This document shows positions 1 through 64,000 of a stretch of DNA of 64,000 nucleotides, piece by piece (position 1 is the stretch's first letter; the number at the start of each line of letters is the position of its first letter). The DNA lies in contig NZ_NMWV01000011.1 in assembly GCF_002860405.1 (NCBI RefSeq), positions 62,001-126,000 on the forward strand, written 5' to 3'. The DNA is from Bifidobacterium imperatoris. GTDB taxonomy: Bacteria > Actinomycetota > Actinomycetes > Actinomycetales > Bifidobacteriaceae. The notes beneath the pieces are model-generated. The model saw only the letters and a list, made by a program, of their open reading frames with translations. It had not been told where the DNA came from and searched no databases. The position numbers and the translations under genes are program-made.

Positions 1-1408
<1,408 letters not shown>

Positions 1409-1411
1409 GCC

Positions 1412-2332
1412 ATGGGCTCGCAACTCGCATTGAAATCACGCATCCACTCCACTGAGTCGTTGGAGAAGATCTTCAACGCTCAGGAGATGATCGCGTCTTC
1501 GCATATCGCCAAGGCCCGCGATGTGGCCCTGAACGCGAAGCCGTACACCGATGCGATTTTCGATGCCGTGCAAGCATTGGTGGCGCATACCCATATCACG
1601 CATCCGATCGCTGTGAAGGACGAGGACAACCCTCGCGTGGCTGTCCTCGCCCTCACCTCGGATCGTGGCATGGCCGGCCCGTACACCTCTTCGATTATCC
1701 GTGAAACGGAATCGCTGCTGGCCCGCCTTGAGGCGGATGGCAAGCAGCCGGAGCTGTTCGTGTACGGCCGTCGTGGTTCGACGTACTACAAGTACCGCAA
1801 CCGTGACGTGGCGGCCACATGGGAGGGCGACACCGATCAGCCCGGCGTCGAGATCGCCGAGACGATCTCCAACACACTGATGGACGCCTACATGAAGCCG
1901 GCTGAGAAGGGTGGAGTTTCCGAGCTCTACATCGTCTTCACCGAATTCATCAACATGGTGGTTCAGAAGGTGCGTGTGCTGCGCATGCTGCCCGTGGAAA
2001 TCGTGGGGAACGAAGCCAAGGTCCCCGATCCGGAGGATGAGAAGGCATCAGAGGATATTCCTCCGCTGTACGCCTTCGAGCCGAGCCTGGACGAAGTACT
2101 GGACGCAATTCTGCCGAAGTACATTCAGTCTCGTATCCACGAATGCTTGCTGACTGCTGCGGCCTCTGAGACTGCAAGCCGTCAGAACGCCATGCACACG
2201 GCAACGGACAACGCACGCAATCTGGTCGACGACCTTACTCGTAAGCTCAATGCTTCGCGTCAGGCCTCGATCACGCAGGAACTTACCGAAATCATCGGCA
2301 GTGCTGATGCACTGAACACAAAGGAAGAGTAG
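1412..2332 (+). CDS. atpG: F1F0 ATP synthase subunit gamma
   Basis: Central rotor shaft of F1, coupling rotation of the membrane ring to the alpha/beta catalytic head. The protein has 306 residues, normal for actinobacterial gamma subunits. The N-terminal helix (residues 1-35, LALKSRIHSTESLEKIFNAQ) and the C-terminal helix ending near ELTEIIGSADALN are the two antiparallel helices that form the shaft; the middle holds the Rossmann-like domain. ATG follows the atpA stop by 3 bases, with the purine-rich GGGAGAGAAG at the end of atpA as ribosome binding site, so translation is probably coupled. Member of the atpAGDC transcript. Confidence 0.97.
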   Translation: MGSQLALKSRIHSTESLEKIFNAQEMIASSHIAKARDVALNAKPYTDAIFDAVQALVAHTHITHPIAVKDEDNPRVAVLALTSDRGMAGPYTSSIIRETESLLARLEADGKQPELFVYGRRGSTYYKYRNRDVAATWEGDTDQPGVEIAETISNTLMDAYMKPAEKGGVSELYIVFTEFINMVVQKVRVLRMLPVEIVGNEAKVPDPEDEKASEDIPPLYAFEPSLDEVLDAILPKYIQSRIHECLLTAAASETASRQNAMHTATDNARNLVDDLTRKLNASRQASITQELTEIIGSADALNTKEE

Positions 2333-3828
<1,496 letters not shown>

Positions 3829-3829
<1 letters not shown>

Positions 3830-4125
3830 TGGCTGAATCGGAAAAGACCACGATGAAGGTGAACATCGTCGCTGCCGACCATCCTGTGTGGCACGGCGAA
3901 GCATCCAGCGTGACCATTCCCGCCTCTGAGGGCGGCATGGGTATCCTGCCGGATCACGAGCCTGTGCTCACGGTAATCAAGCAGGGTACGCTCACCGTGG
4001 TTGAGCCCGATGGCAATCGCCATATGTTCGAGGTGACAGACGGATTCATCTCCTTCGACTCGAACAAGCTCACCGTGGCGGTCGAGCGCGGCCGTGACGT
4101 GCAGTACTCCAGCACGGAGGACTGA
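3829..4125 (+). CDS. atpC: F1F0 ATP synthase subunit epsilon
   Basis: Small rotor subunit that links gamma to the membrane ring and restrains ATP hydrolysis. The ATG at 3829 overlaps the atpD stop (TGATG); an upstream GTG at 3826 is possible but unnecessary. The 98 residues contain only the N-terminal ten-strand beta-sandwich (VNIVAADHPVWHGEASSVTI, then GILPDHEP) and lack most of the C-terminal two-helix domain found in E. coli. A short epsilon is typical of several actinobacteria and would alter self-inhibition. It is the last gene of the operon, followed by a strong terminator. Confidence 0.95.
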
Positions 4126-4150
4126 GCTCGCAGCTAGCGCGACATAGCGT

Positions 4151-4192
4151 AAAGAGGGGCTTTCTCTGAACCATCAGAGAAAGCCCCTCTTT
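4151..4192. terminator. Bidirectional terminator between atpC and nucS
   Basis: Two perfect 19-base arms (4151-4169 and 4174-4192) with a 4-base loop, with A-run on one side and T-run on the other (AAAGAGGGG...CCCCTCTTT). It sits between convergent atpC and nucS and can end transcription in both directions. Confidence 0.93.
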
Positions 4193-4219
4193 CATGTTGG
4201 AACAGCCACGTTAGCCGCG

Positions 4220-4933
4220 TTAGAACAAACGCAGCGAATCGTCTTCGGTGCCTTTCATATCGTCATAGTCAAGAATCAGACAGGTGAAACCGCGATCCTT
4301 GGCCAAGACCTGGGCCTGCGGTGTGATGGTTTGCGCGGCGAAGATGCCATGCACAGGGGCCAGCAGCGGGTCACGATTGAGCAGTTCGCAGTAACGGGTC
4401 AGTTGCTCAACGCCGTCAATACCGCCGTGACGCTTGATTTCCACGGCCACATGCTCACCCTCAGCATTGATGGCCATAATATCCACCGGGCCAATAGCAG
4501 TTGGGTATTCGCGACGCACCAGCTTCGCACCCTTGCCGATGCGCTCGATCTGCTCGGCAAGATAACGCTGCAAATGATCCTCCACACCATCTTTGATCAG
4601 GCCTGGGTCTTCGCCTAAATCATAGGTTTGGTCGGAATAGACATGATTCAGCGTGACTTCCAAAACATCCGAGCCCTTATCCGCAGTGACGCGAAGCACT
4701 TTCTCGGCAACCTTTTGTTCGTCTCCGGCCTCTTGCACATCCTGCGTATCCGGCACAATTTCCTTGATCGTGCATGGCGCGGTCATCCAGTTGAGCGGTT
4801 TATAGGAGCCCAACTCAGAGAAAATCAGCAGGCTTGAATCAGCCTTAATCAACAGTACACGTTTGGCCAGCGGAAGTGTGGCGTTGAGTCGGCCGGAATA
4901 TTCGGCCGAGCAGTCGGCAACAATAATGCGCAT
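4220..4933 (-). CDS. nucS: Mismatch-specific endonuclease NucS (EndoMS)
   Basis: Homologue of the archaeal/actinobacterial NucS/EndoMS nuclease, which cleaves both strands at mismatches and replaces MutSL-type mismatch repair in actinobacteria. The 237-residue protein starts MRIIVADCSAEYSGRL, the classic N-terminus of the family; an upstream GTG/ATG extension to 4963 adds ten unlikely residues. The RecB-like nuclease core is visible in the C-terminal half: D151 (GPVDIMAI), then E165 and K167 in VAVEIKRHGG. Length and motifs are normal. The gene faces the atp operon and shares its terminator. Upstream is the FKBP gene terminator, so it is probably monocistronic. Confidence 0.93.
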   Translation of the reverse strand: MRIIVADCSAEYSGRLNATLPLAKRVLLIKADSSLLIFSELGSYKPLNWMTAPCTIKEIVPDTQDVQEAGDEQKVAEKVLRVTADKGSDVLEVTLNHVYSDQTYDLGEDPGLIKDGVEDHLQRYLAEQIERIGKGAKLVRREYPTAIGPVDIMAINAEGEHVAVEIKRHGGIDGVEQLTRYCELLNRDPLLAPVHGIFAAQTITPQAQVLAKDRGFTCLILDYDDMKGTEDDSLRLF

Positions 4934-4961
4934 AGGCACCCACTGTAACGTAATCCATAAC

Positions 4962-4986
4962 AAAAGGGCTCCCGTTAAGGGAGCCC
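4962..4986 (-). terminator. Terminator of the FKBP lipoprotein gene
   Basis: On the minus strand, GGGCTCCC (8-bp stem, 4966-4973 with 4979-4986) with a 5-base loop is followed by TTTTG. It lies 33 bases after the stop codon of the FKBP gene and upstream of nucS. Confidence 0.85.
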
Positions 4987-5018
4987 AAAGTCAAAAGACT
5001 GCAGAACGATTACAGCAA

Positions 5019-5975
5019 TCAGTACGCAGCGAGAATATCGATGACGAACACCAGTGTAGAATTCGCGGGAATCGAACTCTGAGCAGAAGTACCGTAGCCA
5101 TCATCTGGCGGAATCACCAGCAGCACCTGAGAGCCAACGGTCTGACCAATCAAACCCTTCTGCCAGCCGGTGATTACCGTGTGCTGACCACCAGAGTACA
5201 GATCAGCATCAATGGTGGTGTTCTTGGTCCAGGAGGAATCGAACTGGGTGCCATCGGTAAGCCAGCCAGTGTACTTGACCACCACAGTGTTCTTATCGGT
5301 CAACTCCTTGCCGGAACCCTTGATCAGCGTCTGGGAAATCAACGAATCCACGGAACCCTGACCATTCATATCAATCGAAGGCTGGCCGTTCTTGGCGCGA
5401 GTCACCTTCGGCAGATTGGCGGGCACATCCTTGACCTCCTCGCCGGTGGCCTTCTCAAGATCCTTGGACTTGGAGACGAAGGTCATCGCCAGAATATAGG
5501 AGTAGCCGGAAGAATCGGAATCATTGACGCCGAAACCGATAGTGGTGTTGATCTTGGCACCCTTGATCTGGTTGTAGTAGGTGGAGGAGAGCGTGGAGGA
5601 ATCCACCTTAAGCGAGCAATCCGGAGTGTTCTTGGTCCAGGTGTCCATCAGCTCGGTGCCGTCCTTGACATTAAGAGCAATGCCCTGAGCGCAGACGCGG
5701 TCGCCATCTTCAATAGTGTCTCCATCGCCCTTTTGCAGCACTACATAAGAGCCATCAGACACTGTCATCGGAGTATTGAAGGAGATGGTCGGCTTTTCGC
5801 CAAGCTTGCCCTTAGCGGTTACGCCAGCAATCTGATTGGCGGAAGACTTCGAAGAATCCTTGGAATCGGAAGAAGAAGAGGAAGAGCTGGAGCAAGCGGC
5901 CAGCGATACACACATGACCAGCGAGCATGCCAAAGCGGCGGCTTTGAGCAAGGGTTGGAAGTAAGACTTACGCAT
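5019..5975 (-). CDS. FKBP-type peptidyl-prolyl isomerase lipoprotein
   Basis: Surface-anchored prolyl isomerase that probably assists folding of secreted proteins. Start at MRKSYF (5975) gives 318 residues; an ATG at 5996 would add seven. A signal peptide (residues 1-27) ends in a lipobox SLAAC with the lipidated Cys at 28, followed by a serine-rich linker. The C-terminal third is a clear FKBP domain (VVVKYTGWLTDGTQFDSSW, VITGWQKGLIGQTVGSQVLL, IPPDDGYG). The central part (about residues 55-180) looks like a second, degenerate FKBP domain (VVLQKGDGDTIEDGDRV, then KDGTELMDTW). Monocistronic with its own terminator. The family is common in Bifidobacterium and other actinobacteria. Confidence 0.88.
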   Translation of the reverse strand: MRKSYFQPLLKAAALACSLVMCVSLAACSSSSSSSSDSKDSSKSSANQIAGVTAKGKLGEKPTISFNTPMTVSDGSYVVLQKGDGDTIEDGDRVCAQGIALNVKDGTELMDTWTKNTPDCSLKVDSSTLSSTYYNQIKGAKINTTIGFGVNDSDSSGYSYILAMTFVSKSKDLEKATGEEVKDVPANLPKVTRAKNGQPSIDMNGQGSVDSLISQTLIKGSGKELTDKNTVVVKYTGWLTDGTQFDSSWTKNTTIDADLYSGGQHTVITGWQKGLIGQTVGSQVLLVIPPDDGYGTSAQSSIPANSTLVFVIDILAAY

Positions 5976-6055
5976 GGCATACCACAGTACCGGCAAACCC
6001 TGATTTTTCGCGTTCTAAGGTAATAGACAGGTGAAGATTGTAGAATGGTGACGTT

Positions 6056-7342
6056 ATGAGTGCTCAAGAACAGACCATGAGTCCTGATCAGGACGTCATC
6101 GATCCTCTGAAGAACGACTCCGTGGAGCATGATTCCGCTGTGAGCGACTCCAGAGAGAACAAGGACGGCGAGCCCAAGCGTGCCGCGCGTCCGACTCGTC
6201 ATGCCATGATCATGCGCGGTATTGTGACGCCGATTTTCGGCCTGCTGGCTGTGGCGTCCGTGGTGTTGGGGATTTTGAACGCCACGATATGGAAGCCGTC
6301 CTCGCAGATTACGGCAACCTCCACCATCACCGGTGCCCGTTATATTGTGACCGATCCCGGCGTGCTACCGCTGCTTGATCAGAATGTCACGCTGACTGTG
6401 GACCCGGCTTCCTCGGCAACACAGGTTTGTGTGGCGCTGGGATCCGCCAAGGATGTGGCCGGTTGGGTGGCCTCTGAAACGTCGTATCAGCGCATCACCG
6501 GATTGTCATCGTGGTCCACACTCGCCACGCAGCGAGGCAAATCCACAACCCAGACCACAGCCACGAGTGATGCCGATGCCGTGGCGTTCAAGGATTCGGA
6601 TATGTGGTCTCAGGTCAAGTGCGGCAAGAGCAATGTGACATTGACCAGCACGAAGACCAGCGATTCCACAATGGCGATTATTGACCTGGGCAAGGGTGGC
6701 GGCAGCAGAGGTGCTGATGTATCCATGCGTTGGGTGCGTTCGCAGGTGCCTGATTTCGCTATGCCGTTCTACCTGTCTGGCGGTTTGCTGGCTGTAGTGG
6801 CTGTGCTATGCGCCTCCGTGTTCGCCATGCCTCCGCACAAGCGCCGCAAGCGTATGGTGGAGGGCAAGGCCACGATTCATACGGACTTGTCGTTCGCTGA
6901 GCGTGCTGAGCAGGGACTTATCGGTGCCAAGCTGCCTGAGTCCGTGCCGGCTCGCAAGCGTCATCGTCATGCCGCACACCGCCGTGGTGCCAAGCTGGCG
7001 GATGAAGCGCAGGAAGCGCCAGTTGAGTCTCCGATTATCGTCGATCCTGCGGCTCGCAACTTGGTGGCTGATCAGCAGGCTGCCGCAGAGTATTCCGGTA
7101 GTGCTGCGGATGTGCTGGGCACTGATACTGCACCGGCTGCTGAGCCGGTTGCCGACGATTCTGATATTGCTCAATCTGGTGCTACAACCGAATCGGCATT
7201 CAGCACGCCTGATGATGAGGCGACTTCGGTGATTACGAACGACGAACTGCAAGCGTACTTCGCGCGTTTGGCTCAGGAAGTACAGCATGAGCATGAATCC
7301 GCAGACGACCAACAGAATGATGAAGAGGAGGGGAACCGATGA
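6056..7342 (+). CDS. Uncharacterised membrane protein with long acidic tail
   Basis: Not recognised. It encodes 428 residues: a charged N-terminal cytoplasmic stretch (1-50), one membrane helix at about 54-78 (VTPIFGLLAVASVVLGILNA), an extracellular domain of about 150 residues rich in Ser/Thr (80-235), a second helix at about 240-262 (FYLSGGLLAVVAVLCASVFA), then a basic segment (PPHKRRKRMVEG) and a long Ala/Asp/Glu-rich cytoplasmic tail. A TAGAAT hexamer 10 bases before the ATG could be a -10 box, so the transcript may be nearly leaderless. Its stop overlaps the next start (ATGA), so it works with the lipoprotein encoded downstream. An envelope role is inferred from topology only. Confidence 0.75.
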   Translation: MSAQEQTMSPDQDVIDPLKNDSVEHDSAVSDSRENKDGEPKRAARPTRHAMIMRGIVTPIFGLLAVASVVLGILNATIWKPSSQITATSTITGARYIVTDPGVLPLLDQNVTLTVDPASSATQVCVALGSAKDVAGWVASETSYQRITGLSSWSTLATQRGKSTTQTTATSDADAVAFKDSDMWSQVKCGKSNVTLTSTKTSDSTMAIIDLGKGGGSRGADVSMRWVRSQVPDFAMPFYLSGGLLAVVAVLCASVFAMPPHKRRKRMVEGKATIHTDLSFAERAEQGLIGAKLPESVPARKRHRHAAHRRGAKLADEAQEAPVESPIIVDPAARNLVADQQAAAEYSGSAADVLGTDTAPAAEPVADDSDIAQSGATTESAFSTPDDEATSVITNDELQAYFARLAQEVQHEHESADDQQNDEEEGNR

Positions 7343-8352
7343 GCAAGCGCTGGAACAGTCTGAAGAAACTGAGTGTGGCTGCCACCGCTATCGTGGCTCT
7401 GGTTCTGCCTCTGGGCGCATGCGAAGGTCAGCTGCCGACTGTAACAACATCGACATCGTCCAAAGCCACTCCGGATTTGACCGAAGCACAGGAAAAGAAG
7501 ATTCGCACCAAGATTCTGGAAACTTTGGATAAGGCTGATGAGGCCCGTTCTGCGGATGGTTATAAGGCAGTGATGGGTGGTCCACAGCTGGAGATTCGTA
7601 CCAGCCAGGTGACCATTGCGCAGAAAAGCGGCAGCATGAACAAGTACGCCACTATTCCGAAGGACATTGCTCAGGTGGTGATTCCTACGGATGATGGCTG
7701 GCCGCGTTCGGTGTTCACCATCACCACCACCACGGATGATCAGCAATCTCAGCGTCTGCTGGTTTTGGATCAGAACAGTGCCCGCGAGAACTACAAGCTG
7801 GTGGCTATGGCACGACTGTTCGATGGCGTGAGCATGCCGAAGTTCGAAGTGCCCACGTCCGGCTCCCAGATGGGTACCGCCAAAGATGAGGGGCTGGTGG
7901 CTACGCCGACTGATGCGCTGACACAGTACGCCGATGTGTTGCAGAACGGTTCGGACAGCAAGTACGCGTCTACGTTTACGGACGATATGCTGCGTCAGCG
8001 TATCTCCACGTTGACCAGCACTGTGCAGGAAGGTATCGCGCGCAACAACGGTACTCAGGAGCAGACGTTCACCGCGGTGCCCGATCAGATGTGGATTATG
8101 CGCACAGCCGATGGCGGTGATCTGGTGGTAGGCCGTATTGACTCCGTGTGGACTCGTCAGGCCGGAGATGGCCGCGAATCGCAGCCGGCTTCCGACGATG
8201 AGAAGATCCTCTACAATTCCGACCAGTACACCAGCACCATGAAGGTCACGTATGTGAACGTGGTGGCGCTGTATATTCCGCAGGCGGGGGACGATGCGCA
8301 GATTACTGCTGTGGGTGCCGACCGCCAGCCGGTGAAGGTGGAAGCACTGTAA
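7339..8352 (+). CDS. Uncharacterised lipoprotein coupled to the preceding membrane protein
   Basis: The 337-residue product has a signal peptide with positively charged start (MSKRWNSLKK), hydrophobic core and lipobox LPLGAC, placing Cys 28 at the membrane anchor. The mature part has a Thr/Ser linker then a mixed alpha/beta domain (residues 50-337) with no motif I can name. The ATG overlaps the TGA of the upstream gene and a GGAGGGG ribosome binding site lies within that gene, so the pair is co-translated. A strong terminator follows 45 bases downstream. Function unknown; an accessory of the two-helix membrane partner is a reasonable inference. Confidence 0.78.
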   Translation: MSKRWNSLKKLSVAATAIVALVLPLGACEGQLPTVTTSTSSKATPDLTEAQEKKIRTKILETLDKADEARSADGYKAVMGGPQLEIRTSQVTIAQKSGSMNKYATIPKDIAQVVIPTDDGWPRSVFTITTTTDDQQSQRLLVLDQNSARENYKLVAMARLFDGVSMPKFEVPTSGSQMGTAKDEGLVATPTDALTQYADVLQNGSDSKYASTFTDDMLRQRISTLTSTVQEGIARNNGTQEQTFTAVPDQMWIMRTADGGDLVVGRIDSVWTRQAGDGRESQPASDDEKILYNSDQYTSTMKVTYVNVVALYIPQAGDDAQITAVGADRQPVKVEAL

Positions 8353-8396
8353 ATTGTCCGCCTAACGCTGAGTCAGGATAATCGGACTCGTAATTT

Positions 8397-8432
8397 CGAT
8401 GCTGGAACTACAATCGGTTCCAGCATCGTTTT
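8397..8432 (+). terminator. Rho-independent terminator
   Basis: Perfect 12-bp stem CGATGCTGGAAC (8397-8408) with 8417-8428, 8-base loop, followed by TTTTGTT. It ends the membrane protein/lipoprotein transcript. Confidence 0.92.
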
Positions 8433-8483
8433 GTTATGCGCAAGTATGTGTGACTATGCGCGTGTTAAGCGTGGAGGCAGAGT

Positions 8484-9452
8484 ATGGCTGATCAGCAGTT
8501 CAATCCCGGGGTTTCGTTGGCGGGTGCCGTTGATTTGGAAGCATTGAAGCATCAGGTGAAGGCCGAGCCGGGGCAAGCTGGCGGTGCGCCTGCCGCTGGC
8601 GGATATGTGATCGACACCACCGAGAATACGTTCCAGGCTATGGTGCAGACTTCTGCCACGTTCCCCATTCTGATGCTGCTGTGGGTGCCGACCGATGATC
8701 GTCTGTTCCCGATGGCGCGTGCGCTGGGTGATGCCGTTAACGCGTTGGAAGGTAAGATTCAGCTTTCTCGTATTGATATTGCCTCGAATCCTTCCATTGC
8801 CCAGGCGCTTCAGGTACAGGGCGCTCCTGCCCTGTTCGCATTGATTGGTGGTCGCCCAATGCCATTGCTGCAGGGTTTGCCAGGTGATGACGAATTGAAG
8901 CAGCTGTGCGATGAGGTTGTCCCGAAGATTATTCAGGCTGCGGCTCAGGCTGGCGTGAGCGGTACTGCGCCATATTCCGGTGATCCTGATTCCGATGCGG
9001 CCAAGAGCGCTGGCGCAGCTGGTGCGGGCGTTGAGCAGGTGCCGCCTGAACATGCTGAGGCACATCGTTTGGCGGAAGAAGGCGATTATGCCGGCGCTGC
9101 CGCCGAATACAGTCGTGTGCTGGAAATGAATCCGGGAGACTCTTTGGCCGCTCGCGAACGTGCCAAGGCTCTGCTGCTGGCCCGTTCCGGTCAAGCTAAT
9201 GTACGTGAGGTGCGTGCTGCTGCCGCTGCTGCTCCCGACGATGTGGAAGCACAGCTCGCCGTGGCTGATATCGACATGATCGGCGGCCAGATTCAGGATG
9301 CATTCGACCGTCTGCTCGACTTCCTCGCGGCTGGCCACAAGGCGGATATTGAGCCGGTGCGTAAGCGTCTGCTGGAATACTTTGCTATTCCCGAGCCGAC
9401 TGATGAACGCTTGAAGCGTGCTCGCCGCCGCCTCGCCACACTGATGTACTGA
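8484..9452 (+). CDS. YbbN/CnoX-like thioredoxin-fold TPR protein
   Basis: The 322-residue protein has a thioredoxin-fold domain (residues about 40-145; FPILMLLWVPTDDRLFPMAR, VQGAPALFALIGGRPMP with the cis-Pro region) and a C-terminal helical repeat domain (about 185-320) of the YbbN type. The redox CxxC is absent: the usual WCxxC position reads WVPTDD, so it cannot act as a dithiol oxidoreductase. In E. coli YbbN (CnoX) is a holdase/co-chaperone linked to GroEL and DnaK, and that role does not need both cysteines. ATG at 8484 has a good GGAGG site 10 bases upstream. Stands alone between terminators. Confidence 0.85.
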   Translation: MADQQFNPGVSLAGAVDLEALKHQVKAEPGQAGGAPAAGGYVIDTTENTFQAMVQTSATFPILMLLWVPTDDRLFPMARALGDAVNALEGKIQLSRIDIASNPSIAQALQVQGAPALFALIGGRPMPLLQGLPGDDELKQLCDEVVPKIIQAAAQAGVSGTAPYSGDPDSDAAKSAGAAGAGVEQVPPEHAEAHRLAEEGDYAGAAAEYSRVLEMNPGDSLAARERAKALLLARSGQANVREVRAAAAAAPDDVEAQLAVADIDMIGGQIQDAFDRLLDFLAAGHKADIEPVRKRLLEYFAIPEPTDERLKRARRRLATLMY

Positions 9453-9480
9453 ATGTGCACGTTCTGCACGTTCTCGCGGT

Positions 9481-9571
9481 AGCTTGCGGCTGGGATATGC
9501 CGCTCTTGGGATTGTTCTGGCCGCTCGGGCCAAGCTTTACGCCTGAGAGCGGCATATCCCAGCCGCAAGCT
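9481..9571. terminator. Long inverted repeat between convergent genes
   Basis: Two perfect 26-base arms (9481-9506 and 9546-9571) separated by a 39-base spacer that itself contains GGCCGCTCGGGCC. It fills the gap between the YbbN-like gene and the convergent CYTH gene. It may serve as a two-way terminator, but the spacer is much larger than usual and T-runs are poor, so a mobile palindromic element is an alternative. Confidence 0.6.
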
Positions 9572-9581
9572 TTATATCAAG

Positions 9582-10208
9582 TCACACCATGCGATTCTTG
9601 CCGAAATAGGGCTGGAACTCCGGTCCGTTTTCGGCAAGTTCGGTTTCAAAGTCGCTGGCCCATTCACTGAATGGGCGGTCGGCCAATCCATCGTTATTGA
9701 ATCGGGGTTGGTCGGTGATTTCGGTGATGCAGAATTTCGGAATCGTCAGATTTGTGACCGGGCCGGAACGCTCAGCCTCGGCCACGACGAGCGGCGCATT
9801 TGGACCACCGAATACATCGATGCTCCAGCCATCTTCCGCAATCCATACGGAATAACGGTTTTTGATGATTATTTCGCCACCACGCTTGATGAGTTCCGCG
9901 GCGATACGGGTGTCGATTTCACGCTCGACTTCATATCGTGTGCCGCCAACGGACGGACCTTTGACTGTTACATACGCTTCGGTGAATCGTTCGCGGTATT
10001 CGTCGAGAACGGCAAGTGGATTTACATCCGGAGTCATGTCGATTTGCAACGTATGCGAGGCAAGGCGGATGCGTAGCGCATAGTTATCGGTGTGTACGTA
10101 ATAACTTTGGATGATTAGTGTCGGGATATCGCCATCGTCATATTCTGCGGGCAGTTCACGGCAGAAGAACCGGCGTTCATATTCGAAGTCATCTGTAAGT
10201 TCCGACAT
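9582..10208 (-). CDS. CYTH-domain protein
   Basis: The reading frame is open further upstream, across the tRNA, but the real start is MSELTDDFEYERRFF at 10208, giving 208 residues. The N-terminal ExExR-like element of the CYTH superfamily appears as EYERRFF (residues 9-15), and later basic/acidic strands (LRIRL, KGPSVGGTRYEVEREID, IIIKNRYSVW, WSIDVF, LVVAEAE) match the closed triphosphate tunnel. Members hydrolyse or cyclise triphosphates such as thiamine triphosphate, inorganic triphosphate or ATP; substrate cannot be told here. The gene faces away from tRNA-Arg and is monocistronic. Confidence 0.8.
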   Translation of the reverse strand: MSELTDDFEYERRFFCRELPAEYDDGDIPTLIIQSYYVHTDNYALRIRLASHTLQIDMTPDVNPLAVLDEYRERFTEAYVTVKGPSVGGTRYEVEREIDTRIAAELIKRGGEIIIKNRYSVWIAEDGWSIDVFGGPNAPLVVAEAERSGPVTNLTIPKFCITEITDQPRFNNDGLADRPFSEWASDFETELAENGPEFQPYFGKNRMV

Positions 10209-10307
10209 AACCCCATTGTAGAGCGCACTTGCGGGATTGCTGGGAAACTGGCTTGCGTATTGTGTGTGGCGCGGTGTGCATCGTGGTGTACAGTAGTGAA
10301 GTTGTTC

Positions 10308-10380
10308 GGGTTCGTAGCTCAGTGGATAGAGCGTCTGTCTCCGGAACAGAAGGTCGAGGGTTCGAACCCCTTCGAGCCCA
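10308..10380 (+). tRNA. tRNA-Arg (anticodon CCG)
   Basis: 73 nt cloverleaf: acceptor GGGTTCG/CGAGCCC, D arm GCTC-AGTGGATA-GAGC, anticodon stem TCTGT/ACAGA with loop CTCCGGA (anticodon CCG, reads CGG), T arm GAGGG-TTCGAAC-CCCTT, discriminator A; CCA is not encoded. Confidence 0.97.
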
Positions 10381-10385
10381 CAAGT

Positions 10386-10418
10386 AAGGTCCTGCCTCCC
10401 TCGGAAGCAGGACCTTTT
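10386..10418 (+). terminator. Terminator after tRNA-Arg
   Basis: 10-bp stem AAGGTCCTGC (10386-10395) with GCAGGACCTT (10407-10416), 11-base loop, then T residues. It ends the tRNA-Arg transcript. Confidence 0.9.
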
Positions 10419-10459
10419 GCATACCGTCTGCGTGCTGTTTGCATACTGTCTGCGTGCCA
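10416..10459. repeat. Two tandem 22-bp direct repeats
   Basis: Units 10416-10437 and 10438-10459 both read TTTGCATAC-GTCTGCGTG-like sequence, differing at one internal and two terminal bases. They overlap the end of the tRNA-Arg terminator. The remainder of the gap up to 10707 shows no gene. Confidence 0.7.
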
Positions 10460-10707
10460 TATGTGCTGTTTTGCGCATCAGCTGTGTGCCGGGCCGTACC
10501 ATCCGTGCAGTTACTGCCGGTACTGGGCTGAACCGAGCCGATTCTCGGTCCTATGCGTGCCGCGCGTGAGCAAGCACCCTGAGATTTCCCTGAGATAACC
10601 ATGAACTTGCCATGAAAGCAGGTGTTTTGGCTGAATCAGCATCACATAATGAGGGTGTTAGGCAATGCGTGTAGCGCAGAGTCACATGCCATTGTTGGAG
10701 GTGCGAA

Positions 10708-11649
10708 ATGGCGGGATTCGGTCGTTTTCGGGAGCTGGCGGCGCGAATGAATCGTCGCTGGATTGCTCAGATAGTGATACTGGTGCTGTCTTTGGCGCTG
10801 GTGGTTGCGGTAGGCGTGGTGTCGGAAGTGCGCACGCGGCGCAAAGAGCAGGGTGATTCAGGTAGCTGGCAGGTGCAGCCGCTGGCCATCGCTCATAGGG
10901 GAGACGATTCCGCTCCAGAAAATTCAACCCATGCCATTGCCAATGCTGGTGCCGATGGGGCCGACTATGCCGAAATTGATGTACGGCTGGATGCTGATGG
11001 TGTGCCGGTGGTATTTCACGATCGTATGACCGGGCGTCTCTCGGCCGATGGTGATGACGTTCCCGTCCGCAGTTTGCATACGCATGAGCTGCAGCACATG
11101 ATTATGCGCCAGCATGATGAGAATTTCCATGTGCCTACGTTGGATGAGGCCGTTATGGCTGCACAGCATGTCAATGATCATTTGGGTCTGTTGCTTGATT
11201 TGAAAACTGGATCCGCCGATGCCGGAAAACTGACGCAAGCGGTTTCCAAAGTCATAGAACAGCGTGATTTTTCTGGGCGTGTGATGATTATGGCGGTGAA
11301 TGATGATGCCATTGCGCATATGCGCAAACTGCATCCCGACTGGCAGATCGGCAAATGTGTAAGTCCTGCCGGGCACCCTGAGGTCGGGTGGCCGCGTGAT
11401 GCAAGCTTTGTAGTGATGCGTGGCGATCGCTTGGATCCGGCCGTTGTGAATCGGGCGAACCGTGACAATGTGCCGATTTACGCCGGTGTGAGCAGCGATT
11501 ATCGGGAAGGTGGACGTTGCCTGAAAATGGGAGCGGATGGTGTGTTGGGATCGAGCGCGAGGAGCGTGCATGAACTGTCCAACCGATTTGCCGTTACCAT
11601 GCGGGGCAACGAGCCGGGGCAACGCGCTGAGCGCCCGGTATGGCGATGA
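10708..11649 (+). CDS. Membrane-anchored glycerophosphodiester phosphodiesterase
   Basis: Hydrolyses glycerophosphodiesters to glycerol 3-phosphate and an alcohol. The 313-residue product begins with a basic segment and one membrane helix (about residues 20-40, IVILVLSLALVVAVGVVS), so the enzyme faces outside. The GDPD domain starts with AIAHRGDDSAPENS (catalytic His-Arg and metal Glu-Asn), continues with YAEIDVRLDADGVPVVFHD (second catalytic His and metal ligands) and ends near MGADGVLGSSARSVHEL. The ATG at 10708 follows TTGGAGGTG. Stands alone; a downstream gpsA and acyltransferase make glycerophosphate salvage plausible but they are not co-transcribed. Confidence 0.88.
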   Translation: MAGFGRFRELAARMNRRWIAQIVILVLSLALVVAVGVVSEVRTRRKEQGDSGSWQVQPLAIAHRGDDSAPENSTHAIANAGADGADYAEIDVRLDADGVPVVFHDRMTGRLSADGDDVPVRSLHTHELQHMIMRQHDENFHVPTLDEAVMAAQHVNDHLGLLLDLKTGSADAGKLTQAVSKVIEQRDFSGRVMIMAVNDDAIAHMRKLHPDWQIGKCVSPAGHPEVGWPRDASFVVMRGDRLDPAVVNRANRDNVPIYAGVSSDYREGGRCLKMGADGVLGSSARSVHELSNRFAVTMRGNEPGQRAERPVWR

Positions 11650-11762
11650 ATTGTGCCTCGGGTGGTTGCTGCCGTGGCCGTATGGCGGGCATTGCCGGTC
11701 GCAGGTACTGTCGAGGCAACTAAACTGCACCATAATCGGCTTAGTCAACGAGAGGACTCATT

Positions 11763-12152
11763 ATGAGCGAAAAGATGGAAGCAGTAGCTACTTCTGAAGC
11801 GCCGGCAGCTCTGGGTGCGTACAGCCAGGCGGTCAAGGCTAATGGTTTTGTGTTTGTGTCCGGGCAGCTGGGCATTGATCCGGCTACTGGTGAGCTTGCA
11901 GGCGAGACCGCTGGCGAGCAGGCAGCACAGGCGCTGAAGAACATCAAGCATATCCTCGATACTGCTGGTACAGGCATTGAACATGTGGTGCGTGCCACCA
12001 TCTACCTGAAGAACGTCGAGGACTTCAAGGAAGTCGATGCTCGCTACGCTGAGGTATTCATTGGCTCCGTTAAGCCCGCTCGCGTTGCCTTTGGTAACAA
12101 TATGATTCCGAAGGGCGCTCTGGTGGAGATCGACGCCATCGCTGTGCTGTGA
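11763..12152 (+). CDS. ridA: RidA family enamine/imine deaminase
   Basis: The 129-residue protein matches the YjgF/YER057c/UK114 (RidA) family, which hydrolyses reactive 2-aminoacrylate and other imines formed by PLP enzymes. The family signature is visible: GAYSQAVKANGFVFVSGQLG near residue 20, the catalytic arginine in VVRATIYLKNVEDF near 80, and PARVAFGNNMIPKGALVEIDAIAVL at the C-terminus. Length is normal and the start ATG has GAGAGGA upstream. Single gene, followed by the palindrome array at 12178-12380. Confidence 0.93.
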   Translation: MSEKMEAVATSEAPAALGAYSQAVKANGFVFVSGQLGIDPATGELAGETAGEQAAQALKNIKHILDTAGTGIEHVVRATIYLKNVEDFKEVDARYAEVFIGSVKPARVAFGNNMIPKGALVEIDAIAVL

Positions 12153-12177
12153 TTGCTTCGGTGTCTTTCCTCTAATT

Positions 12178-12380
12178 GCGCTAGAAATTCAGGAAAATAG
12201 CCGCATCAGCCCGAATTCCTTGCACTGATATGGTGTCAGTGCAAGGAATTCGGGCTGATGCCTTTAATTTCCGGAATTTGTTGCACTGAGGGCTTCTCAG
12301 TGTACGAAATTTGGGATGATTGGGTAGTTTTCCGGAATTTCTTGCGCTGACAGCCGCACATGTGCGTACTTGAGATGATT
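12178..12380. repeat. Intergenic palindrome array, copy 1
   Basis: Three successive diverged palindromes built around CCGAATT(C/T)CTTGCACTGA and its complement. The first is a perfect hairpin with 26-base arms (12203-12228 and 12236-12261) and a 7-base loop; the second spans about 12269-12314; the third, weaker, starts with TTTTCCGGAATTTCTTGCGC at 12329. The order, spacing and linkers match a second array at 58989-59162. It fills the gap between ridA and the acyltransferase gene. Confidence 0.8.
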
Positions 12381-12434
12381 CTGTGCTGAGTCTCTTTTCT
12401 GACTTAGGTCCCGGGGCGTGCAACAATAGTGGGC

Positions 12435-13361
12435 ATGGCATCCAAAGGAAAACCGTCACCGCGTTCTGCGGTCAGCCCATTATCTGACGCACAGGTCGCC
12501 AAGCTCGCAAAGCAGCATAAGCTTGTTGACCCCATGCATGACTTCCCGACTGGACCAGGGCGCAAAGCCAAAGTCGAGGAGATTAACGCGCAGAATCCTC
12601 AAGCCACTAAGCGGCTACTCACCGGCGTGGATGTGGTATTCAACGCCAGCTGCAAGACCCGCGCTTGGGGTTTGGAACATGTGCCCGAAGACGGTTCGTT
12701 TATTACGGCGGCGAGCCATGTGACGATGTTCGATGTGTTCGTGCCTATGGCCAGCCTGTTCCACATGGGCCGCCGACCGCGGTATATGGCCAAGGCTGAG
12801 ATGGCGAAGTGGCCTCTGATTGGCAAGTGGTTCCAACTGGTTGGCATGCAGCCAGTGCAGCGTCATTCCGGTAAAGCTAAGCAGATTGAAGAAACTTCCA
12901 TTGATATTTTGACTTCTGGCCGTCCGCTTACCGTGTGGCCGGAAGGTACGGTGACTCGTGACCCGAAGAAATGGGTGATGAGCATTAAGGAAGGCGTGGC
13001 CTATATCGCGTTGGAATCCTCTCGCCGATTGGGGCATCAGGTGCCGCTGTATCCGGCAGTTACGTGGGGAGCGGCATCGATTAATCACTGGTGGCCGTGG
13101 CCTCGTAAGAATGTGGTCATGTGCTATGACTGTCAGCTCGATTATTCGGATTTGCTGACGGATATGGATTCGTGGGGTGAAGAGCCGCCGGCTGAAGCGG
13201 TGAATGAACTGATGTGGCGCGTGCTGAAGCGTATGAACACCGTGCTTGCTGAAATTCGAGGCGAGCAGTTCCCCGCTGAGGGCTATTGGGATTACCGCAG
13301 TATGTCTCGCAAACCCTGGCCCGAAGTCGGCGGCCCATTCCCGGCCGGCAAAGTGGAGTAG
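12435..13361 (+). CDS. PlsC-like 1-acyl-sn-glycerol-3-phosphate acyltransferase
   Basis: Acylates lysophosphatidate in phospholipid synthesis at the inner face of the membrane. The 308-residue protein carries the acyltransferase motifs: catalytic H-x4-D as HVTMFD (about residue 98), the substrate arginine region RYMAKAEMAKWP, and the glycerophosphate-binding VWPEGTVTRDP. An N-terminal basic extension of about 60 residues precedes the domain. ATG 12435 is preferred; an in-frame GTG at 12429 is also possible and neither has a strong ribosome binding site. It is followed by gpsA after 52 bases, so both may form a glycerolipid unit. Confidence 0.87.
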   Translation: MASKGKPSPRSAVSPLSDAQVAKLAKQHKLVDPMHDFPTGPGRKAKVEEINAQNPQATKRLLTGVDVVFNASCKTRAWGLEHVPEDGSFITAASHVTMFDVFVPMASLFHMGRRPRYMAKAEMAKWPLIGKWFQLVGMQPVQRHSGKAKQIEETSIDILTSGRPLTVWPEGTVTRDPKKWVMSIKEGVAYIALESSRRLGHQVPLYPAVTWGAASINHWWPWPRKNVVMCYDCQLDYSDLLTDMDSWGEEPPAEAVNELMWRVLKRMNTVLAEIRGEQFPAEGYWDYRSMSRKPWPEVGGPFPAGKVE

Positions 13362-13413
13362 CATTGCACAAGGTGCAGTGAAGCTTGAAGTTCAGACAGT
13401 AGGAGTAAATGGT

Positions 13414-14415
13414 ATGGGTAAAAAGGTAACGGTTCTTGGTGCAGGAGCATGGGGTACCGCCTTCGGCCAGGTTTTGGCCGACGCCGGCAATGATGTGACC
13501 ATGTGGGCCATCGAGCCTGAAATCGTGGAAGGTATTCGCGACCATCATCGCAACGCAGTGCGTCTGCCTTCTGTAGAGAAGCTGCCGGATAACATGACCG
13601 CAACCGGTGATCGTGCCGAAGCAGTCAAGAATGCCGAGATCATCGTGGTGGCTATCGCCGCTCAGTTCGCGCGCGTCGCGCTCGCCGAATTCAAGGGGCT
13701 GATCCCCGAGAACGCCATTGTGGTGAGCCTGATGAAGGGTATTGAGCGTAAGACCAACAAGCGTATGGACGAAGTGGTACGTGAAGCTCTTGACCTGCCG
13801 GCTGACCGTTTCGCCGCCATCTCCGGCCCGAATCTGTCCAAGGAGATTGCTGATCGCCACCCGGCCGCTACCGTGGTGGGTTGCGCCAACCTTGACAATG
13901 CCAAGAAGGTGGCAGAGGCCTGCACTACCAGTTATTTCAAGCCATTCGTAACCAACGATGTTATCGGCTTGGAAATGTGCGGCAGCTTGAAGAATGTCAC
14001 CGCGCTCGCCGTGGGCATGGCTCGTGGCGCTGGCTATGGTGAGAACACCGCCGCCATGATTGAAACCCGCGGTCTTGCCGAACTGACAGCCCTGGGTGAC
14101 GCTGCCGGTGCTGATCCGAAGACCTTCGCCGGTCTTGCCGGTGTGGGCGATTTGATTGCCACCTGTGGCTCCCCGCTCTCCCGTAACTACACGTTCGGTT
14201 CCAACCTGGGCAAGGGCATGAGCGTGGAAGAGGCCACCAAGGTGAGCAACGGTGTGGCTGAAGGCGTGCCGACTACGGATGCGGTCGTGGCGCTCGGCAA
14301 GGAACTCGGTGTGCCGACTCCGCTGGCCTACCAGATGAGCCGTGTACTGAACGAGGGTATTTCCTGCGCTGAAATGTTATCCGGATTGTTTGGTCGTGAG
14401 ATCACAGCCGAGTAG
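13414..14415 (+). CDS. gpsA: Glycerol-3-phosphate dehydrogenase [NAD(P)+]
   Basis: Reduces dihydroxyacetone phosphate to sn-glycerol 3-phosphate for phospholipid synthesis. The 333-residue protein begins with the NAD fold VTVLGAGAWGTAFG (GxGxxG at residues 8-13), includes the catalytic lysine region LKNVTALAVGMARG and the C-terminal helical domain with GLAGVGDLIATC. The frame is open upstream into the acyltransferase gene, but ATG 13414 has AGGAG nine bases before it and gives the family's normal length. Between an acyltransferase and ddl. Confidence 0.95.
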   Translation: MGKKVTVLGAGAWGTAFGQVLADAGNDVTMWAIEPEIVEGIRDHHRNAVRLPSVEKLPDNMTATGDRAEAVKNAEIIVVAIAAQFARVALAEFKGLIPENAIVVSLMKGIERKTNKRMDEVVREALDLPADRFAAISGPNLSKEIADRHPAATVVGCANLDNAKKVAEACTTSYFKPFVTNDVIGLEMCGSLKNVTALAVGMARGAGYGENTAAMIETRGLAELTALGDAAGADPKTFAGLAGVGDLIATCGSPLSRNYTFGSNLGKGMSVEEATKVSNGVAEGVPTTDAVVALGKELGVPTPLAYQMSRVLNEGISCAEMLSGLFGREITAE

Positions 14416-14461
14416 GCTACCAATAGGTTTGAATCGGTTGTAGATAGTACAAAGGATGGTT

Positions 14462-15637
14462 ATGACCAAGAAGCGTATTGTGGTCCTGTATGGTGGGCGC
14501 GCAGATGAACACTCCATTTCATGCATTTCCACGGCTGGTGTGCTGGGTGCATTGGATACCGAACGTTTTGAGCCGATTCCGGTTGGCATCACCAAGGATG
14601 GCAAATGGATTGTCAACGGTGAAGACCCGCGTGGTTGGTCCCTGGATGGCAATGAGCTGCCGACTGTGAAGATCACGCCGGAATCTCGCCCGGTGATGAT
14701 TGATCCTTCTCGCGGCAAGGACGGCTTCTTTGCCGGCGAGCCTGAGCACCTCAACGGTGCTGATTCCAACCTTGTTAGCCTCAACGATTCGGAAATGCGC
14801 CATACGCTGACTTCTCTGGGTCATGTGGATGCTGTGCTGCCGGTATTGCATGGTCCCTATGGCGAAGATGGTACGGTTCAGGGTCTGCTGGAAATGATGG
14901 GTGTGCCATATGTGGGCTGCGGCGTGTTTGCTTCCGCCGCCTGCATGGACAAGCATTACACCAAGATCGTGCTCAACGCTGCTGGCATCCCCACGGCTCC
15001 TGGCATCATGGTGGACGCCCGCAACTTCACCGCTGCCGATGTGCTTGAGAAGGTTGAGGCAGCTGGTCTTGCCTACCCGCTGTTCGTCAAGCCTTCCCGC
15101 GCTGGCTCCAGCTTCGGCGTGACCAAGGTCGAAAAGGCCGAGGATCGTGAGACCCAGCAGGATAAGCTGGCCGCCGCTGTGGCTACTGCCGGCGAGCACG
15201 ATTGGAAGGTGCTGATTGAGCAGGGCATCGATGGCCGTGAAATCGAATGTGCCGTGCTGTGCCCGAAGGCCGGTGAAGAGCCTGAGGCCAGCTGGCCGGG
15301 TGAAATCGTGCTTGATCATCAGGATGATGATCAGTTCTACGATTTCGATTCCAAGTACATGGATGCTTCTGCCAGCCATGTTGAAGTGCCGGCCAACCTG
15401 CCGGTCAGTGTCTTGGAAGATGTGCGTGATGTGGCTCGCCGCGCCTTCAAGGCCGTGGATGGCGCTGGTCTGAGCCGTGTGGACACGTTCGTGACCCCGG
15501 ACGGTACGGTGATGGTCAACGAGATCAACACGATGCCGGGCTTCACTCCGATTTCCATGTACCCCAAGGCTTGGGAAGCCACTGGAGTCGGCTACACCGA
15601 ACTCATCACTCGCCTCATCGAAGGCGTGCTGCGCTAA
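14462..15637 (+). CDS. ddl: D-alanine--D-alanine ligase
   Basis: ATP-grasp enzyme joining two D-alanines for peptidoglycan precursor synthesis. The start is one of two in-frame ATGs; 14462 is preferred because AAAGGA lies 6-7 bases upstream, giving 391 residues (the ATG at 14456 adds two). Recognisable are VVLYGGRADEHSIS (N-domain), HGPYGEDGTVQGLLE, VGCGVFASAACMDKHYTK, the ATP-grasp segment PLFVKPSRAGSSFGV, IEQGIDGREIEC and the metal-binding VNEINTMPGFTPISMYP. Length and motifs are normal. A canonical terminator follows. Confidence 0.95.
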   Translation: MTKKRIVVLYGGRADEHSISCISTAGVLGALDTERFEPIPVGITKDGKWIVNGEDPRGWSLDGNELPTVKITPESRPVMIDPSRGKDGFFAGEPEHLNGADSNLVSLNDSEMRHTLTSLGHVDAVLPVLHGPYGEDGTVQGLLEMMGVPYVGCGVFASAACMDKHYTKIVLNAAGIPTAPGIMVDARNFTAADVLEKVEAAGLAYPLFVKPSRAGSSFGVTKVEKAEDRETQQDKLAAAVATAGEHDWKVLIEQGIDGREIECAVLCPKAGEEPEASWPGEIVLDHQDDDQFYDFDSKYMDASASHVEVPANLPVSVLEDVRDVARRAFKAVDGAGLSRVDTFVTPDGTVMVNEINTMPGFTPISMYPKAWEATGVGYTELITRLIEGVLR

Positions 15638-16007
15638 GCGTCCTAAAATTTCGGGAGAAATCCCAAATTCGTGAAAATAAGCCACTGACAGTTGCTCAGT
15701 GGCTTATTTTTTTCGTAATTTCGCCATACCTCGTGAAAATGAGCCGCTGCCGGCTCACAGCGCCGACTACGTAATTGACATATCAGTCGGTAACCGTCAC
15801 TAGTTCACTTTCAGTTTCCTTTTGTTCAACAGCTGTACTGCAAATGGCGAACAGTGTTCACCTGAACGCCAGTGTCGGGACAGATACCCCTCTTATTTTT
15901 GTGTTTTGGAATTATGGGCTGCGCAAATCAGTGTGATCAGCGCCCCGACTCCCAGGATTCGGTCTTCTCAAACCGTGTCTGGATGTATGTTGAGCAAAGG
16001 AATATCA
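15638..16007. other. 370-base non-coding gap before the ABC importer
   Basis: Contains the ddl terminator (15674-15713), a second, broken hairpin unit of the same sequence family (about 15726-15765, CTCGTGAAAATGAGCCGCTG), and then about 240 bases of leader for the ABC operon. GAAC-AGT-GTTC at 15849-15859 is a small palindrome in that leader that could be an operator. No convincing gene; the ABC gene's frame is open back to 15822 but lacks a ribosome binding site there. Confidence 0.6.
15674..15713 (+). terminator. Terminator of ddl
   Basis: Perfect 15-bp stem AAAATAAGCCACTGA (15674-15688) with 15696-15710, 7-base loop, seven Ts at the end. Confidence 0.93.
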
Positions 16008-17177
16008 ATGAACAACCTGCGTAAGATTGCAGTTGCCTCCGTGGCTGCCGTGCTCGCGTTCTCAATGGCCGCTTGTGGCTCCTCTAACGCTTCCTCCGAT
16101 GGTGGCAACTCCGGTTCCACCGGTAAGGCCGTCAAGGTGAACGAAAAGTCCGCCAAGGCTACCTCCCTCTCCGACTTTGGCACTATGGACGACCTGGTCA
16201 AGGCCGCTGAAGAAGAAGGTGCCCTGAACGTCATCGCTCTGCCGCACGATTGGTCCAACTACGGTGAAGTGATCAGCACCTTCAAGAAGAAGTATCCGAA
16301 GATTAAGATCACCGAACTTAACCCGAACGCTTCCTCCAAGGAAGAGCTTGACGCTGCCAAGACCAACAAGGGCACTGATGCCGCTCCGGATGTGTTCGAT
16401 GTTGGCCAGTCCATCGCCGCCACCTCTACCGACGCTTTCGCTCCGTACAAGGTGCAGGCTTGGGACAAGATCCCGGACGAGAACAAGGATGCCAACGGCG
16501 CTTACTACGCTGACTACACCGGCATCATGTCCATCGGCTGGAACAAGGATAAGTACGGCGATATCAAGTCCCTGAACGACCTGCTCGACCCGAAGTTCGC
16601 CGGTACCGTGGCCCTGAATGGCAAGCCTGCCGAGGCTGGCGCTGCCTTCAACGGCTACCTGATGGTCAACCAGCTCGCTGGCGGCGACATCAACAACCTG
16701 CAGCCCGGCCTTGACTTCTTCAAGAAGCTCAAGGACTCCGGCAACCTGACCACCGTTGACGTGACCAACGGCACCATCGACTCCGGCCAGACCGGTGTGG
16801 TGATGGACTGGACCTACAACCAGGCCTCCTACAAGAAGGAACTGAAGTCCAAGGGCGTGAACTGGGAGTACAAGACCTTCCCGAAGGCTCAGGTCGTCAG
16901 CTACTACAACCAGGCCATCAACAAGAATGCTCCGCACCCGGCCGCCGCACGCCTGTGGGAAGAGTACCTGTACACCGCTGAAGCCCAGAACCTGTGGTTC
17001 AAGGGTGGCGCCAACCCGGTGCTGCTGGATTCCATGAAGCAGGACGGCACGGTCGATCAGGACACTCTGAAGGATGCCGTGACCATCGAGGGCAAGCCGG
17101 TTTCCTACTCCAACGATGATGCCAACCGCATCACCGAATGGCTCCAGAACAACTGGGACAAGACGATCGGCAACTGA
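16008..17177 (+). CDS. ABC importer substrate-binding lipoprotein (family 1, PotD/FbpA-like)
   Basis: Extracellular receptor of the importer encoded by the next three genes. ATG 16008 follows GCAAAGGAA and gives 389 residues. Signal peptide MNNLRKIAVASVAAVLAFSM ends in a lipobox AAC, followed by a Ser/Gly linker. The fold is that of the spermidine/putrescine, Fe3+ and 2-aminoethylphosphonate receptors: EEGALNVIALPHDWSNYGEV, APDVFDVGQS, GIMSIGWNKDKYGDIKS, LLDPKFAGTVALN. Substrate cannot be decided from sequence; the permease pair favours a polyamine, iron or phosphonate type over sugars. Confidence 0.87.
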   Translation: MNNLRKIAVASVAAVLAFSMAACGSSNASSDGGNSGSTGKAVKVNEKSAKATSLSDFGTMDDLVKAAEEEGALNVIALPHDWSNYGEVISTFKKKYPKIKITELNPNASSKEELDAAKTNKGTDAAPDVFDVGQSIAATSTDAFAPYKVQAWDKIPDENKDANGAYYADYTGIMSIGWNKDKYGDIKSLNDLLDPKFAGTVALNGKPAEAGAAFNGYLMVNQLAGGDINNLQPGLDFFKKLKDSGNLTTVDVTNGTIDSGQTGVVMDWTYNQASYKKELKSKGVNWEYKTFPKAQVVSYYNQAINKNAPHPAAARLWEEYLYTAEAQNLWFKGGANPVLLDSMKQDGTVDQDTLKDAVTIEGKPVSYSNDDANRITEWLQNNWDKTIGN

Positions 17178-17211
17178 GAGTAAGCCTCTCGGGAAAAGGT
17201 CTGCACACATT

Positions 17212-18144
17212 ATGACCGCTGCAATCGCACAGAACGGGCCTGCTGCCGCCAAGGCGGCGGGTCCTTCCGCATCTTCTGCTTCCTCCGTGCTGGCCAAGCA
17301 TCGCCAGGAACTCGGCACCATCGCCGTCTCCCTGCCGTTCTTCGCCTACACTGCATGCTTCCTGCTGGCTCCTACGGTGATTGTGATCGTCGGCGCCTTC
17401 CAGGACCGCAATGGCGCCTTTACTCTTGCGAACTTCAATAACCTGTTCGCACCGAATACCATTGCCGCATTCGTCACGTCGATTTTGGTCTCCATCGCAT
17501 CCTCGGTGATTGGTGCTGTGGTGGGTGGCCTCGCCTCCTACGCACTGGTGATTGGTGCCAAGCCGAATGGCTTGCTGCGTCGCTTGATTTCCGCCATCTC
17601 TTCGGTGCTTGCGCAGTTCGGCGGCGTGATGCTGGCGTTCGCGTTCATCGCCACCATCGGCATCAATGGCATCGGCACTATGCTGATCAAAACCTTGACC
17701 GGTTACACGGTGAACCCGAATTGGCTGAGCTCCCTGCCTGGCTTGGTGACGATTTACTGTTACTTCCAGATTCCGTTGATGATCATCATCTTCCTGCCGG
17801 CGGTCGATTCGATTCGCCCGCAATGGCGTGAAGCCTGCGAATCCTTGGGCGGCAACACTTTCCAGTACTGGACGCGTGTGGCGCTGCCGATTTTGGCACC
17901 CCGCTTCATCTCCGCGTTCCTGCTGCTGTTTGCTTCCGCATTCTCCGCATACGCCACCGCAGCTGCTCTGTTCTCTCAGCGTTCGATTCTGGTTCCGCTG
18001 ATGATTCAAGGCGCTATGCGTAACGAAATGGACGCCAACCAGCAAGGCTTCGCTCAGGTGCTGGCGTTCGCAATGATCGTGGTCGTGGCCATTGTGATGC
18101 TGTTGAGCCACGCTGTAGAAAAGAGGGCTGGACGTTGGCAGTGA
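17212..18144 (+). CDS. ABC importer permease 1 (PotB/PhnU-like)
   Basis: 310-residue inner-membrane permease with an Ala-rich cytoplasmic N-terminus (1-35) and six predicted membrane helices (first at about 42-65, FFAYTACFLLAPTVIVIVGA). The EAA loop that docks with the ATPase reads REACESLGGNTFQYWTRVAL. Start ATG 17212 has AAAAGG upstream and lies 34 bases after the receptor gene. It overlaps the second permease by ten bases, so the pair is co-translated and forms a heterodimeric channel. Confidence 0.87.
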   Translation: MTAAIAQNGPAAAKAAGPSASSASSVLAKHRQELGTIAVSLPFFAYTACFLLAPTVIVIVGAFQDRNGAFTLANFNNLFAPNTIAAFVTSILVSIASSVIGAVVGGLASYALVIGAKPNGLLRRLISAISSVLAQFGGVMLAFAFIATIGINGIGTMLIKTLTGYTVNPNWLSSLPGLVTIYCYFQIPLMIIIFLPAVDSIRPQWREACESLGGNTFQYWTRVALPILAPRFISAFLLLFASAFSAYATAAALFSQRSILVPLMIQGAMRNEMDANQQGFAQVLAFAMIVVVAIVMLLSHAVEKRAGRWQ

Positions 18145-19013
18145 ACGAAACCTCTACGACTGCTGCAGCTTCCGCTGTGAAGCCGCCGCAGCTTCGCGCC
18201 GCACGTGTACGCAAGCAAAGCATCATCAAATTCGTGATTCTGTTTGTGACGCTGGCTTTCCTGTTCGTGCCGCTGCTGGCAATGTTGATCTTCACACTGC
18301 GTCATCCACTGTCCGGCCGCTGGTCTGCCGCTCCGTGGATTGCGATCTTCACCGGTAATGGCGAATCCTTGGGCGCTGACCTGACCGTGTTGTGGCAAGG
18401 CCTTGGCACTTCACTGGCTCTGAGCGTGGTCACCGTGGTAATCATGCTGTTGCTGATGGTGCCCACAATGGTGATTGTGCATATTCGCTCCAAGGCATTG
18501 GAACGTGCCATCGAATGGGTGGCGACGCTGCCGCTGACCATTCCGGCCATCGTGCTGGTTGTTGGTTTAGGCCCGATTTATCGCTGGCTGTCCGCTGACG
18601 TGCTCAACACCAACCCAATCTGGCTGTGCTTTGCCTATGTGATTTTGGTCATGCCGTTTGCCTTCCGCGCGATTGCCGTGGGTCTGAACTCCATTGATGT
18701 GAAGACTTTGGTTGAGGCTTCGCGCTCGCTGGGTGCATCCTGGCCGAAGGTGTTCTTCCGTGTGATCATCCCGAACCTGTGGCAGTCGATTCTTTCTGCC
18801 TCCTTCATTTCCATTGCCGTGGTGCTGGGCGAATACACTGTCGCCTCGCTGCTCGGCCGCATGAACCTGCAGGTCGCGCTCTACCAGCTCGGCCAGTCCA
18901 ATTCGCAAATCTCCACCGCCATGTCGCTACTTGCTTTGCTCTTCGGCGTGGTGCTGCTCGTCGCACTTGACTTGATTTCCGATGCGATGCGCAAATCTAA
19001 GGAAGGTAAGTAA
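18135..19013 (+). CDS. ABC importer permease 2 (PotC/PhnV-like)
   Basis: 292-residue partner permease. Two non-ATG starts are possible, TTG 18135 and GTG 18141; the TTG has GAGGG at a better distance, while the GTG overlaps the upstream stop as GTGA. Six membrane helices begin at about residue 33 (FVILFVTLAFLFVPLLAML). The EAA loop is VEASRSLGASWPKVFFRVII. It precedes the ATPase gene by three bases, consistent with one operon for the whole importer. Confidence 0.87.
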   Translation: MAVNETSTTAAASAVKPPQLRAARVRKQSIIKFVILFVTLAFLFVPLLAMLIFTLRHPLSGRWSAAPWIAIFTGNGESLGADLTVLWQGLGTSLALSVVTVVIMLLLMVPTMVIVHIRSKALERAIEWVATLPLTIPAIVLVVGLGPIYRWLSADVLNTNPIWLCFAYVILVMPFAFRAIAVGLNSIDVKTLVEASRSLGASWPKVFFRVIIPNLWQSILSASFISIAVVLGEYTVASLLGRMNLQVALYQLGQSNSQISTAMSLLALLFGVVLLVALDLISDAMRKSKEGK

Positions 19014-19016
19014 GCC

Positions 19017-20261
19017 ATGACTTTCGATCGCAATACTGCGACTGCACCTGTTGCTGCCAGTGCAGCTGCTGTTGAAGACGCATTTAAGAACGACCCCACC
19101 GCCACCCTCGAAGGCGTGCAGGGCAAGGACGTAACCAAGGCTGCCAAGGCCCTTTTGAAGGACTCCGCAAAGCGCGGCGGTGGCTCCATCCAGATGCAGG
19201 ATGTCGTCAAGATTTACCCCGGTGCCACCAAGCGCGCATTGGATGATTTCAACTTGGACATCAAGCCTGGTGAAATGGTGGTGCTGCTCGGCGGTTCCGG
19301 CTGTGGCAAGTCCACGGCCCTGCGCTCGCTGGCCGGCCTTGAAGACATTCAGGGCGGTCGCATTATGGTCGGCGGCCAGGATGTGACTGGCGTGCCGGTG
19401 AACAAGCGCGAGATGGCTATGGTGTTCCAGGCCTATTCGCTCTTCCCTCATATGACCGCACTCGAGAACGTGGAGTTTGGTCTCGAGGTGCGTGGCGTGA
19501 GCAAGGAAGAACGCCGCAAGGTGGCTATGGAGCAGCTTGAATTGGTGGGTTTGGCCGATCAGGCCAAGAAGTACACCCAGCAGATGTCCGGTGGTCAGCA
19601 GCAGCGCGTGGCTCTGGCCCGTGCATTGGCCATCAAGCCGCGTGTGCTGCTTTTGGATGAGCCGCTCTCCGCACTGGATGCCAAGGTTCGTGTGCAGCTG
19701 CGCGACCAGATTCGCCGCATTCAGCTCAGCACTGGTACCACTACCGTGTTTGTGACCCACGATCAGGAGGAAGCTCTGGCCGTGGCTGATCGCATCGGCG
19801 TGATGAACAAGGGCAAGATTGAGCAGATCGCCGCCCCGCAGGACCTCTACCAGCGCCCGGCCACCGAATACGTGGCTACCTTCATCGGTTTGACCAACCG
19901 CTTGCCTGGTGCCTCCAATGGTGAGGAGGCTGTGGTGTTCGGTCAGCGTCTGCCGCTGATCGCCGGTTCCGCCACCGGTGATTCGGTAGCTGTGCTGGTG
20001 CGCCCGGAGAATCTTGCGTTGTCGCTGCCTGATCAGCATAATTCCAAGGTTGGTGAGCGCGCCCGCGTGGAAGTCATTCACTTCCTTGGCTCTCTGGTGC
20101 GTGTGGACACCGTGATTACCTCCGGCGAATTCCAGCGCTGGAATAAGGGCGAGCAGCTGAAGGTCACCGTGCAGCTGCCGGCCAATGAGCTGCCGGCCGG
20201 CCTGTCTTCCGGCGATGACGTCATCGTTACGCCGCGTCCGGTCGCCGCGCTTGCCTGCTGA
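19017..20261 (+). CDS. ABC importer ATP-binding protein (PotA-like)
   Basis: Energises the importer. The 414-residue protein has an unusual 55-residue N-terminal extension, Ala/Lys-rich, before the ATPase domain starts at IQMQDVVKIYPG. Walker A GGSGCGKST is at residues 92-100, the signature is MSGGQQQRVALARAL, Walker B LLLDEPLSALD, and the switch histidine lies in TTTVFVTHDQEEAL. A C-terminal regulatory TOBE-like domain (about 310-410) follows. The extension could be an artefact of start choice, but no good internal ATG with a ribosome binding site is evident. Last gene of the operon. Confidence 0.9.
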   Translation: MTFDRNTATAPVAASAAAVEDAFKNDPTATLEGVQGKDVTKAAKALLKDSAKRGGGSIQMQDVVKIYPGATKRALDDFNLDIKPGEMVVLLGGSGCGKSTALRSLAGLEDIQGGRIMVGGQDVTGVPVNKREMAMVFQAYSLFPHMTALENVEFGLEVRGVSKEERRKVAMEQLELVGLADQAKKYTQQMSGGQQQRVALARALAIKPRVLLLDEPLSALDAKVRVQLRDQIRRIQLSTGTTTVFVTHDQEEALAVADRIGVMNKGKIEQIAAPQDLYQRPATEYVATFIGLTNRLPGASNGEEAVVFGQRLPLIAGSATGDSVAVLVRPENLALSLPDQHNSKVGERARVEVIHFLGSLVRVDTVITSGEFQRWNKGEQLKVTVQLPANELPAGLSSGDDVIVTPRPVAALAC

Positions 20262-20280
20262 GTGTCAGTAGATAGATGAG

Positions 20281-20318
20281 AATGAGCCGCCAACAGTAAT
20301 GCTGGCGGCTTATTTTTT
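20281..20318 (+). terminator. Terminator of the ABC importer operon
   Basis: Stem AATGAGCCGCCA (20281-20292) with TGGCGGCTTATT (20303-20314), one G-T pair, ten-base loop, followed by TTTT. A partial second unit of related sequence (ACTCGAAAATTTAAGCCGCT) follows at about 20333-20360. Confidence 0.88.
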
Positions 20319-20421
20319 GAAAACAGGCATTAACTCGAAAATTTAAGCCGCTACCGTTGCTGCATTATGTGCCGTATCCTGAGAACAAAGGACACGAGCC
20401 GTACTGAGTAGGGGAATGAGT

Positions 20422-21501
20422 ATGAGCCAACCGATGCCGCAACAGCAGCCGCAACCGTCTTTGCCGCAGCTGAACCTTCCGCCATCGCAATGGTCGGAAG
20501 CGCCTCAGCCATCTCAGCCCCAGCGCAACTGGTGGTTTGTGGCACATCGTCGCTTCACATTGATCGGTGTGGCGCTCACTCTGATGATAGTGTTCTGGCT
20601 TGGTCTGAATTTCTTGGCCATTGGCGCTTTGCATCAGCTGTTTGGCTCCAACGTGCCCGCTTGGGCTTCATTATTGGCCTCTTCTGGACCGCTCTATGTG
20701 GTGGCAATGCCGCTCAGCATGCTGATTTTCACACTGGTGCCGGCAATCAAGACTCGTCAGTATGCCATGAAACCGGGCGAATTTATTCAACTGTTTATCA
20801 TGTGCGTGCCGGTGATGTACTTGGGCAACATTATTGGCAATATTCTCTCCGCTGTTATGACGGACGGTCAGGCTACCAACAGGCTCAATAGTGTGGTGGC
20901 AGGTAACGACTGGTGGGTGAATGCGCTCTATATCGGCATTCTGGCCCCCATATTCGAGGAATGGATTTTCCGCAAGGAGATTATTTCCCGTGCTCGTCGG
21001 TATGGCGAGAAAACCGCAATAGTTTTCTCCTCATTGGCATTTGCCTTGTTCCACATGAACCTGTTCCAGTTCTTCTATGCTTTTGGCCTGGGACTGATTT
21101 TCGGATACGTTTACATGCGCACTTCGAAACTTCGCTACACCATAGCCATGCATATGATTATTAATCTCAATGGAACGGTACTGGCGCCGTTGCTGTTGAA
21201 TGCGGTGGATCCGAAGCTGCTGAATGGCGGCATGAGTCAAAGCGAAGTCATGCAGATGATGGAAAGCGGCAATACCGGTGGGGTGGAGATTGTCGGCATG
21301 TATGGCACAGCGCTTATCGCATTGCTGATTGCTGGCATTGTGCTACTGGTGCGATGGAGCCGGCAGCGCCGCTGGGAGTTCTATCCTGCTCCTGAGGAAC
21401 TGCCGGCAGGTCTGAAAGTTCGCACGGCATACGCAAACCCTGGTGTCATTGTGTACTTGCTGCTCACTGTGGGGCTCACCGTGTGGATGCTGTTTGTGTG
21501 A
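20422..21501 (+). CDS. CPBP family intramembrane metalloprotease
   Basis: Membrane protein of 359 residues with a Pro/Gln-rich cytoplasmic N-terminus (1-40) and about eight hydrophobic helices. The CPBP (Abi/CaaX-like) motifs are present: EEWIFRKEIISRAR (EExxxR) near residue 177, and FALFHMNLFQFFYAFGLG with the second metal-binding His. Such proteins are glutamate-type intramembrane proteases acting on prenylated or peptide substrates; in Gram-positives some give bacteriocin self-immunity. No bacteriocin gene is nearby. ATG 20422 is preferred over 20416 because GGGG lies 7 bases upstream. Confidence 0.87.
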   Translation: MSQPMPQQQPQPSLPQLNLPPSQWSEAPQPSQPQRNWWFVAHRRFTLIGVALTLMIVFWLGLNFLAIGALHQLFGSNVPAWASLLASSGPLYVVAMPLSMLIFTLVPAIKTRQYAMKPGEFIQLFIMCVPVMYLGNIIGNILSAVMTDGQATNRLNSVVAGNDWWVNALYIGILAPIFEEWIFRKEIISRARRYGEKTAIVFSSLAFALFHMNLFQFFYAFGLGLIFGYVYMRTSKLRYTIAMHMIINLNGTVLAPLLLNAVDPKLLNGGMSQSEVMQMMESGNTGGVEIVGMYGTALIALLIAGIVLLVRWSRQRRWEFYPAPEELPAGLKVRTAYANPGVIVYLLLTVGLTVWMLFV

Positions 21502-21505
21502 TACA

Positions 21506-21572
21506 GCGGTAGTGCTGATATGAAAAAGCCGAGACTATTAAGGTCTCGGCTTTTTCATATCAGCACTACCGC
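21506..21572. terminator. Bidirectional terminator with 30-bp arms
   Basis: Perfect 30-base arms (21506-21535 and 21543-21572), 7-base loop; the inner part reads AAAAAGCCGAGAC...GTCTCGGCTTTTT. Lies between the convergent CPBP and MscS genes; the right arm ends 3 bases before the mscS stop codon. Confidence 0.92.
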
Positions 21573-21574
21573 AG

Positions 21575-22372
21575 TCACAGATTATCGGAGGAACCACCGT
21601 CTTCCACTAGGTACTGCTGATCCGATTCCGCAATAGCGCGGGCGGCCTTATCGCGAATGGTGGAAAGCAGCACGCCTTGGCGGGCAAACAACAGTACTTC
21701 ACCGGTCATGCCGTACGGGGAGAATCCGGTGAACTTTACCAGCGGCGGCTGGCCTTCCAGAGTCAGGTCTGCGATGGCTGGAGTTACAAGGGCAAGGATA
21801 TTACGGCTGACCTCGCTGGGGTCGCTGGACGCCTTGGCCGTGAACTCCAATGAGGTCATGCTTTCGCTCAATGGGGCAAGCTTGGTGAGTGCCGCCGTAT
21901 TGAGCACGGAATTCGGAATAACCATAATGTCGCCACCGCGGGTGCGGACGGCGGTATGACGCCATGTAATGTCATGTACCACGCCAGTCACGCCCTGCAC
22001 GGTCACCAGATCGCCAGGCTGAATTACACGGCCGAGCATTAGGCCGAAGCCGCCAATCACATTCGCTATCGTATCCTTGAGTCCCAGCGATAAGGCAACA
22101 CCACCAACGCCAAGAGCGGTAACCAGTGTGGTTGGATTAATGCCGAACACTGGTTGCAGCACCATCGCGATAGCTGCCACCCAAATCAGCACACGCGTCA
22201 GATTGACGAAAATCGAAGCGCTTGGAATCTGGGAATTATCCAGTACTGTTCTTAGCAGTCGACTCAATACGCGGTCGGCAGCAAACGCCACCACAATCAT
22301 GAGAATCAGCCAAATCAGTCGGCCGGTGTTTGCTTGGAACCATTGTGCAATAGTTGTTTCAAAATCGCCCAT
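21575..22372 (-). CDS. Small-conductance mechanosensitive channel (MscS family)
   Basis: Releases solutes under osmotic down-shock. ATG 22372 gives 265 residues; GTG 22381 would add three. Three membrane helices are seen: about 14-35 (TGRLIWLILMIVVAFAADRV), 55-80 and the pore helix VTALGVGGVALSLGLKDTIANVIGGF, with its Gly/Ala packing pattern. The soluble MscS beta domain follows (PGDLVTVQGVTGVVHDITWR, TRGGDIMVIPNSVL). Short, E. coli MscS-like size. Alone in its transcript, ending at the shared terminator. Confidence 0.92.
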   Translation of the reverse strand: MGDFETTIAQWFQANTGRLIWLILMIVVAFAADRVLSRLLRTVLDNSQIPSASIFVNLTRVLIWVAAIAMVLQPVFGINPTTLVTALGVGGVALSLGLKDTIANVIGGFGLMLGRVIQPGDLVTVQGVTGVVHDITWRHTAVRTRGGDIMVIPNSVLNTAALTKLAPLSESMTSLEFTAKASSDPSEVSRNILALVTPAIADLTLEGQPPLVKFTGFSPYGMTGEVLLFARQGVLLSTIRDKAARAIAESDQQYLVEDGGSSDNL

Positions 22373-22459
22373 AGTGCTCACTGTATCGAGAGTATTGGTG
22401 GAATTTGTGGAGATAGGTGGACGTTTGCTGAACGTGCAGAGGTTCGCAAACGTTTTTGA

Positions 22460-23890
22460 CTACTCCTGATGCTCGCGACAGGTCTGGCCAAGTCCTCGAG
22501 CCAAACGAATCGGATCGAGAATCTCATCAAGCTGCTCAGCAGGCAGATCAGTGCGCTCGCCGGCTACTTCACGGACCGTGCGACCTGTGTGAACCGCTTC
22601 GGCCGCAATATCCGCAGCCTTCTCATAGCCGATGTAGTGGTTGAGCGCGGCGGAAATCGAAGGAGAAGATTGTGCATAGGCGCGGCCGATTTCAGCATTG
22701 ATTTCAATACCTTCCACACAATTGGTGCGGAAGATTGTCATGGCGCGGGTGAGCAACGCCATGCCGGTAAGCAGCTCATGCACCATCAGCGGGTCGAATG
22801 CGTTGAGCTGTAATTGACCCTCGGCAACAGCCCAATTCACGGTTACATCCATGCCGAAGATGCTGAAACAGCATTGGTTGACGCATTCTGGAATCACCGG
22901 ATTCACCTTGGCCGGCATAATCGACGAACCAGCCTGACGGGCCGGAACATTGAGGTCATTGAAACCGCAGCGTGGGCCGGAATTGAGCAGACGCAAATCG
23001 TCGGCTGCCTTCTTGAGATGCACGGCCAAGCTTTTCACGGCGGCGGATGTGGCCACATAAGCGCCCATATCGGTCATGGCGGCCACTGGGTCGGGAGCAG
23101 CGGTAATGGGTAGGCCGGTGATATTCGCCAAATGCTCAGTGGCGGATTTACGGAATCTGAGGTCCGCGCAGATGCCGGTGCCGATGGCGGTGGCGCCAAG
23201 ATTCAGCTGGGCCAGTAGCGGAACCACGCGGTCGAATGCGGCCAAGTCGGACTTCAACAGGGTGGCGAAGGAGTGGAACTCCTGACCGTACGTCATTGGC
23301 ACGGCATCCTGCAACTGGGTGCGGCCAATGGTCACATCGTTGATGTGTTTATCCGCCAGATCATGGAATGCCTTGGCCAGCTTTTTGGTGGCCTCAGCCA
23401 GCGGTCCGATGGCATCGATCAGTGCCAGTTTGCAGGCGGCAGGATAGGTGTCGTTTGTGGATTGAGATTCGTTGACATCATCGTTGGGGTGAATGTAATG
23501 ATAATCGCCGCGCTTATGGCCGGCGATCTCCAATGCGCGGTTTGCGATGACCTCGTTCATGTTCATATTCGACGAGGTGCCGGCACCTCCCTGCATCACG
23601 TCAACCGGGAATTGGTCGGCAAGCTTGCCGAGTTCGATTTCCTGACAAGCCTGGCGAATCGCTACGGCTTTGGCATGATCGAGCAGTCCGAGTTCCTCAT
23701 TGGCGATGGCGCAGGCGCGCTTAACCGTGGCGTAGGCGCGAATCAGCTCAGGGTGCTGGCCATCGGTGATGCCGGAAACAGGGAAGTTTTCAATGGCTCG
23801 TTGGGTGTGAATGCCCCAATACACATTGTCGGGCACCTCTAGTGTGCCGATGCAGTCATGTTCCAAACGGGTGGTGATATGTTCGCTCAT
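22460..23890 (-). CDS. aspA: Aspartate ammonia-lyase
   Basis: Converts L-aspartate to fumarate and ammonia, feeding the incomplete TCA branch and nitrogen supply. ATG 23890 (MSEHITTRLEHDCIG) has AGGAAG and GGGG upstream, giving 476 residues; ATG 23899 is too close to the site. Family motifs: VPDNVYWGIHTQRAIENFP, GAGTSSNMNMNEVIANRALE, SQSTNDTYPAACKLA, and the catalytic loop GSSIMPAKVNPVIPE. Fumarase shares the fold, but the N-terminus and the ammonia-lyase-like segments favour AspA. A TetR regulator lies 84 bases upstream on the same strand and is a likely controller. Confidence 0.9.
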   Translation of the reverse strand: MSEHITTRLEHDCIGTLEVPDNVYWGIHTQRAIENFPVSGITDGQHPELIRAYATVKRACAIANEELGLLDHAKAVAIRQACQEIELGKLADQFPVDVMQGGAGTSSNMNMNEVIANRALEIAGHKRGDYHYIHPNDDVNESQSTNDTYPAACKLALIDAIGPLAEATKKLAKAFHDLADKHINDVTIGRTQLQDAVPMTYGQEFHSFATLLKSDLAAFDRVVPLLAQLNLGATAIGTGICADLRFRKSATEHLANITGLPITAAPDPVAAMTDMGAYVATSAAVKSLAVHLKKAADDLRLLNSGPRCGFNDLNVPARQAGSSIMPAKVNPVIPECVNQCCFSIFGMDVTVNWAVAEGQLQLNAFDPLMVHELLTGMALLTRAMTIFRTNCVEGIEINAEIGRAYAQSSPSISAALNHYIGYEKAADIAAEAVHTGRTVREVAGERTDLPAEQLDEILDPIRLARGLGQTCREHQE

Positions 23891-23974
23891 AATCCCCATC
23901 TTCCTGTGTTGCGGTCTGAAACGCCAGCATTGAGGGTGGATTGCGCCTTGTGAGAAACCTTGTGAGGCGAAGTG

Positions 23975-24619
23975 CTAGCTATCCAGTTTTCGGGCGTTAT
24001 GTGCGAAGATGCGGTTCCAATACGTGAGCATATTCTCGCGGCTCATGGCAAGATAAATGCCCATAGCCAGTACGGCCACATCTTCCTTGAGCAGGTCCTT
24101 CAGCTCTATGGTGCCGCTCAATTCCGGCCAGCGTTGCAGTACGGCCAGCATACCGCCAACAGAGAATTCGACCATCAGATCGGTTTTCAAATCAAGGTTA
24201 TCGGGGTCTTTTTGCAGCATGCTGATCATTTGCAAGCGTGCGAAGTCGCGCAGTGATTCAGCGAGCTCAACCGTGCTATGCGGGCCGGCGAGTAGAACCA
24301 AACGGTCGAGACGACGATGCTGATTGGGGTCCGAGAGCAAGGCGGTGACGCGTTGACGCCATTGCTCTTCAGGATCGCCACTTGGGTCTGGAGCTTGGTT
24401 GATCGGGATGGCTTCCACCTGATGCATGATGGCGGAATCGGCCAATTCGGGAAGGCTGGAGAAATGATAGTAGAAGGAGTTTCGGTTCACGCCGGCTTCG
24501 TGCACCACATCGGTGACGGTGATCTTGCGGTAATCGCGGTCGGCGAGCAGTTCCCAGAAGGCGTTTTCCAGACGGTCTCGAGCGGGAAGCACTTCGGAGT
24601 CATTGCGTGGGCGTGGCAT
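23975..24619 (-). CDS. TetR family transcriptional regulator
   Basis: 214 residues: N-terminal TetR helix-turn-helix (ARDRLENAFWELLADRDYRK, ITVTDVVHEAGVNRNSFYYH) at about residues 13-58, and an unrelated ligand domain after it. AAAGAGG precedes the ATG. It lies upstream of aspA on the same strand and has a near-consensus promoter with a 13-base palindrome at the presumed start of transcription, which suggests autoregulation. Ligand unknown; aspA control is an inference from adjacency. Confidence 0.9.
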   Translation of the reverse strand: MPRPRNDSEVLPARDRLENAFWELLADRDYRKITVTDVVHEAGVNRNSFYYHFSSLPELADSAIMHQVEAIPINQAPDPSGDPEEQWRQRVTALLSDPNQHRRLDRLVLLAGPHSTVELAESLRDFARLQMISMLQKDPDNLDLKTDLMVEFSVGGMLAVLQRWPELSGTIELKDLLKEDVAVLAMGIYLAMSRENMLTYWNRIFAHNARKLDS

Positions 24620-24662
24620 GGTGTCCTCTTTCGCTGCTGTTGTGAGAGTGGTCAGGGTGTCT

Positions 24663-24703
24663 AATTTTGAAAATTATTATACAATCCAACTAATTTTTGG
24701 CAA
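24663..24703 (-). promoter_or_regulatory. Promoter and candidate operator of the TetR gene
   Basis: On the minus strand: -35 TTGCCA (24698-24703), 16-base spacer, -10 TATAAT (24676-24681), immediately followed by the palindrome AATTTTGAAAATT (24663-24675) where transcription should begin. AT-rich island in a GC-rich genome. A repressor bound there would block the promoter. Confidence 0.65.
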
Positions 24704-24718
24704 GCGATACCATCCGCA

Positions 24719-26047
24719 TTATTGTTCAGCGGATTGCTGAGATTCAGGTTGAGGTTCTGCCTCCGATGGCTGTGATGATGGCTGTGATGCTTGAGCTTGT
24801 TGCGGGCGCTTCGACTTGGCGGTGGAAGCGCGGAACAAAATCAGTAATGCTGAAGTCAGATGGCGGCGATCCTCAGGCGTAAGACCAACGAAAGCGCCCA
24901 GCATTGATGGAATCGATGCCGGGAATCTGCTCATCATTTCACTGAAACTATTGGCACCCGTGGCATGCAGCACAGTGAACAAAGCATCCACAGCGCGCTC
25001 GCGTTGCTCAGTAGTCAGATTCGTAATCCACTGGTTCAATTCCTCATTGAACAATTGCGAACTTGAACTTAAATCCGGTTCGGTGACGAACCTGTCACCA
25101 TCCACCTGCCAGGTATAAGCCGAATGCTGCATGATGCCTTCCGAATCGGAGGCCACCACGCGGCAAGGCTCTGGGGTATCGAAAATCATGCCCACAATCG
25201 AGGAACTGGGCACGATTTTCGTCACCTTCGGCTGAATACCCAAATAGGCGGGACTGGAAACCACATACGACGGGAAACCGGGGCTGTCCAGCGAATAGAC
25301 GTGCTGAATACGCTTCTGTACGGCAGGCTCCGCATTCATCGCGGCGTAAATGGCCAGATTGCCGCCTTTCGAATGCCCCACCAAAATAATCGGACCAGCC
25401 CAAAGACGTGCGACGGTATCCAGATAGGCGCTGGCGGCACGTTGGGCAGGCACTGGGTACTGGAAGGTCATGTTGAAATCTTCCTTCCAGCCGATGAGTG
25501 AATCATCGGTGCCTCTAAAGGAGATGACCAGTGTGCCTTTATGCGTGGGGTTGCGGCGGTTGCGGCCATCCGGCAGCTGGAATGTGGCGGCTGCGAACTG
25601 TGTTTGTTCGCCTCGGTTGACATGTTCCACCACTGCGCCGAGTCGCACGTTGGCAAAGCGCGAGGATTGCGCGCATGCCTGGAACAAATCGTGGGTAAGG
25701 TCAGGGTTGATAACCGACACCACTTGAGGCTCATGCGGCTTGTCGTCGGCAGTTGAGGCGAGCGAGCGGTGCAGTTCCTGATTCGCTTCCGCAAGACTCA
25801 CCGATTCAAGCGCAGGGCGCCAGAGATTCTTCAACCAAATAACAGGATGCTTGGGCTCGAAAGCGCGCAGACGCGACGCGAATGAGGCGCCGGCCGATGG
25901 CTGGGACTCGTCCAACATAAGTGTGGGACTGATATTGGCCACATCCTCATAAATCAGTGTGGCAATCACCAGTGCATCGACTTCGTTGAATGGTTCTGCC
26001 TGAAACGAGCGTTCCTCGGCGTGCACGTATTCGATGATGCCACTCAT
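24719..26047 (-). CDS. DUF2974-type alpha/beta hydrolase
   Basis: 442 residues. The N-terminal part (NEVDALVIATLIYEDVANI) and the lipase core with the nucleophile elbow ILVGHSKGGNLAIYAAM, preceded by LVISFRGTDDSLIGWKEDFN and followed by IQHVYSLDSPGFP, match the Mbeg1-like/DUF2974 family of cytoplasmic hydrolases. Their substrate is unknown. The C-terminus (about 405-442) is a Gln/Ser/Pro-rich tail with no homology expected. No signal peptide. Upstream gap 26048-26242 holds no supported gene. Confidence 0.83.
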   Translation of the reverse strand: MSGIIEYVHAEERSFQAEPFNEVDALVIATLIYEDVANISPTLMLDESQPSAGASFASRLRAFEPKHPVIWLKNLWRPALESVSLAEANQELHRSLASTADDKPHEPQVVSVINPDLTHDLFQACAQSSRFANVRLGAVVEHVNRGEQTQFAAATFQLPDGRNRRNPTHKGTLVISFRGTDDSLIGWKEDFNMTFQYPVPAQRAASAYLDTVARLWAGPIILVGHSKGGNLAIYAAMNAEPAVQKRIQHVYSLDSPGFPSYVVSSPAYLGIQPKVTKIVPSSSIVGMIFDTPEPCRVVASDSEGIMQHSAYTWQVDGDRFVTEPDLSSSSQLFNEELNQWITNLTTEQRERAVDALFTVLHATGANSFSEMMSRFPASIPSMLGAFVGLTPEDRRHLTSALLILFRASTAKSKRPQQAQASQPSSQPSEAEPQPESQQSAEQ

Positions 26048-26242
26048 ACTGTGCCCCCTTGGTTGCGGCTCGTTACTCAGCTTGATCGCCTGGCCGGTGA
26101 AGTTGCCTTATTGCCCGTTCCTGCTTTTAAGAATATTACGAATGTGATTACCGGCCCGTCTGTGACTCTCTCATGGCGAACTATTTCAATGGTTTTCTCG
26201 CCATTCCTGGAGTTGATGATGGGTATGGATTGCAGCGAGTGG

Positions 26243-26800
26243 CTATTGCTGCATGGGGCCGAGGTCGAAGCGCGATAGGTCAACATGTTCATGCTCCAAT
26301 AATTCGGCTTTGACATCCAGCCTTCCACCATATCCACCAAACGATCGGCCTGCCCCGACTACTCGATGGCAGGGCACGATGATGGTGATGGGGTTATGCT
26401 TCACAGCGCCACCCACCGCTTGCGCAGCCATTCGCCCGCCGCCTCGGCGTTCAGCAAGTTCGGCGGCCAGCTCACCGTAAGTCACCGTTTGCCCGTATGG
26501 AATCTCCGCTACCAGTTGCCAGACTTCCTTCTGGAAGGGCGTGCCATGCGGTGCAAGCGGGGGAGCGGAGTCAATGCTTGGGCACCCGCCGGCAAAATAG
26601 GCGGCAAGCCATTGACGGGTTTGCTGAAATACTGGCAGATTCGTATCTCCCGCGGTGCATTCGGATGCGTTGGTTTTTGCCCACCACCAATCTTCAAGGC
26701 AAAGTTCCGTGAGCGAGACGCCATCCGAGCCCATAAGCATTCGACCGATGGGCGTCTCTGCCGTGGCGCGGAATGTGGCGGATGGTAATGATGATGTCAT
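26243..26800 (-). CDS. ogt: Methylated-DNA--protein-cysteine methyltransferase
   Basis: Removes alkyl groups from O6-alkylguanine by transfer to its own cysteine. ATG 26800 (MTSSLPSATFRATAETPIGR) gives 185 residues; the frame extends upstream without a better start. The active-site segment is ITIIVPCHRVVGAGRSFGGY with acceptor Cys in PCHR, and the DNA-binding helix is QTVTYGELAAELAER. The alignment helix contains RRGGGRMAAQAVGGAVKHNP, normal for Ogt. Single gene. Confidence 0.92.
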   Translation of the reverse strand: MTSSLPSATFRATAETPIGRMLMGSDGVSLTELCLEDWWWAKTNASECTAGDTNLPVFQQTRQWLAAYFAGGCPSIDSAPPLAPHGTPFQKEVWQLVAEIPYGQTVTYGELAAELAERRGGGRMAAQAVGGAVKHNPITIIVPCHRVVGAGRSFGGYGGRLDVKAELLEHEHVDLSRFDLGPMQQ

Positions 26801-26827
26801 ACTGTCTATTATTGGTCTGACGTAAAT

Positions 26828-26867
26828 GTAAAACCCTGCCAATCGGTGTTGATTGGCAGGGTTTTAC
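26828..26867. terminator. Terminator between ogt and the flavin-reductase remnant
   Basis: Perfect 17-bp stem GTAAAACCCTGCCAATC (26828-26844) with 26851-26867, 6-base loop and T/A runs inside the stem ends. It sits just downstream of the 41-codon minus-strand gene. Confidence 0.88.
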
Positions 26868-26892
26868 GCTAAAGAAGCTAGAGAACCGGAAC

Positions 26893-27018
26893 TCAGGCCT
26901 CAACGAACTTCAGGAAAGCGTCGGCCTCGGCGGCAAGCTTGGTCTTGCCTTCGTCGGCCAGCTGGTGGTTGAAACCGTTCTTGTGCAGGCTGCCCACAAC
27001 GAATAGAAGCTTGGTCAT
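26893..27018 (-). pseudogene. 41-codon remnant of an NADPH-dependent FMN reductase-like gene
   Basis: A short intact frame with ATG at 27018, a very strong AAGGGGG site 4-5 bases upstream, and TGA at 26893-26895. The first about 23 residues (MTKLLFVVGSLHKNGFNHQL) are the beta1 strand and flavin phosphate loop of the flavodoxin-like FMN reductase family; the last about 18 (GKTKLAAEADAFLKFVEA) resemble the C-terminal helix of the same family. The whole middle, about 130-140 residues, is absent without a frame break. It looks like an in-frame internal deletion. The retained start region and a terminator right behind it suggest it is still expressed; it cannot fold as a reductase. Confidence 0.65.
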
Positions 27019-27296
27019 TGCATCCCCCTTGTATTAGGTGTTTACCGAAAATCATTGTGCGCCGCGGTGTCTGACAATTGCTTCGCGTTGGGCGTAGAGA
27101 GCAGCGTGTGGCGAACTATTGTGAGCAAGGTCACATTGAGATGGAATGAGTGGGAGTGATCAGCGAGAGTGGAGCATGATGTTTTGCGGTGATGCCGCTC
27201 GTGGAAAAACGTTGAAATTCTGCGGAGACACGCGGGGATGATGCATTTTTCCGCAAAGTAGCGTATCTTATTCACCTGTTGCTTCAAACAACACAT

Positions 27297-27369
27297 GCGG
27301 ACATAGCTTAGTTGGTAAAGCGCAACCTTGCCAAGGTTGAGACCGCGGGTTCGAGTCCCGTTGTCCGCT
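27297..27369 (+). tRNA. tRNA-Gly (anticodon GCC)
   Basis: 73 nt: acceptor GCGGACA/TGTCCGC, anticodon stem CAACC/GGTTG with loop TTGCCAA (GCC), T arm GCGGG-TTCGAGT-CCCGT, discriminator T, CCA not encoded. First of a cluster of three tRNAs. Confidence 0.97.
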
Positions 27370-27410
27370 CTCGGAAGACTGAACATTTGATTCAGTCTGA
27401 TGGATGACCC

Positions 27411-27482
27411 GGGCGGTTGGCGCAGTGGTAGCGCACTTCCCTGACACGGAAGGGGTCACAAGTTCGAATCTTGTATCGCCCA
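27411..27482 (+). tRNA. tRNA-Val (anticodon GAC)
   Basis: 72 nt: acceptor GGGCGGT/ATCGCCC, anticodon stem CTTCC/GGAAG with loop CTGACAC (GAC), T loop TTCGAAT, discriminator A. Second of the cluster. Confidence 0.97.
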
Positions 27483-27485
27483 CTC

Positions 27486-27518
27486 GCATAGGCCGGCTTT
27501 GTGCCGGTTTTTCTATGC
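27486..27518 (+). terminator. Hairpin between the two tRNA-Val genes
   Basis: CCGGC-TTTGT-GCCGG with TTTTT following, enclosed by GCATAG (27486-27491) and CTATGC (27513-27518). It may end or process the upstream tRNA transcript. Confidence 0.6.
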
Positions 27519-27523
27519 CAATC

Positions 27524-27596
27524 GGGCGATTGGCGCAGCGGCTAGCGCACTTCGTTCACACCGAAGGGGTCGTAGGTTCGATTCCTACATCGCCCA
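27524..27596 (+). tRNA. tRNA-Val (anticodon CAC)
   Basis: 73 nt: acceptor GGGCGAT/ATCGCCC, anticodon stem CTTCG/CGAAG with loop TTCACAC (CAC), T loop TTCGATT, discriminator A. Closely similar to the preceding tRNA-Val in the acceptor and D regions, as expected of isoacceptors. Confidence 0.97.
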
Positions 27597-27604
27597 CCCG
27601 ATTT

Positions 27605-27629
27605 CCCGCCCAGCTAGGCGGGATTTTTT
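27605..27629 (+). terminator. Terminator of the tRNA cluster
   Basis: CCCGCC-CAGCTA-GGCGGG followed by ATTTTTTG; 6-bp GC stem (27605-27610 with 27617-27622) and six Ts. Confidence 0.88.
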
Positions 27630-27631
27630 GT

Positions 27632-28861
27632 TTACAAACCGCGCTGCTTCAAGGCCGCCACTATCTGCACATAGAACTCACGTACATCGAATCCCGGAAT
27701 ATTCTCGCGGTTGAGATCGATCATATCCGCGTGGGAAATACCTCGAGTGCCGTTTGGCTCCAACCAAGTAAACCGTTCACCCCACGGGAATGACGGTTGG
27801 GCCACGAGCCCATCATTCGGACCGTCAAACCATTTGACCAACGGGTAGGTGAAATTGAGTGGGAACTTGCCTGTGGTGGCATGGGCCAGCTTGGAGCCGA
27901 CGCTTTGGCAGATGATGCCGGCGAACGGTCCTGTGGTGCTCGCGTTGCCATGAAGCTCATTCGCATCGCCGATCTCGGCATTGAGCCGAGCGCATCCGGC
28001 CTGAGTTAAATCATGTACAGCTGCCATGAAATCGGGCTGCTTATCGCCCAGATGCGAGGCTGCGGTGTTGTATGCCGCTTCTACTTGTTTTTGTGCGGCA
28101 AGGGGAATCTTTTCCAGGAGATAGTCGGCGAAACCACAGCCGCGATGCGGTGTATTAATGGTGGTCAGCGACGCAACATATGGTGCCGCACCGCAGCGCG
28201 CAATGGCATAGCGCATGTCCAATCCACCCTTGGAATGCGCGATGACATTGACTTTGCCGCAGCCGGTGGTCTGAACAATGTGCAGGATGCGTTCGGTCAG
28301 CTCTCGTGCAGAATCCGGCACCGATGCTGCGGACTGATGATTGCCGTAATAAATCACCGCACCATTGCGTTGCAATTCAGCGGGAATACGCCCCCAATAA
28401 TTCAGCGCTTTTGTGTCGCGGAAGAATACGCCGTGCACCAATAGCACGGGGTAGCGCGTGGCGCAGATGCGAGCTGCAGCGCGAGCGCGATTGAGCTGTT
28501 CCTTTGCCGATTCAAAACGTACTTCCTCATCTACTGTGCGGATAATAAGCCGCAGTGCAATAAGGTTGGCAATGGGAATCCAGCCACACAGCACGCCGAT
28601 AACACGAATTTTGATGCCAAGCTGCACTGAAGTGACATAGACGGTGATAATGCCGATCCAGAAAATAATGGATTCGAGAATGATGGTGAGTGCTAGGGCG
28701 ACTGTCCAGCTTGGCCAGCTATTTGCCCAAGGCGTTGGCCAGTCGGCGGCCAACATGGTGGTGAGGGAAGCGATGAGCGTCACAGTGGCAATAAGTGTGG
28801 TCCACCAGAAAATCCTGAGCATAATGACGCCGAAGCGGCATGCGGCAATGCGACCGGTCAT
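27632..28861 (-). CDS. Membrane-associated lipase-like alpha/beta hydrolase
   Basis: Start taken at MTGRIAACRFGVIML (28861), giving 409 residues; a start at 28948 adds 29 residues and neither has a clear ribosome binding site. Two or three hydrophobic helices occupy about residues 10-100 (LRIFWWTTLIATVTLIASL; WTVALALTIILESIIFWIG), then a cytoplasmic or external lipase domain: RYPVLLVHGVFFRD (oxyanion region), VNVIAHSKGGLDMRYAI (nucleophile Ser), HADMIDLNRENI with a late His. It resembles triacylglycerol lipase/PGAP1-type hydrolases. Substrate unknown. Confidence 0.8.
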   Translation of the reverse strand: MTGRIAACRFGVIMLRIFWWTTLIATVTLIASLTTMLAADWPTPWANSWPSWTVALALTIILESIIFWIGIITVYVTSVQLGIKIRVIGVLCGWIPIANLIALRLIIRTVDEEVRFESAKEQLNRARAAARICATRYPVLLVHGVFFRDTKALNYWGRIPAELQRNGAVIYYGNHQSAASVPDSARELTERILHIVQTTGCGKVNVIAHSKGGLDMRYAIARCGAAPYVASLTTINTPHRGCGFADYLLEKIPLAAQKQVEAAYNTAASHLGDKQPDFMAAVHDLTQAGCARLNAEIGDANELHGNASTTGPFAGIICQSVGSKLAHATTGKFPLNFTYPLVKWFDGPNDGLVAQPSFPWGERFTWLEPNGTRGISHADMIDLNRENIPGFDVREFYVQIVAALKQRGL

Positions 28862-28993
28862 AGTGCCTATGGTAGGCGCGAATAATCCGCGCACACTTTG
28901 GTGGAGATGAACAATACGTGTAGGGATTCTTGTTCCTTTTCCGGGCATATTTTTCTCGGACGGTGATGCTGTGCGGGGTCTACACTGTGCAGC

Positions 28994-29617
28994 ATGGCTG
29001 GATTGGCTCGATACTCCAATGTGATTTTCGATTTTTGCGACGTCTTAGTTGATTGGCAGCCGCGTGTGCCGCTGGAAGGGCAGGCACCGGACGAGGTAAT
29101 CGACCATCTGTTCGACCGCAATGATCCCTATGGTTTCTGGCATTACGACGAGCTCTCTGATCTTGGTTGGAGCGAGGAGAGGATTCTGGCTGATTATGCC
29201 CGGCATCATGGGTTATCTGGAGGCGAACAGGAGCAAGCGTTCCGGCTGTATTTTGAGCGTCAGAAACTGGCATTGGTGGGTATGCTGCCAGGGATGCCGG
29301 AAATTTTGCATGATTTAGATGCTGCAGGAGTGCGCTGCTGGGGCTTGACCAATTTCACAGTCAAGTACGTTGATGCAGCTCGTGAGCTATTCCCGGCTTT
29401 GGGATTACTCAAGGACGTTGTGGTTTCCAGTGCCGAACAGATTCACAAACCGGATCTTGAAATCTTCAAGCGAGCCATCGCCCGCTTTGGTATAGACCCT
29501 GCATGCACCGCATTCGTGGACGATAAACCGTGGAATGCCGAAGCCGGCACTGCGGCAGGCTTGCACGGCATCCGCTTCACTGGTGCTGATGCGCTGCGCG
29601 CCCAGCTGTTCGGCTAA
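28994..29617 (+). CDS. HAD superfamily hydrolase
   Basis: 207 residues, haloacid-dehalogenase-like phosphatase. Motif I is altered: the usual DxDxT reads DFCDVLVD, with the nucleophile Asp in NVIFDFCDVL; motif II is LTNFT; motif III lysine lies in AEQIHKPDLEIFKRA; motif IV is AFVDDKPWNAEAG. A helical cap (about 25-85) follows motif I, so it belongs to the YihX-like subgroup that acts on small sugar phosphates. Monocistronic; divergent from the lipase-like gene. Confidence 0.88.
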   Translation: MAGLARYSNVIFDFCDVLVDWQPRVPLEGQAPDEVIDHLFDRNDPYGFWHYDELSDLGWSEERILADYARHHGLSGGEQEQAFRLYFERQKLALVGMLPGMPEILHDLDAAGVRCWGLTNFTVKYVDAARELFPALGLLKDVVVSSAEQIHKPDLEIFKRAIARFGIDPACTAFVDDKPWNAEAGTAAGLHGIRFTGADALRAQLFG

Positions 29618-29645
29618 CAGGCATACGAACTGATATTGATATGGC

Positions 29646-29677
29646 AAGGTCCTGATTGCGGGAACAATCAGGACCTT
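29646..29677. terminator. Bidirectional terminator
   Basis: 13-bp perfect stem AAGGTCCTGATTG (29646-29658) with 29665-29677, 6-base loop, between the convergent HAD and amino-acid permease genes. T-runs are short on both sides. Confidence 0.75.
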
Positions 29678-29700
29678 AAAAGGAAGTTGATGAGAGCTGT

Positions 29701-31224
29701 TTACGGCAACTGTAGCGGCTCGTCTTCCTCTCGCGGATGCTTCTTACGCCACCATTGCTGCACGAAGTATGCGGCATAGCAAAGCGCAAGGAATGCCAGC
29801 TCCGCGCCCAGCGCGAATCGCTGTTCCTTATCGAAGAAGACCAGCAGGAACGAAGCAGTGCACAGAATGAACGCACCCCAAGAAGTCCACGGATAGCCTG
29901 GAGTACGGTACTTCAACTCCTCTGCGGTATGCCCCGAAGCAATCCAACGCTTGCGGAACACAATCTGGCAGTAGGCGATGGCGATCCACACCACCACTGC
30001 GGACAAACCGGAAAGCGCCACCAGTACCAGATATACGGTGGATGCAGCCACCACGGAAGAGAGCAGCGCCAACAGACCACCGGCCATAGCTGTGCACAGT
30101 GCCAGCACCGGCACACCGTGGCGATTCGTCTTGGCAAACCAGTGAGGAATCATGCCCTCATGGCCCATCGACCACACCATGCGCGTGGAAGCGTAGAGGC
30201 CGGAATTGGAAGCGGAGAGCACAGCGGTCAGCACCACGAAGTTCATAATATCCGCGGCATACGGAATGCCGATGGAACTGAACACCAGCACGAACGGGCT
30301 TTCGCCCACACCGGCTTCGCGCCACGGAATCAAAGCGCACATCACCACAATGGAGCCAATGAAGAACAGCACCAAACGCCACAGCGTAGTGTGAATAGCC
30401 TTCGGCACGGCGGTTTCCGGGTCTCGCGTCTCGCCAGCGGTCACGCCAATAAGCTCAGTGCCGGAGAATGCGAAGTTCACAGTCAAGATCGTGGCGAACA
30501 CCGGCATGAAACCATTCGGGAAGATACCGTCCTTCACCAGATTGCCGAACATGGGGGCGTGGCTATAGCCCTTCATCGGAATAATGCCGAAAATCGCCAG
30601 CAAGCCGATGGCGATAAACGCACAAATGGCAAACACTTTAATAGAGGCAAACCAGAACTCAGCCTCCGCAAAGAATCGAACGGACAGTGCGTTCAATGTA
30701 AAAATCAGCACAATGCAGGCCGCTGACCATGCCCATGTTGGCGTATCCGGGAACCAGCGTTGCATCAATAGACCTGCTGCCGTGAACTCTGAGCCGAGCG
30801 CCACAGTCCATGTGAGCCAATACTGAATTGCAATCACGAAGCCGGTGCCTGGGCCAATGAACTTTTCCGCATAGACATGGAACGAACCGGTGACCGGCAT
30901 TGCTACGGACAGTTCGCCGAGCGTCAGCATCACCAGGTACACAATCACGGCGCCAATGGCGTACGCCAAAATCGTGCCCATAGGGCCCGCCTGTTGAATC
31001 GTATAGCCGGAGCTCAAGAACAGGCCTGTGCCGATCACGCCGCCGAGCGAAATCATCTGCAGATGGCGTGATTCCATGCCACGCTTCAGATTTGTGTGCA
31101 GCGCGTGCTTGGTGTGTTCTTTACCGATATGGCTTGGTTCAGTGCCGGCGGTGTCGGCGTTGCTGGTGCCATCGTTCACTGTGGACGGCGACTGTGCCGC
31201 CTGGTCGGTTTCGGGTTGACTCAT
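29701..31224 (-). CDS. Amino acid permease (APC family, AroP/GabP type)
   Basis: Twelve-helix amino acid:proton symporter. ATG 31224 gives 507 residues; the open frame continues upstream without a good start. A hydrophilic N-terminus of about 55 residues leads to the APC signature [20 protein letters not shown], followed by [20 protein letters not shown] and [20 protein letters not shown], which are typical of the AroP/LysP/GabP group. The C-terminus is basic and acidic ([13 protein letters not shown]). Substrate not resolvable. Divergent from the UMF1-type gene with a 224-base shared promoter region. Confidence 0.9.
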
Positions 31225-31448
31225 GTTGCTCTCTCTGACATGCGCGTTCCGTGGATAGACTCCCACAAGAGAGCCCGGAATAGTATACGTTGAAGGGGCT
31301 ACGCGTGTACTGCGAACTGTTTTGCGAGGCTTTAGTGATGATGACATTGCCTGATATTGTTCACGTTCCGTTCAACTAAAACGGTGCTTTGCAGCTTTGC
31401 TGCACTTTTACGATGGAGACAGTCGTTATTTTGTGAGGAGTATTTTTC

Positions 31449-32732
31449 ATGAGCGCTGCCAACATCGCGTCATCGCCCGCGAGCGGTACCAGTAATAAAC
31501 TGTCCGCCCGCGAGAAGAAGTGGATTATCTACGATGTGGGCAATTCGGCATTCGTGCTGCTCTCTACCGCCGTGGTGCCGATTTATGCGAAATCTCTGAT
31601 GCCTTCGGATGGCAACATCGTGTCCGCCTGGGGTTATGCGCAGACGATAGCTTCGCTGGTCATCGCATTGCTGATGCCGCTGCTTGGTTCTATCGCCGAT
31701 GTGCAGGGCATGAAAATCAAGTTCTTCCTAGGCTTCTTCGGTACTGGCGTGGTGATGTGTTGCGCTATGGCACTGCCGCTAACCTGGCTGCCATTTCTTA
31801 TTATTTATGTGCTTGCCACCATTGGTTTGAATGGCTCGCTTACGTTCTACGATTCAATGCTGATTGACACCACCACGAACGAGCGTATGGATAAGGTGTC
31901 TTCGCATGGGTACGGCTGGGGTTATGTGGGCTCCACGGTGCCGTTCATCGTGTGCATTGCGCTGATTTTCGGCGGGCCCGCACTGTTCGATTGGTCCACT
32001 GTAGCCTGCACACGCGCAAGCTTCGTGATTACTGCTGTCTGGTGGGTGGCGTTTACGATTCCGCTGATTACCAGCTACCGGCAGGTGCATTACCGCGCAA
32101 CCCGCGACCATGCGCGTGAGGCGATTCGCGGCACCTTTACCGAGCTTGGTTCTACGTTCGGCAAGATCGTGAAGAACAAGCCGCTGTGGATGTTCATGCT
32201 TGCGTTCTTCTTCTACATCGACGCTGTGAACACGGTGATTTCGATGAGCACCTCCTATGGCACGCAGCTCGGCATCGACTCCACCCAGCTGGTGGTAGCG
32301 CTGTTGGTTACGCAGTTCGTGGCCTTCCCGTGCGCGATCTTGTACGGTCGACTGGCCGGACGCTTCGGTTGCAAGCCGATGATCACCGCGGCAGTGGTGG
32401 CATACATGGGCATCGTGTTCTTTGCCACGTTCTTTCTGAAGACGGCAGTGGAATTCTGGATTCTGGCGATTTTGGTCGGCATGTTCCAGGGCGGCATCCA
32501 GGCGCTTTCTCGCTCGTACTATGGCAAGATCATTCCGAAGGATCACGCCAACGAGTACTACGGCTTCTACGATATCTTCGGCAAAACCGCTTCGATCTTG
32601 GGTACGTTCCTAGTCGCCACAACGACTTCCCTGACCGGCAACGCCAGTTTCGGTGTACTTTCTATTGCCATCCTTCTGGTCGTCGCCCTGGTCTTCCTCA
32701 CGTTGCAGAAAGATCCGACCAGGGCGGCGTGA
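31449..32732 (+). CDS. MFS transporter, UMF1 (Atg22-like) type
   Basis: 427 residues with twelve predicted helices. The sequence YDVGNSAFVLLSTAVVPIY at about residue 25 and the MIDTTTNERMDKVSSHGYG-like region (DTTTNERMDKVSSHGYGWGY) are typical of the UMF1 group, related to yeast vacuolar amino-acid effluxer Atg22; bacterial substrates are unknown. GTGAGGAG provides the ribosome binding site. It converges with the PfkB-type gene with only ten bases between stops. Confidence 0.87.
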   Translation: MSAANIASSPASGTSNKLSAREKKWIIYDVGNSAFVLLSTAVVPIYAKSLMPSDGNIVSAWGYAQTIASLVIALLMPLLGSIADVQGMKIKFFLGFFGTGVVMCCAMALPLTWLPFLIIYVLATIGLNGSLTFYDSMLIDTTTNERMDKVSSHGYGWGYVGSTVPFIVCIALIFGGPALFDWSTVACTRASFVITAVWWVAFTIPLITSYRQVHYRATRDHAREAIRGTFTELGSTFGKIVKNKPLWMFMLAFFFYIDAVNTVISMSTSYGTQLGIDSTQLVVALLVTQFVAFPCAILYGRLAGRFGCKPMITAAVVAYMGIVFFATFFLKTAVEFWILAILVGMFQGGIQALSRSYYGKIIPKDHANEYYGFYDIFGKTASILGTFLVATTTSLTGNASFGVLSIAILLVVALVFLTLQKDPTRAA

Positions 32733-32742
32733 TATTCAGCCT

Positions 32743-33759
32743 TCAGCCTTGCAATAGTGCGGCTGCCTCGTCATACTCAGGGCATTGAGGCACGCCATTG
32801 ATACTGCGGGTAATGGCGATGGATGTGGCGGCATTGGCCAGTTTGACGGCATCGGTGAGATCACGCCCCTCGGCCAGCATGGCGCACATTACACCGGTAT
32901 GGCAGCCGCCTGCGGAACGGGTGTGCACCGCCTTGGTGGGGAATCCTGGAATGTGCACGGTCTCTCCGCCTGGCTCGCGTACCCAAGCGCCTAAGGAACC
33001 TACGCGTACCACCAATGGGGCGCGCAACGTATGGCCAAGACCATCACATAACTGGTGCATGAAATCATCCAAGCCGCCGCCGATAGTCACCTTGCTGTCA
33101 TCAATCGGTGCACCGAGACGCTCAGCCAAAGTGGTGGCTTCTTGACGATTGCACGACCAAATCGGGCGTGCGAGCACCAAGTCCTCAAGCATATGGTCGT
33201 TCACCAAGCGCAGCGTATTGGTGGGGTTGATGACGAGTGCATAGTCGCGTTTGGTTGGGTCGGTGCCGGCTCGCAATAGGAATCCGTCCACGCCGGCTGC
33301 GGTATGGTCCATCAGCGTATTGCCGCTGATATGCACCACATCATGATCCTGCGGCTCCAACATGTCGAACGTGTCCACGCCGCCATGAGCTTCAGCACCA
33401 TAGGAGGCGATGAACGTTTTCTTCGGCTCCCCGGAACTCAGCACAACGCGGAAGCCGGAATCTTCATCCAGCCGGTCCTGGCCGATATGGTTGATGCCGT
33501 TATCTTGGAATGATTGGCGAATGAAGTTGGCCCACAATCCGTTGCCGAGAATGCCGGCGTGCTCGGATTGCACACCCATGCGGCTTGCCGCTTCCAGCAC
33601 GCGGTAACTGCCGCCGATGGCAGGCTTGGGGTGGTCGGCCACGGCAAAGCCGCCCTGCGGAGGTACGGCGTCCACGTTCATCATGATGTCTACCCACACC
33701 TGCCCCAAAGAAATCACGCTCGGGTGATGGGTGCCAATGCCTCTTCTCAGGTCTAACAT
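32743..33759 (-). CDS. PfkB/ribokinase-like protein with altered catalytic motif
   Basis: 338 residues with the ribokinase fold: the N-terminal strand VISLGQVWVDIMMNV, the substrate region KPAIGGSYRVLEAASRMG (double-Gly signature 1) and the lid. Signature 2, normally DTxGAGDxF with the catalytic Asp and anion hole, reads HTRSAGGCHTG here (late in the protein), so the catalytic Asp position is Gly. The ATG follows a perfect AAAGGAGG. Either this is an atypical PfkB subgroup with displaced chemistry or it no longer phosphorylates. No sugar-pathway genes surround it. Possible related E. coli protein: YegV. Confidence 0.72.
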   Translation of the reverse strand: MLDLRRGIGTHHPSVISLGQVWVDIMMNVDAVPPQGGFAVADHPKPAIGGSYRVLEAASRMGVQSEHAGILGNGLWANFIRQSFQDNGINHIGQDRLDEDSGFRVVLSSGEPKKTFIASYGAEAHGGVDTFDMLEPQDHDVVHISGNTLMDHTAAGVDGFLLRAGTDPTKRDYALVINPTNTLRLVNDHMLEDLVLARPIWSCNRQEATTLAERLGAPIDDSKVTIGGGLDDFMHQLCDGLGHTLRAPLVVRVGSLGAWVREPGGETVHIPGFPTKAVHTRSAGGCHTGVMCAMLAEGRDLTDAVKLANAATSIAITRSINGVPQCPEYDEAAALLQG

Positions 33760-33946
33760 GCCAGCCTCCTTTTGCTAGTCCATGCCGCGGGCGACGTACT
33801 ACCATGCACGTTGAGTGCCGCGGGGAGCCCCTTCGCTCCTGTTCCCTTATACCGAGATTATAAGAGAGGTGGCTGTGCTGGGAATAGACAAAACGGCGAG
33901 TCTTATTGAGTAATCACTGGGTAATTCATGGGTGCACGCTGATGAT

Positions 33947-34648
33947 TCAGAACATCGCAAGCGCGAAATCGACCAGCAGTTTGATGCCATACAACGTAAT
34001 GACTCCGCCACATACGCGATTGAGTACATTGATGATGCGCGGGCTGAACTTGTGAGCGAAGGCGTTGACGACAAGCGTGACGCCAAAGAACCAGAGCACG
34101 GAGGCGGTTTCGACGCCGGTGATGAACGGTGTGGTCTGCTGCGCGTTGAGAGTGGCCGAGAATGCGCCAAGCATCAGCGTACCGTCGATAATGGCCTGCG
34201 GGTTGAACCAGGTGACGGCGCACGCGGTGCCGATGGTGCTGAGCAGACCTTGTACGCCGAGGTGCTGTGATGGAACCCGCGCGGCGTTAGGGGATGGGGA
34301 ACTATTGCCGCCGCCGGTCGCCGTATCAGGCATAGCGCCGGTTCCGGCTTGATTGGCGGTGACGCGACTCTTGTGCGGCAACGCCAAGCCCAGCCCTATG
34401 CGAATCACCACCAATCCACCCAGCCCGAGCACGATATTCTCTAGCCATGCGTGGGACTGCATCAGCGCTCCGATGCCGAAGAAACAGGACAGCGATAGTG
34501 TCATGTCGAAGAAAATGACAATCAGCGCTGTGAGGAGCGCGTTGCGTCGTGTGCGCGTCAGGGCTGAATTGATGACGAACATATTCTGCATGCCGATGGG
34601 CGCGATGTAGGCAAGTCCCATCGTCAATCCCTGAATATACAGGCCCAT
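33947..34648 (-). CDS. LysE/ArgO family amino acid exporter
   Basis: Start MGLYIQGLTMGLAYIAPIGM at 34648 gives 233 residues (the frame is open to 34723). Six helices with the LysE N-terminal signature APIGMQNMFVINSALTRTRR; a polar linker of about 35 residues (GTGAMPDTATGGGNSSPSPN) sits between helices 3 and 4, as in ArgO, but is longer than usual. Exports lysine, arginine or a related amino acid. Divergent from the MocR-type regulator, which probably controls it. Confidence 0.88.
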   Translation of the reverse strand: MGLYIQGLTMGLAYIAPIGMQNMFVINSALTRTRRNALLTALIVIFFDMTLSLSCFFGIGALMQSHAWLENIVLGLGGLVVIRIGLGLALPHKSRVTANQAGTGAMPDTATGGGNSSPSPNAARVPSQHLGVQGLLSTIGTACAVTWFNPQAIIDGTLMLGAFSATLNAQQTTPFITGVETASVLWFFGVTLVVNAFAHKFSPRIINVLNRVCGGVITLYGIKLLVDFALAMF

Positions 34649-34686
34649 GTTGCATCCTTCCGTTCCCTCGCGCACGTCTGCATTGG

Positions 34687-34857
34687 TTTGGCTGGATTGG
34701 TCACATCCAACTAAACCAGCCAAATCGCAATGGTGTTGTCTCTTTTCGATGGAATTGATATCTCAACAATCCCATTCATTCCAAAGCTATTGCCCTATGC
34801 TAAGCAATCGGCTACACTTGGCAACCAGCCAAGGTGACGGTATGGCACCCAGCCAAA
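34687..34857. promoter_or_regulatory. Repeated CCAGCCAA sites between lysE and the MocR gene
   Basis: The octamer CCAGCCAA occurs at 34716-34724, 34825-34832 and 34849-34857 and inverted (TTTGGCTGG) at 34687-34695. The last two are direct repeats 24 bases apart just upstream of the regulator's ribosome binding site; one lies inside the palindrome CTTGGC-AACCA-GCCAAG (34817-34833). MocR proteins usually bind pairs of direct or inverted repeats in such divergent gaps. Confidence 0.6.
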
Positions 34858-34886
34858 TATGATGCAATGACTGGAAAGGGGGAATC

Positions 34887-36401
34887 ATGGCGCGCATCGC
34901 TCCGCTGGAAATCGATTGGAAGCCGAATCGCGAGGAGACGCGTCCGGTCACCGAACAGATCGTGGATTTCATGTGTGGGCGCATCGCGTCCGGCGCGTGG
35001 CCGATTGGTTCGCGCCTTCCCAGCCAACGCGCGTTGGCGGATGCGTTCGGCGTGAACCGGTCCACTGTCATCGCTGCGGTTGAGGAATTGGCCGATTATG
35101 GCATTGTCGAGGGTCGGCATGGCGCGGGCACACGTATTGTCAGCAACACGTGGTCGTTGATGCTTTCCGGCGCGCCTGACTGGGCGGATTATGTGGCTTC
35201 CGGTTTCTTCAAGGCGAACAACGACACGATTCAGTCCATTAACCGTTATGAATTCGACTCCGCCAAGACACGGTTGGGCACTGGGGAGCTTGACCCTCGT
35301 CTGTTCCCGCGTGAGATGTGGCGGCGCGTGGCATGCGAGGCGGCCGACGAGATCGATTCGCTCGGCTACCCTCCTCCCGAAGGACTGGATGTGTTGCGCG
35401 AGGCCGTCGCCTCTCATATGCGCTCGTGGAATGTGGACTGCAATCCGGAGCAGGTGCTGATTTCGTCAGGTGCATTGCAGGGTCTGCAGATGATTTCGGT
35501 GAGCCTGCTGTCTTCGGGGTCGACCGTCTATGCCGAGGCGCCCAGCTATATCAAATCGCTGCAGGTGTTCCAGTCGGCAGGCATGAGGCTTGCCGGAGTG
35601 CCGATGGGTGTCGACGGCCTCGATGTGCATGCGCTGGACGCGTCGTTACGCGAGAGGGCTGGCACAGGCTCGGGTCCCGGTCCACGCTCCGGTCAGGGCA
35701 GCGGCGGCAATGGCGGCAAGAATAGTAGTGCGGTGCTCTATACGATTCCAACCAACCACAATCCGACCGGCCTAACGATGCCGGCCGATCGCCGTCATCT
35801 GCTGATTGATGCATGCGTTGCGAATCGTCTGCCGATTATCGAGGACTGTGCTTATCAGGATCTGGTGTTTGATGGCGATGCGCCGACTTCGCTCAAGGCC
35901 TTTGACGACACCGGCATGGTGATTACGGTGGGAAGCGCATCAAAGTCACTGGCACCGGGATTGCGTATTGGATGGGTGGTGGCCGACGAGCGAATCGTGC
36001 ATCGTCTGGCTGACGTCAAAATGCAGATGGACTATGGTGCCAGCACGCTGAGCCAATGGGTGTTCGCGCGATTCCTCACCTCCGGGATGTATGGCGAATA
36101 TTTGGAACAGCTGCGCGCGGAATTGCGCCGTCGTCGAGATGCCGCGTTGGAGACTCTGGAGCGTTTGTTCTCGGTGCGCGCTCACTGGAATGTGCCGCAA
36201 GGTGGCTTTTACATTTGGTTGACCTTTGATGAGCCGGTGCGTATGGGGCGTCTTTTCCAGCGTGCGCTTGAGCATGGCGTGCTACTTAATCCTGGCGATA
36301 TCTACGATTTCGCCGGCGATAACTCGCTGCGTTTGAGCTATGCGTACACGACGCCGGAGGAGTTTGCGCGTGCCGCCGAAGTGGTCGCATCGCTGGTATG
36401 A
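34887..36401 (+). CDS. MocR/PdxR-type transcriptional regulator (GntR HTH + aminotransferase domain)
   Basis: 504 residues. Residues about 15-80 are a GntR winged helix (PVTEQIVDFMCGRIASGAWP, LPSQRALADAFGVNRSTVIA); residues about 115-504 are a fold-type I aminotransferase domain with NHNPTG, the PLP lysine in GSASKSLAPGLRIGWV and the C-terminal RLSYAY arginine. A Gly/Ser-rich insertion (GTGSGPGPRSGQGSGGNGG) lies within the domain at about 257-280 and is not usual. AAAGGGGG precedes the ATG. MocR proteins sense amino acids or vitamin B6; the divergent lysE suggests an amino-acid export switch. Confidence 0.9.
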   Translation: MARIAPLEIDWKPNREETRPVTEQIVDFMCGRIASGAWPIGSRLPSQRALADAFGVNRSTVIAAVEELADYGIVEGRHGAGTRIVSNTWSLMLSGAPDWADYVASGFFKANNDTIQSINRYEFDSAKTRLGTGELDPRLFPREMWRRVACEAADEIDSLGYPPPEGLDVLREAVASHMRSWNVDCNPEQVLISSGALQGLQMISVSLLSSGSTVYAEAPSYIKSLQVFQSAGMRLAGVPMGVDGLDVHALDASLRERAGTGSGPGPRSGQGSGGNGGKNSSAVLYTIPTNHNPTGLTMPADRRHLLIDACVANRLPIIEDCAYQDLVFDGDAPTSLKAFDDTGMVITVGSASKSLAPGLRIGWVVADERIVHRLADVKMQMDYGASTLSQWVFARFLTSGMYGEYLEQLRAELRRRRDAALETLERLFSVRAHWNVPQGGFYIWLTFDEPVRMGRLFQRALEHGVLLNPGDIYDFAGDNSLRLSYAYTTPEEFARAAEVVASLV

Positions 36402-36500
36402 GATGTGCGGCCGCCTGAGTCGCATCGAATTTCGAGGCGTTCCGCTAGACTCGCTCAAAGTGCTCAAGTCGTCATCGCCGCGGCATGATACACGCAAGGG

Positions 36501-36529
36501 TTGCGGTTGTCGGTATTGGGCTATATATT
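36501..36529 (+). promoter_or_regulatory. Candidate promoter of rpmB
   Basis: TTGCGG (36501-36506), 17-base spacer, TATATT (36524-36529), about 88 bases upstream of the rpmB ATG. The best sigma-70-like pair in this gap. Confidence 0.4.
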
Positions 36530-36616
36530 TGTGAAGTTGTGTGTTCGGCATGTCGGGCAAAACCGGCGGTCGAACGCGTGAAAGACTTGAAACATCAAGG
36601 TTTAAGGGAGTCCATC

Positions 36617-36811
36617 ATGGCAGCTCGTTGCGCAGTGTGCGGTAAGGGTCCGCAGACCGGTTACACCGTATCTCATTCGCACCGTCGTACCAAGCGTACC
36701 TTCCGCCCGAACCTGCAGTCTGTGCGCACCACCATCGACGGCGAGAACACTCGCCTGCGCGTGTGCGGCAAGTGCCTCAAGGCTGGCAAGGTTCAGCGCG
36801 TGGCCGCGTGA
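36617..36811 (+). CDS. rpmB: 50S ribosomal protein L28 (four-cysteine form)
   Basis: 64 residues from ATG 36617, with AAGGGAG before it; the frame continues upstream to 36485 but the family start [16 protein letters not shown] is clear. Two CxxC pairs (RCAVCGK near residue 5, [11 protein letters not shown] near residue 50) make this the zinc-binding (C+) type of L28; actinobacteria often also carry a zinc-free paralogue used under zinc limitation. Single gene with its own terminator, just before recG. Confidence 0.95.
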
Positions 36812-36830
36812 ATCACGTATTGACGTCTGC

Positions 36831-36866
36831 AAAACCCGCTTAGCTTCGGCTGAGCGGGTTTTGTTT
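36831..36866 (+). terminator. Terminator of rpmB
   Basis: AAAACCCGCTTAGC with GCTGAGCGGGTTTT, one G-T pair, 3-base loop, followed by GTTTT. Confidence 0.93.
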
Positions 36867-36883
36867 TAATAGAATGGGCCGCT

Positions 36884-39391
36884 ATGAGCATTACGTTGAG
36901 CACCGCACTGGCATCGCTGATCACCAATAAGCGACGAGTGTCCGCGCTCAAATCGCTGGGCGTAACCACGGTGGGGGAGGCTCTGACCTATTTCCCGTTC
37001 CGCGTCACCGACCCGGTACGTTTGCAAACGCTTCGTCAAGCACAAATCGGCCAGCAGATGGCATTTGTGGCCACTGTGCGTGATGTGCGTGTGGTGCCCG
37101 GCCGCATGCTGCGCGTAATCGCCACTGTTGATGATGTCGACTTCGCTCGCACGCATAATATGCCCGGTGGCACTGCTCAACTCACATTCTTCGGCGGGCG
37201 TAAAAACTATATCGACTGGGTGAGCATGCGGCTTAAATCCAGTCCGATCTTGGTGGTCTCCGGCGTGCCAAGCGAATATATGGGGCAGCTGCAGTTCACT
37301 CATCCTGATTTTCTGACAGTGGCTCCGCCTGAGTTCGCAGCCGCAAACCAGCAACACATGGGCGCAAAGCTTAAATATGACGCCGATTCTATTGACGAAG
37401 CAGTTCTGCGCGTCACCCGCCCGCGTCCGGTCTATCATGCCAGTTCGCGCATATCCTCCGAGCATATTCATGAAACGATTCTGAATCTTCTATGGATGAT
37501 GGGTGCGCGCACCTCGGCTTCGCAGGCTGCTCTAGTGCCGCCGTCTACCAGCAGTATTGCTGTGCAGCCGGAGGAGGGAATTGCGGCAGGTGGAATGATT
37601 GCTCAGCCAGAAGATACAGCTGCGGGCAATCCGGAAAATTCGGCAGCAGTTGGCACATTGGCTCAAGCTATCCCCGATATTCTGCCTGAATCAGTTCGTG
37701 CGGTCAAAAACCTCATGCATAGGGCCGAGGCATTCCTCGCTATCCATGATCCCGATTCACGAGGCCGATTCAATGAAGCCATCGCAACATTGCGCTATGA
37801 GGAAGCTTTCATTTCTCAGGTCTCGCTGTTAAAGGCCCGGTCTCATGCGCATAAGTCGGCGGCTCACTCCTGCCCCCTAGGTGATGCGACAGCCAATACC
37901 GCAGCAAATACGGCGGAAGGTGGCAGAGATGTGCATAATCTCCGCGACCAGTTCATCAGCGCCCTGCCATTCGCCCTCACTGCTGGCCAGCGGCAGGTAA
38001 TCGATGACATTGCAGCCGATTTGTCCCGCGATTGGCCAATGCAGCGCTTGTTACAAGGCGAAGTGGGCTCCGGCAAAACCGTGGTGGCGCTTGCCGCCAT
38101 GCTGCAAGCTGTAGGTGCCGGATACCAGGCCGTGCTCGTGGCGCCGACTCAGGTGCTGGCCGAGCAGCATGCTGAAACCATTGGCAGGATGGTGGCAGGC
38201 CTCAAACCGGAAGTGCCGGTCACGCTCCTGACCGGTGGCATGAAACTTGCCGCGCGCCGCAAAGCATTGGCCGCAGCCGCCAGTGGTGAACCCGGCATTA
38301 TCGTGGCCACGCATGCAGCCTTCTCCAAAACCTTCCAAGCTCCGCATCTGGCTCTAGTGGTGATTGATGAGCAGCATCGTTTCGGCGTGGAACAGCGTGA
38401 AAGTCTCAACGCCAAAACCGATGACGGCACCACGCCGCATCTGTTGGTGATGACCGCCACGCCAATTCCACGCACCGCCGCCATGACTTGGTTCGGCGAC
38501 CTCGACATCTCCTGGCTTACCGAGCTGCCCGGCGGCCGCAAGCCGATTCGCACGGTGGTGGTGAACGAAGCCGATGCGCCCACAATGGTGCGCATGTTAC
38601 AACACATCCGTGCGCGCGTCGACGCGGGGGAGCGGGCCTACATCGTCTGCCCTCGTATTGATGAGGACAATGATGCGGATGCGGCAGCTGGCAAACGCAA
38701 ACAGAGCGACGCCGAAAGTATCGGTATCGATAATCCTTACGAAACCTATGACGACAACGGTGAGGCCGAGGCCCGCCCGCCGCTGCACTCGGTGGAGGAG
38801 ATCGCCGGGCGACTGCAAAAACTCCCGCAGTTTGCCGGTATCCAGTTCGCCACGCTGACCGGACGCGATAAAGACGATGTCAAAACTCAAGTCATGGCTG
38901 ATTTCGCAGCTGGCAAAACGCCGATCTTGGTATCCACTACGGTGATTGAAGTTGGCGTGGACGTGAAACAGGCCAGCTGCATCGTGATTTTCGATGCCGA
39001 TCGCTATGGCCTCTCTCAGTTGCACCAGTTGCGCGGACGCGTAGGCCGAGGTGGCACCAGCTCGTGGGCGTTCCTGATTTCCCGTGCCGAATCCGGATCG
39101 ATTGCCGAGCAGCGACTCGAGGTCATCCATAATTCGCTTGATGGTGCCGAAATCGCCCAAGCTGACCTGGAATTCCGTGGTGCCGGCGATGTGCTGGGCG
39201 ACGCTCAATCCGGTGGTAAGTCAAGCCTGAAACTGCTGCGCGTGGTCAAGGATGCGGACATGATTGCCGATGCACGCGCTCGGGCCGAACGAGTGCTGGT
39301 TGCTGACCCGGAGCTCACGAACGAAGTGCAACTGGCCGGAGCGGTACTCGATTTCACGCGTGGCAACGAAACCTTCCTGACCTCCAACTGA
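36884..39391 (+). CDS. recG: ATP-dependent DNA helicase RecG
   Basis: Branch-migrating helicase for stalled replication forks and recombination intermediates. 835 residues, longer than the usual 690-730. Visible: N-terminal wedge/OB-type domain with QQMAFVATVRDVRVV, helicase motif I GEVGSGKTVVALAAML, motif II VVIDEQHRFGVEQR (DEQH), motif III VMTATPIPRT, motif VI YGLSQLHQLRGRVGRGG. Extra length comes from three low-complexity insertions: about residues 215-260, 325-348, and an acidic stretch at 590-625. All leave the motifs intact. Confidence 0.94.
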   Translation: MSITLSTALASLITNKRRVSALKSLGVTTVGEALTYFPFRVTDPVRLQTLRQAQIGQQMAFVATVRDVRVVPGRMLRVIATVDDVDFARTHNMPGGTAQLTFFGGRKNYIDWVSMRLKSSPILVVSGVPSEYMGQLQFTHPDFLTVAPPEFAAANQQHMGAKLKYDADSIDEAVLRVTRPRPVYHASSRISSEHIHETILNLLWMMGARTSASQAALVPPSTSSIAVQPEEGIAAGGMIAQPEDTAAGNPENSAAVGTLAQAIPDILPESVRAVKNLMHRAEAFLAIHDPDSRGRFNEAIATLRYEEAFISQVSLLKARSHAHKSAAHSCPLGDATANTAANTAEGGRDVHNLRDQFISALPFALTAGQRQVIDDIAADLSRDWPMQRLLQGEVGSGKTVVALAAMLQAVGAGYQAVLVAPTQVLAEQHAETIGRMVAGLKPEVPVTLLTGGMKLAARRKALAAAASGEPGIIVATHAAFSKTFQAPHLALVVIDEQHRFGVEQRESLNAKTDDGTTPHLLVMTATPIPRTAAMTWFGDLDISWLTELPGGRKPIRTVVVNEADAPTMVRMLQHIRARVDAGERAYIVCPRIDEDNDADAAAGKRKQSDAESIGIDNPYETYDDNGEAEARPPLHSVEEIAGRLQKLPQFAGIQFATLTGRDKDDVKTQVMADFAAGKTPILVSTTVIEVGVDVKQASCIVIFDADRYGLSQLHQLRGRVGRGGTSSWAFLISRAESGSIAEQRLEVIHNSLDGAEIAQADLEFRGAGDVLGDAQSGGKSSLKLLRVVKDADMIADARARAERVLVADPELTNEVQLAGAVLDFTRGNETFLTSN

Positions 39392-39459
39392 GACCGTAAC
39401 GCGCCAGTTTACGCAAACTCACTACGGTGTGGGCCAGTCTACCTACACAAGGAGGGCCC

Positions 39460-40179
39460 ATGAGCGAGACTGTGCGCGATGCGTTGTTTGTAGTCGTGCT
39501 ATTCGCGGCGAACGTGATTCAGGCAATCACCGGATTCGCAGGAACCGTGCTTGCCATGCCGTTCTCCATGCTGCTGCTCGGTACCGATACCGCCAAAGTA
39601 GTACTGAATATCACCACATTATTGGCATGTTTATGGCTCGGTGTGCAGCACCATGCACATATTCGCTGGCGTATTCTTGCTGAGATGGTGGGGCTTATGG
39701 CTATCGGCATGGCGGCCGGCGTAGCACTCTATGTAGTGCTGCCTCTCGACCCGTTGCAGAAGGCCTATGGCGTGTTCATCATCGTGATTGCGTTGAAAAA
39801 TCTGATATGGCCGTCTCATGCGGAGCCGCCGCACTGGCTGCTTGTCATCATCGTGTTGTTGGCCGGTGTGATTCATGGCATGTTCATCTCCGGTGGTGCG
39901 CTACTGGTGATTTACGCTGCGGTGCGACTCAAAGACAAGAATGAATTCCGCGCCACGATGGCATGCGTATGGGTGGCGCTGAACTCGGTGCTGGCTGTGC
40001 AACAAGGGGTGTCCGGTGTAATGACGCCACATGCGTTAATGCTCACCGCGGTGTCGATTCCGCCGCTGATTGTGGCGATTGCCATCGGCAACCATCTGCA
40101 AAAGCAGGTGAGCCAGCAGGCTTTCCTGAAACTCACCTATGTGCTGCTGGTGATTTCCGGCGCCTCGATTGTGCTATAG
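39460..40179 (+). CDS. tauE: TSUP/TauE-SafE family exporter (candidate isethionate exporter)
   Basis: Eight-helix membrane protein of 239 residues in the sulfite/organosulfonate exporter family. The ATG at 39460 follows ACAAGGAGGGCC, a perfect site, while an upstream GTG at 39427 has none. Signature FAANVIQAITGFAGTVLAMP near residue 15 and VIHGMFISGGALLVIYAAV in the second half are the two TSUP repeats. It is the first gene of the taurine-type cluster and only 15 bases before the PucR gene. Proteins of this family export isethionate or sulfolactate-type products in other taurine pathways; that role here is inferred from context. Confidence 0.78.
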   Translation: MSETVRDALFVVVLFAANVIQAITGFAGTVLAMPFSMLLLGTDTAKVVLNITTLLACLWLGVQHHAHIRWRILAEMVGLMAIGMAAGVALYVVLPLDPLQKAYGVFIIVIALKNLIWPSHAEPPHWLLVIIVLLAGVIHGMFISGGALLVIYAAVRLKDKNEFRATMACVWVALNSVLAVQQGVSGVMTPHALMLTAVSIPPLIVAIAIGNHLQKQVSQQAFLKLTYVLLVISGASIVL

Positions 40180-40194
40180 CGGAGAGGAGCTGCT

Positions 40195-41367
40195 ATGACC
40201 GTCCGATTGAAGGAATTAGTGGAGCAGGCCGCCGATAAGGATATGGTGCTGGTGGCTGGCAAAGGCGGGCTCGAACGGCCGGTGAGTTGGGTGCACATGG
40301 TCGAAAACGAGGAGATTGCAGGCTTCCTCGAGGGGCAAGAAATCGCCTTTACCACCGGCATCGGCTTGGAAACTCAGGAAGATCTCTACCCGCTGGTCAA
40401 AAGTGCCTATGCTTCTGGAGCTACCGGTGTGGTAGTGAATATCGGCCCGTTCATCCACCAAATCAGCCCAGATACGATTCGGTTCTGCGATAAGCATGAT
40501 TTCCCGCTATTCAAAGTGCCGTGGAGCGTGCACATGGCGCAGATCATGCACAGCTTCAGCTTGGCCATCACGATGAGCGAGAAGCATAGCATGGAGCTGG
40601 CAGCCGCTCTGGAGAACGCCATCTTCCACCCGGATCGCGAGGAAATGTACCTTGAATACCTCGAACAATCCGGATTTGGCAAGGACTGGAACTATTGCGT
40701 CACCGTGTTCAGCGCGTGCGGAGAAACGAGCGGTCATGACGCCGAACGCATCGCCAAATACTCGCGTGAAGCCGAATCGTTGATTACGTCGAACCAGTGG
40801 CGTGTGGCCGTGGCGCATATCGAAGAGCGTCTTGTACTGGTGTTTGCTCGGTATACAGCTGAGCAGGTGGAAATGATGGTGCGTGAAATCATCGCTGCGA
40901 TACGCAGTCGCGGAGTGATTCTTGAACGCACATACATTGGTGTCGGCAAAGTCACTAGATCCGCTCGTTGCATTGGCAAAAGCTATAATCAGGCACTCAA
41001 ATTGGAACGATTGCAGCATCTGCGCGGGCGCGTGGGCGAGGTTGCGCTCTACGACAATTCAGGTATCGATAAACTGTTGCTTGCCGTTTCAGATCGTGCG
41101 ATTTTGGAAGATTACTATCAAGACAGCATTGGGCCACTGGTGGAATACGACCGTGTGAACGGTACCGATTTGACCGAAACGCTGCATGCGTACTTCCAGT
41201 TCTCCGGCTCGGTCAAGGAGACTGCAGCCAGCATGTTTGTGCACCGCAACACCGTGAGCTACAAACTCAACAAAATCGAAGACATTCTGGGTGTAAGTTT
41301 GTCTGATTTTCGTACGCGCGAGTTCCTTTCTGTGGGATTGCAAGTGCGCGAGATTCTTGATTGCTAG
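40195..41367 (+). CDS. PucR family transcriptional regulator of the taurine-type cluster
   Basis: 390 residues. The N-terminal PucR domain (LKELVEQAADKDMVLVAGKG to about residue 130) is followed by a GGDEF-like variant and the C-terminal PucR helix-turn-helix (SGSVKETAASMFVHRNTVSY, KLNKIEDILGVSL). The family controls purine, nitrogen-source or amine catabolism. The ATG follows GGAGAGG. Located between the exporter and the aminotransferase, it is likely to sense taurine, an intermediate or nitrogen status and to drive the operon starting at 41595. Confidence 0.87.
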   Translation: MTVRLKELVEQAADKDMVLVAGKGGLERPVSWVHMVENEEIAGFLEGQEIAFTTGIGLETQEDLYPLVKSAYASGATGVVVNIGPFIHQISPDTIRFCDKHDFPLFKVPWSVHMAQIMHSFSLAITMSEKHSMELAAALENAIFHPDREEMYLEYLEQSGFGKDWNYCVTVFSACGETSGHDAERIAKYSREAESLITSNQWRVAVAHIEERLVLVFARYTAEQVEMMVREIIAAIRSRGVILERTYIGVGKVTRSARCIGKSYNQALKLERLQHLRGRVGEVALYDNSGIDKLLLAVSDRAILEDYYQDSIGPLVEYDRVNGTDLTETLHAYFQFSGSVKETAASMFVHRNTVSYKLNKIEDILGVSLSDFRTREFLSVGLQVREILDC

Positions 41368-41372
41368 GAGTG

Positions 41373-41394
41373 TGATTGTGCTGGAGCACAATCA
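41373..41394 (+). terminator. Hairpin after the PucR gene
   Basis: Perfect 10-bp stem TGATTGTGCT-GG-AGCACAATCA a few bases after the pucR stop; only TCTTTA follows, so termination would be weak. It may also be a regulatory site upstream of the aminotransferase operon. Confidence 0.45.
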
Positions 41395-41594
41395 TCTTTA
41401 GGTTCTGCAATATAGAACGGCAGCGCGTTCGCTCATAGACTGCAAAGCAATCACGGAATCCACAAGGATTTCATGCAGTCGCCGAACGGATGACATGCGG
41501 AACCAAATGTTTCGATTGTGTATCGTGCACATTTCTTTCTCTCACATCGTCTCATCCATTCGGCTCACCAAAGCCCCTAAGAAAGGATGAGACG

Positions 41595-42956
41595 ATGAGC
41601 GAATCACTGGCAACCAAGGAACTGACCGGCGAAGAAGTTGCTGAACTGCACCGCGAGTATGTGATGCAATCCTGGCACAAGCAGGGCGAGCCGGTGATGC
41701 CGGTCAAGTCCGCTAAGGGCATCTACGTTTACGACTATGACGGCAACAAGTACGCCGATATGTCGTCCCTGCTGGTGTGTTCCAACCTCGGCCACGAACT
41801 GCCGGAGATTGTGGACGCCATCAAGGATCAGGCCAGCAAGATGTGCTTCATGGCACCGGCCTATGCCTCTGAGCCGAAGTCCAAGCTCGCCAAGATGATC
41901 GTCGACCTTGCCGGCAACGACTTCTACCAGCGCGTATTCTTCACCAACGGCGGCGCTGATTCCAACGAAAACGCCATCAAGATGGCCCGCATGGTCACCG
42001 GCCGCCAGAAGATCTTCAGCTGCTACCGCTCCTACCACGGCTCCACCTTGGGTGCATCCTTTGCTTCCGGCGACTGGCGTCGTTTCGCCACTGAAGCCGG
42101 CGGCGCAGCCCCGAGCTTCGTGCACTTCATGAACCCGAACATGTACGAGGACGGCTTCAACCGTGGTGAGGATGACGAGAAGGTTACGGCCCTGTACTTG
42201 AAGCGCCTTGAAGATCAGCTCATCTACGAGAACCCGGATGACGTGGCCGCCATCCTGATGGAATCCATCGTTGGCGCCAACGGTGTGATTTTGCCGCCGA
42301 AGGGCTACATGGAAGGCGTTCGTGCCCTATGCGACAAGTATGGCATCCTGATGATTTGCGACGAGGTCATGGCAGGCTGGTGCCGCACCGGCAAGATGTT
42401 CGCCTGGCAGAACTTCGACATCAAGCCTGATATCTTCACCTTCGCCAAGGGCGTTACCTGCGGTTACGTGCCGCTGGGAGGCGTGGTGGTCTCCAAGCGG
42501 ATTTCCGACTACTTCACCGATCACGTACTGCAGTGCGGCCTGACCTACTCCGGCCACACGCTGGCCTGCGCCGCCGGCGTCGCCGCAGTCAACTACTACG
42601 TCGAGCATGATATCGCCGGCCACGTCAAGGAGATGGAAGGCATTTTGAAGCCATTCCTCGAAGAGATGGAAGCCAAGCACAAGTGCGTAGGCGAATCCCG
42701 CTGCATCGGTCTGTTCTCCGCCATGACCATCGTCAAGAACAAGGAAACCCGCGAGCTGATGAGCCCGTACCACACCGCCAACCCGGTGATGGGCAAGATC
42801 ATGGGTGCCCTGAAAGACAAGGGCTTCCTGACCTTCGGCCGTGAAACCAACGTGAACATCTGCCCGCCGCTGACCATCACCGCTGAAGAGCTCAAGGCCG
42901 AACTGCCCAAGGTGGACGAAGTCCTGACCTGGGTCGACGAAAACTTCTGCGATTGA
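41595..42956 (+). CDS. toa: Class III aminotransferase, probable taurine aminotransferase
   Basis: PLP enzyme of 453 residues. ATG 41595 with AAAGGA 7 bases upstream; the frame is open further but the family start MSESLATKELTGEEVAELH is clear. Motifs: SSLLVCSNLGHELPEIV, FFTNGGADSNENAIKMAR, SYHGSTLGAS, DEVMAGWCRTGKMF, PLP lysine K285 in FTFAKGVTCGYVPLGG. This subgroup includes taurine:pyruvate and taurine:2-oxoglutarate aminotransferases. With the dehydrogenase next to it, it would convert taurine to sulfoacetaldehyde, placing the amino group on glutamate or alanine. Which keto acid it uses cannot be read from sequence; other omega-amino acids are alternatives. Confidence 0.82.
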   Translation: MSESLATKELTGEEVAELHREYVMQSWHKQGEPVMPVKSAKGIYVYDYDGNKYADMSSLLVCSNLGHELPEIVDAIKDQASKMCFMAPAYASEPKSKLAKMIVDLAGNDFYQRVFFTNGGADSNENAIKMARMVTGRQKIFSCYRSYHGSTLGASFASGDWRRFATEAGGAAPSFVHFMNPNMYEDGFNRGEDDEKVTALYLKRLEDQLIYENPDDVAAILMESIVGANGVILPPKGYMEGVRALCDKYGILMICDEVMAGWCRTGKMFAWQNFDIKPDIFTFAKGVTCGYVPLGGVVVSKRISDYFTDHVLQCGLTYSGHTLACAAGVAAVNYYVEHDIAGHVKEMEGILKPFLEEMEAKHKCVGESRCIGLFSAMTIVKNKETRELMSPYHTANPVMGKIMGALKDKGFLTFGRETNVNICPPLTITAEELKAELPKVDEVLTWVDENFCD

Positions 42957-42986
42957 CCGCCTGCTCGCGCTGGGAAAGGAAACATC

Positions 42987-44117
42987 ATGCTTTGGGATTA
43001 TCAACAGCCGGTAGCTATTCGCTTCGGCAATGGTCGCGTTCGAGAAATCAAGGATGTGGCCGCTTCGATGGGCTTGACTGAAGGCGGCTTGCTCGTTTCA
43101 GAACATCTCTTCGCACAAAACGGCACTGCAGAGAAAATCGTTAAGGACTCCGAAGGAGCCATCAGTGAGATCTTCTCCGACTTCTCGCCGAACCCGGACG
43201 TTACTGAAGTGGACAAGGCTGCGGCCCTGATTCGCGAAAAGCACCTGAAATTCGTCGTGGCGATGGGCGGTGGCAGTGCAATGGACCTCGCCAAGTCAGC
43301 GGCCAGCATCGCATTGACCAACGATTCCATAGCCGAATACCACGGCACCGGTAAGGCCATGCCGCAGGAGCATCTGCCGATTATCGCAGTGCCCACCACA
43401 GCAGGCACCGGCTCAGAAGTCACTTGCGTATCCGTGCTCACCAATCGTGCGCTCGGCAAGAAAGCACCGATCGTCTCTGACGGCTTCTTCCCATCCGTGG
43501 CCATCATCGACCCGGAACTCACCTACTCGGTGCCACCGCACGTCACCGCATCGACCGGTATGGACGTGCTGAGCCAGGCAATCGAAGGCTACTGGAGTAA
43601 AGGCCATCAGCCGATCTGCGACGCCTGCGCCATCCACGCGGCACCGCTGGTCTTCAAATACCTGCCCATCGCTGTGGCCGAACCGAACAACGCCGAGGCT
43701 CGTCAAAAAATGTGCGAGGCGTCAGTGATTGCAGGTCTCGCTTTCACGCTGCCGAAGACCACATCCTCGCACGCCTGCTCCTTCCCGCTGACCAATATTC
43801 ACGGCATTCCGCACGGTGAGGCTTGTGGCTTGACGCTTGATTGGTTCGCCCGCATCAACAAGAATGCCCAGCATGGCCGCGTGCAGGAGTTCGCTCGCGC
43901 CATCGGCTTTGAAGACGTCGATGCAATGGCCGACGCCATCCATGAACTCAAGGTCAAGGTGGGTCTGCGTACCGGATTGAAGGATCTCAACCTGAACGCC
44001 GAGCAGATCGCCGACCTGGTGCGCATCAGCCGCCATCCGAACCTGTACAACAACCCAGTCGAAATCACCGATGAGATGCTCCAGGACATGTACGAGCACC
44101 TCGCCGCCACCGACTGA
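42987..44117 (+). CDS. tauF: Iron-type alcohol dehydrogenase, probable sulfoacetaldehyde reductase
   Basis: 376 residues, group III (iron-dependent) alcohol dehydrogenase: N-terminal NAD domain with VVAMGGGSAMDLAKSAASI, AVPTTAGTGSEVTCVSV, and the metal site HACSFPLTNIHGIPHGEACG (several His) in the helical domain. AAAGGA precedes the ATG 9 bases away. Immediately downstream of the aminotransferase, it would reduce the aldehyde product. In some gut bifidobacteria an enzyme of this family reduces sulfoacetaldehyde to isethionate so that taurine serves as a nitrogen source, without sulfonate cleavage. The match of neighbours to that pathway supports the assignment. Confidence 0.8.
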   Translation: MLWDYQQPVAIRFGNGRVREIKDVAASMGLTEGGLLVSEHLFAQNGTAEKIVKDSEGAISEIFSDFSPNPDVTEVDKAAALIREKHLKFVVAMGGGSAMDLAKSAASIALTNDSIAEYHGTGKAMPQEHLPIIAVPTTAGTGSEVTCVSVLTNRALGKKAPIVSDGFFPSVAIIDPELTYSVPPHVTASTGMDVLSQAIEGYWSKGHQPICDACAIHAAPLVFKYLPIAVAEPNNAEARQKMCEASVIAGLAFTLPKTTSSHACSFPLTNIHGIPHGEACGLTLDWFARINKNAQHGRVQEFARAIGFEDVDAMADAIHELKVKVGLRTGLKDLNLNAEQIADLVRISRHPNLYNNPVEITDEMLQDMYEHLAATD

Positions 44118-44169
44118 TCGCCGCGGAACCGGTAAACGGCATCTACAACCAACACGCAAGGAGACGATG

Positions 44170-45861
44170 ATGGCAACGATCTACACTGGCGGCACAATCC
44201 GCACGATGACTGCGCCCGATGCAACCGCTCAGGCACTGCTCACGGATGACCGCGGCTGCATCGCCTTCGTGGGAAGCCTTGATGAAGCCCGCAATCGCGC
44301 ACAGTCCATGATTACTGTGGGTGGACGTGTTCCTCAGGAGCACGACCTTGCCGGAGCCTGTCTGATGCCAGGCTTCATCGACTCCCATTCGCATTTCGCC
44401 GGCATGGGTCAGCGTCTGACGGACGCCGACCTGGCCGGCTGTGCCGATTTTGCCGAAATCGGCACCCGACTCAAGACTTTTCTGGCTGCACATCCACTGC
44501 CCGCAGGCGGTGTGCTGCACGGCTTCAATTATGATCAAAACGAGCTGGCTGAAGGCGTGCACCCCGACCGCCACGTACTCGATGCCATGCTCGGTGATGT
44601 GCCGACGGTCATCTCCCACGTATCCGGGCATGTGATCATCGTCAACACCGCACTGTTGAAGCTCATTGGCCTCGACCTGGATGCCGAAGCGCCAACCGGT
44701 GGCGTGTACGGCAAGGATACGGATGGCAAACTCAACGGCTACTTCGCCGAAACGCCTGCAATCATGCCGATTCTGATGTATCCGGCGGTCATGCCAAGCC
44801 AAGGCGTCGAAGACCTGGCCGATGCCATCCAGAACGATTACGCATCCCACGGCATCACCACCTGCCAGGATGGTGCCACCGCACCCGGATACGCCGAACG
44901 ATTCGTCAAACTCGCCGAAAATCACCAGCTGAAGCTTGATCTGACCTGCTACCCCATGATGGGGCAGGATCTGGATGCCGTATTCGAATCCGTTGGCTCC
45001 TATGCCAGCGGTGGCACCAGCGAGGGCATCCAATATCTGAATCATCTGCGCTTCGGTGGCGTGAAACTGTTCGTGGACGGATCCCCGCAGGCGCGAGGCG
45101 CTTGGCTTTCCGAACCTTACGAGCCGCTGCCGGCATCTGCAAAAGCCAGCGAGCCGGCCGGCTACCGAGGCGCGGGCATCCTTAGCGACGAGGCCATGCG
45201 TGCATTCCTCGACCATGCGCTCGAACGCGGCTGGAAGGTCATGGCGCATTGCAACGGCGATGCCGCCAGCGAACAATTCCTCACCCAATACACCGCCGCC
45301 TACCGTGCCAGCAGCAAACCCGACAAATTCGATCTGCGCCCGGTGATGGTCCACTGCCAACTCACCCGCAACGATCAGTACGCGCGCATGGCAGCCGTGC
45401 ACATGATTCCCTCGATATTCGTCTCCCACTGCTGGTTCTGGGGTGACGCGCACATCAAAAACTTGGGATTCGAGCGGGCCTCCCGCATTTCCGCAGTGCA
45501 TGACGCACTTGACTACAATCTTCCTTTCACTTTCCACACCGATTCACCCATTGTGCCGCCGGATCTCATCTTCGCGGCATGGTGCGCCATGACCCGCGTT
45601 ACCAAGCACGGTGTTGAGCTCGATCAGGCGCAATGCGTCGGTGCATGGGAGGCTTTCAGCGCCATCACGCGCAATGCGGCCTACCAATACGGCGAAGAAG
45701 CGCGCAAAGGCACTCTGGAAGCCGGCAAACTCGCCGATCTCACGATTCTTGACGCGGACCCGCTGGCCGCGTCGGCGGATAAGGCCGAAGCTGCGGCCAA
45801 AGTCCGCGAACTCAACGTACTCGAAACCATCAAGGAAGGAACCACGGTTTGGACAGCGTGA
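44170..45861 (+). CDS. YtcJ-like metal-dependent amidohydrolase
   Basis: 563 residues; two adjacent ATGs (44167, 44170), the second at the better distance from AAGGAG. The N-terminal beta-sandwich leads into the amidohydrolase barrel: H73 and H75 in PGFIDSHSHF, then MAHCNGDAASEQFL, MVHCQLTRNDQYARM and FTHTDSPIVPPDLIFAAW-like end motifs (FHTDSPIVPP), and the closing LADLTILDADP. The YtcJ family hydrolyses N-acyl, N-formyl or cyclic amides in amino-acid and amine catabolism. Its presence between tauF and the symporter suggests it releases the amine that feeds the aminotransferase. Not a known member of described taurine clusters, as far as I recall. Confidence 0.78.
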   Translation: MATIYTGGTIRTMTAPDATAQALLTDDRGCIAFVGSLDEARNRAQSMITVGGRVPQEHDLAGACLMPGFIDSHSHFAGMGQRLTDADLAGCADFAEIGTRLKTFLAAHPLPAGGVLHGFNYDQNELAEGVHPDRHVLDAMLGDVPTVISHVSGHVIIVNTALLKLIGLDLDAEAPTGGVYGKDTDGKLNGYFAETPAIMPILMYPAVMPSQGVEDLADAIQNDYASHGITTCQDGATAPGYAERFVKLAENHQLKLDLTCYPMMGQDLDAVFESVGSYASGGTSEGIQYLNHLRFGGVKLFVDGSPQARGAWLSEPYEPLPASAKASEPAGYRGAGILSDEAMRAFLDHALERGWKVMAHCNGDAASEQFLTQYTAAYRASSKPDKFDLRPVMVHCQLTRNDQYARMAAVHMIPSIFVSHCWFWGDAHIKNLGFERASRISAVHDALDYNLPFTFHTDSPIVPPDLIFAAWCAMTRVTKHGVELDQAQCVGAWEAFSAITRNAAYQYGEEARKGTLEAGKLADLTILDADPLAASADKAEAAAKVRELNVLETIKEGTTVWTA

Positions 45862-45914
45862 TTGCCGTGCGCGGATAACAGCGAGCACGGCGCAAGACCA
45901 AGAGAGGCATCGTC

Positions 45915-47552
45915 ATGGGAAAGACACACAACAGCAAGTCAGCATCGGCGGATGGCAGTAGTACTGCTGTCGTCAGACCATTCGGCTGGCGAGACAAAAT
46001 CGGATACATGTGCGGCGATTTCGGCACGGACTTCATGTTCGTGTTCGCCGGCACCTGGTTCATGATCTTCTACACCAAGGTCATGGGCATCCCCGGTACC
46101 ATCGTCGGCACCTTGTTCCTGCTGGCGCGCGTGCTCGACGCGGTGATGGACGTGACCGTCGGCGTGGTAGTGGACCGTTCCAAAGACCATCCGGGCGGCA
46201 AATTCCGTGTGACCATGATGCGATTCACCGCACCGCTCGTGATCCTCTCCTTCCTCATGTACCAGACGTTCGCCATTGATGCCGCCATGTGGGTCAAGAT
46301 TGTCTACATGTCCGTGACCTACGTGGTGTGGTGCTTCTTCTACTCCTGCGTCAACATCCCGTTCGGCTCCCTGGCCTCCACCATTTCCGCCGAAGCAGAC
46401 GACCGCACCAGCCTGTCCACCATGCGCAGCATGGGTGGCACTATCGGCGGCTTGATTCTCGGCATTGTGGCACCAATCGTGATTTACCAGAAGGTGGACG
46501 GTCATCAGGTCATCCGTGGTGGCGACGGCACACATATCTTCGCCATCGTGGCTGCAGTAGTATCCATTGCCGCATTCATCGGCTACCTGATCTGCTACTT
46601 CAACGTAACCGAACGCGTGCATCCCGACCCTGATCAGAACGCCAAGGAAGGCGAGAAGCGCTCGCCTGTGCACATGATTGCCAACGCGTTCTCCTCCCGT
46701 TCGATGCTGGGTATCGTGGCCGCCGCCCTGTGCTTGCTGGTGGCGCAGCTGTTCAGCAACCAGCTGATGACCTACGTGTACACCGACGTGTTCGGTTCGG
46801 CGGCGCTCGCCTCCATCTCCGGCCTGCTCGGCACGGCGGTGATGTTCCTGGTAGTGCCGTTCGTCAAGCCTTTGACTCGACGCTTCGGCCGCAAGTCCAT
46901 CTGCGCGTTCGCCTCAGCGCTGGGCGCTGTCTCCATGCTGCTGCTGTTCGTGATTCAAACCCGCAGCGGCATCGTGTTCCTCGTTGGCGCAGTGTTCATG
47001 TACTTCGCGCTGATGGGCTTCAACTTGGTGATCTGGGCCATGATCACCGATGTGATCGACGATATCGAAGTCACACGTGACACTCGTGAGGAAGCCACCT
47101 GCTTCTCCTGCTACTCGTTCGCCCGCAAGATCGGCCAGGCAGTGGCCGGTGAGCTGGCCGGCCTGTCGCTCGACTGGGTCGGCTACCAATCCGGTGCCAC
47201 AGCAGTGCAATCGGCGGCCACCAAGACCGCGCTCTACAATGTGGCGACCCTGGTGCCCGGCGTATTCTTCCTGCTCACCTTTGTGTGCCTGGTGATTATC
47301 TACCCGTTAAGCCGTGACCGAGTGCTCTACAACGTGGAGGTGCTACGCGTCAAGCGCAAGGGCATCACCGGCGAAGAAGCTCGCCTGCTCGTCAAGTACG
47401 AGGGCATCACCCCGACCGGCACCGCGCCGGAAGGCAGCACCATCGAATGGCCTGACTTCCATGAGCTCGAACGTGCACGTGAACTCTCCGCCCGTACCGG
47501 AATCGCGATTCGCGATCCGCAGGCAGAGGCGTCGACGCATATCGAACAGTAA
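45915..47552 (+). CDS. GPH-type MFS cation symporter
   Basis: 545 residues, twelve helices, glycoside-pentoside-hexuronide:cation symporter family (MelB-like): RPFGWRDKIGYMCGDFGTDF at residue 20, the helix I-IV region LLARVLDAVMDVTVGVVVDR with the conserved Asp pair, EADDRTSLSTMRSMGG. The C-terminus carries an unusual hydrophilic extension of about 75 residues (from about 470) after the last helix, reaching the cytoplasm. GPH proteins normally import sugars or glycosides, and a few import other acids. AAGAGAGG lies before the ATG. In this cluster it may import the substrate of the amidohydrolase. Confidence 0.85.
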   Translation: MGKTHNSKSASADGSSTAVVRPFGWRDKIGYMCGDFGTDFMFVFAGTWFMIFYTKVMGIPGTIVGTLFLLARVLDAVMDVTVGVVVDRSKDHPGGKFRVTMMRFTAPLVILSFLMYQTFAIDAAMWVKIVYMSVTYVVWCFFYSCVNIPFGSLASTISAEADDRTSLSTMRSMGGTIGGLILGIVAPIVIYQKVDGHQVIRGGDGTHIFAIVAAVVSIAAFIGYLICYFNVTERVHPDPDQNAKEGEKRSPVHMIANAFSSRSMLGIVAAALCLLVAQLFSNQLMTYVYTDVFGSAALASISGLLGTAVMFLVVPFVKPLTRRFGRKSICAFASALGAVSMLLLFVIQTRSGIVFLVGAVFMYFALMGFNLVIWAMITDVIDDIEVTRDTREEATCFSCYSFARKIGQAVAGELAGLSLDWVGYQSGATAVQSAATKTALYNVATLVPGVFFLLTFVCLVIIYPLSRDRVLYNVEVLRVKRKGITGEEARLLVKYEGITPTGTAPEGSTIEWPDFHELERARELSARTGIAIRDPQAEASTHIEQ

Positions 47553-47601
47553 TGCCGCCGGCAAGATTCGTGAACGAATGTGAACACTAAGGAGAGACGA
47601 T

Positions 47602-48519
47602 ATGAGTGAAGCGACAACACCGAATCCGGATACGCCAGTCGTGGCGGGAACCGCGGTGGCCGGCACATCAATTGTGGAAGGTGCGGCTACCGCCAAGCGC
47701 AAACCGATGCCGGCATGGATGAAGTCGAAGAAAATCCAGCCGATTATCTCGCTGGTGTTGCTGATTGCCGTATGGTGGGGTGTCACCTCGGCAGGTCTGA
47801 TCAATTCGTTGTATCTGCCTGGCCCGAAAGCCGTATGGGATGCATTCATCGAGGCAAACAGCTGCCGCCCGGCATCAGCTGGTTCCTCACGTATCGTCTG
47901 CGGTGAGCAGCAGTACTTCCTCTGGCAGCATCTCGTAGTCTCGCTGGAACGCATCGGCATCGGCATGGCGTTGGGCATTGTGGTCGGCGTGCTGGTCGGC
48001 TTCATTCTGGCGGAAATCGGTTGGTTGAACCGCATCATCCTGCCGTACATCAACTTCATTCGCGCACTGCCGCCGCTCGGCTACATCGGCCTCTTGATTG
48101 TCTGGTTCGGTATCGGTGACACCACCAAGATCTGGCTGCTGTTCCTTGCCGCATTCCCGCCGATTGTGCTCGCCACCGTTGATGGCATCAACGGTGTGAA
48201 CCGTGATCGCGTGAACTCCGCGCTATCGTTGGGCGCTTCCCGCCCGAAGGCGTTCCTGTTCGTCGTCTTCCCAAGCGCATTGCCCTCCATTATGAACGGC
48301 ATCCGACTGGCGGTCGGCTTCGCTTGGACCACCGTGGTGGCCGCCGAACTTAACAATGGTATCCCCGGTATCGGCGCGCTCGCCTATCTCTCCGGCACCG
48401 AACTCAATACGCCACTGACCATCGCCTGCATCTTCGTGATCGGCATCGCGGCCCTGCTGCTCGACTGGCTGATTCTCGGCATCACCCATCTGGTGACCCC
48501 GTGGGTGGGCAAGGAATAG
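47602..48519 (+). CDS. tauC: Sulfonate/taurine-type ABC permease
   Basis: 305 residues, six-helix permease of the SsuC/TauC/NrtB family. An N-terminal Ala/Pro/Thr-rich stretch (1-45) precedes the first helix (SLVLLIAVWWGVTSAGLIN). The EAA loop is LGASRPKAFLFVVFPSALPS, and LAVGFAWTTVVAAELN is typical of the family. AAGGAGAG is the ribosome binding site. The usual order A-B-C is replaced by C-A-B here. Followed by a repeat element (48543-48594) and the receptor gene. Confidence 0.9.
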   Translation: MSEATTPNPDTPVVAGTAVAGTSIVEGAATAKRKPMPAWMKSKKIQPIISLVLLIAVWWGVTSAGLINSLYLPGPKAVWDAFIEANSCRPASAGSSRIVCGEQQYFLWQHLVVSLERIGIGMALGIVVGVLVGFILAEIGWLNRIILPYINFIRALPPLGYIGLLIVWFGIGDTTKIWLLFLAAFPPIVLATVDGINGVNRDRVNSALSLGASRPKAFLFVVFPSALPSIMNGIRLAVGFAWTTVVAAELNNGIPGIGALAYLSGTELNTPLTIACIFVIGIAALLLDWLILGITHLVTPWVGKE

Positions 48520-48542
48520 GTGCCGTTGTGATGACGAATCCT

Positions 48543-48594
48543 CTCAGCTCCCCCTGTGAGGGGAGCTACCGGCAAAGCCGACTGAGGGGTAGTC
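48543..48594. repeat. Intergenic hairpin repeat (GAGGGG/CTGAGGGG family), copy 1
   Basis: AGCTCCCC-CTGTG-AGGGGAGCT hairpin followed by CCGGCAAAGCCGACTGAGGG. A nearly identical element in the same orientation lies at 50610-50659. It sits between tauC and tauA. Confidence 0.75.
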
Positions 48595-48644
48595 ATATGG
48601 AGTGCGCGACATCAACGTTGTACGTCGTAAGAGAGGAATCGAAC

Positions 48645-49733
48645 ATGCGTGAAACAACCCGTGAAACAGTCCGTAAGATTGGTGCATTGCTGGTATCCGC
48701 TACAGTACTCACTAGCCTTGCCGGCTGCGGCAAAATGCCCACCGCCGACGAACTGGTCGGCAACACCTCGGGCGCAGCCGTAACTGACTGCCCAGTGTCA
48801 TCAGCCAAGAACGAGGACTTCAAAGGTACCATCCGCATCGCGTGGCAGGCCATTCCGAACGCGGACCTGATTGTCAAAGATAAGGGACTGTTGGAAGCCT
48901 GTTTGCCGAACGCCACTATCCAATGGAGTCAATTCAACTCCGGTGGTGATGTGATTCAGGCGTTCGGCTCGAACTCACTGGATATCGGCTTGGCTGGCTC
49001 CTCGCCGGCCGTGCGTGCGGCATCGGCCCCGCTGAACCTGCCGGTCAAAGTGGTGTGGATTCATGACATCATCGGTGACGCTGAATCTCTGGTGGCCCAC
49101 GGTGGTGACTACAAGTCCATTAAAGATCTTGCCGGCAAGAACATCGCCGTACCATTTGGTTCTACCTCGCACTTCTCGCTGCTTTCCGCATTGCACAATG
49201 CTGGCATGAACGAAACCAGCGTGAACCTCATCAACCTTGACCCGGACAAGATGTCCGCCGCGTGGACCCGCGGCGAAATCGATGCGGCCTGGGTGTGGGA
49301 TCCGGTCTTGAGCAAGCTGAAGGCGGACGGCGGCGCCATCGTGACCTCCAGCGCGGCCACTGCAAAATCCGGTTCCGCCACATACGATATGGAGCTTGCT
49401 ACCGACGCGTTCATCAAGGCCAATCCGAAGGTGATGGAGACCTGGACCGCCGTGGAGAATTATGCGGCTGGGCTGATCTCCAGCAAAGAGGCGGACTCCG
49501 CGGAATCTATTTCCACGATTCTCGGCAACTCGGTGGCTGATGTGAAAAAGCAGTTCAAGGGCTACACCTACCCGCAGGCCAAGGATCAAAGCGATATCTT
49601 CCACGGCCAGCTGCCAGGCATCTTCAAGGACACCGCCGAATTCCTCAAGACCCAAGGCAGTCTGGACAAGGTAAGCGACGACTACTCCAGCGTGCTGTAC
49701 ACCGATGCCATCGACCAAGTGGCCAAGCAGTAG
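48645..49733 (+). CDS. tauA: Sulfonate/taurine ABC receptor lipoprotein
   Basis: 362 residues from ATG 48645 with GAGAGGA upstream. Signal peptide ends in a lipobox SLAGC (Cys about residue 28). The receptor domain is of the SsuA/TauA type (NMT1-like): FKGTIRIAWQAIPNADLIVK, GGDVIQAFGSNSLDIGLAGS, IAVPFGSTSHFSLLSALHNA, RGEIDAAWVWDPVLSKL. The last motif forms the sulfonate-binding pocket in TauA proteins. Between permease and ATPase of the same importer. Confidence 0.9.
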   Translation: MRETTRETVRKIGALLVSATVLTSLAGCGKMPTADELVGNTSGAAVTDCPVSSAKNEDFKGTIRIAWQAIPNADLIVKDKGLLEACLPNATIQWSQFNSGGDVIQAFGSNSLDIGLAGSSPAVRAASAPLNLPVKVVWIHDIIGDAESLVAHGGDYKSIKDLAGKNIAVPFGSTSHFSLLSALHNAGMNETSVNLINLDPDKMSAAWTRGEIDAAWVWDPVLSKLKADGGAIVTSSAATAKSGSATYDMELATDAFIKANPKVMETWTAVENYAAGLISSKEADSAESISTILGNSVADVKKQFKGYTYPQAKDQSDIFHGQLPGIFKDTAEFLKTQGSLDKVSDDYSSVLYTDAIDQVAKQ

Positions 49734-49745
49734 AAAGGACTTATC

Positions 49746-50594
49746 ATGGCGAACGACAACGTACTCACCTGGGGTGAGCTCACCGAGAAGAAGACGATGG
49801 ATGACCAGGGCGTGGCCGTGGATATCCGCGGTGTCAATAAGCGCTTCGTTACCCAGCAGGGCGACCATGTGACTGCTCTGCACGATATCAATCTGACCAT
49901 CAACAAACACGACTTCATTTGTGTGGTCGGTCGTTCCGGTTGCGGCAAAACCACGCTGCTTAACATGCTGGCCGGATTTGAAAAGCCATCAGACGGCGAA
50001 CTGATCTCCGGTGGCGTGGCCATCAACGGCCCCAGCCCGAAGCGTGGTGTGGTCTTCCAGAAGCCGCCGCTCTACCCGTGGCTCACCGTGCGCAAGAATG
50101 TGGAATTCGGCATGAAAATGCAAGGTGTTCCGGCGGGCGAGCGCAAAGAGAAGGCTGATCACTTCCTTGACTTGGTGGGGCTGGCCTCCGCTGCCGACCG
50201 CCGTCCATACGAACTCTCCGGCGGCATGCAGCAGCGTGCGCAAATTGCCCGCGTGCTCGCCACCGAGCCGGACCTGATTCTGATGGACGAACCCTATGGT
50301 GCACTGGACGCCTTGACCCGCGAGAAGCTGCAGAACGAGCTGCTGCGCATCTGGCGCGAACGTCACAGCACGGTGTTCTTCATCACCCACAGCGTGGACG
50401 AGGCCATTTTCCTGGCCACTCGCGTGATTGTGATGAGCGCGCATCCGGGAACCGTGAAAATGGATATTCCGATTACGCTCCCGCGCGACCCTGATGATCC
50501 GGACAATATGGAGAAAGTGCGTGCCATGCCGGAATTCGTGAAGCTGCGGGAGGAAATCACCCAAGCCATCTACGTCCAGGACGATCAGGAGTAG
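49746..50594 (+). CDS. tauB: Sulfonate/taurine ABC ATP-binding protein
   Basis: 282 residues with Walker A GRSGCGKTTLLN, signature LSGGMQQRAQIARVLA, Walker B LILMDEPYGALD and switch His in STVFFITHSVDEAIFLATR. The SsuB/TauB/NrtD family is confirmed by PGTVKMDIPITLPRDPDDPD near the C-terminus. An N-terminal extension of about 23 residues precedes the ATPase core. GAAAGGAC precedes the ATG. Last gene of the taurine-type cluster; copy 2 of the hairpin repeat follows. Confidence 0.92.
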   Translation: MANDNVLTWGELTEKKTMDDQGVAVDIRGVNKRFVTQQGDHVTALHDINLTINKHDFICVVGRSGCGKTTLLNMLAGFEKPSDGELISGGVAINGPSPKRGVVFQKPPLYPWLTVRKNVEFGMKMQGVPAGERKEKADHFLDLVGLASAADRRPYELSGGMQQRAQIARVLATEPDLILMDEPYGALDALTREKLQNELLRIWRERHSTVFFITHSVDEAIFLATRVIVMSAHPGTVKMDIPITLPRDPDDPDNMEKVRAMPEFVKLREEITQAIYVQDDQE

Positions 50595-50609
50595 TTCACG
50601 GCACTGCGT

Positions 50610-50659
50610 GGGCTCCTCTTGTCAGGGGAGCTGGCGGCGAAGCTGACTGAGGGGTAGTC
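50610..50659. repeat. Intergenic hairpin repeat, copy 2
   Basis: GGCTCCTCTTGTCAGGGGAG followed by CTGGCGGCGAAGCTGACTGA and GGGGTAGTC, differing from copy 1 at about ten positions. The shared 3' part GACTGAGGGGTAGTC is identical. It sits just after tauB and just before rsmD. Confidence 0.75.
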
Positions 50660-50681
50660 TTCTCGCGCTAAGCTGGTGACC

Positions 50682-51299
50682 ATGCGCGTAATTTCAGGAC
50701 GATTCAAAGGTATGGCACTCGCCACCCCGAAAACCGGTACCCGGCCCACCACCGACCGCACTAAGGAAGCCATCTTCTCCCACTTGGACTCATGGGGAGT
50801 CTTGGATGAGGCTCGGGTTTTGGACCTGTTCGCTGGCACGGGCGCGCTTGGCATCGAAGCGTTAAGCCGCGGTGCTCGCGAACTGGTGGCTGTGGAAAGC
50901 TCCCGTCCGGCAGCTGCATTGATTGCCAAAACGCTGGCCGACCTCAAGAAGAACCGTTCATGGAGCGCCGATTTGCGCGCCCGCGTGCTGGTGAAGAAGG
51001 CCGAAGCAGTGGCAGACGGCTTTGGCGAGCCGTTCGATGTGATTTTCATCGACCCGCCATACGCCTATGAAACCGCGGCATGCGATCAGCTGCTCGCCGA
51101 CTTGGCGGTTGGCAGCGCCACCCACGAGAGCACGGTGATTATGCTCGAACGCTCGATTCGCTCCGATGATCCCACTGCGCCAGAAGGCTGGGAGATCACC
51201 GAGCATCGCAACTACGGCGAAACTGCCGTGTTCTATATCGAACCGATTGCTGAATCTGCTGAGTTCGCTGAATCTGCGCCAGCCGAGCAAGGCGAGTGA
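50682..51299 (+). CDS. rsmD: 16S rRNA (guanine-966-N2)-methyltransferase RsmD
   Basis: 205 residues from ATG 50682. N-terminal MRVISGRFKGMALATPKTG, RPTTDRTKEAIFSHL, the SAM-binding LDLFAGTGALGIEALSRGA and the catalytic DPPY in DVIFIDPPYAYE are family hallmarks. The C-terminus is extended by about 15 residues (AESAEFAESAPAEQ). Housekeeping gene squeezed between the taurine-type cluster and an AraC gene, whose start is only 4 bases past the stop. Confidence 0.93.
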   Translation: MRVISGRFKGMALATPKTGTRPTTDRTKEAIFSHLDSWGVLDEARVLDLFAGTGALGIEALSRGARELVAVESSRPAAALIAKTLADLKKNRSWSADLRARVLVKKAEAVADGFGEPFDVIFIDPPYAYETAACDQLLADLAVGSATHESTVIMLERSIRSDDPTAPEGWEITEHRNYGETAVFYIEPIAESAEFAESAPAEQGE

Positions 51300-51303
51300 C
51301 ACC

Positions 51304-52236
51304 ATGTTTACTCCCGAAGCATCGCAGCGGATGTTCCATGTCGATCAAGACCTTGATTACGACTCGGTCATCGACGACGACCATCACGAATCATGGGGAT
51401 GCTCGCCCATCTGCCCGGCCATTGTGCGCGTCCATACGGAAATGCCGGCACAGGATGTGCCATTGCATTGGCATCTGGGCAGTGAACTGATCTACTCCCG
51501 TCATGGGCGAGTGCACATATTCATCGACGGCGAAGAAACCACCATCGATGATGGACAGATATGCTTGATGAGTCCTAAAAGTCTGCATTCCATTCATCCC
51601 GACCCATACAAGGACGGGCAATGCTGCCTGTCCATCACCTTCGATGGTGAATATCTTTCCCGGTTGAACGCAGGCCTATCAAACCGCCATCTCGTGCAAG
51701 GTGTGCCGCTGGGGCGCGGCTGCGAACACACTGCCGACGAATTGGTGGATTTGTGCGAGCGCATGATCGACTGCGTATTCAGTGAATCGGACATGCAGCT
51801 CATCTGCATGAATGCCCTCCTGTATACCATCCTGAATCATCTCGATAAGGAATGGACGCTTGACAATGCTTCACAGCAGACCGCAACGGCTTTGGGAGAA
51901 ATCCAGAACATCACCGACTATATGAGCACGCACTTCGCCAGCGATATCACCATTGCTCAGATTGCACAACGTTTCGGGTATTCACGCGAATACTTCTCCC
52001 GACTGTTCAAACGCTGCTCCGGCGTGACCCCAGACCAGTACCTGACCGAAATTCGTCTGCAGTCATCAGTGGATGATCTATTGAACGGCGACTTCACCAT
52101 CGCGCAAATTGCCGAGCGCAACGGATTCTCCCATCCGCGCTCGCTGGCCCGCGCGTTTGCCGCCAGATTCGGCATGACTCCGGCCGCATTCCGCAGACAT
52201 TATCGCGGGAGCGGCAACGCGGTCGGCGAACACTGA
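51304..52236 (+). CDS. AraC family transcriptional regulator
   Basis: 310 residues from ATG 51304. The N-terminal cupin-like sensing domain contains LHWHLGSELIYSRHGRVHIF and MSPKSLHSIHPD; the C-terminal double helix-turn-helix reads ITIAQIAQRFGYSREYFSRL and FTIAQIAERNGFSHPRSLAR. It probably activates the MFS transporter and two esterases downstream in response to an imported or released compound. The gene begins 4 bases after rsmD and may rely on that transcript. Confidence 0.92.
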   Translation: MFTPEASQRMFHVDQDLDYDSVIDDDHHESWGCSPICPAIVRVHTEMPAQDVPLHWHLGSELIYSRHGRVHIFIDGEETTIDDGQICLMSPKSLHSIHPDPYKDGQCCLSITFDGEYLSRLNAGLSNRHLVQGVPLGRGCEHTADELVDLCERMIDCVFSESDMQLICMNALLYTILNHLDKEWTLDNASQQTATALGEIQNITDYMSTHFASDITIAQIAQRFGYSREYFSRLFKRCSGVTPDQYLTEIRLQSSVDDLLNGDFTIAQIAERNGFSHPRSLARAFAARFGMTPAAFRRHYRGSGNAVGEH

Positions 52237-52307
52237 TGTTGCAGTCATTTGATGATTGCGCTTTATGACACTGAAATGGTTACCCTCAAGTATGTCTTGA
52301 TGGAACA

Positions 52308-52322
52308 CGTCACAATGTGACG
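52308..52322. promoter_or_regulatory. Palindrome CGTCAC-AAT-GTGACG upstream of the MFS gene
   Basis: Perfect 6-bp arms, 3-base spacer, about 100 bases before the MFS start and 70 bases after the AraC stop. A candidate operator; AraC proteins more often use direct repeats, so another regulator (for instance a LacI or CRP-like one) is possible. Confidence 0.4.
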
Positions 52323-52424
52323 GATAAGGGTCAATTTTTTGACCAGTTGGCACTTCGTGTGCTCCGTATGCTGAAGACACATTTGCGAACGAGGCAAATC
52401 AATCACAAGCAAAGGAGCTTCAAC

Positions 52425-53693
52425 ATGAGCAACGAACCCGTGATCTCCGGTACTCAGGATGCCGTAGCATCACTGCCACAAAGTGGCGGTGCGCGAACCT
52501 TACTGAAAAGCGCAATCCTGTCGCTGTCCCTGCTGCTGTGCAGCGTTTCGGTGACGATGGCCGTGGTCTCCAGCCTCAAGCAGGACTTCCCGAATGCCTC
52601 CACTATGGAGCTGCAGTCATTCGTGAACGTGCCGGTGATCGGTGGCATCATCGCTACGCTGATTGGCGGTTTCCTGGCCAACAAGGTCGGTAAGAAGAAC
52701 CTGTGCCTGTTGGGAACCCTGCTGTGCTTCGCCGGTGGTTTCCTGCCTATGTTCGTGCCGTCGCTTGCCTTCAAGATCGTGCTTCGTGTGATTTGTGGCT
52801 TCGGAGTCGGCCTGATTCAGCCGCTTTCCGCCTCTCTGATCGTCGACTGCTTCAAGGGGCGCGAAGCCGACACGATGATGGGTATTCAGTCCGCTATGGT
52901 GGGCTTGGGCGCCACAATCTTCTCCTCCGCCATCGCCGGCATCATGACCTTCGATTGGCACTACTTCTACTTCGTCTACTTCATTGCTCTCCTTGTGTTC
53001 TTCATTGTGCTCGTTTTCGTGCCGAACAGTGTGAACGAAATCGGCAAGGTGCACAAGGATGAGCAGTCTACCTCCGACAAGCCGAAGCGCACCAAGATGC
53101 CGTTCGGCGCTTACTTCGGCATGATTCTGCAGATCGTATTCGCCACCGGTTACGGCTTCTACACCGTGAACCTGTCCTTGGCTGCCGAGGAGACCGGTGT
53201 CATCACCGCTGTTCAGGCCGCCACCGTTATGACCGTTGTCTCCATCTCCTCCTTCATCGGCGGTTTCCTGTTCGGTTTCGTCAAGCGCTTCACCGGCATG
53301 TTCATCGGCATCATCGCCATCGCTATGGAGGCAGCAGGCTTGTTCCTGTGGGCTAACACCGCTTCTCTGGGCACATGGTATGTTGCAGGCGTGCTCTTCG
53401 GCGTCGGCTTCTGCTGGTTCATGCCGTACGTGAACTTCCTGGTCAATGAGCACACCGATCCGACCATCTCCGCACAGGCCACCTCTTATGCCTTCTTCGG
53501 TAACTCGGTCGGTTCCTTCCTGCCCACCTATGCGTTCGCGGCACTCGGTGCCATCACCGGGCTGACCAGCACCTGGAAGTCCCTGAACGAAGCCGGCGTC
53601 ATGATGATTATCTGCATTGTGATGGTGCTTGTTTTCAACGCCTTCGACAAGAAGAAGCCGGCTGCTGAAGTTTCCGCCGAAGCCGCCAAGTAG
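52425..53693 (+). CDS. MFS transporter linked to esterases
   Basis: 422 residues with twelve helices: first at about 25-45 (LLKSAILSLSLLLCSVSVTM), cytoplasmic motif A IGGFLANKVGKKNLCLLGTL between helices 2 and 3, and a helix 6-7 loop rich in charge (VHKDEQSTSDKPKRTKMPFG). AAAGGAG lies before the ATG at 52425. Position between AraC regulator and two esterases suggests it imports an ester or exports its product; no substrate can be named. Confidence 0.85.
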   Translation: MSNEPVISGTQDAVASLPQSGGARTLLKSAILSLSLLLCSVSVTMAVVSSLKQDFPNASTMELQSFVNVPVIGGIIATLIGGFLANKVGKKNLCLLGTLLCFAGGFLPMFVPSLAFKIVLRVICGFGVGLIQPLSASLIVDCFKGREADTMMGIQSAMVGLGATIFSSAIAGIMTFDWHYFYFVYFIALLVFFIVLVFVPNSVNEIGKVHKDEQSTSDKPKRTKMPFGAYFGMILQIVFATGYGFYTVNLSLAAEETGVITAVQAATVMTVVSISSFIGGFLFGFVKRFTGMFIGIIAIAMEAAGLFLWANTASLGTWYVAGVLFGVGFCWFMPYVNFLVNEHTDPTISAQATSYAFFGNSVGSFLPTYAFAALGAITGLTSTWKSLNEAGVMMIICIVMVLVFNAFDKKKPAAEVSAEAAK

Positions 53694-53765
53694 GCCCGAC
53701 TGGCAGAAGCTCACAATCAAATCAACGCTTGTGGCAGCAATGCCTCACCATTGAATTCCCAACCA

Positions 53766-53788
53766 GTGGCGGTCATTATGGCCGCCAC
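53766..53788. other. Small hairpin between the MFS and esterase genes
   Basis: GTGGCGG (53766-53772) with CCGCCAC (53782-53788), nine-base loop, no T-run. It may separate or stabilise parts of a common transcript rather than end it. Confidence 0.4.
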
Positions 53789-53847
53789 CGTCATAACCAC
53801 ATTCTCATTTGTTCCCCATCCAAGCACTGAAGCTAAGGAAGACTACT

Positions 53848-54873
53848 ATGAATAGTCCGCTGAATGGTTACGCAGCCCCTGATATCTCCTCCATGATTGC
53901 GCCGCCCTCTCCGCAACCGCTCGCCCCCGTTCCCACACCGATTCCGGAAACCAAGTACTTCCAACACACCGATGAAGTGCCGGAAGGCTGCATCGTACTC
54001 GATGAGCCCACTGAGGATTCCTTCGGCTACCCGGTGGATATGGAACAAGTCACCTATGTAACGCGCCAATTGGCGGACGGCACCTCCGTGGATCTGCCGC
54101 TGTGGGTGTTCACGCCGGGCGTGGACAACATGCCGGAAGGCGAGATCCCGGAAGGTGGTTGGCCGGTGATCGTGTTCGTACGCGGTTCGGCCTTCCATGA
54201 GCAGAATGTGCTCGACTACCTTAATTACTATGTGCGCATTGCTGAACGTGGTTATGTGGTGGCTGCCGTGAAATATCGTGCCAGCGACGACGCTCCGTTC
54301 CCGGCGCAGATGCAGGATTGCAAGACCGCGGTTCGCTTCATGCGCACCAATGCCGAACGCTTCCACGCCAATAAGGATCGTGTGGCACTCTGGGGCGACT
54401 CCTCCGGCGGCCACACCGTGCTGATGGCCGGTTTCACAGGTGATACTGTGCCGGATACGTCGGATTATCAGCCGGTGAGTGCTGAAGTGAAGTGCATTGT
54501 GGACTGGTACGGCCCGACCGACTTCGCCATGATGAACCATTACCCGAGTTCGCAGAACCATCATGTGCCTGAATGCCCGGAAGGTGTGGAAATCGGTGGC
54601 GTGGATGTGCTCGAACATCCAGACCTGAACAAGGCGGCTTCGCCGATGACCTACCTAAGCGCAGACCGTCCGACGCCGCCGACGCTGATCATGCACGGTG
54701 GTCGCGATCAGCTGGTGCCATTCAATCAGAGCTGCCGTCTGTATGCCACGATGAGGGCGTTGGGCAAGGATGTGACCTTCTACAAGCTCGATAATTCCTG
54801 CCATGCCTGCTACGGTTTCCGCAGCGACGCCGCGCTGAACATCGTGTTTGACTGGCTTACGAATCGTCTATAA
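53848..54873 (+). CDS. Alpha/beta hydrolase (carboxylesterase-like), copy 1
   Basis: 341 residues from ATG 53848 with AAGGAAG upstream. Hydrolase core: VIVFVRGSAFHEQN (where the hormone-sensitive-lipase group has HGGG, here RGSAF), nucleophile Ser185 in LWGDSSGGHTVLMA, Asp region LIMHGGRDQLVPFNQS, and the late His in NSCHACYGF. No signal peptide. The N-terminus is Pro-rich (about 20-45, PPSPQPLAPVPTPIPE). Residues 191-230 are encoded by a 120-bp tract identical to the next gene. Probably a cytoplasmic acyl or feruloyl/acetyl esterase. Confidence 0.85.
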   Translation: MNSPLNGYAAPDISSMIAPPSPQPLAPVPTPIPETKYFQHTDEVPEGCIVLDEPTEDSFGYPVDMEQVTYVTRQLADGTSVDLPLWVFTPGVDNMPEGEIPEGGWPVIVFVRGSAFHEQNVLDYLNYYVRIAERGYVVAAVKYRASDDAPFPAQMQDCKTAVRFMRTNAERFHANKDRVALWGDSSGGHTVLMAGFTGDTVPDTSDYQPVSAEVKCIVDWYGPTDFAMMNHYPSSQNHHVPECPEGVEIGGVDVLEHPDLNKAASPMTYLSADRPTPPTLIMHGGRDQLVPFNQSCRLYATMRALGKDVTFYKLDNSCHACYGFRSDAALNIVFDWLTNRL

Positions 54874-54928
54874 ACCGTTGTGCCAACTGGGAAAGTTGAG
54901 CCGACCCACACTGTAAAGAAGAAACACT

Positions 54929-55936
54929 ATGACCACTATTGACATTGAATCCCAGGTTGCGCCGCCTGCCGCCCATCCTCTAGCCCCCATTCCGACACCG
55001 CCCAGCCAAGTGGCACAGTTCCCTCGCACCGAGGAACTGCCGGAAGGCTGCATCGTCATCGATGACCTCGATACCGACGATTTCCTCTACTCCACGTACA
55101 TCACCCAGGAAACCTATGTGACCCGTACGCTCGGCGACGGCAGCGAACTGCCGCTCGGCGTGGATATCTACACGCCGTTCCACGACGACGGCAATATGCC
55201 GGATGGCAAGCCCGAATCCGGTTGGCCAGTCATCGTCTATATGCGCGGTGCCGCGTTCCACAAGCCAAATCCGTCCAGCTTCAACAGTCTGTACATCCGT
55301 CTGGCGGAAAAAGGATACGTAGTAGTTGTTCCCGAATACCGTCCGAGCGATATCGCTCCGTTTCCGGCACAGATGCAGGATTGCAAAACCGCCGTGCGCT
55401 ACGTGCGAGCCAGCGCCGAACGTCTTGGCGTAGACCCCAATCGCATCGGCCTGTTCGGTGACTCCGCAGGCGGTCACACGGTGCTGATGGCCGGTTTCAC
55501 AGGTGATACTGTGCCGGATACGTCGGATTATCAGCCGGTGAGTGCTGAAGTGAAGTGCATTGTGGACTGGTACGGCCCGACCGACTTCGCCATGATGAAC
55601 TACTATCCGAGCTCCCAGAACCATGCGCCGGCCGAATGCCCGGAAGGCATGGAAATCGGTGGCGTGAACGTGCTGGAACACCCGGAGCTGAGCCGCAACG
55701 CATCGCCGATGAGTTATCTCGATGCCGACCGCGCGACGCCACCGACGCTCATCATGCACGGTGGTCGCGATTTGCTGGTGCCGTTCAACCAGAGTTGCCG
55801 TCTCTACGCCACAATGAAGGCCTTGAACAAGGACGTGACCTTCTACAAGCTCGGCAACGCCAGCCATGCCGCCTACGGTTTCCGCAGCGACCGTGCGGTC
55901 GGTCTGGTGCTGGACTGGCTTGCAGAGCGGCTGTAA
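54929..55936 (+). CDS. Alpha/beta hydrolase (carboxylesterase-like), copy 2
   Basis: 335-residue tandem paralogue of the preceding gene, with the same domain order: Pro-rich N-terminus, VIVYMRGAAFHKPN, nucleophile Ser179 in LFGDSAGGHTVLMA, LIMHGGRDLLVPFNQS, and the late His in NASHAAYGF. The two proteins diverge clearly in the N-terminal 180 residues yet share a 120-bp identical DNA tract (54418-54537 and 55481-55600). An AAGAAG site precedes the ATG. A terminator follows 20 bases after the stop. Confidence 0.85.
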   Translation: MTTIDIESQVAPPAAHPLAPIPTPPSQVAQFPRTEELPEGCIVIDDLDTDDFLYSTYITQETYVTRTLGDGSELPLGVDIYTPFHDDGNMPDGKPESGWPVIVYMRGAAFHKPNPSSFNSLYIRLAEKGYVVVVPEYRPSDIAPFPAQMQDCKTAVRYVRASAERLGVDPNRIGLFGDSAGGHTVLMAGFTGDTVPDTSDYQPVSAEVKCIVDWYGPTDFAMMNYYPSSQNHAPAECPEGMEIGGVNVLEHPELSRNASPMSYLDADRATPPTLIMHGGRDLLVPFNQSCRLYATMKALNKDVTFYKLGNASHAAYGFRSDRAVGLVLDWLAERL

Positions 55937-55956
55937 ACAGTAGTTGTTATTACAAG

Positions 55957-55996
55957 CAAGTGCGGTTCTCCCTGGTTGTTGGGAGAACCGCACTTG
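55957..55996. terminator. Bidirectional terminator after esterase copy 2
   Basis: 16-bp perfect stem CAAGTGCGGTTCTCCC (55957-55972) with 55981-55996, 8-base loop. Lies between the convergent esterase and trmD genes. Confidence 0.9.
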
Positions 55997-56021
55997 TTGT
56001 ATGTATCGGCTTTGATCAATA

Positions 56022-57044
56022 TCAGTTCAGCCTGCGCGGATGAGCGGCGGAAACCTCCCAGCCTAACGCCATCAACGTTTTACGGTCGGCCTTATCTAAA
56101 GCCTTGCAATCCAAGGCTTCGATAAGGTCCGGCCGTATTTCGTTGGTGCGAGTCAACGCTTCATCACGGCGGAAACGATCCACATTGCCGTGGTCGCCGG
56201 AAAGCAGCACATCCGGCACCTTTAGGCCGCGCCACACTGCCGGCTTCGTGTACTGGCGATGCTCCAACAACGCGCCTTCGCCGGTGTAGGATTCCTCCAC
56301 AATCGAATCCGGGTTGCCCATGAATCCCGGCATCAGGCGGGTAATGGCCTCAAGCATCACGGAAACCGCCACTTCGCCACCGTTCAACACATAATCGCCA
56401 ATAGAATACTCACGTACATCAACGCCTTGCGCGCGGTAGTAATCAGGAATGCGGGAGTCATAGCCCTCATATCGACCGCAGCCGAATAGCAGATGCTCGG
56501 CATGGCTCAGCTCAGTGGCATCACGCTGAGTGAACAGGGGAGCGGACGGGTTCGGGAAGATTAATACCGGGGCAACATGTGAGGTTTCAGACTCATCTGC
56601 CGGCAAGGAGGTTGCCTCGGCGTCCCCGGGCTTGTTCTCACTGCCGTCAACGATATCGGCGATTTCGCCGGCGTTTTCGGCATCTTCAATATCGTCATCG
56701 AAGGTGGCATCATCATGAATCTCGGAAAAGTCAAGTGCTTCCTCAACGGGGGAGTCCGCAAATTCAGAAGTGGGGAAAACGAGCTCGTCTGGGGAGTCGT
56801 CTTCGTTCGGGGTTGGCAAGCCGAGCAGCTCATCCAAGCATTCGGCCCATACTTCAGGCTTCATCACCATGCCAGCGCCGCCGCCGACCGGAGTGTCATC
56901 CACCGAATGGTGCACATCATGGGTCCAGTCACGCAGATTGTGTGCGGTGATTTCCAGCAGACCCTTGGACTGGGCCTTGCCCATCAGGCTCAGGTTCAGC
57001 ACTTCAAAGTATTCGGGGAATACGCTCACGATATCGATCTTCAT
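56022..57044 (-). CDS. trmD: tRNA (guanine-37-N1)-methyltransferase with acidic insertion
   Basis: Methylates G37 of tRNA to prevent frameshifts. 340 residues against the usual 240-260. N-terminal [31 protein letters not shown] and [20 protein letters not shown], then after residue 160 [34 protein letters not shown] and [15 protein letters not shown], the knotted SAM site. Between them, residues about 76-157 form an acidic, low-complexity insertion ([20 protein letters not shown]). Both flanks are intact, so the enzyme should be active. Confidence 0.93.
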
Positions 57045-57142
57045 GCAACATAAGCCTACCGATACCCCTCCCGTTGCATGTGCCTCTTTCCGGTGCGATA
57101 ATTGACAAGTCAGACAGTGTTGTCGAACAAGCGGAGGGTTAC

Positions 57143-57319
57143 ATGAACAACAATCGTTACAACTGGAAGCTGAGATTATTGCTGACCATCATGCTGATCG
57201 CGAATTTGGCTGCGGTGGTTGTGCTGGGACGAATCACCGGAAACTATCTAGTATGGCTTGCATTCGTTGTATCTGCGATATGTGCAGTGTTGATTGTTAC
57301 TGACAAGTCAGCGTGGTAG
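57143..57319 (+). CDS. Small two-helix membrane protein
   Basis: 58 residues from ATG 57143 with GCGGAGG 8 bases upstream; a longer frame starts at 57074 but lacks a site. Two hydrophobic helices: about 14-34 ([18 protein letters not shown]) and 39-55 ([17 protein letters not shown]), with a basic start and a short polar end. Not recognised. Stands alone between trmD (opposite strand) and the U32 gene. Confidence 0.6.
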
Positions 57320-57388
57320 CAATTGAGATAATAATCAGAAATCAGCTAGATAAAACGCATTACAGGCTTGTCGTTACACTATTGCGTG

Positions 57389-58960
57389 ATGAATACGACG
57401 ATGAGAATCCCCACACGCAAGAAGCCGGAAGTACTGTCTCCGGCCGGCAATTTGCGCGGTCTGAAGGCTGCGGTTGATTATGGTGCCGATGCCGTTTACT
57501 GCGGCGGCAAGGCTTTCGGGATGCGCTCGGCGCCAAAGAACCTGAGCCTTGAGGACTTCGAGGAAGGCTCCCGTTACGCGCATGAGCGTGGTGCCCGCGT
57601 GTACGTGACCTGCAACGTCCTGCCGCGCAACAATGAGATCGAGGCGATGCGCGAATACGTGGGTCAGCTCAAAGATACCGGTGTGGATGCGCTGATTGTT
57701 TCCGATATCGGCGTGATGATGATGGCCCGCCAAGTAGCACCGAATCTGGAACTGCACGTTTCCACTCAGGCCGGCGTGACCAATTATCAGGCCGCTAACG
57801 CATTCTATGAACTTGGCGCTCGCCGCGTGGTGCTGGCTCGTGAGATGGATTTGCAGGCCGTGCGCGACATCCGCGCGAACATTCCGGACGACCTCGATAT
57901 CGAATGCTTCGTGCATGGTGCGATGTGCATGGCCTTCTCCGGCCGTTGCCTGTTCTCCAATTACCTGACCGGACGCGACGGCAATCATGGCGAATGCGCG
58001 CAGCCATGCCGTTGGAAGTATTCGATTGTGGAGGAGAAGCGCCCCGGCCAGTATTTCCCGATTGAACAGACCGAGGATGGAGCCTACCTGTTCAACTCGC
58101 AGGATATGAACATGCTCGGCCACTTGGATGATCTGATCGATTCCGGTGCCACGAGCCTCAAAATCGAAGGTCGTGCGAAGAGCGCTTACTATATTGCCGC
58201 CATGACCAACGCCTATAAGACCGCGGTGAACGAATACATGATTCAGCGAGGCTTCGAGGATGCCGATGGCATGGTGCTGAAGCCCTTCCATGATCAGGTG
58301 ATTCGTCCGGGCGACCCGGACTTCGGCAAGTCCGATGAGGCGGATGCGATCATGCGCAACGCTGATAAGGCGTTTGCCGGAGTTGCCGATGAGGGCTATG
58401 AGCGTGTTGAAGCTGTTGATGCCGCCACTAGGCCGGAGCCGGATGGCATGAGCGCCCACGCTCGCTCAACCCGCCGCAAATCCAATACCGCAGCGGAAAT
58501 CATCGAAAGCGACTGGAAACATGCGGCGGTACGCCCTGCTCCGCACGTCGAGCTGCCCGAATGGCTGCTTGAGGAGACCGACAAGGTGGCCCACCGTGAC
58601 TATTCCACCGGTTTCTACTATCCGGAACACAAGGTGACGCAGAACACTGACCGTTCCGCCTACTTCCGTTCATGGTTGGTGGTCGGTGAAGTGCTGAGCT
58701 GGAGCGCCGATGAAGGCGGTCGTGTGACTTTGATGAGCCGAAACAAGATTGAGCCCGGTCAGGAGGTTGAATTCCTGCTGCCAGGTGAGCGCCCACTGGT
58801 GTTCACCGTGCCGGAAGACGGCTTAAGGGATGCCGAAGGATTGCCGGTGCCGGCCATCAACAATCCAGCGCATGTGTTCTCCATGCCTTGCCCGCATCAG
58901 GTGCCGGTCAATGCAGCTATCCGTTCCCGCACCAAAAAGCCCACATTGAAAGCCGAATAG
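57389..58960 (+). CDS. U32 peptidase family protein (TrhP/YegQ-like)
   Basis: 523 residues. The start MNTTMRI at 57389 is preferred; 57401 is possible. The U32 signature reads ECFVHGAMCMAFSGRCLFSN, with PEVLSPAGNLRGLKAAVDYG at the N-terminus and QPCRWKYSIVEEKRP after the signature. In E. coli members of this branch hydroxylate U34 of tRNA (TrhP) with prephenate as ligand, not proteolysis. An insertion of about 90 residues, rich in charged residues (about 360-440), sits before the C-terminal domain FYYPEHKVTQNTDRSAYF. Single gene. Confidence 0.85.
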   Translation: MNTTMRIPTRKKPEVLSPAGNLRGLKAAVDYGADAVYCGGKAFGMRSAPKNLSLEDFEEGSRYAHERGARVYVTCNVLPRNNEIEAMREYVGQLKDTGVDALIVSDIGVMMMARQVAPNLELHVSTQAGVTNYQAANAFYELGARRVVLAREMDLQAVRDIRANIPDDLDIECFVHGAMCMAFSGRCLFSNYLTGRDGNHGECAQPCRWKYSIVEEKRPGQYFPIEQTEDGAYLFNSQDMNMLGHLDDLIDSGATSLKIEGRAKSAYYIAAMTNAYKTAVNEYMIQRGFEDADGMVLKPFHDQVIRPGDPDFGKSDEADAIMRNADKAFAGVADEGYERVEAVDAATRPEPDGMSAHARSTRRKSNTAAEIIESDWKHAAVRPAPHVELPEWLLEETDKVAHRDYSTGFYYPEHKVTQNTDRSAYFRSWLVVGEVLSWSADEGGRVTLMSRNKIEPGQEVEFLLPGERPLVFTVPEDGLRDAEGLPVPAINNPAHVFSMPCPHQVPVNAAIRSRTKKPTLKAE

Positions 58961-58988
58961 TCGCATCCAATCAGCGTCCTGTTTTTCA

Positions 58989-59162
58989 GCGCAAATATCT
59001 TAGGAAATAATCCCACACATCCCGAATTTCTTGCACTGAGATGATGTCAGCGCAAGAATTTCGGGGAAACAACCTTGTTTTCCGGAAATACTTGTACTGA
59101 CGAACACTCAGTGCAAGAAATTCGGGAGGATTGGGTTGTTCTCCGGAATTACTTGCGCTGAA
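58989..59162. repeat. Intergenic palindrome array, copy 2
   Basis: Two palindromes (59021-59065 with CCCGAATTTCTTGCACTGA and its imperfect complement; 59080-59126) and a half unit (59141-59162, CTCCGGAATTACTTGCGCTG). Same order, spacing and linkers as the array at 12178-12380, including GGGA-GATTGGGT-GTT-TCCGG between the last two units. It fills the space between the U32 gene and pgeF. Confidence 0.8.
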
Positions 59163-59202
59163 TTACGGTAGACATGGTTGTGACAACAGAGAAAGTACGG
59201 AA

Positions 59203-60183
59203 ATGACCGAATACAGTGACGAAATCCTTGACTCCAGTGCCATGAGCTCCACTGACCGCAATGGCCGACCGATTCCGGTAACCATTCCTATCGCATTGGC
59301 CCCTGGCATTACCGTGGTCTACACCACGCGCCTCGGCGGCCTTTCCACCGGAGACTATGGCAACCTGAACTTGGGCGGTAAGTCTGGCGACGATCCAGAA
59401 GCCGTGCTCTCCAATCGCATTGCTCTGTCCGAAGCAATACATGCGCCGCTGTCCCTGGTCAGCCAAGTGCATTCCGGCATCGCCGTTGATATTGATGAAC
59501 CGGGTCATGAGTCCAACACGGAGTTCGGTTTTGACGCTTCCGGCACTCACGGCGAAGAGCCTAGCACGGTTATCGAAGCAGACGGCCAGGTGACCTCCCG
59601 TCCGGACATCGCCCTCGGCATGTTCGCCGCCGACTGCCTGCCAGTATTGATGGCCGATCCCGAAACCGGCATCATCGGAGCCGCACATTGTGGCCGCCGT
59701 GGACTGGAACGTGGCATTATCGGGGCCACAGTGGAATTGATGCAGAGCAAAGGTGCCGATCCGAGCCGCATCATTGCCACCCTCGGCCCACGCATCTGCG
59801 GCGATTGCTATGAAGTGGGCGACGAAATCGCCGACACCTTTATCAAGCGATTCCCACTGACCAAAACCCAGACCCGCTTCGGCGGTGCAGGCATCGATAT
59901 CGCCGAAGCAGCAATGATCGATCTGGCATTCGCTGGCGTACATCAGGTAGTTGATTCGATGCCACGCGTGCATGCCGCCACCGAATACCTTGAGGAAGAC
60001 GCGGAACTCGCCGAACTGTGTCGTACCGACGGCGAAGGCCCCGCTGAACTGGCCGAACGCATCGGTAACATCAGCCGCAGCACGTGCACGCTGGAGAATC
60101 CGCTCTGGTATTCGCATCGCCGTGCCGCGCTCGCCGGCAAGACCCACGAAGGCCGCCTGCTCGCCCTCATCGTGCGTCACTAG
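59203..60183 (+). CDS. pgeF: Polyphenol oxidase/purine nucleoside phosphorylase family protein (PgeF/YfiH)
   Basis: 326 residues from ATG 59203. Homologue of YfiH/YlmD/LACC1: TTRLGGLSTGDYGNLNLGG, VSQVHSG with the first metal His, DCLPVLMADPETGIIGAAHC (Cys and His metal ligands), GRRGLERGIIGATVELM, GPRICGDCYEVGDEI. Family enzymes act on purine nucleosides or edit peptidoglycan (PgeF). A hydrophilic insertion of about 30 residues (EPGHESNTEFGFDASGTHGE) follows the first motif. No strong ribosome binding site. Confidence 0.87.
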   Translation: MTEYSDEILDSSAMSSTDRNGRPIPVTIPIALAPGITVVYTTRLGGLSTGDYGNLNLGGKSGDDPEAVLSNRIALSEAIHAPLSLVSQVHSGIAVDIDEPGHESNTEFGFDASGTHGEEPSTVIEADGQVTSRPDIALGMFAADCLPVLMADPETGIIGAAHCGRRGLERGIIGATVELMQSKGADPSRIIATLGPRICGDCYEVGDEIADTFIKRFPLTKTQTRFGGAGIDIAEAAMIDLAFAGVHQVVDSMPRVHAATEYLEEDAELAELCRTDGEGPAELAERIGNISRSTCTLENPLWYSHRRAALAGKTHEGRLLALIVRH

Positions 60184-60252
60184 CGCGCACATTCCGTGGA
60201 GAAGATGTGAGGCAGGTCACGAACGGGCATGCCTCACCCTACGGTGGAGCCT

Positions 60253-61110
60253 ATGACTGAGACTGAGAGAGCAAACGAGACTGCAATGAATACGACAGTT
60301 GGCGAGCCCAAGCCGCAAACCATGCCCGTGGTTGCCGTGGTGCTGGCTGCAGGATTCGGTACCCGATTCGATCCGGAGAATCCCAAGCAGCTGGTGTCCG
60401 TTGGTGGCAAGCCAATAGTGTGCTGGAGCATCGAGGCGTTCGAACGTTGTGCACGCGTCAGTGACATCGTTGTGGTGGTCAATAGTAAGGTTCGCGAAGA
60501 AGTCGAATCATTGATTGATCAACAAGGCTACGGCAAAGTGCGCGTAGTCATCGACGGTGGCGCCGAACGTGTGGATAGCACTGCTGCCGCTTTGGATACC
60601 TTGGTTCAAGCTGGTATTCCGGATGATGCCAAGATTCTCATCCATGATGCTGTTCGCCCGTTTGTCGCCCAGTCTGCCATCGATGGATCCATCGATGCGC
60701 TCGACCAGTTCCAGGCAGCCACCGTGGCCTATGCGTCCACGGATACAGTGTTGCTTACCCAGGATCTCGGTGATTTGAAAGTCGTCAAATCGGTGCCTGA
60801 CCGTCCGAATACATTCCGTGCACAGACCCCGCAATCCTTCCGTTTCGCTACGATTCGCAAGGCGTACGAGCTGGCTGCTGAAGACCCTGACTTCCACCCC
60901 ACGGACGATACGCGAGTGGTGGTGGATTATCTGCCGGATGTGCCGGTGGCCATTGTTTCAGGCGCGGAAACCAACTTGAAGATCACTACGCTGGAAGATA
61001 TTCCTACCGCTGAGCGCATTGCGGAGCAGTTGGAGGGCTTCAATCCCAAGGAAGCCGCTCGTGCGCGCATGCATGCCCTGCTTGCTCAGGCTGCCGGTCA
61101 GATGCGCTAA
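60253..61110 (+). CDS. ispD: 2-C-methyl-D-erythritol 4-phosphate cytidylyltransferase
   Basis: Third enzyme of the MEP isoprenoid pathway. 285 residues from ATG 60253 with GTGGAG before it. After a 25-residue polar N-terminus the nucleotide-binding start VVAVVLAAGFGTRFDPENPK is clear, then PKQLVSVGGKPIVCWSIEAF, the catalytic ILIHDAVRPFVAQS, and FRAQTPQSFRF near the C-terminus, with LKITTLEDIPTAERI at the end. Length is slightly above normal because of the N-terminal extension. Not linked to ispF here. Confidence 0.92.
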   Translation: MTETERANETAMNTTVGEPKPQTMPVVAVVLAAGFGTRFDPENPKQLVSVGGKPIVCWSIEAFERCARVSDIVVVVNSKVREEVESLIDQQGYGKVRVVIDGGAERVDSTAAALDTLVQAGIPDDAKILIHDAVRPFVAQSAIDGSIDALDQFQAATVAYASTDTVLLTQDLGDLKVVKSVPDRPNTFRAQTPQSFRFATIRKAYELAAEDPDFHPTDDTRVVVDYLPDVPVAIVSGAETNLKITTLEDIPTAERIAEQLEGFNPKEAARARMHALLAQAAGQMR

Positions 61111-61153
61111 TTACTAATGCTAAGGGCTGAGCTCAGGCGTTAGACTAGGCATT

Positions 61154-61831
61154 ATGCGTGAACTCAATGTGGTGATTTCCGGATTCGACCATTATGATGG
61201 CGTGGACGTCAACCCGGCATATGAAGTGCCCAAAGCTATTGCCGAGCAAGGCTTAGGCGCGTCCGCGGGAGCCGATGATCCGTTGAATGACGTCCATGTC
61301 ACCATTCATGCCGTACAGCTTCCGGTGAGTTTTGCGAATGCTTGGCCCACGTTGAAGGAGGCTATCGAGGCCGCAAAGCCGGATATCGTTATTGCTACCG
61401 GGCTTAAGCATTCGGCGCGTAGCGTCATGCTGGAGCGTTGCGCCACGAATCTGATGGATGCCGAACGCCCGGATGCGGACAATGTGATTCCTCGTCGCAA
61501 ACCGATTGACCCGAATGGTCCGGCCGCGTATTGGACTCGCTTGCCATTGCGTTCGATTCTGCAGGATTTCACCGATGATTCGATTGCGGCATCCTTAAGT
61601 TCGGATGCCGGTACCTTTGTGTGCAACTCGCTGTTCTATAACCTGCTTAATTGGACTGCTACGCAAGAGCGTGTGCTGGCTGGATTCGTGAGTTTTCCGC
61701 CCGTGCGACCAGCCGGCTCCACCCAGCATGGTTTGACGCTTGACCAGCAGATTGCTGCTGGGCGAGATGTGGTGCGCGAGGCCGTGCGTTACTATCTCAA
61801 ACCTTCCAGCTCTGACATTCTCATTGCGTAG
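61154..61831 (+). CDS. pcp: Pyroglutamyl-peptidase I
   Basis: Removes N-terminal pyroglutamate from peptides. 225 residues. Family motifs: VVISGFDHYDGVDVNPAYEV at the start, the long beta strand LPVSFANAWPTLKEAI, and the active-site segment SSDAGTFVCNSLFYNLL with nucleophile Cys; the catalytic His is in PAGSTQHGLTLDQQ. Length is normal. Lies after ispD, before a coiled-coil protein; monocistronic. Confidence 0.9.
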   Translation: MRELNVVISGFDHYDGVDVNPAYEVPKAIAEQGLGASAGADDPLNDVHVTIHAVQLPVSFANAWPTLKEAIEAAKPDIVIATGLKHSARSVMLERCATNLMDAERPDADNVIPRRKPIDPNGPAAYWTRLPLRSILQDFTDDSIAASLSSDAGTFVCNSLFYNLLNWTATQERVLAGFVSFPPVRPAGSTQHGLTLDQQIAAGRDVVREAVRYYLKPSSSDILIA

Positions 61832-62004
61832 CTTCCATGAGCTGTCCGCATTGCGGACTGGGAGGCGCGTCAACAAGCGCAAAACTAGAACATCATTCGC
61901 ACGCATTGTAACGATTGCATATCAATGGGTGTCTCTATTACGCTCATGCGCTACAGTGCATGAGGACATGCCAAAGGCTTATGGATGTGAAAGGATATTC
62001 AGCC

Positions 62005-63417
62005 ATGGTGGATCGTTTCCCGGTGGTGCTGCGAGGATATGACAAAGAGAAGGTCGATTTAGCGTTCGATGCCGCCCAGGACAGCTTGAATCAAGCTCAG
62101 AAGACGCTGGCCAGCATGCGTGAGCAGATTGCCGCGGATGATGATCGCATTTTGCAGTTGCAGGCTCAGTTGCAGGAAGAGCGCAACAAGAAGCCGCAGA
62201 ACAACAGCTTCGCATCGCTGGGTGCCAACGCTCAGCAGATGTTGGCCTCCGCTGAGCAGACCAGCACCGAGCTGCTCAACCGTGCCAAGCAGGATGCCTC
62301 CGCAACCCGCATGGCTGCGCAGGCTCAGGCGGAAACTTTGATTAATAACGCCAAGCTGGATGCCCGCCATATTCTCGACGACGCCAACGCCAAGGCTTCC
62401 TCCATCCTGCAGAACGCGAATAATCAGGCTGATTCTCTGACTTCTTCCGCTAAGGAGGAAACCGATCAGCTGCGTTCCGAGACCACTAAGAACATCACCG
62501 AGCAGCGTCAGGCCGTTGAACTTGAGCTCAGCAACGCCCGTGAAGAGCACAACAAGAAGCTCTCCTCCGAGCGTGCCACCCAGGAACGTGAGCTCGCCGA
62601 GATGAAGGCCGAAGCCACCGCTAAGATCGCCGAGCAGCGCAAGAGCGCCAACGAAGAGATTTCCAAGCTGAAGTCCGACTCCAATGACCAGATTGAAGCT
62701 GCTCTGGCCGAGGCCAACAAGAAGCTTGCGGATGTGCGCGAGCAGGTTTCCAAGATGATGACTGAGGCGCAGCGCAAGGCCGGTGAAATCATCGACACCG
62801 CCAAGTCCAAGGCTCAGGAAATCACCGACGAGGCTGAAGTCAACCGCACGAACACCATCAGCCAGGTGAGCGCCGAGGTGGAGCAGATTCGCTCCGATAT
62901 TGCCGCACAGCAGGATGAGGCCACTAAGAAGGTCAACGAACTGCTCGCTCATCTTGAGGAACGCCGCCAGGCTGCCAAGAAGGAAGCCGATGAGCTGGTC
63001 AGCCAGGCCAAGACCACTCGTGAAGAAGCTGATTCCTACGCTGCCAACAAGCGTCAGGAGGCGGATGCTCAGGCTGCTGCCATCGTGCATAAGGCTGGTG
63101 AGGATGCGGATGCTCAGGTTGAGGAGCGTCGCGCTGCCGCTCAGAGCGAACTTGACAGCTTGAGCAAGCACATCGCTGATCTTCAGGAGCGTGAGGCCAC
63201 CATCACTCAGCGTGTTTCCGAGTTGCGTTCCATGTTCGCTCAGGCCTTCTCCGGCTTTGCATTCGACGCGGTCAAGAACGAGAACGCCCAGTCGCTGCCG
63301 GTTGTCAACCCTGTTCCTGAACAGCATGAGGCTGAAGCCGAGTCCGATGAATCGGCGGAAGATACGGAATCCACGCAAGCCATTGAACAGCAGTCTGAGG
63401 GTGAATCCGAAAACTAA
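62005..63417 (+). CDS. DivIVA-like coiled-coil protein
   Basis: 470 residues from ATG 62005 with AAAGGA 9 bases upstream; an ATG at 61981 adds eight. The N-terminus VDRFPVVLRGYDKEKVDLAF resembles the membrane-curvature-sensing DivIVA/Wag31 domain; from about residue 30 to 410 an almost unbroken Glu/Gln/Lys/Ala-rich coiled coil follows, with repeats of the type DEAxxKxNE and QAETLINNAKLDAR. The C-terminus is acidic (EAEAESDESAEDTESTQAIE). Expected at the pole or septum, organising cell-wall growth, though it is much longer than Wag31; a chromosome or cytoskeleton role is also possible. Confidence 0.8.
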   Translation: MVDRFPVVLRGYDKEKVDLAFDAAQDSLNQAQKTLASMREQIAADDDRILQLQAQLQEERNKKPQNNSFASLGANAQQMLASAEQTSTELLNRAKQDASATRMAAQAQAETLINNAKLDARHILDDANAKASSILQNANNQADSLTSSAKEETDQLRSETTKNITEQRQAVELELSNAREEHNKKLSSERATQERELAEMKAEATAKIAEQRKSANEEISKLKSDSNDQIEAALAEANKKLADVREQVSKMMTEAQRKAGEIIDTAKSKAQEITDEAEVNRTNTISQVSAEVEQIRSDIAAQQDEATKKVNELLAHLEERRQAAKKEADELVSQAKTTREEADSYAANKRQEADAQAAAIVHKAGEDADAQVEERRAAAQSELDSLSKHIADLQEREATITQRVSELRSMFAQAFSGFAFDAVKNENAQSLPVVNPVPEQHEAEAESDESAEDTESTQAIEQQSEGESEN

Positions 63418-63463
63418 GGATTAATGACAAGCCCTCGACTACACTGCTAGAGGCAAAAGAACT

Positions 63464-63494
63464 GCGGCACCTGTGCACTTTCGCCAGGTGCCGC
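63464..63494 (+). terminator. Weak terminator after the DivIVA-like gene
   Basis: 10-bp stem GCGGCACCTG (63464-63473) with CAGGTGCCGC (63485-63494), 11-base loop; no T-run follows. Confidence 0.5.
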
Positions 63495-63543
63495 GTTCAT
63501 TGTAATTGCGCCACAAGCGCACCTATCCGAAGAAGGAGTAGAC

Positions 63544-64000
63544 ATGAGTGAACTGACGCCGTTGACTGGCGAAGCGCTGAACGCTCTGCGTGACGAGTTT
63601 GATGCTGATGGCACCAGCCGTCTGGCCATGAACGCCGTGACCGCAGCCGGCATCGAAAAGGTGGCCCGCAACTATGATCGAGCCCGCCTGCTGCAGCGCC
63701 GCTTCTCCACCGTGGTCGACAACGGCGAAGCCACCCACCAGGATCGTTCCGGTCGCTGCTGGTTGTTCAGCTCCCTGAACGTGGCTCGTTTCATCGCCAA
63801 GAAGAACATGAACCTGAAGGAGTTCGAGTTCTCCCAGAACTACGCGATGTACTACGACAAGCTGGAGCGCGTCAACTACTTCCTGAAGGATATGGCTGCG
63901 CTGGTTGAGGCTGGTGAGCCGTCTGATTCCCGCTTGGTGCAGCACCTGCTCGCCGATGTGATGGGTGACGGCGGCCAGTGGACTATGGCCATGAACGTGT
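63544..64000 (+). CDS. pepC: Aminopeptidase C (C1 cysteine peptidase), 3' truncated by window
   Basis: Cytoplasmic aminopeptidase of the bleomycin hydrolase family, hexameric in relatives. 152 residues are visible before the window ends. Start ATG 63544 has GAAGGAGTAG upstream. The N-terminus SELTPLTGEALNALRDEFDA is typical of PepC and the papain-like catalytic Cys is in THQDRSGRCWLFSSLNVARF. The His and Asn of the catalytic triad lie beyond the window. Alone after a weak terminator. Confidence 0.93.
   Translation, partial: MSELTPLTGEALNALRDEFDADGTSRLAMNAVTAAGIEKVARNYDRARLLQRRFSTVVDNGEATHQDRSGRCWLFSSLNVARFIAKKNMNLKEFEFSQNYAMYYDKLERVNYFLKDMAALVEAGEPSDSRLVQHLLADVMGDGGQWTMAMNV

What the first reader, a model, noticed from the sequence alone, without database searches (positions are those of the whole stretch)
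39460..50594. Putative complete taurine nitrogen-salvage cluster
Nine consecutive plus-strand genes encode a TSUP-type exporter, a PucR regulator, a taurine-type aminotransferase, an iron-type alcohol dehydrogenase, an amidohydrolase, a GPH symporter and TauC, TauA, TauB importer subunits. The order fits import of taurine, transamination to sulfoacetaldehyde, reduction to isethionate and export. I recall a two-enzyme aminotransferase plus iron-dependent sulfoacetaldehyde reductase route reported for gut bifidobacteria, where the sulfonate is discarded and only nitrogen is kept. The exporter, reductase and importer here would cover the whole route. Inference rests on family and gene order.
Basis: partly seen in the sequence, partly recalled or inferred. 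Interest (0 to 1): 0.72.

Follow-up and report, generated by a model that had tools for sequence, protein, structure and literature searches.

The report
Taurine nitrogen-salvage cluster with deconjugation module
This stretch of a Bifidobacterium genome carries the already described gene set for stripping nitrogen from taurine, plus two extra genes that look like an importer and an enzyme for freeing taurine from larger molecules such as bile salts.

Summary
The nine plus-strand genes are real. Seven (TSUP, PucR, Toa, TauF, TauC, TauA, TauB) are a taurine-nitrogen cluster of the kind published for B. kashiwanohense (PMC6616044). TauF is 80% identical to the assayed BkTauF with 7 of 7 named residues kept; Toa's best solved match is deposited as taurine:2-oxoglutarate aminotransferase (6jix). 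That core is already known.

They are absent from the B. kashiwanohense-type cluster and present in 5 of 9 near relatives. The amidohydrolase has, at matching spacing, the five substrate-contact residues that an April 2026 preprint predicts for taurine-specific metal-dependent bile salt hydrolases. Its relatives adjoin taurine genes in two further settings: Collinsella sp. An2, where amidohydrolase and a peptide-type importer stand in for TauABC, and a sister Bifidobacterium group, whose cluster adds an isethionate-lyase-like glycyl radical enzyme and a sulfite reductase. I read the pair as import and cleavage of a taurine conjugate. This is inference from context and residues; nothing was assayed. 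Novel part: a conjugate-fed variant of a known pathway.

The parts
39460..40179 (+). TSUP (TauE/SafE) membrane protein, probable isethionate exporter
   Evidence: Pfam PF01925; match in 16 of 16 assessable toa/tauF clusters without a glycyl radical enzyme and in 0 of 6 with one; no PDB match
40195..41367 (+). PucR-family regulator, probable regulator of the cluster
   Evidence: PF07905, PF13556, PF17853; match in the same 16 clusters and in none of the 6
41374..41393 (+). palindrome GATTGTGCTGGAGCACAATC in the pucR-toa gap; candidate operator or terminator hairpin
   Evidence: both 7-base arms exact in the window and in 8 of 9 loci L021-L029 (spacer differs in L028), one mismatch in L021; arms exact also in L076 and L077; not found there in L030, L067, L071, L101; RNA fold z -3.32
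41595..42956 (+). toa, taurine:2-oxoglutarate aminotransferase
   Evidence: PDB 6jix 'taurine:2-oxoglutarate aminotransferase' 884 bits, next hit 226; 83% identical to the Toa of L071
42987..44117 (+). tauF, sulfoacetaldehyde reductase
   Evidence: PDB 6jko/6jkp, which the paper gives as BkTauF: 698 bits, next 168; 301 of 375 identical, D192 Q196 F252 T257 H261 F265 H275 all kept
44170..45861 (+). Amidohydro_3 metal-dependent hydrolase, predicted taurine-conjugate amidase (metalloBSH-like, short form)
   Evidence: PF07969; AlphaFold2 pLDDT 92.8; metal and predicted sulfonate-contact residues kept; relatives near toa or the glycyl radical enzyme in other loci
45915..47552 (+). GPH-family (MFS_2) symporter, predicted importer of the conjugate
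   Evidence: TIGR00792 287.9 bits, cut-off 231.35; directly after the amidohydrolase in the 5 near relatives that have either
47602..48519 (+). tauC, ABC permease
   Evidence: PF00528; best NCBIfam hit TauC, below cut-off
48645..49733 (+). tauA, lipoprotein substrate-binding protein
   Evidence: TIGR01729 taurine_ABC_bnd 216.3 bits, below cut-off; best PDB match 6ssy taurine-binding protein; lipobox-like LAGC seen by eye
49746..50594 (+). tauB, ABC ATPase
   Evidence: best NCBIfam hit taurine ABC ATP-binding subunit, below cut-off

Best explanation
A taurine nitrogen-assimilation operon of the BkToa/BkTauF kind with a built-in front end for taurine conjugates. TauABC imports free taurine. The GPH symporter imports an amide-linked taurine conjugate (an N-acyl taurine or a taurine-conjugated bile salt) and the probably cytosolic Amidohydro_3 enzyme cuts it with a dinuclear metal centre to release taurine. 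Toa moves the amino group to 2-oxoglutarate, giving glutamate and sulfoacetaldehyde; TauF reduces sulfoacetaldehyde with NADH to isethionate; TSUP exports it; PucR controls the genes. Shown in print for a near homologue: the TauF step in vitro. Inferred here: every step in this organism, the exporter, the regulator, and the substrate of the amidohydrolase/GPH pair.
For: Core: PDB matches to BkTauF and to taurine:2-oxoglutarate aminotransferase far above the next hit; all 7 TauF residues kept; published cluster and kinetics. TSUP is in 16 of 16 assessable isethionate-exporting clusters and in 0 of 6 clusters with an isethionate-lyase-like enzyme. Pair: the amidohydrolase has, at the spacing reported for Bilophila metalloBSH, the metal set H73 H75 K299 H360 H395 D458, the catalytic H154 and the predicted sulfonate contacts S152 Q307 N362 H420 (paper: S194 Q381 N443 H544). 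These hold in the 120 homologues listed of 591: 120 of 120 at each place except Ser, 119; of seven distant Amidohydro_3 proteins none has the Gln or the Asn, two have the Ser, one the His420, all seven His154. The preprint reports that BwBSH1 cuts taurine bile salts and, less efficiently, N-acyl taurines, not glycine conjugates. Context: 11 of 13 sampled Bifidobacteriaceae genomes with a close amidohydrolase (E up to 1e-140) also have toa, against 18 of 151 overall (Fisher p 1.4e-10, not corrected for shared descent). In Collinsella sp. An2 the order is pucR, peptide-type ABC importer, amidohydrolase, tsup, toa, tauF with no TauA or TauC match. Beside the hydrolase lies a GPH (window type), MFS_1 (L059, L060, L063, L098-L100) or Opp-type ABC importer (L061-L063, L101).
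Against: No assay. The preprint's short amidohydrolases without the C-terminal domain had weak or no BSH activity and fell in another cluster; the window protein is of that short form. Close homologues occur without toa in the stretch fetched (L065, L066, L068, L098, L099, L100), and in L065, L066 and L068 I identified no transporter beside them among the ORFs checked. Named members of the GPH family are sugar carriers, and no GPH match was seen beside the hydrolase in loci outside the window's clade. Four of nine near relatives lack the pair. TauA, TauB and TauC score below curated cut-offs. The Collinsella arrangement is one case. The six clusters without tsup come from one clade and lack pucR too, so the TSUP contrast may be one event of descent.
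Confidence: 0.68

Rival explanations
1. Plain taurine nitrogen-salvage cluster; the amidohydrolase and GPH symporter are unrelated cargo that landed between tauF and tauC. (Overlaps with the third rival.)
For: Four of nine Bifidobacterium loci lack the pair and have tauF next to tauC (L023, L027, L028, L029); the B. kashiwanohense-type locus lacks it.
Against: Relatives of the same hydrolase lie next to the glycyl radical enzyme of a taurine cluster or between importer and tsup-toa-tauF in other lineages (L059-L063, L101); predicted sulfonate-contact residues kept.
Confidence: 0.25
2. The aminotransferase and dehydrogenase act mainly on another amine and aldehyde (for example beta-alanine or GABA and their semialdehydes) rather than taurine.
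For: Class III aminotransferases and Fe-ADHs are broad families; the 25 best NCBIfam hits shown of Toa (of 69) hold no taurine name, and the one sulfonate model hit by TauF (SarD) is far below its cut-off, 165 of 700 bits; the paper found 15% activity of BkTauF with 3-hydroxypropionate relative to isethionate.
Against: Very close relation to enzymes named or assayed for taurine/isethionate; F252/T257/F265 kept; linkage to TauABC and TSUP.
Confidence: 0.05
3. The hydrolase acts on another N-acyl amine or dipeptide-like amide, and the pair supplies some other nitrogen source. (Overlaps with the first rival.)
For: Opp-type ABC importers beside it in L061-L063 and L101 suggest peptide-like substrates; the nearest solved folds are uncharacterised (3igh, 3icj) or peptidase/deaminase-like; homologues beside MFS genes without toa (L098-L100).
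Against: Repeated linkage to sulfonate genes; the Gln/Asn signature is absent from seven of seven distant Amidohydro_3 proteins.
Confidence: 0.2

Closest known systems
B. kashiwanohense Toa/TauF taurine nitrogen-assimilation cluster (PMC6616044; L071 here)
   Same: Same seven core genes in the same order: tsup, pucR, toa, tauF, tauC, tauA, tauB; TauF 80% identical, all named residues kept
   Different: The window has amidohydrolase and GPH between tauF and tauC and sits between recG and rsmD; L071 shows no match to either gene, nor to recG or rsmD, in the 18 kb fetched
IsfD-type taurine nitrogen clusters of Chromohalobacter and Klebsiella (as described in PMC6616044)
   Same: TauABC, aminotransferase, reductase, exporter logic with isethionate as waste
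   Different: Reductase there is an NADPH-dependent SDR (IsfD); here a metal-dependent alcohol dehydrogenase (TauF)
Metal-dependent bile salt hydrolases (metalloBSH) of Bilophila wadsworthia, PMC13081902
   Same: Amidohydro_3 domain; same metal ligands, catalytic His and four predicted sulfonate contacts by spacing; 3icj is a nearest solved fold in the paper and here
   Different: BwBSH1 is 945 aa, secreted, with a C-terminal domain; the window protein is 563 aa with no evident signal peptide and has a transporter gene beside it
Bilophila taurine dissimilation (SarD, IslA)
   Same: Taurine to sulfoacetaldehyde to isethionate
   Different: No isethionate lyase in the window cluster; its TauF scores 165 bits on the SarD model against a cut-off of 700

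Membership tests
TauF-type taurine nitrogen-assimilation cluster | TauF ortholog with D192, Q196, F252, T257, H261, F265, H275 | tested here: met
   7 of 7 kept, 301 of 375 identical
TauF-type taurine nitrogen-assimilation cluster | Toa-type class III aminotransferase beside it | tested here: met
   6jix 884 bits against 226 for the next; 30 bp upstream of tauF
TauF-type taurine nitrogen-assimilation cluster | TauABC importer and putative exporter in the cluster | tested here: met
   taurine models are the best NCBIfam hits, but the curated cut-offs for TauA, TauB and TauC are not reached
TauF-type taurine nitrogen-assimilation cluster | Growth on taurine as nitrogen source with isethionate excreted | not testable with these tools
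   needs culture and LC-MS
metalloBSH (Amidohydro_3) | Dinuclear metal ligands incl. a Lys that can be carboxylated | tested here: met
   H73 H75 K299 H360 H395 D458 in the window and in 120 of 120 listed homologues; also in the seven distant proteins, so not diagnostic
metalloBSH (Amidohydro_3) | Predicted sulfonate contacts Ser194, Gln381, Asn443, His544 and catalytic His196 | tested here: met
   S152 Q307 N362 H420 H154 by spacing, without the BwBSH1 sequence; Gln and Asn absent from 7 of 7 distant Amidohydro_3 proteins
metalloBSH (Amidohydro_3) | Additional C-terminal domain, secreted, about 945 aa | tested here: not met
   563 aa, amidohydrolase match reaching the C-terminus; no evident signal peptide by eye. 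Hence not filed as a metalloBSH, only as probably working like one
metalloBSH (Amidohydro_3) | Hydrolysis of taurine-conjugated bile acids | not testable with these tools
   needs enzyme assay
IslA/SarD taurine dissimilation | Isethionate lyase in the same cluster | tested here: not met
   No glycyl radical enzyme among the nine genes; relatives of the L059 enzyme at E up to 1e-150 in 6 of 151 sampled genomes, all of g28

The most novel reading that the evidence does not exclude
The cluster is a conjugate-fed taurine pathway: a short, cytosolic, metalloBSH-like amidohydrolase with its own importer frees taurine from bile salts or N-acyl taurines, in Bifidobacterium species in which no canonical bile salt hydrolase was found (0 of 5 pair-bearing genomes). 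The module is exchangeable: in Collinsella sp. An2 it replaces TauABC, and in a sister Bifidobacterium group it feeds an IslA-like C-S lyase and a sulfite reductase, so that taurine conjugates would yield both nitrogen and sulfur.
Probability: 0.5. Interest if true: 0.72.

Novelty: new variant of a known kind. Interest (0 to 1): 0.5.

Why it matters
The taurine core is published in kind, so the core by itself adds species. The amidohydrolase/transporter pair would matter because it links a very recently described enzyme type (metal-dependent bile salt hydrolase, predominantly found in Desulfovibrionaceae according to the preprint) to nitrogen salvage in Bifidobacterium species (hosts, as I recall, are monkeys) and in a Collinsella, and makes it testable with one purified protein.

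Tried and rejected
Considered and rejected: that the aminotransferase/dehydrogenase are generic (solved-structure matches too specific). That the pair is part of the published cluster (no match in the B. kashiwanohense-type locus L071, identified by a TauF identical over 375 aligned residues to 6jko). That the glycyl radical enzyme of the sister group is simply HpsG: NCBIfam model NF048011 '(2S)-3-sulfopropanediol dehydratase' scores 1457 bits against a cut-off of 1000, which stands against my isethionate-lyase reading. PDB 7kq3 isethionate sulfite-lyase scores higher (1196 bits) than 6lon (1103), which I take to be HpsG from recall only. Of ten IslA positions checked all ten are kept in the L059 enzyme, but eight of the ten are also kept in 6lon; only T312 and F682 separate them (Ala and Ile in 6lon, read by eye). 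No IslA model was among the NCBIfam hits, so that library could not decide. This reading is therefore tentative.

Led nowhere or inconclusive: no solved relative of the TSUP protein; the AlphaFold coordinates (model built from the window protein and 45 of the 120 listed homologues) were not in the Python box, so pocket distances were not measured; the nearest solved folds are uncharacterised. The canonical bile salt hydrolase pattern is not a clean swap: 0 of 5 pair-bearing genomes, but also 0 of 3 near relatives without the pair at this locus (G022, G183, G037), while G116, G121 and G271 have both that family and an amidohydrolase. The palindrome is not found at this place in L030, L067, L071 or L101.

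Literature: PMC6616044 parts 1-4 of 5 read; PMC13081902 parts 1-2 of 13, section 9 and passages; PMC8473560, PMC6453916, PMC11489063 and PMC12125255 passages only; the Biochem J 2019 Toa paper seen only as a reference line. That I know of no paper on an IslA-type enzyme in Bifidobacterium, or on this amidohydrolase in a taurine cluster, rests on the ten paper searches of open-licence papers only; most listed papers were not opened.


Full report
Observation. The nine genes exist as described, on the + strand and tightly packed. Families were checked against Pfam and NCBIfam. Flanks are rpmB and recG upstream and rsmD downstream. The nearest named relatives found by TauF are Bifidobacterium saguini, B. 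colobi and B. felsineum (98-99% identity); the window's own assembly is not held.

Core identity. The best solved-structure match of the dehydrogenase is 6jko/6jkp (698 bits, next 168), which PMC6616044 gives as BkTauF. The aminotransferase's best match is 6jix, deposited as taurine:2-oxoglutarate aminotransferase (884 bits, next 226). G179 carries a TauF identical to 6jko over 375 aligned residues, so its locus L071 serves here as the published type. Against it the window TauF is 301 of 375 identical and keeps all seven metal or substrate residues named in the paper. L071 has tsup, pucR, toa, tauF, tauC, tauA, tauB and no match to the amidohydrolase or the GPH symporter. In the paper the enzyme reduced sulfoacetaldehyde with kcat 22.83 per s and Km 0.50 mM, preferred NADH, and regained up to 85% activity with Zn and 15% with Fe; the pathway in the organism is called putative.

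Distribution. Toa at E <= 1e-150 is in 18 of 151 sampled family genomes, so the trait is patchy. Among the nine named Bifidobacterium loci, the cluster lies between recG and rsmD in six (L021-L023, L025-L027), before rsmD in L024 (upstream not held), and elsewhere in L028 and L029, which show no rsmD match after tauB; L071 and the other more distant clusters also lie elsewhere. Of seven regions fetched from species without such a toa, six show recG followed by rsmD at 27 to 397 bp with no match to a cluster gene between; one stretch showed no recG. The cluster at recG-rsmD is therefore an insertion there, or was lost in the others.

TSUP. Among clusters whose upstream side is held, tsup is present in 16 of 16: L021-L023, L025-L028, L030, L067, L069-L071, L073, L076, L077 and L101. 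L024 and L029 begin too close to toa to tell; L074 and L075 repeat L027 and L026. In the six genomes of the sister group g28 whose toa sits with a glycyl radical enzyme, neither tsup nor pucR is matched in the stretches fetched, some of which end at contig ends. This fits export of isethionate by TSUP where isethionate is waste, but the six are one clade and may reflect one event.

The unexplained pair. Amidohydrolase and GPH lie between tauF and tauC in L021, L022, L024, L025 and L026, and tauF adjoins tauC without them in L023, L027, L028 and L029. At 45-50% identity the amidohydrolase recurs in g28, within 10 kb of toa in G093, G108, G116 and G121, and next to the glycyl radical enzyme in G081, where toa is on another contig. 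Of 13 sampled family genomes with a close amidohydrolase, 11 have toa; in G160 the two genes are on different contigs. In L101, whose Toa is that of Collinsella sp. An2, the order is pucR, two Opp-type permeases, SBP_bac_5, two oligo_HPY ATPases, amidohydrolase, tsup, toa, tauF; no TauA or TauC match was found in the 18 kb held. This is the strongest hint of function: the hydrolase and a peptide-type importer take the place of the taurine importer. It is a single case; toa is in 1 of 65 genomes of that family. Against a strict tie, L065, L066, L068, L098, L099 and L100 carry the hydrolase without toa in the stretch fetched, the last three beside MFS genes. Further hydrolase homologues of the Collinsella family were not examined for context.

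What the hydrolase does. The preprint PMC13081902 identifies a secreted Amidohydro_3 enzyme of Bilophila that cuts taurine-conjugated bile salts and, less efficiently, other N-acyl taurines, but not glycine conjugates, and names metal ligands, a catalytic His and four predicted sulfonate contacts. In the window protein the residues at matching spacing are H73, H75, S152, H154, K299, Q307, H360, N362, H395, H420 and D458. Each is kept in 120 of 120 homologues (the best 120 of 591), Ser in 119. In seven distant Amidohydro_3 proteins of the family (24-27% identical) the metal ligands and H154 are also kept, the Ser in two, H420 in one, and the Gln and Asn in none. The solved relatives 3igh and 3icj have Gly and Ile at the Gln and Asn places (read by eye). 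So the Gln and Asn are the telling residues. The match is by spacing, since BwBSH1 was not fetched. The preprint's short Bilophila amidohydrolases were weak or inactive on taurocholate, so the window enzyme may prefer other N-acyl taurines. Canonical bile salt hydrolase (PF02275) was found in 6 of 20 genomes searched, in none of the five with the pair, and also in none of three close relatives without it.

Sister group. G093, whose amidohydrolase is the same as a protein named from Bifidobacterium sp. 82T24, and five other g28 genomes carry a glycyl radical enzyme, activase, tauBAC, toa, a pyridine-nucleotide oxidoreductase and a siroheme-type nitrite/sulfite reductase (6 of 6, in G081 on two contigs). 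Flavodoxin is seen in 4 of 6, CbiX and nitroreductase in 2 of 6, the other stretches being cut or ending. The glycyl radical enzyme keeps ten of ten IslA positions checked, eight of which 6lon also keeps; the NCBIfam name is sulfopropanediol dehydratase, which stands against an isethionate lyase. TauF is in the cluster in G066 and G108, in another cluster in G116 and G121, and not found at E <= 1e-60 in G081 and G093, so in those two the isethionate-forming step is unaccounted for. If the reading holds, these bifidobacteria would recover sulfur as well as nitrogen from taurine.

Regulation. The pucR-toa gap holds the palindrome GATTGTGCTGGAGCACAATC at 41374-41393. Its two 7-base arms are exact in the window and in 8 of 9 loci L021-L029, with one mismatch in L021, and exact in L076 and L077 with another spacer; L030, L067, L071 and L101 do not show it there. 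It is a candidate PucR operator; it also folds as a hairpin (z -3.32), so a terminator after pucR is possible.

Verdict. Ordinary in its core, already published in kind; a new variant in carrying what looks like a taurine-conjugate import and cleavage pair.

Noticed in passing
L059:7345-11341, L060, L061, L062, L063/L064, L072/L102 (sister Bifidobacterium group g28): Taurine genes sit with an isethionate-lyase-like glycyl radical enzyme, its activase and a siroheme sulfite/nitrite reductase, in some with flavodoxin and CbiX: a possible route from taurine to sulfide in Bifidobacterium.
   Followed up: partly
L101 (Collinsella sp. An2), 5747-17862: Taurine cluster in which an oligopeptide-type ABC importer and the amidohydrolase take the place of TauABC.
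   Followed up: partly
41374-41393: Conserved palindrome between pucR and toa, candidate operator or terminator.
   Followed up: partly
51301-55936: AraC regulator, MFS transporter and two tandem, similar BD-FAE/alpha-beta hydrolases downstream of rsmD; the same set follows rsmD in L027 and, as far as the locus reaches, in L022.
   Followed up: no
34887-36401: MocR-type regulator (GntR plus aminotransferase class I/II domain) upstream of rpmB.
   Followed up: no
L059:93-2972 and L102:6414-8992: A second, more distant TauA/B/C-like ABC importer (NMT1-type binding protein in L102) near the sister-group cluster, substrate unknown.
   Followed up: no
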